Positions 1 through 32,266 of a stretch of 32,266 bases of DNA are shown piece by piece. Numbering within the stretch: the first letter of the stretch is position 1; each line of letters opens with the position of its first letter. The position numbers were made by a program, and so were the translations under genes. Below the pieces are notes generated by a model, which saw only the letters and a list, made by a program, of their open reading frames with translations, was not told where the DNA came from and searched no databases. Source of the stretch: Candidatus Gottesmanbacteria bacterium (GTDB taxonomy: Bacteria > Patescibacteriota > Microgenomatia > UBA10105 > UBA927); assembly GCA_023245335.1 (NCBI GenBank), contig JAHFKK010000006.1, positions 1 through 32,266 on the forward strand, read 5' to 3'.

Positions 1-237
1 TTCTTGTTGCATGTTTGTGATCTGGAGAGTTTGCAGATACGTCAGGCCGCCATAGATTGGTCTCCCATCGTTGTCAAGGCCCACAACCTGAACATTCGGG
101 GCTATTTTTTGTATCTCTTCGAAAGGCAAACGCTTTGGTTTTAAGAGCCTGTCAGCCTTTAGTTTATTGTGAAGACCTTCCCAGTAGTCTGTGTTTGATA
201 GTACCTCCCCCCACGGTAGGCTTGCATCATATAACAT
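1..237 (-). CDS. Phage structural-region protein, C-terminus cut by window edge
   Basis: This leftward frame is open from an ATG at 237 to the window edge, giving 79 codons without a stop. A GGGGG ribosome binding site lies just upstream of the ATG. The visible N-terminus begins MLYDASLPWG and is rich in charged and aromatic residues, with no recognisable domain. It is the last visible gene of the tail-side series, 31 bases after the small beta-rich protein gene, so a virion or ejection role is plausible but is only inferred from position. Confidence 0.75.
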   Translation of the reverse strand, partial: MLYDASLPWGEVLSNTDYWEGLHNKLKADRLLKPKRLPFEEIQKIAPNVQVVGLDNDGRPIYGGLTYLQTLQITNMQQE

Positions 238-268
238 TTTTACCCCCTAACTGTGCCATAATTCATAA

Positions 269-637
269 TCAGCTTAGCCCCACTTCGCCTTCTGCCGTCA
301 GAGTCAGAGATAACGTCGTACCAGACCCACCAACCAGAAAATCAGCCGCGTCAAGTCTTGCCTGTCCGTACCAATCAATGTAAGAATTTGCTGGTACGCT
401 TACCGCCGTACCAATAAATTCCGTACCCGCCGCATTCCCCCCCGTAGCTCCCAACCATAAAGAGAAGGTCGCCGCCGTAGCAGTTTTGTTGGAAATTCTT
501 ATATGCCGAAGAATGATAAAACTTGCTGTCGGCGTGTAGCCAGTACCAGCCCCGGCAGCGGCCGGATTAAGAATGTTTGTGGTTAATGAGGTTGTCAGTG
601 CCACCGGGCCTACGCGCAAAATCCTATTTTGTGCCAT
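269..637 (-). CDS. Small beta-rich phage protein of the tail region
   Basis: A 122-residue protein rich in Thr, Ala, Gly and Ser, with alternating hydrophobic residues that suggest an all-beta fold (segments such as FIILRHIRISNKT and EFIGTAVSVPANSYIDWY). It has no Cys, signal peptide or membrane segment. The start has a good AGGAG site that overlaps the end of the collagen-like gene upstream, so the two are probably cotranslated. Proteins of this size and composition occur among phage fibre and decoration proteins. That role is inferred from composition and position, and I do not recognise the family. Confidence 0.8.
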   Translation of the reverse strand: MAQNRILRVGPVALTTSLTTNILNPAAAGAGTGYTPTASFIILRHIRISNKTATAATFSLWLGATGGNAAGTEFIGTAVSVPANSYIDWYGQARLDAADFLVGGSGTTLSLTLTAEGEVGLS

Positions 638-649
638 TTTTATTCTCCT

Positions 650-1372
650 TTATCCGTAAGAAAGTATAATCATTACATTTACCGATACGCCGCCACCGAG
701 GTTGTTCTTTATGACAACCGGGTTTGCCGATACTGCCGCCCCTAAGCTTATCTTCCCGGCGGTTGCTGCATTTGCTTCGATGTTTGCCGTCCCTCTAATA
801 ATCTGCACGGCTCCCGTTGATCCGTATTCAAACTCTGCACTCTCGGAGATAACACCTGTTGATGCGTGGGCACAGTGAATAAATCCATGAGCGGGGTAGT
901 TTGCGGTGATCGTCGGGAGGGTTACTGTCGCTGTATCAGCAAGCGGCCCACGATAGCGATACCGGCTCGTGTATTTAGCAAGCACCTCTATGTCGATACC
1001 CGGAGGAAACATAAAATCTTCCGAATAAGCATCCTCACCATCTTGACCTGGAACGCCCATCCTCCCGTCTGCCCCGTTGTCGCCTTTTATGGGCGGATAT
1101 GAATAACCGTCCTCACCGTCCAACCCATCAAACCCTTTTGGTCCCGATTCTCCCCTGGGGCCTATCGGCCCTTGAATCGGAGGATAGGTGTATCCGTCCT
1201 CCCCATCCAACCCATCCCTGCCGGGGATAACAAAAAGGTTGCGTTCTTTAATTGTGCCGAGCATCCGGTAAACTATCTGCAACCAGCGGTCAAACTCACG
1301 CCAGTCATATCCCAACTCCGGGGATAATATCCGGGGCGGAAAGGGCAGTGAGTTGTTTAGGTTTGCAATCAT
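650..1372 (-). CDS. Collagen-like tail fibre or appendage protein
   Basis: A 240-residue protein. Residues 1-45 are a non-repetitive head (with WREFDRWLQIVYRML), about 50-120 are Gly-X-Y collagen-like repeats, and the C-terminal 110 residues are beta-rich. Within the collagen part a block reading DGLDGEDGY(T/S)YPPI(Q/K)G occurs twice and a degenerate third copy follows (GQDGEDAYSEDFMFPPG). In phages such Gly-X-Y stretches form trimeric stalks in fibres. The C-terminal part is probably the trimerisation or binding head. The start codon overlaps the stop of the gp10-like gene (TGATG), so translation is coupled to the tail-hub genes. Attachment to the short tail is inferred. Confidence 0.85.
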   Translation of the reverse strand: MIANLNNSLPFPPRILSPELGYDWREFDRWLQIVYRMLGTIKERNLFVIPGRDGLDGEDGYTYPPIQGPIGPRGESGPKGFDGLDGEDGYSYPPIKGDNGADGRMGVPGQDGEDAYSEDFMFPPGIDIEVLAKYTSRYRYRGPLADTATVTLPTITANYPAHGFIHCAHASTGVISESAEFEYGSTGAVQIIRGTANIEANAATAGKISLGAAVSANPVVIKNNLGGGVSVNVMIILSYG

Positions 1373-2820
1373 CAGTTACCCAACTTTTTCAGTTCTATGT
1401 CCAAATCTGCCAATATTAGTTTAGTGGCATCGGAAAAGACAATCGACATCTGTCTGGAACGAAACATCCCCAGCCCGTTAATTCTTCGGTAAAATTCATA
1501 TTTACCGGTTAACCCAAGGCTGATCTGCCGTTCATTCTTCCATACCTGAGCCCCGTTATCCCGGTATTTGAGCGTTACAAGGGGCGCGGTCGTCGTAGCG
1601 AGTGTCGCCGTGCCGCGTTTCATGTGCAACCTGACCATAGACATTGCCTTGTTATTGGAAGTGCCACCATCTAACCATCCGGTTTGCCACTCTGTTCTGA
1701 TGAGCGTCCCGGCATCGTCGGTAGCCGTCTGATCTACTTCGTATATTTTGCCATCAATTCTTGACTGGCAAAGATGCTTACCCCAAGCCTTAGCGTAGAT
1801 GAAATTCCGGCCCAAGAAAGCGTTTCTGCTTGCACCGGCTAAATCCCAGAGGCTCCAGATATACCATTCCTTTAATTTGATGTTATAGGCGTAGGTTACA
1901 TTTTCCGTGGGCAAAGTAAGGACATAGAAAGACTGTCCCCATGCGCTTATCACATCGCCAATGGCGTCACTGAGGGTAGTATGGAGGTCAAGCAGTTTTT
2001 CAATGTCCAAAGATATAATTATCGGTTCGTTAGCCTGAAGTCTGACGACTGCTGGTTTCCCGTCCACGACACAGAGCGCAAAGAAGGTATTGTCTGTTTT
2101 TCTTACCGAGTAGGGAGCAATTAGGCCTGCTTCGCACAGCCCGCCTAACCTTGGCTGTAAGGGAGGCGACCCCCCCGTTGTCTGCCATATTTCACGCCCC
2201 TGCTGTCCCCATACGGATACGTCGTCCCATGCCTGATATAGGCCCAATACGTTGTCTCCACGGGAGTCGGATGTTAACGGGTTCTCAGTGGCAGCCCAAT
2301 AGGTGGGTGAAAACTCTCCGGTTGTTGGATCAACATCGGTAAAATAGAACCTGGCAGTATCTGTTTCGTTGGCAAGAAATCGGAGGCCGTTATAAACGAC
2401 ATGGGTGCAGGTCTGCGGTGCCGGTGAAGCCGCTTGCGCGAAGTTCCCGCTGGTTGAGTAATTCAGCTTCCCGCCGTTACAGGCGTAGAGGAATGCCGAA
2501 TTATCTACCTTCTGGCCGTCTGCAAATACTGTAGGCGTTCCGGTAAGGAAGTCCCCCCCTGTCAGCTCAGTAAAAGCGCCCCCGGAACTGGTTATTTCAA
2601 AACATCTTCCCCCGGAGACAGCCAAGCCCTTGTCGAGCTTATCCCACCAGAAAAAACCATCACCCGGGAGATTGGTCGCTAAATCGCAAAATAGCTTTAA
2701 GCCGAATCTACTGTTAACCGAATCAAACTCATCCCGGTAGCCGTCATAAATAGCATCGGACATGATCTGCTTTGAGACAGAATCAACATTCCAGTAAGGC
2801 TTCGTAGGTTTCAAAATCAT
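1372..2820 (-). CDS. P22 gp10-like packaged-DNA stabilisation / tail hub protein
   Basis: A 482-residue protein, close to the length of P22 gp10 (about 470). It resembles the phage stabilisation protein family: a series of beta-propeller-like repeats (ACNGGKLNYSTSG, FTDVDPTTGEFSPTYW, SVWGQQGREIWQTTG, SRIDGKIYEVDQ) and a C-terminal beta-sandwich with VTLKYRDNGAQVW...RRINGLGMFRSRQMSIVF. In P22, gp10 assembles below gp4 to plug the portal after DNA packaging and to carry the tailspikes. The gene order gp4-like then gp10-like matches the P22 order. The assignment rests on domain pattern, length and synteny. Confidence 0.8.
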   Translation of the reverse strand: MILKPTKPYWNVDSVSKQIMSDAIYDGYRDEFDSVNSRFGLKLFCDLATNLPGDGFFWWDKLDKGLAVSGGRCFEITSSGGAFTELTGGDFLTGTPTVFADGQKVDNSAFLYACNGGKLNYSTSGNFAQAASPAPQTCTHVVYNGLRFLANETDTARFYFTDVDPTTGEFSPTYWAATENPLTSDSRGDNVLGLYQAWDDVSVWGQQGREIWQTTGGSPPLQPRLGGLCEAGLIAPYSVRKTDNTFFALCVVDGKPAVVRLQANEPIIISLDIEKLLDLHTTLSDAIGDVISAWGQSFYVLTLPTENVTYAYNIKLKEWYIWSLWDLAGASRNAFLGRNFIYAKAWGKHLCQSRIDGKIYEVDQTATDDAGTLIRTEWQTGWLDGGTSNNKAMSMVRLHMKRGTATLATTTAPLVTLKYRDNGAQVWKNERQISLGLTGKYEFYRRINGLGMFRSRQMSIVFSDATKLILADLDIELKKLGN

Positions 2821-2825
2821 GACAG

Positions 2826-3515
2826 CTATCCTTCGATAATATTGAAATTGCTCTTATATTGCGTACCCGGCACCCCAGCAAAGGTTGCTTGCGGCACTGG
2901 TTGAGTCGTCAGGTTGTTGTAGGTATCATTTGCCAGTCTGGTAATGTCCGCCCTCGGCGCCACGCCATAATCAGAAGCAATACGCATTGCTCCGTTCCAC
3001 TTTATAAATTCCAGATATTCGGGAGGTAAGTTAACCGGATCATCGGTCAATGTCAGGGCCGTTAGGGGTCGTAAGCAGTCGAGTGACAAGGTGTAAGCAT
3101 AATCAGGTTTAAGATCAAAATAAACAGTTCCCAATGAGTAAGCCGGGTTATAGTAAACAAGCGACGGCCTACCGCTATTTGTTTTGACGGCGATCCGATT
3201 ATATGCGTCACGGTCGATTACCCGAAGAGTTCTATCAACCAAACCGCTGTCTCTTGTAAATCCGCCAATGACCTTGTTTGGCCGGGCGACATTGAAATCG
3301 CCGCCTGTCCCTATAGTGTAGGAATTTTGCCCGGTTACCATAGTGAGACTATTTGACACGATATGGTGAATTACCAACCCCGCAGCGGCCACCGTATCCA
3401 GCATCATATTCACTGACTCAAGGGCGTCGTCGTACTGCTCAGGTTCTGGTTCATTGCCGATATCGACGATACCGATTGCCTTCATCATTGACCGTAACAA
3501 TCTCATTGAAGTCAT
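2826..3515 (-). CDS. P22 gp4-like tail accessory factor (head completion)
   Basis: A 229-residue protein with the P22 tail accessory factor pattern: an N-terminal helix pair (residues about 5-45, AIGIVDIGNEPEPEQYDDAL), a short beta region (LTMVTGQNSYTIGTGG) and a C-terminal PPEYLEFIKWNGAMRIASDYG helix. In P22, gp4 binds the portal ring and is the first tail protein added after packaging. It lies directly before the gp10-like gene, as in P22. It is longer than P22 gp4 (about 166 residues), like many environmental homologues. Only one base separates it from the DUF115-like gene upstream. Confidence 0.8.
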   Translation of the reverse strand: MTSMRLLRSMMKAIGIVDIGNEPEPEQYDDALESVNMMLDTVAAAGLVIHHIVSNSLTMVTGQNSYTIGTGGDFNVARPNKVIGGFTRDSGLVDRTLRVIDRDAYNRIAVKTNSGRPSLVYYNPAYSLGTVYFDLKPDYAYTLSLDCLRPLTALTLTDDPVNLPPEYLEFIKWNGAMRIASDYGVAPRADITRLANDTYNNLTTQPVPQATFAGVPGTQYKSNFNIIEG

Positions 3516-3516
3516 A

Positions 3517-4350
3517 TCATACTCCCTGTGGTTGCCAGATAGGACGTGTGCCTATTTTATATTCTCTTGAGAAAATCTCCACTTTGGAACTCTGTTCGTG
3601 ATTCTTTTTTAAATCCTCTGTAACTGCGATCGTCGCCCAATCGTCGGGATATTGAATCATTGCCTCCAATAGGCCATCTGAAAAGTTTAACAATATTCCT
3701 GGATGGTTTCTTATCTCTTCTGAAAGGTATTGAGTTTGTAAAACCATAGAAGCGTTGGAGATATAGTCAATACCATTAGCTCTAACAATTATCATGTTAT
3801 CAAAAGCTACTTTCTGCTCACCGGTTACATGGGTTAAGTTAAGGAACGACCCCTCACAGCCAAAATACGCAACTGACCCATACCCCATTTTGATGAACAA
3901 GTTAGCCGCACGGCACACCGCAGTTGGCCCCCCTCCTATCCCGTTATTGGGGTCGCATTCAAACATATTGAATACGCGGATATGCTCTTTCTGGAACTGG
4001 TTGAACTGCCTGCGATGCACAAACGTAGCGAATACCGCCCCCTTTACCAGATCACCAGTCTTAAACTCACGGCGGCTGGCGTCTATTGCGTACATATAGC
4101 AGGGAATCCCGTTGTCGGATAAATAACCGGCGGTGTCATTAACGGCATAAATATCGCCTGGCCATTTTCGGAGAATATCTAATCTCAGGGGAAGTCCGGG
4201 ACCGCCACCGCAAACCGCTACAGGAGGCAGAATTTTTTCACTCCATCGTACCTTTGGGTATTTCTGAGCCTTCCTGTGATTTATAGCCAGTTGCTCAATG
4301 TCGGTATTGCATTGAGCAACCATATTTATTCTATACTGATTCATGCGCAA
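3517..4350 (-). CDS. DUF115 / MptE-like Rossmann protein (possible sugar or pterin transferase)
   Basis: A 277-residue protein. From about residue 43 it has a glycine-rich strand-loop (VAVCGGGPGLPLRLDIL) followed by IYAVNDTAGYLSDNGIPCYMYAIDAS, the pattern of the DUF115 family (6-hydroxymethylpterin diphosphokinase MptE and the Maf flagellin-glycosylation proteins). A later GGGPTAVCRAANLFIKMGY segment fits the same fold. The substrate is unknown. The start overlaps the end of the radical SAM gene by 10 bases, so it belongs to the four-gene cargo block. Its fold is shared with the C-terminal half of the glycosyltransferase fusion at the other end of the block. Confidence 0.7.
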   Translation of the reverse strand: MRMNQYRINMVAQCNTDIEQLAINHRKAQKYPKVRWSEKILPPVAVCGGGPGLPLRLDILRKWPGDIYAVNDTAGYLSDNGIPCYMYAIDASRREFKTGDLVKGAVFATFVHRRQFNQFQKEHIRVFNMFECDPNNGIGGGPTAVCRAANLFIKMGYGSVAYFGCEGSFLNLTHVTGEQKVAFDNMIIVRANGIDYISNASMVLQTQYLSEEIRNHPGILLNFSDGLLEAMIQYPDDWATIAVTEDLKKNHEQSSKVEIFSREYKIGTRPIWQPQGV

Positions 4351-5879
4351 ACCGTCCTATTGACCATGCCACGCGCAACGTTGCGCCGATTCTCTATGGC
4401 TGGCCGTTTCTTGCCGGCAATGAAACTGCCGATATTCTTTTCAAGATTCGGGAAAACGCGATAGGCCGCTTTTGATAACTTGCAAGCATTGATAATCGCT
4501 TTCTGCTTTAAGGCATGGCCGGGATACATCGTTTCCAGATTGTGCCTGCCGATCTCATAAGATACCTCAGACATCTTGGCAATAAACTCAGGGCTATACT
4601 TAAAAAAGAACTCCTCTTGAATGTAGGTATCATCGTACATATATCTTTGAGAAAGGGTGCTGACAGCATAGGGATTCTCTGCATTCTGGTAGAGAGAAAC
4701 GCCGCAATCCTGATACCGGGGATTCAGCCAGTAGTCCTTAAAACCTCCCTGAAGGACGTACTGCTGATAAATCTCCGTCCCCGGAAACGGGACAATCGAA
4801 CCGGAACCGTTGAACATGTGGGTCACGTCCCAAAGCTCATATATCATGTTTAACGTGTTCTGAAGGCTCTCAACCGTCTCCCAGGGGAATCCAAACATCA
4901 GGTTCACCCCAACCTGCAAACCGGCTGCGTGGGCTATCCTGCAAGCCGAGATGTTCTTTTCTACCGTCGTCCCCTTGCAGGTTCTTTTTAGGGTTTCGGG
5001 ATCGCCGCTTTCGATGCCGAATATGACCATATAGCAACCGGCATCTTTCATCATCGAAGCCATTTCTGGTGTCATCATGTCGGCGCGTGTCCATGCCTGC
5101 CAGGTGACTTTCGGGTTGATATTCTTTATCCCGTTACAGAACTCGGCAACGTGCCTCTTGTTCATCGTGAAGCAGTCGTCGGCCACAACGAACTGACGCA
5201 CACCGTATTTATCAACACGCTTTTGAATGTCTGCCATTACCTGGGGGATGGGATTGAATGTCGCCTTCTGGCCATAGACCTGATAATCACAAAAGGTGCA
5301 TTTCCCAGGGCAACCTCGGCTTGTATAAATCCGGTGGATTCCCTTCAATAGTCCGTCGCCCTCAAGCCGGAAACGCTCAATGTCAAAGGCCGTGAAGTCT
5401 GGATCGGGCAACGTCGAAAGGTCTTTAATGCGTGGCCGGGGATCGTTTCTGGTAATCCCCCCGTCTGCGTTTCTATAGGTAATGCCGAGAATATCAGGCA
5501 ATGGTTTGCCTTGCAGATAATCCCTTAATGTTTCTTCGCCTTCATTTCTGAGGACAATATCAACGCCATGCTCAACCGCTTCTCGGTCGCAGGTCGTAAC
5601 GTGCGTCCCCCCGGCAATGACAAGAAAGTTCGCCTTCTTCAGCCGCTTTACCAGGTCGTAAACCTTTAATATCTGCATGGTGAGCATGGAGATACCGATT
5701 ATGTCCGGTTGATATTCTCTCGCTACTTCCATGAAGTAGTCATTGCTCAGTGGCTGCTTGAACGTGCTTTCCTCTATCCTGACTTCATAGCCGTTTTCTT
5801 TGAATATCGCCGCTATCATAGCAAGCGAATGGGGCATTTCAGACATCGAACTAGGATAGAGAAGAAGTGCCTTACGCAT
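4341..5879 (-). CDS. B12-binding-type radical SAM enzyme
   Basis: A 512-residue protein. Residues 1-125 form a Rossmann B12-binding-like domain (ending in VIAGGTHVTTCDREAVEHG and NEGEETLRDYL). Residues about 180-400 form the radical SAM core with the iron-sulfur motif CPGKCTFC (Cys190, Cys194, Cys197). The C-terminal part is about 100 residues. This is the architecture of cobalamin-dependent methylases and related enzymes. The reaction cannot be told from sequence. An in-frame ATG 39 codons upstream exists, but the ATG at 5879 has a strong GGAGG site and an 8-base overlap with the preceding gene, so it was chosen. Such enzymes are rare in phage structural operons. Confidence 0.85.
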   Translation of the reverse strand: MRKALLLYPSSMSEMPHSLAMIAAIFKENGYEVRIEESTFKQPLSNDYFMEVAREYQPDIIGISMLTMQILKVYDLVKRLKKANFLVIAGGTHVTTCDREAVEHGVDIVLRNEGEETLRDYLQGKPLPDILGITYRNADGGITRNDPRPRIKDLSTLPDPDFTAFDIERFRLEGDGLLKGIHRIYTSRGCPGKCTFCDYQVYGQKATFNPIPQVMADIQKRVDKYGVRQFVVADDCFTMNKRHVAEFCNGIKNINPKVTWQAWTRADMMTPEMASMMKDAGCYMVIFGIESGDPETLKRTCKGTTVEKNISACRIAHAAGLQVGVNLMFGFPWETVESLQNTLNMIYELWDVTHMFNGSGSIVPFPGTEIYQQYVLQGGFKDYWLNPRYQDCGVSLYQNAENPYAVSTLSQRYMYDDTYIQEEFFFKYSPEFIAKMSEVSYEIGRHNLETMYPGHALKQKAIINACKLSKAAYRVFPNLEKNIGSFIAGKKRPAIENRRNVARGMVNRTVCA

Positions 5880-6783
5880 GAATGTCCTCCTGGTTTGAAG
5901 TGATCTGTCCCACCTTACGGGTAGGATTATTGGCGTAAAGCAATACTTCGGGATTGTAATTCGTTTGGTCGCAATACCGGCAGATGTGATTGTCAAGCCA
6001 TCCCTTCTCGTGGGCGTGCCTTAGCGCCTTGTACGGTTGACCTTTATATATTTCTTCGATGGTCTGTGTTTTCAGATCGCCGAGTTTAATTTGTTTGTGG
6101 ATGTCCCAACAACAAGGGCTTACCGTCCCGTCACAGTGAATATACATTGGGCCGTTGTGGGGTCTGCCGCAGGTAGCCTGGCGTGTTTGGTCAACCTTTC
6201 GGTATTCCCTGCCTTGCACCCAATTATGAGGCTCCCAAACAAAAACCTCATCTAATCTTGGTTCCCATTTTTCAACCCATCTATCTTTTTCATGTTTGTT
6301 CAGTTCTGTTTCGACAAATAGACCTATTGTGTAAGGACGATTCCCGTTGGAATAACCCAGGAAGCCCATGATGTTCATCATGGATTGGTTGTGTTTTACC
6401 TTCCCTCTGTGGAAAGCCTCATATGTTTCCGGCGTGAAGCCGTAAATGCTTAATTTAAGGATGTCGATATACTTTATGACATCATCCCATTTGTCTTGAT
6501 CCATATGAAAAGCGGTCGTAGAAACAAATATCTTCGCTTTGGGGATTTTCTCCCGAATGTAAGCGAATCTCTCGAATAAATGTTTGTCTAAAAAGCACTC
6601 CCCAAAACCGCAGGTGTCTATGGATTCAAGACCATACTGAGAAGCATCGTCAATAATCTTCCTGAAAAGTTCCATATCCATCACCTGTAACTTCTGCGTG
6701 AATTTCTCACGAGGGCAGATAACGCAATGAGCATCACAAATGTTTGTGGTCTCAATTATTATCTGTTTGTTACGTAGCTCCAT
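5872..6783 (-). CDS. Radical SAM / SPASM-domain protein
   Basis: A 303-residue protein. The radical SAM cluster motif is CDAHCVICPR (Cys16, Cys20, Cys23). The C-terminal half is SPASM-like: CGRP...IHCDGTVSPCCWDIHKQIKLGDL followed by ICRYC near residue 275, which would hold an auxiliary iron-sulfur cluster. This family includes peptide-modifying enzymes and sugar-modifying oxidoreductases. No RiPP precursor gene was seen next to it, so the substrate is open. It is translationally coupled on both sides: its ATG lies three bases after the stop of the glycosyltransferase gene and its end overlaps the next start. Confidence 0.85.
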   Translation of the reverse strand: MELRNKQIIIETTNICDAHCVICPREKFTQKLQVMDMELFRKIIDDASQYGLESIDTCGFGECFLDKHLFERFAYIREKIPKAKIFVSTTAFHMDQDKWDDVIKYIDILKLSIYGFTPETYEAFHRGKVKHNQSMMNIMGFLGYSNGNRPYTIGLFVETELNKHEKDRWVEKWEPRLDEVFVWEPHNWVQGREYRKVDQTRQATCGRPHNGPMYIHCDGTVSPCCWDIHKQIKLGDLKTQTIEEIYKGQPYKALRHAHEKGWLDNHICRYCDQTNYNPEVLLYANNPTRKVGQITSNQEDIHA

Positions 6784-6786
6784 ACA

Positions 6787-8118
6787 TTATCCTTTCACTA
6801 ATTGTACTTGGGGTTGTTCTGCTTGGACGGGTTGCTCGCCAGGAGTCAACCATTCGACACATAGAAATTTGTTTTGGATATAATTCTTTAATCCTGAAGC
6901 TCCCGCCCTATACTGCCTCCAACCGACACCTTCCTCTTTGGGGTTAACGGCGGCGGGTCTTATTTCACAGGTTCCATCTGCATTGTAATGGCAGGTGTCG
7001 TAATTTTCTTTGGTACAGGCATCAAAAGCGACCAAAACCATTTTTTTGCATCCAAACAACTGTGCTATTAACAGCGCCGTGTTTGCCGACGTGGTATTCC
7101 AAGGAGCATCAAAGTCAATGGGATTGTCAAAAATATAACGTGGCTTATAATCCTTGTGTCTGTCTCTTACCTCTCGTTCTTGTACAAGCAGGGTAGCTTT
7201 CTTAGGCGGGGCAATCGGGTTCTCATCGGGGGGGTCGGCATCCTTTTGAAGCGCATAAACGGGGTTGCTTAATCCAAGCCCCTCCACCGGGATGATCGCC
7301 TCACTGATGGCAATTACGGGGCCGTCTCCTATGTCTTGCTTGGTCAGTTGTGCAAGACTCGCGCCTTTACCAATTATCCATGCGGTTTCATTCAAATGTT
7401 TATACCGTAATCGCTCTATCGAAACAGGATATTGGGGGCCGCCTGGTCGCCTTTTAATATATCTGTCGTAATTCCCCTCAAATCCTTTTGTACCGTAATG
7501 TGTAATAGTAATGTCTGGAATAATATAAAGTTTGCCTCCCTGCTCTGTGTATTTTCTCTGGAAGTAAATATCTTCCCCAAGCCGCACACCATTGTCTGTA
7601 ATGTCGCATCGGAAACACTCAAGCACAGGCCCATCCATATCGTAAGTTTTCAATACTGGCCGCGTCCGCTCGAATGCCTCCCTACTATAAATAACAAAAC
7701 CCCCAGGGAATGACATTGCCTGGATAGCAAGAGAACCACTGTCTTTATTGCCAACAAACTCCCCCCCAAGTGTAACGGGCGATACGGCGTAGTTATCCCA
7801 TTCTCCCTTGCAAACATAAGCTCCAGCGACCACCTCCGCTCCTGATAACGCCGCCTTGAGCAGCCTTCCAAAACCCTCCGTATCCCATCCCAAATCTGAA
7901 TCAATAATCATCAAATGCGTGTGAGAACTTGCCAAAAACTTATCTACAATGGCATTTTTTGCCCGATCCACATAGGAATCTCCCGATATTTCACAGTATG
8001 AGTAAGGGACGCCTGCCATTTCCAAAACCCGTAGTGTACTCATCAAACTGGTAATGTACGGGCTATAAGCCTTGACCTCATAAAATGCGCTTGCAATTAG
8101 AAGCGAAAACTTCGGCAC
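6787..8118 (-). CDS. Glycosyltransferase (GT-A-like) fused to a DUF115/Maf-like domain
   Basis: A 443-residue protein with two domains. Residues 1-235 resemble phage GT-A glycosyltransferases: KFSLLIASAFYEVKAYSPYI at the start, HLMIIDSDLGWD with a DxD-type metal site at 73-75, and ITHYGTKGF near 210. Residues about 245-420 restart with AWIIGKGASLAQLTKQDIG...VIAISEAIIPV and NTALLIAQLFGCKKMVLVAFDA, the DUF115/Maf-like pattern also found in the gene at the far end of this block. Maf proteins act in flagellin glycosylation, so transfer of an unusual sugar to a virion or host surface protein is a reasonable but unproven role. It is the first gene after a terminator. Confidence 0.75.
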   Translation of the reverse strand: MPKFSLLIASAFYEVKAYSPYITSLMSTLRVLEMAGVPYSYCEISGDSYVDRAKNAIVDKFLASSHTHLMIIDSDLGWDTEGFGRLLKAALSGAEVVAGAYVCKGEWDNYAVSPVTLGGEFVGNKDSGSLAIQAMSFPGGFVIYSREAFERTRPVLKTYDMDGPVLECFRCDITDNGVRLGEDIYFQRKYTEQGGKLYIIPDITITHYGTKGFEGNYDRYIKRRPGGPQYPVSIERLRYKHLNETAWIIGKGASLAQLTKQDIGDGPVIAISEAIIPVEGLGLSNPVYALQKDADPPDENPIAPPKKATLLVQEREVRDRHKDYKPRYIFDNPIDFDAPWNTTSANTALLIAQLFGCKKMVLVAFDACTKENYDTCHYNADGTCEIRPAAVNPKEEGVGWRQYRAGASGLKNYIQNKFLCVEWLTPGEQPVQAEQPQVQLVKG

Positions 8119-8134
8119 AAAGGGCTCCTTGTGT

Positions 8135-8158
8135 AAAAGGGGAGGGTTTCCCCTCCCC
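8135..8158 (-). terminator. Rho-independent terminator between structural genes and cargo block
   Basis: Read leftward, GGGGAGGG and CCCTCCCC form a perfect 8-bp stem closed by a GAAA loop and followed by TTTT. It lies after the small head-region gene and before the glycosyltransferase gene. It would limit read-through from the coat transcript into the radical SAM/glycosyltransferase block. Confidence 0.8.
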
Positions 8159-8169
8159 AGTCCTGAAAG

Positions 8170-8421
8170 TTAAGTTGTGATTAAACCAAAAGCAACCAGT
8201 TTTGCCCTCATTTCATTCACTAAATCCGTAAGTGCCTGTGCGTTCACACTCGATGCAAACCCCCACGGAACTGCCGTTGTCTGAAGAGTTGTTGTGACTG
8301 CCGCATTGCTGAACGCGGGCTTCACAATCGGGGCTGTAAGCCCATAAAACCCAATCTTCTCATCAGAACGCCCGAAGTTAGTGCCATCTTCGTTCCCATT
8401 ACCTATATAATCTACTGCCAT
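8170..8421 (-). CDS. Small head-region protein, possible decoration or head-fibre protein
   Basis: An 83-residue protein with the pattern EKIGFYGLTAPIVKP followed by a Thr/Ala-rich middle and a C-terminal helix (ALTDLVNEMRAKLVAFGLI). Small proteins ending in this type of NELRAKL helix are very common next to major coat genes in environmental phages and are usually annotated as structural or head-fibre proteins. That role is inferred from position and pattern only. It has its own AAGGAGG ribosome binding site and lies between two terminator-like hairpins. Confidence 0.75.
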   Translation of the reverse strand: MAVDYIGNGNEDGTNFGRSDEKIGFYGLTAPIVKPAFSNAAVTTTLQTTAVPWGFASSVNAQALTDLVNEMRAKLVAFGLITT

Positions 8422-8435
8422 TTTACTACCTCCTT

Positions 8436-8464
8436 AAAAAGTGGGCGGATATTTCACCGCCCAC
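8436..8464 (-). terminator. Terminator or attenuator directly after the coat gene
   Basis: Read leftward, GTGGGCGG and CCGCCCAC form a perfect 8-bp stem with an 8-base loop, followed by TTTTT. It starts eight bases past the coat stop codon. A partial terminator here would give more coat mRNA than mRNA for the later genes. Confidence 0.8.
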
Positions 8465-8471
8465 ACTGTTG

Positions 8472-9713
8472 TTAAGCAGCCGACGAAATCCTGCAAGCCC
8501 ATCCCGGATAAAGGGTCTTCTGGCCAAACAGGACATCAATACGGCACGGGAAACGATCATTGACAATATCAAAGTTTCTGACCACCCTGAGCGAGATGCC
8601 GTCAAAAACCTCCCTGGCCGCAAAATCTACACCCTTCGGCAATTCAAGGTCGGCGCTGACAAAGGTGAACGCGTCTTTGTGGAAAGCCAAACTCTGACGG
8701 AAAGCCGTGTTCGAGGTGCCGACACCGCCCGACGTAAGGAAAACGACCGTTGCCGTCGTGGAGCTGGTACTGACAACACAGTTCTGCTTTGCGCCGGACT
8801 TGTAGGGAGTGGGACTTACAGCTACCGTCCACGTTGAAGCAGCGGTAGCTACCTGAGCAGCCGTGATTGACCACTGCTTTAGATTACCCATCGTGGTCTT
8901 TGTTTCCGGGTTCACATCATAGACGCCGGCAATGGTGAAGACGTCACCCGCCGACTTTGTATCAGATGCGGTTACTGCCGACAGAACGACTGTTGCCGTG
9001 CCGTTAGTAAGAGACCCGGTATCGGTCGTTTCACCAGTGGTAATAACACCGACTGTATGGACGGGAGTCATTTCGGATTCGTAGAACTTGAACCCATAGA
9101 CCTGCCCCAAAAGCCCGGTATCATACTGCTTGGAAATCTCAGCGGCTGGGTTGAAGATGTTATAGCCTGCCGTGATGATACTGTTAGCAGCCAGAGCATC
9201 GACCATTGCCATCCGGTCAGAAGGCGGGGCAAGGTTTTGAGACAGCTTCGCCCGCGCAGCGAGCAGGACGGCTAACGTCGGGGCCGTGGAGTAATCTGTG
9301 GCACTCGTGTGAACATGGTTGGCAACGCTGGGGTAGCAAGCCGCAATAACGGTTTTGTCCACCTCCGCAGCCAATCTTGACATGGCCGGGTTAAGTATCC
9401 GATCTGCGAACTCATCCAGGGAAAGGGTAAGTTCAACAGAACTGAAGTTGATATCAACGCCCTTCTGGGTCGCAAGCGTCAAGGTCTGCGTGGTTTCGGT
9501 TACGTCCTGGGTGTCCATGATCGCCCCCGTCCGTACCGTAAATTGGTTCGGTTCCCGAATAAGCAGGGTTCCGCCGTTCTTGGCGCCTGACCTTGCAAAC
9601 CGATCATCGTACTGCTTGTTAATCATCTTGGTGAAAACCAGGTTATTGTGCAAAATCGCCAGGGCTTTTCTGGTGATATCGCCTGAGCTTAAAGTTTTTA
9701 TGGTATTAGCCAT
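8472..9713 (-). CDS. Major coat protein, P22 gp5-like
   Basis: A 413-residue HK97-fold coat protein of the P22 type, near the 430 residues of P22 gp5. The N-terminal arm and E-loop region (residues about 30-90) contain the RSGAKNGGTLLIREPNQF segment. An inserted beta domain near residues 215-310 contains GDVFTIAGVYDVNPETK, matching the position and pattern of the P22 telokin-like I-domain. The C-terminus includes LRVVRNFDIVNDRFPCRIDVLFG. The gene follows the scaffold-like gene as in P22, has an AGGAGG site, and is followed directly by a hairpin terminator. Confidence 0.9.
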   Translation of the reverse strand: MANTIKTLSSGDITRKALAILHNNLVFTKMINKQYDDRFARSGAKNGGTLLIREPNQFTVRTGAIMDTQDVTETTQTLTLATQKGVDINFSSVELTLSLDEFADRILNPAMSRLAAEVDKTVIAACYPSVANHVHTSATDYSTAPTLAVLLAARAKLSQNLAPPSDRMAMVDALAANSIITAGYNIFNPAAEISKQYDTGLLGQVYGFKFYESEMTPVHTVGVITTGETTDTGSLTNGTATVVLSAVTASDTKSAGDVFTIAGVYDVNPETKTTMGNLKQWSITAAQVATAASTWTVAVSPTPYKSGAKQNCVVSTSSTTATVVFLTSGGVGTSNTAFRQSLAFHKDAFTFVSADLELPKGVDFAAREVFDGISLRVVRNFDIVNDRFPCRIDVLFGQKTLYPGWACRISSAA

Positions 9714-9733
9714 TGTAAATTACCTCCTGAAAG

Positions 9734-10489
9734 TTAGCCAGTTCTGGCTTTGAGTTTATCTAAGGTTCTTTTTTTATCCCATGCCATCCACTCAGCGGTT
9801 GACATTTTCTCCGGGTCAACTTCAGTGGGTGCGGAGCCGCCGCCTAACTTATTCGGCAACGGTTCAGGGGCCTGGGATTCTCTTTTAATCGGGGTTGCGC
9901 CGCTTATCATGTCATACTGTTTTTTAATCAGCTTCATGGTATTCAGGGCAGCGTTTTCGCCGACTATCCGTGGGTCGGTCATCCTTCCTAAATCTTCGTA
10001 GGTGTATCCCAACGCTTCAATTGCGAACTTTTCCAGAGCGGGTTTCACGGTTAGAAAATCAGGAATTGCGGCGGTTATTTTCCCGGCGTACTCATTCTGC
10101 CGGGCCATCGTCCTTGTCGCCGTCTTTTCCTTCAGCTCGATTTTCATGTCGCGTAACTGCTCTACCTGCAATGCGTTCCCGTAAGGGTCTTCGTTTTGCA
10201 GTCTCGCAATTTCGTTGTTGATGTAAGAAATTGTCCCTGCCGGGTTTTCCTCGTAGTAGTCCTCCATCGACTTAACCGGCGCTGCCCCCTGGGGCCTTGC
10301 GGCAAGTTTTGCCTCCGCTTCCTGACGTTTGCGGCGTTCATCTTCCAACGCTGCAAGCGGGACGGTCTTCGGAATGACAACTTCTTCAATTACTTCTTCA
10401 ACTACTTCATCAACAACTGGCTCTACCGGCGGCGCAGATACTTCATCGCCCGTGGGTTCACCAACTACGATCTCACTGTTCTCTTCCAT
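9734..10489 (-). CDS. Scaffold-like protein (head assembly)
   Basis: A 251-residue acidic protein. Residues about 5-45 are a Glu/Val-rich low-complexity stretch (EVVEEVIEEVV). Next comes a coiled-coil-prone region (LAALEDERRKRQEAEAKLAARP) and a helical C-terminal half. It lies between portal and coat genes, the usual scaffold position in P22-like phages, where scaffold directs coat assembly and leaves before packaging. The ATG at 10489 was chosen because of its AAGGAG site; an in-frame codon 11 residues upstream lacks one. The sequence is not clearly homologous to P22 gp8, so the call rests on position and composition. Confidence 0.7.
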   Translation of the reverse strand: MEENSEIVVGEPTGDEVSAPPVEPVVDEVVEEVIEEVVIPKTVPLAALEDERRKRQEAEAKLAARPQGAAPVKSMEDYYEENPAGTISYINNEIARLQNEDPYGNALQVEQLRDMKIELKEKTATRTMARQNEYAGKITAAIPDFLTVKPALEKFAIEALGYTYEDLGRMTDPRIVGENAALNTMKLIKKQYDMISGATPIKRESQAPEPLPNKLGGGSAPTEVDPEKMSTAEWMAWDKKRTLDKLKARTG

Positions 10490-10559
10490 GATTCTCCTTC
10501 TCGCCCGTAAAGTCGGCGGCACTCATTACGCGCCCGTTGTCCCCGGCGGCGGGAAATAA

Positions 10560-10612
10560 ACTTTGTCGCACTTTGTCGCACTTTGTCGCACTTTGTCGCG
10601 GTAGTGCGACAA
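10560..10612. repeat. Four tandem copies of a 10-bp unit plus hairpin
   Basis: The unit ACTTTGTCGC occurs four times in perfect tandem at 10560-10599. The last copy also forms one arm of a 7-bp stem (TTGTCGC, six-base loop, GCGACAA) that ends at 10612. The repeat fills the gap between the portal and scaffold-like genes. A DNA or RNA binding site is possible; no function is known. Confidence 0.85.
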
Positions 10613-10615
10613 CTT

Positions 10616-12661
10616 TTATTGCATCTGTGGCGGAACCATTCCACCCATTAATTCAGGTGGTAAGTTTCCTTCCATTTTTGGAGGGGTGCCAAGTGAAGGT
10701 GAGGGGGCGCCCTGTCCTCCACCTGGGGGTTGCCCCTGCATTTCTAGCGCCTGGCTTAGTGCTTCCATTTCTAGTCGATACTGCTCCTGCTGTTCACCCA
10801 CCTCGGCGGCAGATGCTTTGGCGAGGTTCAGGAGTATCTCGCTTCCTGTTTTCGTCTTGCCGATCCGCAGGGCCTCTATTTCTTCTTCTAATTTCTGAAT
10901 CTGCAACTGTTGTTCGGGATCGGGGCCGTTATCCTTTGGAGCAAGCCGCTCGGCTATTTTCTCGGAACCCGGCCAATCCATGTTTTTGATGACGAGATCG
11001 CCTATTACACTCATAAGCTGCGGTACGGACTGAATGAGCTTCATCATGCTTTCGGCGGCCTGCATCCTCTGGGTTGTGTATGAAGGCCCAACAGTGATCG
11101 CTATGTCGTACTTCCCAGCAGTGATGTCGTTAATAAGCGTCTGTGACCCATCTGGATTGACCACTATCTTATTGATAGGGACAATTCCGTGGCTGTCATC
11201 CTCGCCCAATGTTCTGATTGTGCGTTCTGTATCGTAAATGCGGGGAACCAGATCGACAAGTATTTTGCCCGTGAATGTTATTGCCCTGCCGTAGTTGTCG
11301 ATAAACTCAAACATCCCAACATCTGATTCGCGTTGCCGGGCAAAGATGGCCACACCTGACCGCTCGTTTGAAGACTGCCCTAATGCCGCGTCATAAATGC
11401 CGATGGTGTCCTTCATGTCAGCCGTGGCTTGCTGCGCCATTTGAACGAAAACCGTATTGACCGTCGCTCCTTGTTCCCGTTGCGGAGCGCCTCCTGTGTT
11501 GGGATCGGGGTTGTAAAGCACATAGGGAAACGGATAATTATTAAGCTGATTCCACTGTGACTCGTGTCCCTTTATCTGCGCCGGGGTAACTTTATATGGA
11601 ACCTTCGGCTGTAGTGCCGCCATTTCCATGTTTTGCGAAACGGTATAATTATATACCTTTTGGGCGTCTTTGGCGTCTCTAATGAGTGATTTGTAATATG
11701 TCTTGCCCTCGATTGTCCAAGTGTCGCCATAGACCGGCACAAGGGGAATATACTTACCAGCCCAATCCTTCGGGCCTTCTAAAACCTTGTGGCCCGTAAC
11801 CAGGCACCACTTTACTTGCTTTGCCTTAACTTTCCGTTCTTTCAGTATCGGGTACGGCTGGCCCTGAATCATTAAAGATTTACCCTTCCCATCGGGGCTA
11901 GGGATGATGTGCTCGTTTTTGACCTTTGAGCTGTCGATAACCGATCCATCCTGTAGTTTGTAAATCGTCTTTTCGACAATTTCCTTGTAATAGTATTCCG
12001 CAACTCTGATTGTGTCGTCAAGGAACCATCCGTCAAGGTTTTCACCCGTCCCCTGCTCTGTCCAGCCAGTTATTTCGTCTTTCGGGAATAACTGCTTGAA
12101 CTTCGACTTACTCATGGTTTCCGTAACGAAGCACCATTCCAGCCCGCCACGATAGACATCATGGACGGTTTCCGGGTCAGGATACACGCAAAACTGGTTT
12201 AAGATGCCTTCAATCATAATATCCTGGTCGAAAGTATCATCTTCGGCATATTTTGTTTCAACACGCCACCAGCCAGGGTACCCCCCGGCCACCGCATGCT
12301 TAAATGCGTTGTCATAGGCGATTGAAGCATAACTGTTGTACTGGATATTGCGAATATGACCCTCGATTATCTTGGCCATCGTTGGATCAGAGTTACTATC
12401 AACTGGCCTTACCTTAATATCGGGCCTGTTCTGGCGTTGATCACCCGTCACCTGCCGCACGAACTTCGGCAACTTGTTAATTGTGAGTCTCGGCCGGCCA
12501 GCCCTTGCGGTTATTGCCTCTTTATCCCACTGCTCGTCGCCGCCGAGGACAAATTTCAGGTCTTCGATTGCCAGATTTCGGTTCTCTCCGCTTTCGGACA
12601 TCGAAATCTTAAACCGCTCCCGCAACGTTGCCAGGAAATCTTCGTCTTTTTTCTTTGTCAT
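10616..12661 (-). CDS. Portal protein, P22 gp1-like
   Basis: A 681-residue protein close to P22 portal (725). Typical features are the N-terminal helix (LRERFKISMSESGENR), EDLKFVLGGDEQWD, then GRPRLTINKLPKFVRQVTGDQRQNRPDIKV, a region seen in P22-type portals. The C-terminal 100 residues hold a long coiled coil (QQLQIQKLEEEIEALRIGK, EQQEQYRLEMEALSQALE) comparable to the P22 barrel, and a Pro/Gly-rich end. Twelve copies form the vertex through which DNA is packaged and ejected. Its start lies one base after the terminase stop. Confidence 0.9.
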   Translation of the reverse strand: MTKKKDEDFLATLRERFKISMSESGENRNLAIEDLKFVLGGDEQWDKEAITARAGRPRLTINKLPKFVRQVTGDQRQNRPDIKVRPVDSNSDPTMAKIIEGHIRNIQYNSYASIAYDNAFKHAVAGGYPGWWRVETKYAEDDTFDQDIMIEGILNQFCVYPDPETVHDVYRGGLEWCFVTETMSKSKFKQLFPKDEITGWTEQGTGENLDGWFLDDTIRVAEYYYKEIVEKTIYKLQDGSVIDSSKVKNEHIIPSPDGKGKSLMIQGQPYPILKERKVKAKQVKWCLVTGHKVLEGPKDWAGKYIPLVPVYGDTWTIEGKTYYKSLIRDAKDAQKVYNYTVSQNMEMAALQPKVPYKVTPAQIKGHESQWNQLNNYPFPYVLYNPDPNTGGAPQREQGATVNTVFVQMAQQATADMKDTIGIYDAALGQSSNERSGVAIFARQRESDVGMFEFIDNYGRAITFTGKILVDLVPRIYDTERTIRTLGEDDSHGIVPINKIVVNPDGSQTLINDITAGKYDIAITVGPSYTTQRMQAAESMMKLIQSVPQLMSVIGDLVIKNMDWPGSEKIAERLAPKDNGPDPEQQLQIQKLEEEIEALRIGKTKTGSEILLNLAKASAAEVGEQQEQYRLEMEALSQALEMQGQPPGGGQGAPSPSLGTPPKMEGNLPPELMGGMVPPQMQ

Positions 12662-14038
12662 TTAAGCCGCCATCCAGTTACTTGTTAAAAACTTGCTTGG
12701 GTCAAAGGGTTTCGATACCGCATGCTGCTCATAGCCTACCGCAAAAGTGATAAACGCCGTCGATGCATGGCTGCACCAGTTATGGAGGTATCGCTGTTTC
12801 AAAACCTTCTTGTCGTCATCAAATTCAGCCTGAAAATACTCCAAAGCGTTTATCCCCCTGGCGCATTTGTCCTTGTCAAACCAACAAGACGACAAAACAT
12901 TACGCACCGCAGGGACCTGAACCTGCATGAAAACATCCATGTTCCTCATTCGGTTCACTACCAACACCGGCCTGATTCCTATCCGTTCAGCCATCTCCTT
13001 CTTGGACATCGCCAACTCCGAATTGGTCAATTCCCGCTGGTTCGCATCATGGGGCATGTGATGATTGCCGTAAATATAGGGCTTCTCTTTCAGTACCTTC
13101 GCGTAATGCTCCAGACCCATCCCAGTGTTTTCATAGTAATCAATAAAGTGATACGACTTCCCGTTCTCCTGCATGAACCAAATCGTCGTAGAATCATCAA
13201 CGCCCAAATCCCAAAAGGTGTGAACCTCCTGCCCGGTCTGGTGCGGTACGTTTGTTATCCGCTTATCAGCACGAGCCTCCCTGATCTGCTTGCCAAAGTA
13301 TGCCCCCATAATGGCGCCTTCAAAAGAGCACATGTACTCCTGTTGATAAAGAGCCTCCCCCAGGTCGTCGCCCCATATTGCAACCAACTCAGTACGAATC
13401 CCAGAGAGCTGCTCCTTCGTAAATACAGGAGTCTGGTCAGCCTTCGTAACCTCCGCAAACCACTTCGGGTCTTGCATCCCATGATCCAACATCGTCTTCG
13501 CATGGTTGTTGCCACGGCTCGTCGTGATGAATAAAGCAAAACCGTTGTTCTCCTCCAAAATGGGCATAATGTACGGCCAACATAACGGATCGGCCAACGC
13601 CCACTCCGAAGCAATTATCCCTATCGGCGGAGAGCCAACCAAAGCATTGAAATTGTCACTCCCTACCAACTGCCACGAGGCGCCGTTCTTGAAACCAATA
13701 AACATGTCGTTCTCGCGGGTCTTCTCCCGTATCTCCAAAGGAAAGGCCTCATCTATCCTACGCTTCCCAGACCGAGGGTTTACCGCATCCCATACCGATT
13801 TCCTACACTGTGCATACATCGGTAACATGTGCCAGTAATTCCCCACTCGCTGAACTACCTGGGTCGCTGTGAAATGTAACGCTACGTCGTCTTTACCCCA
13901 ACGCCGGTGAGCTATTTCAATGGCCCTCTTACCGCCACCCTCAAGATATAACCACAACGGCAGCTGGTCCTCACGGGGAACCCAGTTATTCGGTATCCGT
14001 ATCTTGCGGTTGCTGCCTTTGTATCCCTGCTGCTTCAT
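12662..14038 (-). CDS. Terminase large subunit
   Basis: A 458-residue packaging motor. The Walker A-like motif is AHRRWGKDD (residues 43-51), an arginine-rich variant with Asp in place of the usual Ser/Thr. Walker B and the catalytic Glu are in GIIASEWAL (Glu145). The nuclease domain shows FWDLGVDDSTT (Asp277) and HMPHDANQ (Asp331). The third metal-binding position of the usual SHxADAF pattern reads SHASTAF, with Thr427 where Asp is common. The protein drives DNA into the procapsid and cuts the concatemer. The start has only a weak ribosome binding site and lies one base after the stop of a 37-residue frame. Confidence 0.9.
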   Translation of the reverse strand: MKQQGYKGSNRKIRIPNNWVPREDQLPLWLYLEGGGKRAIEIAHRRWGKDDVALHFTATQVVQRVGNYWHMLPMYAQCRKSVWDAVNPRSGKRRIDEAFPLEIREKTRENDMFIGFKNGASWQLVGSDNFNALVGSPPIGIIASEWALADPLCWPYIMPILEENNGFALFITTSRGNNHAKTMLDHGMQDPKWFAEVTKADQTPVFTKEQLSGIRTELVAIWGDDLGEALYQQEYMCSFEGAIMGAYFGKQIREARADKRITNVPHQTGQEVHTFWDLGVDDSTTIWFMQENGKSYHFIDYYENTGMGLEHYAKVLKEKPYIYGNHHMPHDANQRELTNSELAMSKKEMAERIGIRPVLVVNRMRNMDVFMQVQVPAVRNVLSSCWFDKDKCARGINALEYFQAEFDDDKKVLKQRYLHNWCSHASTAFITFAVGYEQHAVSKPFDPSKFLTSNWMAA

Positions 14039-14039
14039 A

Positions 14040-14153
14040 CTAATAACCCACTACAAATTCCCCACGCCGTATCACAGGAAACAGGTTCGACAAACACAAT
14101 TTCCGATTTCCCACATACCCCCCACTCTTTAGAACTGCTTGCTCTGTGGGCAT
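14040..14153 (-). CDS. Tiny hypothetical protein before terminase large subunit
   Basis: A 37-codon frame beginning MPTEQAVLKSGG, with an AGAGG site seven bases before its ATG. It ends one base before the start of the large terminase gene, so it could couple terminase translation. No family was recognised, and the only support is the ribosome binding site and the tight packing. Confidence 0.45.
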   Translation of the reverse strand: MPTEQAVLKSGGYVGNRKLCLSNLFPVIRRGEFVVGY

Positions 14154-14196
14154 GGTGGTACCTCTTTTCACGCCAACCCCGGCACCTGGTTGACCC

Positions 14197-14331
14197 TCAT
14201 ACCCCCGGACTCATCCCGGCAGGCGCTGGCTCGGTATCCAGGGCGTGAGAGTTGATAGAGTTATCAACAGTCTTATCAACAGCGTGTGGATTTGAGTTAT
14301 CAACCGGTTTGGTGTTTGTGTTGATGACCAT
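14197..14331 (-). CDS. Tiny hypothetical protein with repeated VDN/VDK motif
   Basis: A 44-codon frame with GAGGGG upstream of its ATG, between the small and large terminase genes. It contains repeated VDN, VDK and VDN triplets encoded by three copies of a TTATCAAC-type sequence (14261, 14273 and 14297 on the plus strand). The C-terminus is Pro-rich. The repeats resemble weak DnaA boxes, so the stretch may be a DNA site rather than a gene. Confidence 0.4.
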   Translation of the reverse strand: MVINTNTKPVDNSNPHAVDKTVDNSINSHALDTEPAPAGMSPGV

Positions 14332-14423
14332 TCCGCCAGCCCCTCGTAACTACCCGATATTATTGCTACGTCTTATAAGTGTACATATGTAAACTTGTGG
14401 CACAAGGCATTGACATCATTGCC

Positions 14424-14861
14424 TTATTTACTTTTTGCTCCCTTTTTGATGCCTGTTGATAACTTTTTGGGCGCGAATGACACCACTTCGACGGCCATAG
14501 TGCCGGAGACATTGACGTTTTGTTCCTGTTTGTCGGTCCAGCCGGCGTTCTTGAGCCAGAATATCGGCCCTGCCACTTGATTGCCATAGAGCCGCTGTTC
14601 CATGTGATCAGAGAGGCGCCGCTTAGCTTTTTTTATAGTACCGCTGAACGCATCCTTGCGCTCATAATTCCAGATTGTATCGATATCGCAATCAAGCGCT
14701 AGCGCCATGCCAGAGATTGTTAGGGGTGTATCAGATGCTTCTCGATCTGAGAAGTATTTATCTATGAGTATTTGGAGTTGTTCTGGTGATTTCCACAATG
14801 GGGGATGTCCGGTTTTGACTTTTGGCTTGAGTTTATTTAGGGCGGCTTGGTTGATTGGCAT
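14424..14861 (-). CDS. Terminase small subunit
   Basis: A 145-residue protein of the gp3 DNA-packaging type. The centre has a helix-turn-helix-like segment (TPLTISGMALALDCDIDTIWNYE) followed by KAKRRLSDHMEQRLYGNQVAGPIFWLKNAGWTDK, a pattern typical of phage small terminases. It recognises the packaging site and activates the large subunit. A longer frame starting at 14906 would overlap the preceding gene by 44 bases. The ATG at 14861 has a GGAG site eight bases upstream and starts two bases past the preceding stop, so it is preferred. The C-terminus is Lys-rich. Confidence 0.85.
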   Translation of the reverse strand: MPINQAALNKLKPKVKTGHPPLWKSPEQLQILIDKYFSDREASDTPLTISGMALALDCDIDTIWNYERKDAFSGTIKKAKRRLSDHMEQRLYGNQVAGPIFWLKNAGWTDKQEQNVNVSGTMAVEVVSFAPKKLSTGIKKGAKSK

Positions 14862-14862
14862 T

Positions 14863-15195
14863 TTAGCAGCTCCTGAACGCTGGCGTCCTGTTCCCGTTTT
14901 TGGCATGGATTAGGCGCGCTATAGCCTGGACCTGGGGTATTGTGATGTCCGGGCGGATAAATATGCCGTCGGGCGTCCAGGCTGTTATGCCGAGGTCTCG
15001 GCGCATATCTAGATGGAGATCGGCGTCGAGGCGCACTAATCCAGTTGACTGGACTGGCACTCGGCAGGGTTGGCTGGGTGTTACATTTTGGGTGTTACAT
15101 TTTGGGGGTGTTACAACTGATATTTGGCTGGGTGTTACATTTTGTCGGCGTGTCCGCTGATACTCTGCCATCTCTGTCGCGGTGCGCTGTTTCAT
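14863..15195 (-). CDS. Hypothetical phage protein upstream of small terminase
   Basis: A 110-residue protein, unrecognised. The N-terminal third holds a repeated NVTPSQ motif encoded by near-identical DNA repeats. The C-terminal half (LVRLDADLHLDMRRDLGITAW and DITIPQVQAIARLIHAKNG) looks like a compact folded domain. A GAGG site precedes the ATG. It is the first gene of the leftward packaging operon and is followed after one base by the small terminase, suggesting a regulatory or packaging-related role, which is inference. Confidence 0.65.
   Translation of the reverse strand: MKQRTATEMAEYQRTRRQNVTPSQISVVTPPKCNTQNVTPSQPCRVPVQSTGLVRLDADLHLDMRRDLGITAWTPDGIFIRPDITIPQVQAIARLIHAKNGNRTPAFRSC
15070..15144. 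repeat. Direct repeats inside the gene upstream of small terminase
   Basis: A 21-bp sequence is repeated exactly at 15070-15090 and 15124-15144. Its core GGTGTTACATTTTG occurs a third time at 15091-15104, with a partial copy at 15107. In the leftward frame the copies encode NVTPS-type repeats. This may be repeat expansion in a disordered protein segment or a packaging or regulatory site within the gene. Confidence 0.85.
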
Positions 15196-15493
15196 CGGCC
15201 GGCCCTCAGGTTATAGCTATTTATACGCCTGTTGTTTGCTGATTGCAAGTGTTTTTTATCCAATTATCAGCCTGTGGTTTTCACGGGGCCCGTGATTTTC
15301 CCGCCAGCTATAAGTTGTTGATTACATACAGGATTGTGGCCCTTTGGGTGTTTTTTGGGGCCGCGGATTTCACAGATTTGGGATTTTTCCCGACTGTAAG
15401 TGGTTGATTTTATTGATGCCGGAGCTTGGCACGGATTATGCTGTATATTGGGTGAGCGCGGCAATCACGCCGCAAAATAATAGGAGGGCAGAG
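15196..15493. promoter_or_regulatory. Divergent control region between packaging genes and rightward operon
   Basis: This 298-base stretch has no convincing gene. It contains an imperfect direct repeat (15294-15323 and 15382-15409, both starting GATTTT(T)CCCG and ending GGTTGATT or TGTTGATT), a sigma-54-like promoter, and a palindrome GCGGC-AATCAC-GCCGC at 15458-15473 just before the first rightward ribosome binding site. It probably controls both directions. Confidence 0.55.
15426..15442 (+). promoter_or_regulatory. Sigma-54 (RpoN)-type promoter candidate
   Basis: The sequence TGGCACGGATTATGCT matches the -24/-12 consensus TGGCACG-N4-TTGCW with one mismatch. It has the required GG and GC pairs separated by exactly ten bases. 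It lies about 50 bases before the first rightward gene. Sigma-54 promoters need a bacterial enhancer-binding protein, and no such activator is visible here. It could occur by chance. Confidence 0.45.
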
Positions 15494-15877
15494 ATGCCAG
15501 AGCATGACGGAGATATTACACGCGGGACCAATAGTTATTATGGCGACGAAGCCGCTGCGAAAATGGCAGCGGTCGAAATCGAACGGGGGCTGGTGGCTAA
15601 TGCCATTTCTGCCCAACAGGTGCGGGTGGAGGCCCAGACATGTGTCAAATGTTCGGGATCGCTGGTCTGGGAGGCATTTGCCCTCGGCGTATCCGGGAGC
15701 GGCGTCTGGTGTCAAGTGCATCTGGAGGAATATCATAAAAAACCGTTGGCCGACATTCTGGGGGCCAAGCGGCGGGCGAACGCGGTTGTCCACTATTGCG
15801 CCCGGTGTGGTAGGCGCGGGCACTGGGTGAGCGGCGCCGGGCAGGCGCTGTGTATCGATCACGAGGATGATTATTAG
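15494..15877 (+). CDS. Small protein with two zinc-binding-like Cys clusters
   Basis: A 127-residue protein. The first half is a helix-rich segment (AAAKMAAVEIERGLVANAI). Two similar Cys clusters follow: CVKC...WCQVH (about residues 49-75) and CARCGRRGHW...LCIDH (about 104-123). Each would bind one zinc, suggesting a tandem zinc-ribbon protein. The ATG at 15494 has a perfect AGGAGGG site; upstream in-frame codons lack one. It is the first gene of a rightward operon of small proteins and is followed by another gene after nine bases. Function unknown. Confidence 0.75.
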   Translation: MPEHDGDITRGTNSYYGDEAAAKMAAVEIERGLVANAISAQQVRVEAQTCVKCSGSLVWEAFALGVSGSGVWCQVHLEEYHKKPLADILGAKRRANAVVHYCARCGRRGHWVSGAGQALCIDHEDDY

Positions 15878-15886
15878 GAGGCAATT

Positions 15887-16135
15887 ATGCGCACCAGAAA
15901 ACACTACGAAAAAATGCTGCTGGCAAACCCCGCCACCACCATCGGGTTTACCCTCGCTGCTGATATGGTGTATGCGGGCAGGCACGATGTCATCGCTCGG
16001 GCGGAGGCGCATGGCAGCGATGAATGGCGCGGAATCGCCCGAAACCTGAAATCCCGGTACGGGGAGAGCCTGTCTGTTGATCAGGTTCGTCATGAGATTT
16101 TTGAACGGGGCCTCGATCCCGGTCGTGGACACTAA
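15887..16135 (+). CDS. Hypothetical small phage protein
   Basis: An 82-residue protein, mostly helical by composition (TRKHYEKMLL, FTLAADMVYAGRHDVIARA, RHEIFERGLD). It has no Cys, signal or membrane segment. The start has an AGGAGG site overlapping the stop of the preceding gene region, so the two are probably one operon. I do not recognise the family. Confidence 0.75.
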   Translation: MRTRKHYEKMLLANPATTIGFTLAADMVYAGRHDVIARAEAHGSDEWRGIARNLKSRYGESLSVDQVRHEIFERGLDPGRGH

Positions 16136-16152
16136 AAGCGCCGGAGGGGGAA

Positions 16153-16434
16153 ATGGGAATGAACTCTATTAACAATGATACGCAAATAATAAGGGGCAGG
16201 AAAATGCGCAAACTAATCAGGCCATTAGAGAGCTATTCTATCGGCGGGCGAACGTTCCACGAAATTCCTACCGACAACGGGTCCCGAGAATTTATCGCGA
16301 CGGACGGGGGTGAAATTAGCCGCGTAGAGTGGGCGGCATACAGCGAGATAATCCGGGCGAAACACTCGAATGAAAGGGAGGTTACAGGGTTTATCTGGGG
16401 AGATGGTGTTATCCTGGGCGTTGCTCGTCCGTGA
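16153..16434 (+). CDS. Hypothetical protein, overlapped by an opposite-strand gene
   Basis: A 93-residue protein whose core reads YSIGGRTFHEIPTDNGSREF and ATDGGEISRVEWAAYSEIIRAK, which looks like a small beta-alpha fold. Two starts have ribosome binding sites: 16153 (GGAGGGGG) and 16204 (GGGGCAGG, giving MRKLIRPLES). Most of the gene is overlapped on the minus strand by a Cys-rich frame with a consensus promoter. If that promoter is active, antisense RNA would cover this gene. Confidence 0.65.
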   Translation: MGMNSINNDTQIIRGRKMRKLIRPLESYSIGGRTFHEIPTDNGSREFIATDGGEISRVEWAAYSEIIRAKHSNEREVTGFIWGDGVILGVARP

Positions 16435-16590
16435 GCTAATCGATTTATCCGTTGCATCGGGGGGAATGCCTGCAACGTTTAGTGGATTATCCGTTGCACG
16501 ATTGAAACGGCTCCGGCAGGATGAGGAAAAAAACCTGGCGTCGATCCGCTTGCTGTCGATCTCCTGGCCACATCCACACAGACATTGCAC
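16225..16590 (-). CDS. Leftward GTG-start Cys-rich zinc-finger-like protein
   Basis: A 121-residue frame starting with GTG eight bases after a GGAGG site, just downstream of a perfect sigma-70 promoter. The N-terminus MQCLCGCGQEIDSKRIDARFF-SSSCRSRF has the CxCGCG...C pattern of small phage zinc-binding proteins. The rest is Ser/Thr/Pro-rich and probably disordered. Residues from about 53 on lie opposite the rightward gene at 16153-16434, which limits confidence in the C-terminal half. Because of its promoter and position in a control region, an early regulator is a possible role, but this is inference. Confidence 0.55.
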   Translation of the reverse strand: MQCLCGCGQEIDSKRIDARFFSSSCRSRFNRATDNPLNVAGIPPDATDKSISSRTSNAQDNTISPDKPCNLPFIRVFRPDYLAVCRPLYAANFTPVRRDKFSGPVVGRNFVERSPADRIAL

Positions 16591-16613
16591 AATAGATACC
16601 TCCGATGGTTACG

Positions 16614-16641
16614 ATTATACGGGGTTTTTGATGATTGTCAA
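16614..16641 (-). promoter_or_regulatory. Perfect consensus sigma-70 promoter, leftward
   Basis: Read leftward it is TTGACA, 16 bases, TATAAT: both hexamers match the consensus exactly. The predicted start of transcription is about 16607, a few bases before the GGAGG of the GTG-start gene. It is the strongest-looking sigma-70 promoter I saw in the window. Confidence 0.8.
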
Positions 16642-16653
16642 GGGTTTTTTGAT

Positions 16654-16759
16654 TCGACATTTCTTGCCTGCTCGACATTTCTTGCCACCGCTTGTTAAGT
16701 GTTTGATTTGCCTATGGAATCTCGTTCTTTTCCTGTTTTCAGCCGGCAATAAATGTCGA
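16654..16759. repeat. Two direct and one inverted copy of a 15-bp element
   Basis: TCGACATTTCTTGCC occurs at 16654-16668 and 16672-16686 as direct repeats three bases apart. A copy with one change (TCGACATTTATTGCC) lies in inverse orientation at 16745-16759. The pair lies immediately upstream of the -35 box of the leftward promoter, the usual place for activator sites. Operator or iteron are both possible. Confidence 0.75.
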
Positions 16760-17061
16760 AATAGCGGTCTGTTGATAACTCACGCTTTGCAGCATTGGCG
16801 CGGCTTTGCTCTACTTGGCACGGCGATTGCTTTATAGATCGTAGTTCTTTGAAATCCTGGGCGGTGAGTGAGTGAGCCCGAAACCGACACAACACAGCAC
16901 GACAGGTATCAGATTATGCCTCAGCAGAGTAGACCGTTACGCGGTTATGGTAGCAGGGAGCTAAACGCCTGGAAAACACGCCCCACAACGGGGCATACAG
17001 TATAGGCTCACAGCGGCAATGATGCCGTGGCGAGAGGGCAAACAATTCACGGGAGGGGAAA
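16760..17061. other. Non-coding leader-like region with small hairpins
   Basis: No gene was found here. Two short hairpins are visible on the plus strand: GCCCC-ACAAC-GGGGC at 16980-16994 and CGGCA-ATGA-TGCCG just before the ribosome binding site of the next small gene. The stretch could be the structured leader of the rightward transcript. It has no tRNA-like features. Confidence 0.4.
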
Positions 17062-17193
17062 ATGGACACGAAAACTGCATCAGCAATTACAGGAATTACC
17101 GATTACAGGACGGTAGGGCAGGCCGAGAACCACATCGCAACCGAGGAACATACGCTTGCGGTTGAAATCGGATACGAGATCGCAGCTCAATAA
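17062..17193 (+). CDS. Small hypothetical protein
   Basis: A 43-residue protein beginning MDTKTASAITGITDYRTVGQ. A GGGAGGGG ribosome binding site stands just before the ATG. The sequence is helix-rich and acidic towards the end. No family recognised. It opens the second part of the rightward accessory operon. Confidence 0.6.
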   Translation: MDTKTASAITGITDYRTVGQAENHIATEEHTLAVEIGYEIAAQ

Positions 17194-17283
17194 ATATCGG
17201 GACGACCGAACGCGCGGCGATTGCATAAGAGGACTATACATCAACGACCTGGGCAAGTCAAGAAACTACCCGGAAAGGCTTTT

Positions 17284-17430
17284 ATGGATTACAATAAAAT
17301 CCCACAAATGACAGACGAGGAACTTGCGGAAATCAGGCATACCATACCGAAGTATTTGAAAGTATTTCTCAAGCGGTTTATCACGAACAGAAAAAGAGGT
17401 TTGACATCAAAAGGGATGCGGACACAATAG
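17284..17430 (+). CDS. N-terminal part of a probably frameshifted small gene
   Basis: A 48-residue frame beginning MDYNKIPQMTDEELAEIRH, with a GGAAAGG site. The last 25 residues (FLKRFITNRKRGLTSKGMRTQ) look unlike a natural continuation. The overlapping -1 frame in the same stretch reads YHTEVFESISQAVYHEQKK and runs without a stop into the next frame. The two frames together look like one protein of about 110 residues split by a one-base change near 17330-17360. Confidence 0.5.
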   Translation: MDYNKIPQMTDEELAEIRHTIPKYLKVFLKRFITNRKRGLTSKGMRTQ

Positions 17431-17444
17431 GTTACAATGCCGAA

Positions 17445-17627
17445 GTGGAAAAGGCGGGCTACAAGGTAGGGGATAAGGTCAGCTATTTTGCGCGTTCAAT
17501 GATCGGATTCGGCGGCATTACTGTTACCGGAAAGATTGGCAAGCGTAAAAAGTATTATGTTACCCTGGATCGCCCTTTCAACGGTAAGAAAACAGCCCAT
17601 CTTACGAATGCCTGGAAAATCATATAA
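17445..17627 (+). CDS. C-terminal part of the frameshifted gene, small basic beta protein
   Basis: The frame is open from 17298 but has no ATG, GTG or TTG until GTG at 17445, which has no ribosome binding site. From there it reads EKAGYKVGDKVSYFARSMI and ends TAHLTNAWKII. The V-GDKVSYFA...G.I.VTGKIGKRKKYYVTLDRP pattern looks like a small SH3-like beta barrel. Translation probably depends on the upstream frame, through a frameshift or a sequencing indel. The stop is followed by a UUCG hairpin. Confidence 0.5.
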   Translation: MEKAGYKVGDKVSYFARSMIGFGGITVTGKIGKRKKYYVTLDRPFNGKKTAHLTNAWKII

Positions 17628-17634
17628 CCAACCC

Positions 17635-17650
17635 GGCGCCTTCGGGCGCC
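17635..17650 (+). terminator. UUCG tetraloop hairpin between genes
   Basis: GGCGCC-TTCG-GGCGCC forms a 6-bp GC stem closed by the very stable C(UUCG)G loop. No T-run follows, so it is more likely an RNA-stabilising or pausing hairpin than a full terminator. Confidence 0.55.
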
Positions 17651-17673
17651 TTAACTACGAGAGGAGAAAAATC

Positions 17674-17952
17674 ATGAGCGAATTAAGGCATACACCTGCC
17701 CCGTGGCACGTTGCCGAATACGGCGAGAATGTAGATGGGAGCACTAAGTTTTTTGCTATCAAGAGAGGGGCGGAAACCATCGCTAATTTAGGTACTTTGG
17801 GGAATAATACTCAGTTGATCGCCGCCGCTCCCGAACTATTGGAGGCTTGCCGGGCGATTGTAGCCCTTGCCGATGGGCAGGGGCGGATGAACATGCTAGA
17901 GGTGGCCGGCATGGCACGTCGGGCCATAGACAGGGCGGAGGGGGATCGATGA
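17674..17952 (+). CDS. Phage protein with HTPAPW N-terminus and AAAPELLEA motif
   Basis: A 92-residue protein with the pattern common in phage accessory regions: HTPAPWHV near the N-terminus, a middle beta segment (KFFAIKRGAETIANLG), then NTQLIAAAPELLEACRAIVA and a helical end (MARRAIDRAEGDR). The family is widespread in phages and has no known function. GAGGAG precedes the ATG, and the stop overlaps the start of the RadC-like gene (ATGA), so the two are translationally coupled. Confidence 0.8.
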   Translation: MSELRHTPAPWHVAEYGENVDGSTKFFAIKRGAETIANLGTLGNNTQLIAAAPELLEACRAIVALADGQGRMNMLEVAGMARRAIDRAEGDR

Positions 17953-18389
17953 AAACATCTTACGCTTACAGCTTAAAAACAGAGCGAGTCCGGGAGAAGG
18001 ACTTCCCTTATAATGGAAATGAAATCAGTTGCACAAAGGAGCTTGTTGACTTTGCTAAAAAATTACAGGACAGCGACATTGAGAAAATGATAGTTGTCTA
18101 TCTCGACGCGCAGAATAAACTTACCGGGATATTGCCGATCATGGGCACGGTTAACCAGGCAGTTGTTTACCCCCGGGAAGTGCTGAAACATGCTTTGCTG
18201 TGCAGTGCTACAAATATCATCCTGATTCACAATCATCCATCCGGCAACTGCAGGCCATCGGAGTCAGATATACACTTGACAAAAACAATCAAAGACACAG
18301 CGAGAGTGCTTGGCCTTGATGTTTTGGATCATCTGATTATTGCCGGAGAAAAGTTTTTTAGCTTCCGGGAAGAGGGACTTATTTTTTAG
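17949..18389 (+). CDS. RadC-like JAB/JAMM-domain protein
   Basis: A 146-residue protein consisting of the RadC-type JAB domain. The metal-binding motif is IHNHPSGNCRPSESD, with His94, His96 and Asp107, preceded by VNQAVVYPREVLKHALL as in RadC family members. It lacks the N-terminal helix-hairpin-helix part of chromosomal RadC (about 220 residues), which is usual for mobile-element versions. The biochemical activity is unsettled; such genes often accompany anti-restriction and DNA-processing genes on mobile elements. The ATG at 17949 is chosen because it overlaps the preceding stop. Confidence 0.85.
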   Translation: MKTSYAYSLKTERVREKDFPYNGNEISCTKELVDFAKKLQDSDIEKMIVVYLDAQNKLTGILPIMGTVNQAVVYPREVLKHALLCSATNIILIHNHPSGNCRPSESDIHLTKTIKDTARVLGLDVLDHLIIAGEKFFSFREEGLIF

Positions 18390-18442
18390 CATACCACCAA
18401 GCCGCCCCCTCCGGCTATAATAGAGGGGAGAAAAGGGGAGCT

Positions 18443-18598
18443 ATGACATCAAAACAGAGAGATAACTTTGAACGGGAATACCTGACAGCAGAGATCATGC
18501 TGACGGGAAACGATGATTATGCCGACGCCCAGGATAGGGCCGAACAGGAGATTCTGCGCGGGCTGGAACTGGACGGGTTCCAAATGATTGAATTTTAG
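18443..18598 (+). CDS. Small acidic hypothetical protein
   Basis: A 51-residue, strongly acidic and helical protein (REYLTAEIMLTGNDDYADAQ). AGGGGAG lies just before the ATG. No family recognised. It belongs to the same rightward operon. Confidence 0.65.
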   Translation: MTSKQRDNFEREYLTAEIMLTGNDDYADAQDRAEQEILRGLELDGFQMIEF

Positions 18599-18612
18599 GG
18601 GGGGGTGACAAA

Positions 18613-18846
18613 ATGACAGACGAAATAGCCAGCGACCTGCGTTGTCCTCATTGCCACACGTGGCTAGCGAGGACTGAGCAGGAAGGGACTCCGCGTCCAC
18701 CTGTGCGGTGGGTTGTCTGCCGGCGGTGTGAGACATTGGCGCGTCCGCCGATGGTAGTCTGCACGAGCTGTCGAAGGCCGTGCGGGATAGTACACGACCT
18801 AGACATCTCCGCGTGCTGTTATGCGGAGATAGGAGGTGCAAAATGA
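18613..18846 (+). CDS. Zinc-ribbon protein with multiple CxxC motifs
   Basis: A 77-residue protein with CPHC (residues 11-14), CRRC (36-39), CTSCRRPC (50-57) and a final ACC. The first two CxxC pairs form one likely zinc ribbon and the others a second site. A run of G upstream of the ATG serves as ribosome binding site. The stop overlaps the start of the next gene (ATGA). Nucleic-acid or protein binding is likely but unproven. Confidence 0.7.
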   Translation: MTDEIASDLRCPHCHTWLARTEQEGTPRPPVRWVVCRRCETLARPPMVVCTSCRRPCGIVHDLDISACCYAEIGGAK

Positions 18847-18980
18847 CAAAAAACGAACTGAGAAACCGGCGGTATCCGTATCTGGATCCGCTGCCGAAAT
18901 ATGACTGGTGGTCTCTGGCGGGCGGGACATTGTTGATGCTGGGCGTTGGTGCCCTGGCGTATGTGCTGCTTTGGATGTGA
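18843..18980 (+). CDS. Small single-span membrane protein
   Basis: A 45-residue protein with a basic N-terminus (TKNELRNRRYPYLDPLPKY) and one transmembrane helix (residues about 24-44, WSLAGGTLLMLGVGALAYVLL). It starts within the stop of the zinc-ribbon gene and has GGAGGTG upstream. Function unknown; it would sit in the inner membrane. Confidence 0.65.
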   Translation: MTKNELRNRRYPYLDPLPKYDWWSLAGGTLLMLGVGALAYVLLWM

Positions 18981-19004
18981 TGGACGCTTAAGGTTGACAA
19001 TGCA

Positions 19005-19020
19005 GTCCAGTTGACTGGAC
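19005..19020. promoter_or_regulatory. 16-bp perfect palindrome, possible operator
   Basis: GTCCAGT-TG-ACTGGAC is a perfect inverted repeat 16 bases before the next gene. Fifteen bases of it (TCCAGTTGACTGGAC) also occur at 15040-15054, inside the leftward gene upstream of the small terminase. A looser relative with the same half-sites (GTCCA-N6-TGGAC) lies at 27261-27276. Confidence 0.45.
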
Positions 19021-19036
19021 CAGAAAGGGGGGCGGA

Positions 19037-19150
19037 ATGATAATCGGTTTGATATTGATAGTTTTGGGGATAGCGTTTTTTATTTACGCGCCGGTATGGA
19101 TTTCTCTGGGCCTGATAATTATCGGAATTATCTCGGCCTGTAACGATTAA
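19037..19150 (+). CDS. Tiny membrane protein
   Basis: A 37-residue, almost entirely hydrophobic protein (MIIGLILIVLGIAFFIYAPV, then a second hydrophobic stretch ending ISACND). It has one or two membrane spans. GGGGGGCGG lies upstream of the ATG. It is the last gene of the rightward operon before the terminator. Confidence 0.6.
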   Translation: MIIGLILIVLGIAFFIYAPVWISLGLIIIGIISACND

Positions 19151-19169
19151 AAAAATTCTCAGGTTTCCT

Positions 19170-19206
19170 AAGCCCGGCTCTCGTAATGAGGCCGGGCTTT
19201 TTTATT
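19170..19206 (+). terminator. Rho-independent terminator ending the rightward operon
   Basis: AAGCCCGGC and GCCGGGCTT form a perfect 9-bp stem around a 12-base loop, followed by TTTTTTATTTT. It lies between the last rightward gene and the end of the converging leftward genes, and could act in both directions. Confidence 0.9.
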
Positions 19207-19231
19207 TTCAGGTGCTTTGCCTACCATTGAT

Positions 19232-19405
19232 TCAAGGAGTCTCAACCCCATCCCTCCGCTTGACACCCGGGACCGAGGCAATATTCACCCGGCAGACGTG
19301 ATCGGGGTCTTTCCTGGCGGGGATTAACTCCCCGTCGATTGTCCAGAGTTCACGTTTACAGGTTATGCAGCGGCCAGTATATATTTTGCGTGGCGAGCTT
19401 TTCAT
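19232..19405 (-). CDS. Small protein with CxxC zinc motif
   Basis: A 57-residue basic protein with CITCKRELWTIDGELIPARK and a later Cys in DHVCRVN, enough for a small zinc site. The ATG at 19405 has a GAGG site; longer in-frame starts lack one. It is the last gene of the leftward replication operon. Function unknown. Confidence 0.6.
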   Translation of the reverse strand: MKSSPRKIYTGRCITCKRELWTIDGELIPARKDPDHVCRVNIASVPGVKRRDGVETP

Positions 19406-19418
19406 CCCTTCCTCTTCC

Positions 19419-19625
19419 TTACCTACAGCAGTCCCGCTGTTGCGCCTGCGGTAAAAATGTAACCCCATAGTCCCGCGCCAGCCGGTCAAGGGTTTGGCGG
19501 TTGATCCCCAGAGAGCCAGCCGTCAGACGTTTTGAGTTCCCCGCCTTGGCGTAGTCCATCAGAATCTTTGACGGCGGCTCGTTGTATTCCCGCCGGAGCA
19601 TCATTTCGACATTGTGATAGCCCAT
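19419..19625 (-). CDS. Small helix-turn-helix-like protein
   Basis: A 68-residue protein with a likely helix-turn-helix: KRLTAGSLGINRQTLDRLAR (about residues 32-51). The AAAGGAG site sits eight bases before the ATG at 19625. DNA binding is plausible, and its place in the replication region suggests a regulator, which is inference. Confidence 0.6.
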   Translation of the reverse strand: MGYHNVEMMLRREYNEPPSKILMDYAKAGNSKRLTAGSLGINRQTLDRLARDYGVTFLPQAQQRDCCR

Positions 19626-19627
19626 AC

Positions 19628-19822
19628 CTACCGCTCCTTTATCCACTGCTTGTCTTTGTCTTTGCCGTTCGTCGCGTCTCTTCGCACCCAGGCTGTCAGC
19701 TCCCCGTCTGGCGCGTAAAAATATATCTTTTTAGCATCGAAGTTGACATCTCCATCTCGGATGTAGTGGTTCAGCGCAAACGTGGTTGCCTTTTTAATTA
19801 TTGTAAGTGGTATTCCTGCCAT
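19628..19822 (-). CDS. Hypothetical protein
   Basis: A 64-residue protein beginning MAGIPLTIIKKATTFALNHY and ending in a basic tail. GGGAGG lies seven bases before the ATG at 19822. A much longer frame in phase begins with a GTG at 20041, but it has no ribosome binding site and overlaps a better small gene, so the short form is preferred. No family recognised. Confidence 0.6.
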   Translation of the reverse strand: MAGIPLTIIKKATTFALNHYIRDGDVNFDAKKIYFYAPDGELTAWVRRDATNGKDKDKQWIKER

Positions 19823-19898
19823 TCTTGTTTCCTCCCGTGCATCGGCCAGCCTTTTGGCCTTATCTCTTAAAATTGGCCTATCCTGGGGCAAGATTTGC

Positions 19899-20072
19899 CT
19901 AATTAGCCTCTCTGGCGTGTTCCCGCTTCTGCTCCCTCGTGCATCCTTTTGAATAGTACGTAAAATACTCACAGCGGCGCGTAATCGCGCTTGGCCGGAA
20001 TCCCGTACACTCGTTTTGCTCCCCTTGAGCCGTGCAGACACTATGTGTTACCTGGGTTCGATAGTCTTGCAT
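19899..20072 (-). CDS. Small four-Cys protein
   Basis: A 57-residue protein (MQDYRTQVTHSVCTAQGEQN at the start, then CTGF, RRCEYF and GCTREQKREH) with four Cys that could bind one zinc. An AAGGGGGAA site precedes the ATG. It overlaps the 3-prime end of the HNH gene by 32 bases in another frame, which suggests translational coupling. Function unknown. Confidence 0.6.
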   Translation of the reverse strand: MQDYRTQVTHSVCTAQGEQNECTGFRPSAITRRCEYFTYYSKGCTREQKREHAREAN

Positions 20073-20478
20073 AATTCCCCCTTTCTAGTTTGTCTTTCAA
20101 GTTTTCGAGTTCTTCTAATGTGGGTTTCCACACTCCCACACAATCAACGCGGAGCTTGTCGAAACCAGCCCGCCCCAAGCGCTCAATCAAAACGTCTCGG
20201 ATTGGTTCGGTGTTTCCCATCTGGTGGACTGACCTGATGTGGTGGAAAAAACAAAGCAGGATAGAGTTTTCAATCATCCAACGCGCCCGCTTGCCGGATG
20301 ATTTGTGCATCCAGTGGTGGGCGTGCAATGTTCCCCCGACATGGACACACCCCGGCCAGGCGCACCGTTCACCCCACCGCTTATGGACGGCCTGGCTCCA
20401 GAGCTTGTCTAGCTGGGCCTCCAGCTTTTTCGTCTGCGCTTTTCGGGCGGCGGCAGGTATGGCCTTTTTCTTTTCCAC
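20041..20478 (-). CDS. HNH nuclease, NinG (Rap)-like recombination protein
   Basis: A 145-residue protein. A basic coiled-coil-like start (KKAIPAAARKAQTKKLEAQL) leads to a zinc/HNH core: CAWPGC, LHAHHWMHK, then NSILLCFFHH (about residues 38-85). The C-terminus (WKPTLEELENLKDKLERG) recalls the end of lambda NinG, a recombination endonuclease. The GTG start at 20478 follows AAGGGGGTAAA. A longer in-phase frame through the opposite-strand membrane gene is a shadow. The upstream leader contains a hairpin element that recurs near 30417. Family assignment is from motif pattern. Confidence 0.7.
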   Translation of the reverse strand: MEKKKAIPAAARKAQTKKLEAQLDKLWSQAVHKRWGERCAWPGCVHVGGTLHAHHWMHKSSGKRARWMIENSILLCFFHHIRSVHQMGNTEPIRDVLIERLGRAGFDKLRVDCVGVWKPTLEELENLKDKLERGNYARLSNPGNT

Positions 20479-20479
20479 T

Positions 20480-20535
20480 TTACCCCCTTGTTGCCTCAAT
20501 AGGCGGAATGAGTTCCGCTGATTACTCTGTTGTGT
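20480..20535 (+). repeat. attC-like hairpin element A (shared half with 30417-30471)
   Basis: Read leftward, AGCGGAACTCATTCCGC, then CTATTGAGGCAACAAGG and GGGTAA, matches the element near 30433 in 39 of 40 bases with one indel. The core GCGGAA/TTCCGC hairpin is kept in both. On the plus strand the right side (CCGCTGATT, then GTTGTGT) resembles the L-prime and R-prime half of an attC site, but the left core is not recognisable. It marks the left edge of the cassette-like cluster and contains the ribosome binding site of the HNH gene. Confidence 0.6.
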
Positions 20536-20569
20536 ACGAAATATAATATAAGTTGCTATAGATAATCCA

Positions 20570-21397
20570 ATGGGACAAGAAAACAATGCAAGCACCCATA
20601 ATAACTCAAGAGGTGAAAAATTGTCGGAAATCCAGACCTTAACAGAACGAGTGAGGGAATTAAGTGGGATAGTTAATTTATGGACTTCATGGTATGTTTG
20701 TTTTGTTTTGCTTGCTGTAATTATAGCATCTGTTGTTTTTTTTACACAATTTATGTCCATAAAAAAAGGGAAAGATTTGGCACAAACACAGAATGAATTA
20801 ATTAAAGCAAAAGACGAACATCTAGTGATTGATTTAAAAGAAAAAGATTTAAAAATTTCGGAGGCTAACGAAAGAGCATCAAACGCAGATAAAATAGCTG
20901 CTGATGCAAAACTCGAAACCGAGAAGCTACGAGATAAAAATATATCACTTGAAATGGCTGTATCCCCAAGAATATTAGAACAAGGCTTAACAGGAGAATC
21001 ATTAAAGCCATTTGCTAATGCGGAAATTTCGGTTATATCATTGCCCGATTTTGAACCACGGAGAACCGCTGGCCAAATTCGCTTTATGTTGCGCTCGGTA
21101 GCTGGTTGGAAAAAATTTTCAGGTTCATTGTCACATCCAATGGCATTTTTTGATGGTGTTGTCATCCATGTTGGTATGTCTGAGTATGCTAGGACGGTGG
21201 CAGAAGCACTTGTTTCGGTATTGAATAATAATGGAATCGTTGCACGTCGCGGATATCCTGTATTAGAACTTGGAGATAATGGAGTCTTAGTTGTCGTAGG
21301 GCCAAAACCGTTGCCCAAAGAACTACAGTTAAAACCGGAAAATGTACCTTCTGACAAACGTGGAAATCGCGTTTGGGGTAACATTATGGAGGAGTAG
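20570..21397 (+). CDS. Membrane-anchored coiled-coil protein, AT-rich foreign gene
   Basis: A 275-residue protein on the opposite strand to its neighbours. Residues about 38-60 form one transmembrane helix (WTSWYVCFVLLAVIIASVVF). About 65-125 form a coiled coil (LAQTQNELIKAKDEHLVIDL onwards). The C-terminal 140 residues start with AVSPRILEQGLTGESLKPF and look like an alpha/beta domain (AGQIRFMLRSVAGWKKF, GVVIHVGMSEYARTVAEAL). The first ATG has no ribosome binding site. A TTG at 20621 with AAGAGGTG upstream is an alternative start. Base composition is clearly more AT-rich than the flanks. It sits upstream of an attC site in the usual cassette direction, so it is a likely acquired accessory gene, possibly for defence or exclusion. 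The function is inferred only. Confidence 0.75.
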   Translation: MGQENNASTHNNSRGEKLSEIQTLTERVRELSGIVNLWTSWYVCFVLLAVIIASVVFFTQFMSIKKGKDLAQTQNELIKAKDEHLVIDLKEKDLKISEANERASNADKIAADAKLETEKLRDKNISLEMAVSPRILEQGLTGESLKPFANAEISVISLPDFEPRRTAGQIRFMLRSVAGWKKFSGSLSHPMAFFDGVVIHVGMSEYARTVAEALVSVLNNNGIVARRGYPVLELGDNGVLVVVGPKPLPKELQLKPENVPSDKRGNRVWGNIMEE

Positions 21398-21492
21398 CCT
21401 TCATTACCCAAAGGGTAGAAAGAAGAAACTAAAACAATAAAACACGACAGAACCGTTACTAACATAATGAACCTCCTAAAAAATAAAGAACC

Positions 21493-21552
21493 ACACAACC
21501 AGTCATTCAAGCCGACGCCGAGAATCCGGCGCGGCTTAACTTTGCGTTAGGT
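21493..21552 (+). mobile_element. Integron-type attC site 1
   Basis: The site has the architecture of a short attC like that of aadA cassettes: left core ACACAAC, TCATTCAAGCCG, one extrahelical A, CGCCG, loop AGAATC, CGGCG, CGGCTTAACT, then GCGTTAGGT with the R-prime core GTTAGGT (21546-21552). The stem is 11 bp with a single unpaired A on the left arm. The left core is imperfect. The stop codon of the leftward methyltransferase gene lies inside the R-prime core. Confidence 0.8.
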
Positions 21553-22023
21553 GTTCATAAAACAAATCCACTGGGTTTTTGCCCGCCGCCCTGATGGATG
21601 CCCGAATAATGGTTTTTTATCAGTCAACTTCAATATCTCGCTTGTCTTTATCTGATCTTCGTTCCATTTGAAAATAAGCACCCCATCTTTTTGCAAAACC
21701 CGGAAACATTCCTTAAATCCAGCTCGGATATCTTCCTGCCACGTTTTAGTCAGCCCACCATACTTTTTGAACATCCAGCTTTTTTCACCCACATGTATCA
21801 GGTGCGGCGGATCGAAAACGACCAGCGAGAAGGCTGCGTCCGCAAAAGGCATGTCCCTAAAATCAATAGTCATATCTGGTCTTATTTTAAGGGCCCGCCC
21901 ATCGCACAGAACATGATCTTCATCCCTGATATCCCCGAAAACAACGTTGGGGTTCTCGCGATCAAACCAGAACATCCGGCTCCCGCAACACGGGTCTAAA
22001 ATCTTTTTCCTTGTAGTTCCCAT
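21547..22023 (-). CDS. DNA methyltransferase-like protein (DPPH motif)
   Basis: A 158-residue class I SAM-dependent methyltransferase. Motif I is ILDPCCGSRM (residues 8-17). The catalytic motif is FDPPH (residues 70-74), a variant of the DPPY/NPPY motif of N6-adenine or N4-cytosine methyltransferases. A helix-strand end (FRVLQKDGVLIFKWNEDQI) follows. It is short, like several phage methyltransferases, and probably protects phage DNA or modifies it. The gene is flanked by attC sites 1 and 2 and its stop (TAA) is part of the attC 1 core, so it forms a cassette with the gene antisense to the site. The ribosome binding site is weak. Confidence 0.8.
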   Translation of the reverse strand: MGTTRKKILDPCCGSRMFWFDRENPNVVFGDIRDEDHVLCDGRALKIRPDMTIDFRDMPFADAAFSLVVFDPPHLIHVGEKSWMFKKYGGLTKTWQEDIRAGFKECFRVLQKDGVLIFKWNEDQIKTSEILKLTDKKPLFGHPSGRRAKTQWICFMNT

Positions 22024-22034
22024 AGAAATAAAAT

Positions 22035-22096
22035 ACCTAACAAGGCGCTACAGCGGAGTGCCAAAGAACCGGCACCCGCTGACCTTAGCGTTATGC
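22035..22096 (+). mobile_element. Integron-type attC site 2
   Basis: Left core ACCTAAC (22035-22041) fits RYYYAAC exactly. It is followed by AAGGCGCTA, CAGCGG, one extrahelical A, GTGCC, an 8-base loop, GGCAC, CCGCTG, ACCTTAGC, and the right core GTTATGC (22090-22096). The 11-bp stem with one unpaired A on the left arm is a diagnostic attC feature. The methyltransferase start lies 12 bases to its left, and the stop of the next small gene lies within its right core. Confidence 0.85.
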
Positions 22097-22258
22097 TCGA
22101 TGTAGAGCACTCCGGCTGATGATTTCGCGCTGCCCGTTCTCGACGAACTCAACCAACGCAGAATTACATCGGCCCCTGTAAATTACCCGACAGAGCCTGT
22201 TGAAAAGCGTCTGCCGCTTAATGTTGTTTTTCCAGCAGTATCGGTACAGCGTGATCAT
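22091..22258 (-). CDS. Small basic protein in attC-bounded position
   Basis: A 55-residue basic protein beginning MITLYRYCWKNNIKRQTLFN, with a GGGGGA site upstream of its ATG. Its stop (TAA) is inside the right core of attC site 2, the same arrangement as the methyltransferase with attC site 1. No family recognised; it may be the innermost cassette gene next to the recombination operon. Confidence 0.6.
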   Translation of the reverse strand: MITLYRYCWKNNIKRQTLFNRLCRVIYRGRCNSALVEFVENGQREIISRSALHRA

Positions 22259-22291
22259 AAAATTATCCCCCTAGCTTTAGAACTCGGCTTG

Positions 22292-22678
22292 TCAATAATC
22301 AATTTCGTTCGGAGCTGGCACGTAGAACCCAAGTTCATCCCCCAGCTTCCGGCACTTGGTCATGTATTCTTCAAATTCAATCGTTGAAAGTTCTGTGGTG
22401 CTCCTGATCCGCATAAATCCATGATCGTCTGTCGTCGATAAGAACCGTTGCCGTAGGGCGAGGTGGGCTTCCTCGTTATCATATCCAGTAAACTCAGCGA
22501 AAAACGGAACTACGACGCCTCGGTAATATCTATTTTCTTGGATGCTCCGCTGCTTACGTTTCTTTCTTACAACGATCTCCACCGCCTGACCGTCGAGAGT
22601 TGATAGCCATTTATGATAATCGGCACCGGCGCGGAGCTGGCCCTTGGTTATTGTGCCTTGGAAGATTGGGACGATCAT
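22292..22678 (-). CDS. NinB (lambda Orf)-like recombination protein
   Basis: A 128-residue protein with the pattern of the NinB/Orf family: a beta start, KKRKQRSIQENRYYRGVVVP (about residues 39-58), a helical middle (NEEAHLALRQRFL), and a C-terminal FEEYMTKCRKLGDELGFYVP. Lambda Orf helps load annealing proteins onto single-stranded DNA and can replace RecFOR functions. It is next to other recombination genes (ERF, YqaJ, NinG-like), which supports this. Its start overlaps the stop of the preceding gene (TGATG). Similarity is judged by pattern, so related families are not excluded. Confidence 0.6.
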   Translation of the reverse strand: MIVPIFQGTITKGQLRAGADYHKWLSTLDGQAVEIVVRKKRKQRSIQENRYYRGVVVPFFAEFTGYDNEEAHLALRQRFLSTTDDHGFMRIRSTTELSTIEFEEYMTKCRKLGDELGFYVPAPNEIDY

Positions 22679-22938
22679 CAGAACGGCGCTCCATCTTCTG
22701 TGGCATCCTCAAGCTCGGCCAGAAAAGCGTTCAGGGCCTTGATCGCCGCCGCTCTGTCGCCAAGCTGCACCTTTGCCGGGGTGTTCTTTTCGCTCACCTC
22801 ATCCTTGCCCTTGATCGTTCTCACCGACACCCAGTACCATTTCTCGTTATATTTTCGGTGCTGGGTAATAGAAAACGTCCCTTTGTATTCTTCCAGCTTG
22901 ATGGCCCGGTCATTCCCTATTTCGATAAAATCACTCAT
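22678..22938 (-). CDS. Small phage protein between ATPase and NinB-like genes
   Basis: An 86-residue protein: a beta-rich start (IEIGNDRAIKLEEYKGTFSI, HRKYNEKWYWVSVRTIKG) and a helical acidic end (AAIKALNAFLAELEDATEDG). This layout is common for small phage proteins of unknown function in recombination operons, and single-stranded DNA binding is one possibility. AAGGAG precedes the ATG, and its stop overlaps the next start. Confidence 0.7.
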   Translation of the reverse strand: MSDFIEIGNDRAIKLEEYKGTFSITQHRKYNEKWYWVSVRTIKGKDEVSEKNTPAKVQLGDRAAAIKALNAFLAELEDATEDGAPF

Positions 22939-22969
22939 TGTTTTTCTCCTTCAAATATTTTATCTTCAC

Positions 22970-23188
22970 TTATGCGCTAACGTAGATGTTTATTTTATTA
23001 AGTTGTGCAGCTCTCTCAATAAATTCATAAAGTAGGTCTGCATCAACCCAGTTTTTCTCTGCAAGGTGGTGTACCCATTCAAGAATTTTTGCGGCTGAGT
23101 CGCACCGGGATTTTTCTATTTCGTAATGACCATCCAATATAATACAGTCACCTTTTACCTTAATGCTCACTGTTTTTTCTTTACACAC
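22970..23188 (-). CDS. Small hypothetical protein, GTG start
   Basis: A 72-residue protein with a short beta start (VSIKVKGDCIILDGHYEIEK) and two helices (AAKILEWVHHLAEKNWVDA, LLYEFIERAAQL). The GTG start follows GGAG. It starts one base after the stop of the preceding gene, so it is in the same operon. No family recognised. Confidence 0.65.
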   Translation of the reverse strand: MCKEKTVSIKVKGDCIILDGHYEIEKSRCDSAAKILEWVHHLAEKNWVDADLLYEFIERAAQLNKINIYVSA

Positions 23189-23189
23189 C

Positions 23190-23414
23190 TTACTTCTCCT
23201 TCCATTGTGGATCGACTTGTATGGAAAAATTTGATTTACTCCCGTCGAATATTTTCGCCACTGCGCTGTAAATAACGCCGTGATCGTTGGCTAGTTGCTT
23301 CATCATAAACACCTTAGCTTGTCTGCCGGTGAAGGCCCAGGCAAACTTCTTTTCTACCTGCCGGCCGTAGTTAAACAGGCCGCAAAATAGTTTTTTTTGC
23401 AATTTCTTCTTCAT
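23190..23414 (-). CDS. Small basic hypothetical protein
   Basis: A 74-residue protein, Lys-rich at the start, with AWAFTGRQAKVFMMKQLAND and IYSAVAKIFDGSKSNFSIQV in the rest. It overlaps the ATPase 3-prime end by 44 bases in another frame; the start may be further in. The ribosome binding site is modest. It may be a small DNA-associated protein, but no family is recognised. Confidence 0.55.
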   Translation of the reverse strand: MKKKLQKKLFCGLFNYGRQVEKKFAWAFTGRQAKVFMMKQLANDHGVIYSAVAKIFDGSKSNFSIQVDPQWKEK

Positions 23415-24525
23415 ATCCCGTCCATCCTGTTTCGTCGAGCGGCATATTATCTACTGATTGAAAGTTACTACCGCCTCGGATGATCTTTACGTGGCGCCAC
23501 CAACCACGTATTCCCTCGTTGAATATTGCCGCTGGCGATTTAGCCTCTTCAATGCGGATTTTGGTACATTTTAACACGTCGATGTAATCGAGGGACAGAT
23601 AGAGCCGCGCCTTTTCTTTTGTAAAGTCTCCGCCCCGGCCTAGCGTTGAACCCTGTTTCATTTGCAGGCCAATAATAGCCACCCCGTTTTGCAATTTATC
23701 CCAGATAGCTTTTATTTGTCCGCCGATCTTATAGAAATCATCATGTATTTCAAGGAAGTCAATTATAAATATTTTACGCTCAGAGGTGATGTGATCCTGG
23801 AAGTCGGATGATTGATTATACATATTAAAGAAAATGTCTTCTTCGCAAGTAAAGCCCATATTTGTCATCCTGTCCGTCATCTCTTCATCACCCATGTCGG
23901 AATTGAAATAATCAACTTCGTGCTGTTTCTGGTTATTTTTGGCTATATTCAAGAGGATCGATGTTTTCCCCGCTGACTTGCTTCCTGCTATTATTATTAT
24001 GCTTTTGGGATGAATATTACACATATTGGAAAGCCCAAAGGGTAATATAATTGGAAATTTCCTGCCTTCTCGGTCGTCTTTTTTAATAAACTGAGTTCTG
24101 ACAACGGTGTTGGTGACGATACGGTAGGTTCCTGTCCGGCCCCCATCTACTTTTTCTAATATCTTTTTATCAACAATTCTTGAGAGTGCCTTGCGGCAAG
24201 CGTCTTTTTCCTCTTTGGTTTTTAAATTTAAGTCAGTATAAAAATCACCTAGGGTGATTGTCCCTTTTATGCGGAAAGTGATTATGTCTTCTATTTCCTG
24301 CTGGTAATTTCTTCGCTGCTTGTATTCTCCCTCCAATAAAAAATGTTCATGCCACGAAAGAGCTTCCTTTTCCAACTCGTCGAGAGACGTGCTAGTATTA
24401 AAGTATTTATTAAATATAAATAATACTCTAACTATATGGGGTATGCTGGCCCCCCCTTTAAGCATGGTAATGATCGAAGTGTCCCTTACTATGTCTAAGG
24501 TTATGTTTTCATTGCTAAATGACAT
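23371..24525 (-). CDS. RecA/DnaB-like P-loop ATPase, likely replicative helicase
   Basis: A 384-residue protein. Residues 1-150 look like winged-helix or helical DNA-binding segments (RKALSRIVDKKILEKVDGGR). The ATPase core follows: Walker A AGSKSAGKTS (180-189), Walker B KIFIIDFLEI (about 251-260), and a later VAIIGLQMKQGS strand-and-sensor segment, as in DnaB/RecA-type (AAA_25-like) proteins. It is the only replicative ATPase in the window. GGGGAG precedes the ATG. The nine-copy GTGAC array just upstream suggests that the gene sits beside, and may act at, the phage origin. Confidence 0.75.
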   Translation of the reverse strand: MSFSNENITLDIVRDTSIITMLKGGASIPHIVRVLFIFNKYFNTSTSLDELEKEALSWHEHFLLEGEYKQRRNYQQEIEDIITFRIKGTITLGDFYTDLNLKTKEEKDACRKALSRIVDKKILEKVDGGRTGTYRIVTNTVVRTQFIKKDDREGRKFPIILPFGLSNMCNIHPKSIIIIAGSKSAGKTSILLNIAKNNQKQHEVDYFNSDMGDEEMTDRMTNMGFTCEEDIFFNMYNQSSDFQDHITSERKIFIIDFLEIHDDFYKIGGQIKAIWDKLQNGVAIIGLQMKQGSTLGRGGDFTKEKARLYLSLDYIDVLKCTKIRIEEAKSPAAIFNEGIRGWWRHVKIIRGGSNFQSVDNMPLDETGWTGYEEEIAKKTILRPV

Positions 24526-24841
24526 ATATTCTACTCCCCATATTCAATGTGACGGTAGTGACGAAAACGCAATTTAAGTGACGAACCTGTGACAAGATGT
24601 GTCCGTAGTGACGAAAACCGCGTTTCGTGACGGGAGTGACGGTAGTGACGGTAGTGACAAGAAGCGTATAAACATACCCCAAACAGAAAAACCGGGCAAC
24701 AATATGGTGGGACAGCACCATACCGAATACCCGGTTCCCTGTTTGAAGCAATATTAAATTTGATTGATTATTTGTCATAGCGCCTGTCCGCACCTTTCGT
24801 AAACACCCCTACTCTAAATTATAGGGGATTGCAGGGACTTT
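24526..24841. promoter_or_regulatory. Gene-free stretch upstream of ATPase, probable origin/control region
   Basis: Between the exonuclease stop and the ATPase start no well-supported gene exists. An 87-codon frame (ATG at 24778) crosses it but has no ribosome binding site and consists partly of repeat-encoded VTT units. Contents are the GTGAC iterons in the left part and a leftward TATAAT near 24820. Confidence 0.55.
24549..24658. repeat. Nine GTGAC iterons (origin candidate)
   Basis: GTGAC starts at 24549, 24558, 24578, 24589, 24608, 24627, 24636, 24645 and 24654. Several are in a 9-bp phase as GTGACGGTA; others are GTGACGAA, two of these continuing as GTGACGAAAAC. Nine copies within 110 bases is well beyond chance. 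Iterons upstream of a replicative ATPase gene fit a replication origin or an autoregulatory site. Confidence 0.8.
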
Positions 24842-25450
24842 TTATGCTAACTTTTTCAAGCGCTCAACGATCCCGGCCAGGTCTATGCAAAAATCTGAAA
24901 CGGCATTGGCAAGCTTTTCGATAAAAACTTCATCCCGGCGGATTTCTAAAATCAACGGAGGGAGCCCGGGTGAATATGACATAAAATCCCACCGATCGAA
25001 GCCGGAGATATACATCGATCCCTGCACCTGCTGGAAATACTCCATCGGGAGTGTGCCGGCCAGGAGATATTTCACTTGGGTTTTCGGTAGCACGTTTTTC
25101 AGCTCCAGCCCGTATTCGTTGTTTATGATCCCGTCCGGGCTGCACAAAATCAATTTCCATTCATCGGGGTAGATAACCCCCGCCTGCGTTACCTCTACCC
25201 CCCTCACCATCTCATAAAGTATCCGCGATTCTGCTTCGCGGCGCGTCCCCTCTTCCATCGCGGCAGAGGTGAAGCCCTCTGGTGATATGCCGCTTGTGAT
25301 CTGGGCGGCCAGGTCATACAAGTACCCTTCCCGTTGTTTTGAAACGTCGCCCTTCGTGGTGATGATCTCGTCGAAGCGGGAGGCTGAGGGCTTACCCAAC
25401 TTCTCCGCCCTCCATTCTGTTGTCCCCTGGGCCATTTCAATAATAATCAT
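24842..25450 (-). CDS. YqaJ / lambda-exonuclease-type nuclease
   Basis: A 202-residue protein of the YqaJ viral recombinase family. It shows the N-terminal GTTEWRAEKLGKPSASRFDEI segment, CSPDGI (Asp106), the catalytic LELKN (Glu116, Lys118), and YFQQVQGSMYISG. The enzyme resects double-stranded ends 5-prime to 3-prime to give single strands for the annealing protein. Its ATG overlaps the stop of the ERF gene, so exonuclease and annealing protein are made together, as expected for a two-component phage recombinase. Confidence 0.9.
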   Translation of the reverse strand: MIIIEMAQGTTEWRAEKLGKPSASRFDEIITTKGDVSKQREGYLYDLAAQITSGISPEGFTSAAMEEGTRREAESRILYEMVRGVEVTQAGVIYPDEWKLILCSPDGIINNEYGLELKNVLPKTQVKYLLAGTLPMEYFQQVQGSMYISGFDRWDFMSYSPGLPPLILEIRRDEVFIEKLANAVSDFCIDLAGIVERLKKLA

Positions 25451-26160
25451 TTCGCCTTCCCCTGCTTCTCTTTTGCCTTTAAAGCCGAAATTGCCTTTGT
25501 GTAATCTTTCGCGGTGATCTTATCTACCGTTTCGCAACTCATGTACTTCAGGAACGTCGGCACGTCTGATCCAGTCGCCGCCAGATAATCAACTATTGTG
25601 CCTTTCTGCTCGTCGGTGATATATGTCTCTCCGGCGCCATCGTCGTCAAGATTCGCCTCATTGGTTGCGGCGATCCCAGTTACGGCCTCGAAGGTGACGG
25701 CCCGCAGATAGGTGACGGTCGATTTAATCTGTTGGATTGGACTCTTAGCTCCGCTGGCGTCCGGCGCCGATTCTAACGAAACGGATTCTGAATGTCCCTG
25801 GCGGTGACTCAACTTGCACGATACCTTGATGGTTTTTTCCGTCTGATTTATATCCCATGAGGCCGAAAGTCCATGCTCCCCCAGGGCGGCGCTCACCGTT
25901 CCGACGAGGTTCCCGAGAGAAGCATACATGGCCTTCTTGTTGCCCTTGGAGAACTGCACGTTTTCAAGGTCTTTCATTACCTTCGGCGGGCTCTTGTGGA
26001 AGTTGGCAACGGCCTCAAAGTATGCTTTCCGCGCTTGGTTTGCCTCCCAAACGGTTTGGAGTTCCATCAGTTTTTCTAACTTATCGATGTCCTTTCCCTG
26101 TTCAATCGCCAAATTTAAGAGCGTTGCCGGGGTCGTCTCCCTTATAATCACATCTCCCAT
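25447..26160 (-). CDS. ERF-family single-strand annealing protein
   Basis: A 237-residue protein of the ERF type (P22 Erf family). The family core is visible: VQFSKGNKKAMYASLGNLVG then TVSAALGEHGLSASWDINQT, KVSCKLSHRQGHSES and IKSTVTYLRAVTFEAVTGIA. The C-terminal part is a helical tail. It binds single-stranded DNA and anneals it, working with the YqaJ exonuclease encoded next. The ATG at 26160 has GGAGG seven bases upstream and overlaps the preceding stop; a longer in-frame form is less likely. Confidence 0.88.
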   Translation of the reverse strand: MGDVIIRETTPATLLNLAIEQGKDIDKLEKLMELQTVWEANQARKAYFEAVANFHKSPPKVMKDLENVQFSKGNKKAMYASLGNLVGTVSAALGEHGLSASWDINQTEKTIKVSCKLSHRQGHSESVSLESAPDASGAKSPIQQIKSTVTYLRAVTFEAVTGIAATNEANLDDDGAGETYITDEQKGTIVDYLAATGSDVPTFLKYMSCETVDKITAKDYTKAISALKAKEKQGKAK

Positions 26161-27245
26161 TATAACGCCTCCACTATTTCCCGGCAAACCTTCTCTGCCG
26201 CTTCTATTTTGGTACATATTACCGTATAGGCTGACCGCGCCTCCGGTGTTTTAATGTCAGGCGTCGTGATGCGGAAAACCTCATCGAGCATTTGGGAAAG
26301 TTTTGTTTTATCGGGCAACTTTGCCGCTTTCTTTTCCGCCGCTATCCTGGCCGCCTCGTCTTTTGCTGTTTTCTCCGCCAGGTCCCGCGCTTGTTTTTCT
26401 TCCATATCCTTGACAGCTTCCAGGGCTGCTGCTTGCTTCGCCTGCTCAAGCTCGACAGCGCGGGCTTCATCGTCAATGACCTTCTGCTTTTGCCGTTCGA
26501 TTTCCGCAAGCCGCTTTTTCTCTGCGTCGGCCGCCGCCTGCTTCTCTTTTTCGATTCTTGCCGCTTCCGCCAAGAGGCCCGCTTCTTTTTCCCTCTGCGC
26601 ACTGGCAACCGCTTCGATCCGTAGGCGTTCGGCTTCAAGATCCGCCCTCGCTTTTTCCAACAGTGCCGCTTCCTCTTTGCGCTTGGATTCTGCTTCGTCG
26701 CTTATCCGTTTCGCCTCAGTAAATATCAAATCAAATGCCGTCGCTTGTGCCTCAAATTCGGGGTCAGATAAAATTCTCACCACAACATCCGGCAAAGTCT
26801 TCTCCCCGGCAGCCCATACCTGCCCATTAAACATCACACCAAGGGCGCTGAGCCGGTCACGTCTCGCCTGGATACGTTCGGCCTCCTTACGTTCTTCAAC
26901 GGCCTTAATCGCTTCTAGCGCGTCCGTATAAGCCTTTTCTTCGGCGGATAGGATTGTCTCGCCGGGTTCAAGCAGTTTCAAAATCCGGGCCTCCTCGGTT
27001 TTTTCCTCTACCAGATAATCTTCGATCGTAGCTTTTGCCTTCTTCCTAAGTTCAAGACCTTTCCTCTCAACTTCTACCCTTATCTTTTTGTAAATCATCC
27101 TGGCCGCATGAACAGCCTCAAAGCCCTTCTTGTCGGTTACTCCGTTGATTTTTAGCGTCAAATACTGCGCGTCCATTTGAGCAATGACAGCATCTTGCGC
27201 CCCAATAACGTCAAACACCCTACCTTCTACAATCTCTAAGTTCAT
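26160..27245 (-). CDS. Long coiled-coil protein of the recombination operon
   Basis: A 361-residue protein. Residues 1-120 hold a compact N-terminal region (FDVIGAQDAVIAQMDAQYLT, KKGFEAVHAARMIYKKIR). Residues about 170-300 form a long Ala/Glu/Lys/Arg-rich coiled coil. The last 60 residues (LSQMLDEVFRITTPDIKTPE) form a small C-terminal domain. Similar proteins often precede ERF/YqaJ pairs in phages; their role is unknown and may be DNA-end or single-strand-binding support. The start has AAGGAGG, and the gene ends in the TAATG that starts ERF. Confidence 0.75.
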   Translation of the reverse strand: MNLEIVEGRVFDVIGAQDAVIAQMDAQYLTLKINGVTDKKGFEAVHAARMIYKKIRVEVERKGLELRKKAKATIEDYLVEEKTEEARILKLLEPGETILSAEEKAYTDALEAIKAVEERKEAERIQARRDRLSALGVMFNGQVWAAGEKTLPDVVVRILSDPEFEAQATAFDLIFTEAKRISDEAESKRKEEAALLEKARADLEAERLRIEAVASAQREKEAGLLAEAARIEKEKQAAADAEKKRLAEIERQKQKVIDDEARAVELEQAKQAAALEAVKDMEEKQARDLAEKTAKDEAARIAAEKKAAKLPDKTKLSQMLDEVFRITTPDIKTPEARSAYTVICTKIEAAEKVCREIVEAL

Positions 27246-27257
27246 ACTTCCTCCTTG

Positions 27258-27431
27258 TTAGTCCATAAAACTGGACGGGTTGTCTTCTGCCAGAGCCTCT
27301 TTCGCAAACTCCCGTAGGCAATCGGAACAGGTAAGATTGTTCTTAACACAATTTCCCTCCAGCCCATGCGGGGGGCAATCACCACCGGCGATGAACTCCA
27401 GGGCGGCGATTAGTCTGTCAATCCGCTCCAT
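27258..27431 (-). CDS. Small four-Cys protein at the start of the leftward operon
   Basis: A 57-residue protein with four Cys (CPPHGLEGNC and CSDC), a likely single zinc site. AGGAGG lies before the ATG. It is the first gene of the leftward recombination operon, directly downstream of the divergent promoter. Its end contains a GTCCA-N6-TGGAC palindrome. Function unknown. Confidence 0.65.
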   Translation of the reverse strand: MERIDRLIAALEFIAGGDCPPHGLEGNCVKNNLTCSDCLREFAKEALAEDNPSSFMD

Positions 27432-27459
27432 CTGTATCCTCCTAGATTTTTATGATTAC

Positions 27460-27540
27460 TGATAGCACACAGAAATAATGTTTGTCAAGAAAAATCTTTC
27501 AATAAAAAGCCTTGACAACGGTTTTGTTTTAATATACGAT
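27460..27540. promoter_or_regulatory. Divergent promoters with operator-like inverted repeat
   Basis: Leftward: TTGACA (27488-27483), 17 bases, CTATCA. Rightward: TTGACA (27512-27517), then AT-rich sequence with TATACGAT or TACGAT as a weak -10. The two -35 boxes form an 8-bp inverted repeat TTGTCAAG / CTTGACAA (27482-27489 and 27511-27518). This is a natural operator for the XRE regulator encoded just to the right. Confidence 0.65.
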
Positions 27541-27559
27541 GCCAATCAAGGAGGTAGCG

Positions 27560-27775
27560 ATGAGACAGTTTGACTTTAAAAAAATAAGAGAGTTCCGGGA
27601 AGCAGCGGGGATGACACAAAACGATCTTGCACGAAAAATGGGGATACATTCGCAACAAATATGCGAATTTGAAAGTGAGCGAATGACGGGGCTTAACACC
27701 AGAACTCTGACCTCTCTGTGTGATGCTTTAGGTAAGGTCCCCAATGACTTTCTTTCGGAAAGCAGGAGGGATTAG
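27560..27775 (+). CDS. XRE-family transcriptional regulator (Cro/CI type)
   Basis: A 71-residue protein that is a single XRE helix-turn-helix domain: FREAAGMTQNDLARKMGIHS then QICEFESE. AAGGAGG stands five bases before the ATG at 27560; an ATG seven codons upstream is less likely. It lies beside a divergent promoter with an inverted repeat, so it probably represses the leftward recombination operon and itself. No larger CI-type repressor with a protease domain is visible in this window. Confidence 0.85.
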   Translation: MRQFDFKKIREFREAAGMTQNDLARKMGIHSQQICEFESERMTGLNTRTLTSLCDALGKVPNDFLSESRRD

Positions 27776-27779
27776 TATT

Positions 27780-28171
27780 ATGAGCACAGACAGACGGGAT
27801 GTTTATTTTTTGGTCAACATGTTCCCCGGCAAGCTTATTGTAGATTACGAATGCCCACACGAAGGGAAGAAAGCGAAGCACCACTGTGATTATTCCAAAC
27901 CATTCAAAAATTATGCCCAAAATGCCACGGGGCTGCGCATGGTTCGCGGAAAGGGCGTTCAGGGAAAATTTATTTAATAAGCCCCCGTGCATTAAAACTA
28001 ACGATACCAGAAATAACGCGGCCAGGCGATGGGGGCCGTAAATTAGAAGAAAGGTTTGGGGTAAGTTTCGCAACAATTAAAAGAATAATGTCGGGGAGCC
28101 GGGTAAGCCTATGGACACTTTACCGTATCGCCAATGCCCTAAGTGTAGCACCAGAAGAGATTCTCCAATGA
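27780..28171 (+). pseudogene. Frameshifted zinc-cluster plus helix-turn-helix gene
   Basis: The first frame (27780-27977) encodes MSTDRRDVYFLVNMFPGKLI, then YECPHEGKKAKHHCDYSKPF. After the AAAAA run at 27906-27910 the coding sense moves to the -1 frame: KLCPKCHGAAHGSRKGRSGK, then a helix-turn-helix ending VSLWTLYRIANALSVAPEEI and a stop at 28171. Together they give about 130 residues with CPH...HHCDYSKPF...LCPKCH, a common zinc-cluster pattern, followed by a DNA-binding domain. The second frame has no start codon of its own. One extra A would restore the gene, so it is a recent mutation, a sequencing error or a slippage site. Confidence 0.55.
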
Positions 28172-28219
28172 CAAGCCCTTTTTCTTTTGATAGTGTGCGA
28201 TAAAACATAAGGAGGCCAC

Positions 28220-28507
28220 ATGAAGCCAAAAAACGAACTCGTTGAATCGATCAAAAGGCATGAGCGTACACAACTGCTTCTGCTTTACCTCAAGTGCTTG
28301 CTGGCAATCGCGGGTATTGTGGTGATTTTTCTGTTGCTTCGGGGTGCGGTTTTAAGTGTGCCACCACCAGAACACCCTGATCCAGAGAAAGTTTCGAAGG
28401 AGGTTTATAGCCTCCTGGATGCACGGGGGCTGTCCCGTAGCACTACCGTTGAAGTTACGGAGGCCGGATACAGGTTTGAATGGAAGGGGAAATTTTATAG
28501 ATTATGA
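28220..28507 (+). CDS. Single-span membrane protein
   Basis: A 95-residue protein. A basic N-terminus (KPKNELVESIKRHERTQLLL) is followed by a transmembrane helix (about residues 23-47), then a periplasmic-type domain (EHPDPEKVSKEVYSLLDARG, FEWKGKFYRL). AAGGAGG precedes the ATG. The stop overlaps the next start (ATGA). It could be an exclusion or envelope protein; this is not shown by the sequence. Confidence 0.7.
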   Translation: MKPKNELVESIKRHERTQLLLLYLKCLLAIAGIVVIFLLLRGAVLSVPPPEHPDPEKVSKEVYSLLDARGLSRSTTVEVTEAGYRFEWKGKFYRL

Positions 28508-28638
28508 GTCAGCAAGTAGAGTACGAAAGATTAAAAGAACGGGAGAATCAAGCGGCGATTGACCGCCAGTTCTCCGACGAAGAGGAGGATTACGAACTGT
28601 GGCATAGTGTTGTCTGTAAAAAGGAGGATAGAGCATGA
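28504..28638 (+). CDS. Small acidic helical protein
   Basis: A 44-residue acidic protein (EYERLKERENQAAIDRQFSD, EEEDYELWH). Start and stop both overlap neighbouring genes as ATGA, so it is translated as part of a tight operon. No family recognised. Confidence 0.6.
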   Translation: MSQQVEYERLKERENQAAIDRQFSDEEEDYELWHSVVCKKEDRA

Positions 28639-28832
28639 CCCCAGAACAGATGGCAAAAGAGGCTCTGGCGGCTGTGCAAGGTGGAACACGCATGACACTG
28701 GTGCGCATGCGCGGAAAGCGACCACCTCTGGGATTCCCTCGCGGCGAATTGCTGTGCGAGAACAGCGATGGGAGGAATGTATATAGCTACGACCCGGCAC
28801 GAATAATTGCATGGCTCAATGCTAACCGTTGA
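28635..28832 (+). CDS. Small hypothetical protein
   Basis: A 65-residue protein with a helical start (PEQMAKEALAAVQGG), a beta middle (GGTRMTLVRMRGKRPPLGFP, RNVYSYDPARI) and a short C-terminal helix. AAGGAGG precedes its ATG. Its layout resembles small phage accessory proteins of unknown function. It lies in the same operon as the ASCH gene. Confidence 0.65.
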   Translation: MTPEQMAKEALAAVQGGTRMTLVRMRGKRPPLGFPRGELLCENSDGRNVYSYDPARIIAWLNANR

Positions 28833-28846
28833 ATTATGGAGGTAAG

Positions 28847-29260
28847 ATGAAGGCAATTTCCTTAATACAACCCTGGGCGACTGCCATAATGATTGGAAAT
28901 AAGTCGGTCGAGACTAGATCGTGGAAGACGTCCTTTGTCGGGCGCGTTGCAATCCACGCCTCGAAAGGATTTCCAAAATGGGCGCGGGATTTCGCCGAAA
29001 CCGAAAGGGCACTCGGACGTCTTCCGGGGCGTTTGCCGTTTGGGGCTATCATAGGCTTCGGTACTATTGTGAGCATGAAGGAAACCATAGTTGTCGCACC
29101 ACTGATCACTGCCATTGAACGATTATATGGCGACTATGCACCGGGGAGATGGTGCTGGATGCTATCGGACATAGATCCACTGCCTGACGATAAAATCATT
29201 CCGTGCAAAGGGAAACTCGGTTTATGGGAAGTTCCGGCAGATTTAAATTTAGCGGGATAA
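28847..29260 (+). CDS. ASCH-domain protein
   Basis: A 137-residue protein with the ASCH-domain pattern: ISLIQPWATAIMIGNKSVET near the N-terminus, RSWKTSFVGRVAIHAS, GFGTIVS, and a C-terminal KGKLGLWEVP. ASCH domains bind RNA or modified nucleosides, and some are hydrolases of N4-acetylcytidine. Phages often carry short ASCH genes of unknown role. GGAGG lies five bases before the chosen ATG. The stop codon is part of a GGATAAC sequence that looks like a degenerate attC core. Confidence 0.8.
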   Translation: MKAISLIQPWATAIMIGNKSVETRSWKTSFVGRVAIHASKGFPKWARDFAETERALGRLPGRLPFGAIIGFGTIVSMKETIVVAPLITAIERLYGDYAPGRWCWMLSDIDPLPDDKIIPCKGKLGLWEVPADLNLAG

Positions 29261-29315
29261 CACAGAAATCAAACGCCGCGAGTGATGCGGCACAAAACAA
29301 GGTGGTAAGGATGAA

Positions 29316-29404
29316 AACTAACGCAGCAATAAGGCGCGGGCCAGCGAACGTGCCAGGTAGCAGCGACGGAGGAAATTCCCGTCGCCTTGATTTAATTGTT
29401 ATCA
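29316..29404 (-). mobile_element. Integron-type attC site 5 (leftward)
   Basis: Read leftward: TGATAACAATTAAATCAAGG, then CG, one extrahelical A, CGGG, a long loop, CCCG and CGCCTTATTG-CTGCGTTAGTT with the right core GTTAGTT. The AACAATT...TCAAGG left arm is close to that of aadA-type sites. The stem (AAGGCG, CGGG) has one unpaired base on the left arm. A weaker related structure lies at 29255-29310 after the ASCH stop. The cores are imperfect, so this is less certain than sites 1, 2 and 3. Confidence 0.65.
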
Positions 29405-29425
29405 TAATTTTGAGGAGGTGTCAAA

Positions 29426-29635
29426 ATGGGATGGGCCGGGGGCAGTGACGTGATGAGTGGTATTATTGCGGCGATCAAGCCAAGAGTATTGGAGGAAAAA
29501 CAACGGCAGGAAATCTATCGGGAAATCATAACGATGATGGAAGATAGGGACTGGGATACTCAAGATGAATGTCTTGGGGAAGACCCTGCTTATGATGTGG
29601 TTATGAAAGAATTGCATCCCCAATGGGATGAGTGA
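29426..29635 (+). CDS. Small acidic protein in attC-bounded position
   Basis: A 69-residue, mainly helical acidic protein (SGIIAAIKPRVLEEKQRQEI, YREIITMMEDRDWD). GAGGAGG precedes the ATG. Its stop (TGA) lies within the core of the next attC site, so it forms a cassette-like unit between sites 5 and 3. The gene runs opposite to the attC direction. Function unknown. Confidence 0.7.
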   Translation: MGWAGGSDVMSGIIAAIKPRVLEEKQRQEIYREIITMMEDRDWDTQDECLGEDPAYDVVMKELHPQWDE

Positions 29636-29687
29636 TAACGCCAAGGTCAGCGGCGCGGTACGCGTCCGCTGTAGTGAAGTGTTATAA
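29633..29687 (-). mobile_element. Integron-type attC site 3 (leftward)
   Basis: Read leftward: TTATAAC, ACTTCACTA, CAGCGG, extrahelical A, CGCG, TAC, CGCG, CCGCTGACCTTGGC, then the right core GTTATCA. CTACAGCGGA and CCGCTGACCTT are shared exactly with attC site 2. The 10-bp stem with one unpaired A on the left arm fits the attC model. The stop of the preceding gene is inside the right core. Confidence 0.8.
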
Positions 29688-29697
29688 GAGGTAATTG

Positions 29698-29955
29698 ATG
29701 AACTGTCTATATTGTGGTGATTGTTGCCTGAGGATGTCACCGTTGACTGATTCTGAACATAACCCATGCCCCAAACTGGTGCAAGAGGGGACGTTCTTTT
29801 TTTGTGGGGACTATAAGCATCGTCCCGAACAATGCGTAAATCATACTTTTTATGCGAACCACTGCCCCATAGGAGTGGGAAAACTGGATATTGTATCGGC
29901 TGATGGATTGAGGGCAAGAATTGATAATGGATGGGCATTGATTAAGTCCTTATAA
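29698..29955 (+). CDS. YkgJ-like Cys-cluster protein in attC-bounded position
   Basis: An 85-residue protein with CLYCGDCC at the N-terminus, then PCPKL, FFCGDYKHRPEQCVNH and a late Cys. This is the pattern of the YkgJ family of putative zinc- or iron-chelating proteins. The ATG at 29698 follows AGAGG. Its stop (TAA) lies in the core of attC site 4, making a cassette of about 320 bases between sites 3 and 4. The metal and role are not known. Confidence 0.75.
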   Translation: MNCLYCGDCCLRMSPLTDSEHNPCPKLVQEGTFFFCGDYKHRPEQCVNHTFYANHCPIGVGKLDIVSADGLRARIDNGWALIKSL

Positions 29956-30011
29956 CGACAAAGTGAGCGGGCGCCGGCGTTTTGGCGCTCCGCTCGAATG
30001 ACTGGTTATAT
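29950..30011 (-). mobile_element. Integron-type attC site 4 (leftward)
   Basis: Read leftward: ATATAACCAGTCATTC, GAGCGG, extrahelical A, GCGCC, 8-base loop, GGCGC, CCGCTC, ACTTTGTC, then GTTATAA. AACCAGTCATTC is shared exactly with attC site 1. The 11-bp stem with one unpaired A has the same geometry as site 2. Both 7-base cores deviate from the strict consensus by one or two bases. Confidence 0.75.
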
Positions 30012-30043
30012 TTTTTATTAGAACTACTCAGAAAGGAATCAAT

Positions 30044-30412
30044 ATGAATTGCCAGTGTGGAAAACCAATACAATTTAAGTGGCCGATCCCGATTATCGGA
30101 GTAACACCGCTTCATACGTTTGTGGTTCAGGTTCCGTGCAACTGTGGTCGGTCTATAAACGTGCAATTGGATACCATGAAACCGTATGTCGCGGATAGGT
30201 GCGATATTTACCCGGCAAACAGAGGGGAATATCAAATACCACAGGGGGGCGATAACGTGAACTTCACATGCCCGATATGCAAATGCGGGTTCGGTTTGAA
30301 ACCATCATCAGTTCACAAAATCGCAGCAGACGGGAAAGTCACTCCGAGCGTCATCTGCCCGACTGGTTGCGGGTTCCACGCATGGGTGACACTAAAGGAC
30401 TGGAAGGAGTGA
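30044..30412 (+). CDS. Protein with several zinc-ribbon motifs
   Basis: A 122-residue protein with Cys pairs CQCG (3-6), CNCG, CPICKCG and CPTGC spread along the chain, enough for two zinc ribbons. The segments between are beta-rich (HTFVVQVPCNCGRSINVQLD). AAAGGA precedes the ATG. It sits between attC site 4 and hairpin element B. Its stop is five bases from a core-like ATATAAC. Function unknown. Confidence 0.7.
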   Translation: MNCQCGKPIQFKWPIPIIGVTPLHTFVVQVPCNCGRSINVQLDTMKPYVADRCDIYPANRGEYQIPQGGDNVNFTCPICKCGFGLKPSSVHKIAADGKVTPSVICPTGCGFHAWVTLKDWKE

Positions 30413-30416
30413 ATTG

Positions 30417-30471
30417 ATATAACAGCGCAATAAGCGGAACTATTCCGCCTATTGAGGCAACAAGGGGGTAA
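30417..30471 (-). repeat. attC-like hairpin element B (shared half with 20480-20535)
   Basis: On the plus strand AGCGGAACTATTCCGCC, TATTGAGGCAACAAGG and GGGTAA match element A apart from one deleted base in the loop. Read leftward the right side is CCGCTTATTGCGCT and GTTATAT, a plausible R-prime core. The other core is not recognisable. It marks the right edge of the rightward accessory cluster and points the opposite way to element A. Confidence 0.6.
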
Positions 30472-30483
30472 GGCGGAATTATC

Positions 30484-30552
30484 AGCCCCCGTTATCGCTT
30501 CATCTGTAACGGTTCCTGGCGCACCATTAGTTGTAAGAGAAGCGCGGGGGCT
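30484..30552. terminator. Long-range inverted repeat between converging operons
   Basis: AGCCCCCG (30484-30491) and CGGGGGCT (30545-30552) are perfect 8-bp complements 53 bases apart, with a second internal stem CCGTTA/TAACGG. The structure lies in the gap where the rightward accessory genes and leftward lysis genes converge. It could end transcription from either side, but no T-run is present. Confidence 0.4.
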
Positions 30553-30556
30553 TAGA

Positions 30557-30778
30557 TTATTTGTTTGCCCGACACTCTTTCAGTGCCTTCAACAGCAGTT
30601 CATTATCCTGATAGAGCCGGTCAACCACCTGCTTGCTGATTGTCACCGTCTCCTGCCCGTCGATCACCACGTAGCGCGGACTGCACCCGGTCATGCTGTT
30701 CAGCAATAGCAGCAGCAACGCGGTCAGAATCCCCACCCTCCAGGCCGTTACGCATCTCTTGGACATGCCTATCCACAT
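30557..30778 (-). CDS. Outer-membrane spanin-like lipoprotein (Rz1-type)
   Basis: A 73-residue protein with a basic start (SKRCVTAWR), a signal-peptide core (VGILTALLLLLLN) and a lipobox SMTGC, with the lipidated Cys at about residue 32. The mature part is 42 residues. It overlaps the inner spanin-like gene in another frame, the classic Rz/Rz1 arrangement. In such pairs the lipoprotein joins the inner spanin to fuse the membranes at lysis. Its mature part is not Pro-rich as in lambda Rz1, so the call rests on lipobox and gene overlap. Confidence 0.65.
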   Translation of the reverse strand: MWIGMSKRCVTAWRVGILTALLLLLLNSMTGCSPRYVVIDGQETVTISKQVVDRLYQDNELLLKALKECRANK

Positions 30779-30884
30779 CAGCGTCCTCCCGTCTTGCTCT
30801 ACCCTCTGCGCTATTGCGGAAGGCCAGGTAGTGGGCTATCAGTGACAGGATCGCCACAGATAGCCCGATGATTGCTTCTACCAT
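30621..30884 (-). CDS. Inner-membrane spanin-like protein (Rz-type)
   Basis: An 87-residue protein with an N-terminal membrane anchor (MVEAIIGLSVAILSLIAHYL) and a charged helical remainder (ARREDADVDRHVQEMRNGLE), the layout of small inner spanins. Most of its 3-prime half is overlapped in another frame by the lipoprotein gene. Its start overlaps the end of the holin-like gene. It is shorter than lambda Rz (153 residues), so the pair is a candidate rather than a proven spanin. Confidence 0.6.
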   Translation of the reverse strand: MVEAIIGLSVAILSLIAHYLAFRNSAEGRARREDADVDRHVQEMRNGLEGGDSDRVAAAIAEQHDRVQSALRGDRRAGDGDNQQAGG

Positions 30885-31057
30885 ACCACTGCGTCCTTAG
30901 TGACCAGCCGCATAATAACACCAAGCACCTGCGTGATTATGCCTGAGTACAGTGCCCATTGCGCGTCACCCAGAATACCCGTCCCGATGAGAACTGAGCC
31001 AACCAGACCTAAAAGCTGAACCCACACACTTTTTGATGCCCAAACTTTCTTCTCCAT
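30878..31057 (-). CDS. Holin-like small membrane protein
   Basis: A 59-residue protein with a basic start (EKKVWASKS) and two hydrophobic helices (VWVQLLGLVGSVLIGTGIL and ALYSGIITQVLGVIMRLV), a short polar end and AAGGAGG before the ATG. Between endolysin and spanin genes, this size and topology fit a class II holin that makes holes in the inner membrane to time lysis. Identification is by topology and position. Confidence 0.7.
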   Translation of the reverse strand: MEKKVWASKSVWVQLLGLVGSVLIGTGILGDAQWALYSGIITQVLGVIMRLVTKDAVVW

Positions 31058-31068
31058 TTTGTTCCTCC

Positions 31069-31404
31069 TTAATAAAGCCAACATGATTCTACTGCATCCG
31101 TAACGTCCGCGTGAATAAAATCCTTCCTTATGCCCACCCTTGTAAAACCAGCCTTATACAATCCCTTAAGTATCTTCCCTCTTTGAGGGCCGTAAAGAGC
31201 CTTTATGTCCATAGCCTTACCGCTTACATGATTCATAGACGTAGAGCCTACGGCCTTGTTATGTTCAGGGCAACGATACCCACTGGAAATAACAAAGGGC
31301 GTGTCTGCGATTTCTCTAGCAAGACAGGCCATCTTGTAAAACGCCTCATCAATTACCAAGGCCCCGCAGTGTTTGCATTTAAACTCATCTTTGGCTAGAC
31401 TCAT
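31069..31404 (-). CDS. Endolysin, M15 (VanY/D-Ala-D-Ala type) peptidase
   Basis: A 111-residue zinc peptidase. The M15A-type motif is SGYRCPEHNKAVGSTSMNHV...GKAMDI...FIHADV, with zinc ligands His59, Asp66 and His98. The N-terminus EFKCKHCG is the usual start of phage peptidase_M15_3 enzymes. It would cut peptide cross-bridges in the cell wall at lysis. It lies just before the holin-like gene. GGAGG precedes the ATG. There is no signal peptide, so release would depend on the holin. Confidence 0.85.
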   Translation of the reverse strand: MSLAKDEFKCKHCGALVIDEAFYKMACLAREIADTPFVISSGYRCPEHNKAVGSTSMNHVSGKAMDIKALYGPQRGKILKGLYKAGFTRVGIRKDFIHADVTDAVESCWLY

Positions 31405-31543
31405 CTGCTTCCTCCTTATTCTCCGGCACTTCGAAACGCTCTATCCACTGATGCTTACAGCTTTCTTCACGACACTCGTAGGCAATAAAATACATCCCGA
31501 TTGAGTGCCCTACGTGTTCACTTTGGCAGTGAGGACATTTCAT
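31385..31543 (-). CDS. Small zinc-ribbon protein in the lysis block
   Basis: A 52-residue protein: MKCPHCQSEHVGHSIGMYFI then YECREESCKHQW. Two Cys pairs (CPHC and CREESC) form one zinc ribbon. Start and stop both overlap neighbours: the ATG overlaps the preceding stop and the last 20 bases overlap the endolysin start. It is likely a small regulator or structural zinc protein; no family function is known. Confidence 0.65.
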   Translation of the reverse strand: MKCPHCQSEHVGHSIGMYFIAYECREESCKHQWIERFEVPENKEEADESSQR

Positions 31544-31905
31544 CGGCTTAACCTTATCTCTCTAAGTAGTATCCTGCTCAGGTCATCGAGCTTATCTTCC
31601 AGCTTCCCCTGGCTGGCAGTTATGGCCTCCTGCCCCGTTGCAAGCTGCTGTAGGTCTTTCTGTATTCGAGCAAGAGATATTTCCGCTTCCCTGATTTTTA
31701 TAGCATTCTCTTTGATGTTCCCATCTCGCCTCTCAGTATCACCGGACATGATTCTTGTCGTAATCCCCACAAGAATAGTTATGACAACGAACAACACCGT
31801 TACGAACTTCCACATTCCGTCTTTTTTGATGGCCCCAAGTTCAACATCATCAATTTTCTCGATCAGATCTTCTCTACAGGTGCTACTGCATTGCAATTCT
31901 GCCAT
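31540..31905 (-). CDS. Membrane-anchored coiled-coil protein of the lysis block
   Basis: A 121-residue protein. Residues 1-30 are polar with two Cys. About 31-52 is a transmembrane helix (MWKFVTVLFVVITILVGITT). About 60-115 is a coiled coil (NIKENAIKIREAEISLARIQ onwards). Small phage membrane coiled-coil proteins of this sort can be haemolysin/XhlA-like, although XhlA has the helix at the C-terminus. No firm family; a lysis accessory role is inferred from position. Confidence 0.65.
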   Translation of the reverse strand: MAELQCSSTCREDLIEKIDDVELGAIKKDGMWKFVTVLFVVITILVGITTRIMSGDTERRDGNIKENAIKIREAEISLARIQKDLQQLATGQEAITASQGKLEDKLDDLSRILLREIRLSR

Positions 31906-31923
31906 TACATCGTCCTCCCCAAG

Positions 31924-32205
31924 TCAAAGATGTCGGTTCAACTCTGCCGCTCTTGCCTCTACCTCATAATCTATTTTGTCATAACCCTTGGTAATCCACT
32001 GCCAGATATACCGGCTTAGAAACCTAACCTTTCCGTGCCTGGCCCACTGCTTTTTATGTTCATCCTCGTGACGTCTCCACTGAGGGCTGACATCAGTCGA
32101 AGGGCCGGAGTAGTAGGTTGTCTGGCCCAACGTAACGGCGTAGGGTTTGCCGTTGTAGAAGATCAGGCTGAATAAGCGGCCTAGCCAGTGATTGTATTTA
32201 TCCAT
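31924..32205 (-). CDS. Small putative zincin with HExxH motif
   Basis: A 93-residue protein. HEDEH (about residues 47-51) fits the HExxH zinc motif and is followed 30 residues later by YEVEARAAE, where a downstream Glu could be the third ligand. The surrounding WRRHEDEHKKQW and IWQWITKGYDKIDYEVEA resemble small zincin-like phage proteins of unknown role. AAAGGAGC precedes the ATG. Whether it is an active peptidase, a lysis factor or a virion component cannot be told. Confidence 0.65.
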   Translation of the reverse strand: MDKYNHWLGRLFSLIFYNGKPYAVTLGQTTYYSGPSTDVSPQWRRHEDEHKKQWARHGKVRFLSRYIWQWITKGYDKIDYEVEARAAELNRHL

Positions 32206-32216
32206 AGCTTGCTCCT

Positions 32217-32266
32217 TTATCGAGGAAGGCTGTCATAGATTTTTTGCAGCCATTCTTTCATATTTA
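32217..32266 (-). CDS. C-terminus of a gene cut by the right window edge
   Basis: A leftward frame enters from the window edge and ends TAA at 32217. The visible part from an ATG at 32261 is MKEWLQKIYDSLPR. The gene may begin outside the window, since the frame is open at the edge. Nothing can be said of its function. Confidence 0.4.
   Translation of the reverse strand, partial: NMKEWLQKIYDSLPR

Follow-up and report, generated by a model that had tools for sequence, protein, structure and literature searches.

Clusters of integron attC sites without an integrase (CALINs) are already known from phages: the survey of Qi et al. 2023 (PMC9892861) covered 10,705 phage genomes and yielded 17 CALINs, 3 complete integrons and one In0, while five of six tested lytic-phage attCs were recombined with attI1 by IntI1. 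For this reason the earlier note on the present locus, made from the sequence alone, failed in describing attC cassettes in a phage as a new route for cassette spread. The phage CALINs TJE1, P12002L and PH101 (PMC9892861) resemble the window (i.e., the whole analysed stretch of DNA, 32,266 bp) in having attC clusters without integrase and methyltransferase cassettes, but a typical gene orientation was reported for TJE1 and PH101 in contrast to the inverted genes of the window. Furthermore, the relevant sections of that paper make no mention of a recurrent attI core at the starts of the arrays, whereas the window possesses an attI-like core, two convergent arrays, and relatives with different cassettes at the same loci.

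The Shewanella prophage M16-3 (PMC9892861) is similar to the window in carrying two arrays, which in M16-3 both start at one and the same attI and in the window at the attI-like core, but it is a cryptic prophage with intI, and its attI (AAACGCGCATGCGCACTAATAAAATGTT) is unlike the window core. The class 1 integron arrays (aadA, psp and cmlA attCs) share the attC anatomy, with one window site (site 1) being approximately 80% identical over 57 bp, while they differ by the presence of intI1, attI1, a promoter at the attI end and genes oriented in the attC direction. Short attI or non-classical double-stranded IntI targets, as proposed for the window, are represented by truncated attI cassettes (PMC12901181) and attG; their minimal consensus is AAACAAAGTTRRRY or AATAAAATGTTRRRY, and not TTCCGCTTATTRCRCTGTT as here. 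Neither a recurrent integrase-less attI core nor mostly inverted cassettes in phages were found described in the literature searched, which excluded most subscription journals, and it is the combination of such a platform with inverted cassettes that appears to be new.

The phage contig and its bin

The window represents one entire contig (C5) within a 1.55 Mb metagenome bin. It belongs to a tailed phage, since it encodes terminase subunits, portal, major head protein, endolysin, holin, an Erf-like annealing protein, NinB and a NinG-like nuclease, fulfilling the criterion of terminase, portal and head genes on a single contig. The interpretation of the earlier note, attC sites inside a phage genome, was supported. 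The five sites were the only attC sites of the bin, with nothing else significant detected by the second covariance model (see below); no integron was found elsewhere in the bin and no IntI above the cut-off, in agreement with the statement of the earlier note that an integron integrase was not visible.

The bin was considered as the phage host and rejected: its relatives searched have very small genomes (0.5–1.6 Mb) without integrons, and 76 out of 77 lack attC. The single exception, contig 117 (L168) of G037, a bin from the same family, contained integron cassettes of the usual bacterial type, their genes pointing the same way as attC, and is likely to be a stray contig. For these reasons, the window phage has probably been misbinned, and the bin is probably not its host.

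Identity and structure of the attC sites

All five attC sites were found at the positions claimed for them previously (Table 1). When both strands were scanned blindly for the structural pattern of AAC, stem, a single unpaired base, stem and GTT, these five were recovered together with one weak, unrelated match in a coding region. Each site consisted of AAC, 9 nt, a 6-bp stem, one unpaired A, a further stem of 4–5 bp and 8 nt to GTT, sites 3–5 showing on the plus strand the extra base as a T in the right arm. Both the attC criterion (RYYYAAC ... GTTRRRY, a paired L''/L' stem and extrahelical base(s)) and the CALIN criterion (two and three attCs, each cluster within 0.7 kb, intI absent) were met.

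A looser geometric scan, which gave 59 background matches in 0.78 Mb, was replaced by covariance models. The first model (R1) contained no window sequence and was based on five class 1 attCs from plasmids plus two from phage TJE1; the second (R2) was derived from 38 hits with sites 2 and 4 left out. The scores were far above background, while scores at background level had been proposed as a refutation in the earlier note. The AAC/GTT core bases and the unpaired A were invariant across the 38 sites, and the stem covaried, with 90.9% of cells paired and 124 cells changed on both sides; pairing dropped to 30–38% when the stem partner was slid. Folding as single-stranded DNA, also suggested previously, showed that the bottom strands of four of the five sites were better than shuffles (z −3.2 to −4.9), while that of site 3 was not (z −1.3), marking it as structurally weak. 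An Rfam search gave no match. Site 1 matched plasmid DNA in 3128 records, the best listed being integron attCs, so that its claimed likeness to aadA-type sites held. In contrast, the claimed sharing of arms between sites 1 and 4 and between sites 2 and 3 failed: the actual pairs are 1 and 5, sharing AACCAGTCATTC, and 2 and 4, sharing CAGCGG / CCGCTGACCTTrGCGTTAT. The five sequences are genuine attC sites of the integron type, carried by a tailed phage lacking an integrase.

Table 1. Positions of the integron-type features in the window (R1 and R2, first and second covariance model)
Feature	Position	Strand	Details
attI-like core, array 1 (TTCCGCTGATTACTCTGTT)	20513..20531	+	crossover G 20529; three mismatches to consensus
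Cassette 1.1	20530..21546	+	ORF 20570-21397 (+); bounded by GTT of core and GTT of site 1
attC site 1	21493..21552	+	R1 45.4 bits, E 3.2e-10; ssDNA z −4.4; matches to plasmid integron attCs
Cassette 1.2	21547..22090	+	DNA methyltransferase ORF 21547-22023 (−), phrog_954, E 7e-79
attC site 2	22035..22096	+	R1 20.4 bits, E 5e-3; R2 53.6 bits (not trained on site 2)
Backbone beyond last attC of array 1	22091..22280	+	97.5% identical to G001 86-286, also post-array there
attC site 3, long variable loop	29316..29404	−	R1 29.1 bits with default filters, 9.2 bits unfiltered; weak fold
Cassette 2.3	29322..29638	−	ORF 29426-29635 (+), 69 aa, inverted; phrog_11183, E 3e-5
attC site 4	29633..29687	−	R1 22.5 bits, E 1e-3; R2 46.5 bits (not trained on site 4)
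Cassette 2.2	29639..29955	−	ORF 29695-29955 (+), 86 aa, cysteine-rich, inverted; stop TAA in core
attC site 5, first of array 2	29950..30011	−	R1 29.8 bits, E 9e-6
Cassette 2.1	29956..30422	−	ORF 30044-30412 (+), inverted relative to attC
attI-like core, array 2 (TTCCGCTTATTGCGCTGTT)	30421..30439	−	crossover G 30423; exact consensus

Array starts and cassette boundaries

As sites 1 and 2 are oriented along the plus strand and sites 3–5 along the minus strand, the two arrays converge. Each starts with a repeat, at approximately 20.46–20.53 kb (plus) and 30.48–30.42 kb (minus), ending in a 19-bp core with GTT; the core of array 2 lies inside a longer repeat which is also present at array 1. These two attI-like starts, as well as the perfect R'/R'' agreement and the gene inversion presented below, are the features that tell most about the locus, and they were missing from the earlier note.

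A cassette excises as a circle, and its first seven bases are, therefore, expected to be reverse-complementary to the R'' box of the same cassette. All five window cassettes agreed in 7/7 nt: GTTGTGT/ACACAAC (array 1 core and site 1, exact), GTTAGGT/ACCTAAC, GTTATAT/ATATAAC (array 2 core and site 5), GTTATAA/TTATAAC and GTTATCA/TGATAAC. Since two of the matching cassettes start at the cores, the latter are tied to cassette insertion. For cassettes between neighboring attCs in 14 records, a match at all four variable bases was obtained in 43 out of 86, compared to 4.6% for wrong pairings.

The stop codon TAA of the methyltransferase ORF in cassette 1.2 comes from the GTTA core (R'/R'' 4/4), and the stop TGA in cassette 2.3 overlaps the core TGATAAC. 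The protein of cassette 2.2 gave a weak CxxCxxCC match (E 0.02) and none in phages. The window cassettes had no DNA in common with the other core-bearing phages described below.

Cassette turnover in close relatives

Two relatives, G001 (IMGVR 3300027819_000027) and G002 (3300001380_000012), share most of the window structural region at mostly 90–99% identity with one stretch of 77%, and their TerL, portal and head proteins are 97–98% identical to those of the window. Both array loci are present in G001, with different attCs and cassettes and at least seven attCs in array 2, while at array 1 the backbone resumes at the same base past the last attC as in the window. Cassettes have thus been turned over between closely related phages. 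At the start of the G001 contig, attC_b is joined directly to the backbone (GTTATGC), and at its end attC_b (GTTAGGC) is followed by an extra insert, attC_a and then the same backbone. This suggests that one sample contained two alleles joined at G|TT, one carrying a cassette and the other lacking it, although it relies on contig ends and not on reads. Excision and insertion activity is only inferred, with indirect support from the turnover and these two alleles.

A recurrent core in unrelated phages without integrase

In separate scans of viral contigs for attC arrays and for the core, five core-bearing phages of four lineages were recognized: the window, G001, G013, G105 and G106. The core TTCCGCTTATTRCRCTGTT headed 13 of their 16 arrays, in 12 cases with three mismatches or less and in one (minus array of G013) with five, and the R'' agreement in the core-headed arrays was 4/4 in ten and 3/4 in three; the remaining three arrays, in G105 and G106, had no recognizable core. 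Five core-headed arrays and one more strong core were present in the 52.8-kb G105. In 74 other phage loci, amounting to 1.55 Mb and searched on both strands, the core did not occur within three mismatches, and the isolate phages and plasmids searched gave only chance-level partial matches. PH101 was tried as a further core-bearing phage and was not counted: attCs were found, but its core-like site had four mismatches and the cassette-end matches were imperfect.

The core was not inherited with the phage backbone, given that the TerL of the window and G105 are only 34% identical, that none of the window proteins tested matched in G106, and that only a weak Erf match to the window was seen among the part of G013 compared. 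TerL was located on the same contig as attC in G001, G010, G013, G015, G019, G020, G105 and G106, and in weaker form in G026. What is observed at the array starts is a conserved core and a matching cassette start, with no binding or recombination data, and the function of the core as attI remains an inference from sequence alone. A host search by means of this core in the genome contig collection produced a sole match to an unrelated Bacillus-type hairpin; neither a host nor an IntI nor a bacterial integron carrying this attI core came to light in this one scan.

A core without a detectable attC downstream was present in G105 at position 6766 on the plus strand (L179), possibly representing an empty attI.

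The tyrosine recombinase domain PF00589 was not detected in the window contig, G001, G002, G003, G008 and G009, nor in G013, G105 and G106, and is thus absent from all five core-bearing phages. Among the other attC-bearing records it was present only in G020 (a 103-aa fragment) and G010 (weak), and none of 18 other attC-pattern records reached the IntI cut-off. The criterion of a complete integron, i.e., intI adjoining attI, was not met. A phage integrase located elsewhere cannot be excluded, as the records may be incomplete or fragments.

The viral contig G023 (IMGVR 3300025012_000002), which is very large (194 kb) and gave no integrase match, also bears attC arrays, located at 76.9–80.0, 105.2–106.9 and 118.0–119.2 kb and without exception on the minus strand.

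Orientation of the cassette genes

The cassette genes are mostly inverted: of 49 cassettes in the five core-bearing phages, 28 had the gene opposite to the attC direction, 20 were ambiguous and a single one (cassette 1.1 of the window) had it clearly in the same direction. The direction was called by a clearly longer ORF and thus rests on ORF length. The longest ORF in six frames ended at a TAA made by the core (GTTA, other strand) in 31/49 cassettes, compared to 2.8% in shuffles; in the other attC-bearing contigs this was the case for 16/54, and in TJE1 for none. Most of the cassette genes were aligned with the neighboring phage genes. They included several methyltransferase-like proteins (phrog_954 in the window; DPPW/DPPY motifs in G001 and G013).

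Some ORFs in G013 and G105 begin within an attC loop which, on the gene strand, carries a ribosome-binding site and ATG, so that different cassettes share an N-terminal leader. Such leaders were noticed in L156 (G013) at 3062–3290 and in L181 (G105) near 16376–16710 (MTKENSGLSNVRSND; MQE..RTKETE).

Proposed mechanism and alternatives

The most plausible reading, to which we assign a probability of roughly 0.78, is that of two integrase-less integron platforms in the phage, whose cassettes are moved by an IntI acting in trans; it is based on sequence, and no recombination has been observed. Each platform would begin with a short attI-like site, behind which the cassettes are lined up, every one of them terminated by a folded attC. 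The reading rests on the attC identity, the conserved array starts, the R'/R'' agreement, the cassette turnover between close relatives and the gene inversion, all of which are shown by the data. The enzyme and its source are inferred, the infected host being the most likely supplier. The integrase would bind the folded bottom strand of attC and the double-stranded core, and insert or excise cassettes at G|TT. As most of the genes lie opposite to attC and in line with the neighboring phage genes, their expression would be provided by phage transcription and not by an integron promoter, and the recombination core would often supply the stop codon of the cassette gene. The weak points are the poor structure of site 3, the mismatches in the array 1 core, the ambiguous cassettes and the coreless arrays.

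A bolder version, towards which we incline by a narrow margin, sees a phage-adapted integron: unrelated phages would carry from one to several portable 19-bp attI without integrase and exchange small genes through the host IntI, with the genes inverted to suit the phage transcripts, the core supplying the stop codon, and some attC loops supplying a ribosome-binding site and start codon.

The first alternative is an accidental insertion, either by a host IntI at non-classical attG-type targets in ordinary phage DNA or by illegitimate pickup of a host array, in which case the array starts would not be dedicated. In its favor, bacterial genomes contain attG sites on which IntI1 acts (Loot et al. 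2024, cited in PMC12901181), off-target capture was proposed for phage clusters by Qi et al. (PMC9892861), and three arrays in G105 and G106 lack the core. However, chance insertion of the attG type demands starts without a shared dedicated sequence, while the same core stands at most of the array starts in phages otherwise sharing almost nothing (TerL 34% identical or undetected), heads up to five arrays per genome and is absent from the background. Moreover, random capture of host arrays would not predict the consistent inversion. This explanation is, therefore, unlikely.

Even less likely is a separate, integron-resembling system in which a recombinase of the phage group itself uses attC-like hairpins. 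The recurrent core without IntI and the presence of an Erf-like annealing protein and a NinG-like nuclease in the same phage speak for it; against it are the absence of PF00589 from all five core-bearing phages, the match of attC structure and core to bacterial IntI substrates, and the identity of site 1 to plasmid attCs. The third possibility, that these hairpins, which are GC-rich and separate short genes, serve the phage as transcription terminators or as intergenic structures of another kind, is practically ruled out by a terminator scan that flagged no site and by the invariant AAC/GTT, the unpaired A and the R'/R'' matching over whole cassettes; plain terminators with no conserved core bases, the other refutation foreseen in the earlier note, are incompatible with the invariant core and the covarying stem.

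If integron platforms served by IntI in trans are confirmed, phages would be regular users of integron recombination rather than its accidental carriers, which would link the phage–host conflict to the integron cassette pool, and the DNA methyltransferase genes among the cassettes may help to evade host restriction. The 19-bp signature can be used to seek the host integrase.

Other features of the window

Two neighboring proteins resembling radical-SAM enzymes (cysteine motifs, from translation) are encoded at 4341–6783 within the phage structural module. The region 15400–20000 has a low coding density and a patchy similarity of 78–92% to G001, with a RadC-like ORF at 17847–18389, and might consist of many small genes or of decayed sequence. 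At 24547–24664, next to a helicase gene, a direct repeat around GTAGTGACG(AAAAC) occurs in four almost identical copies, which may be iterons or an operator.
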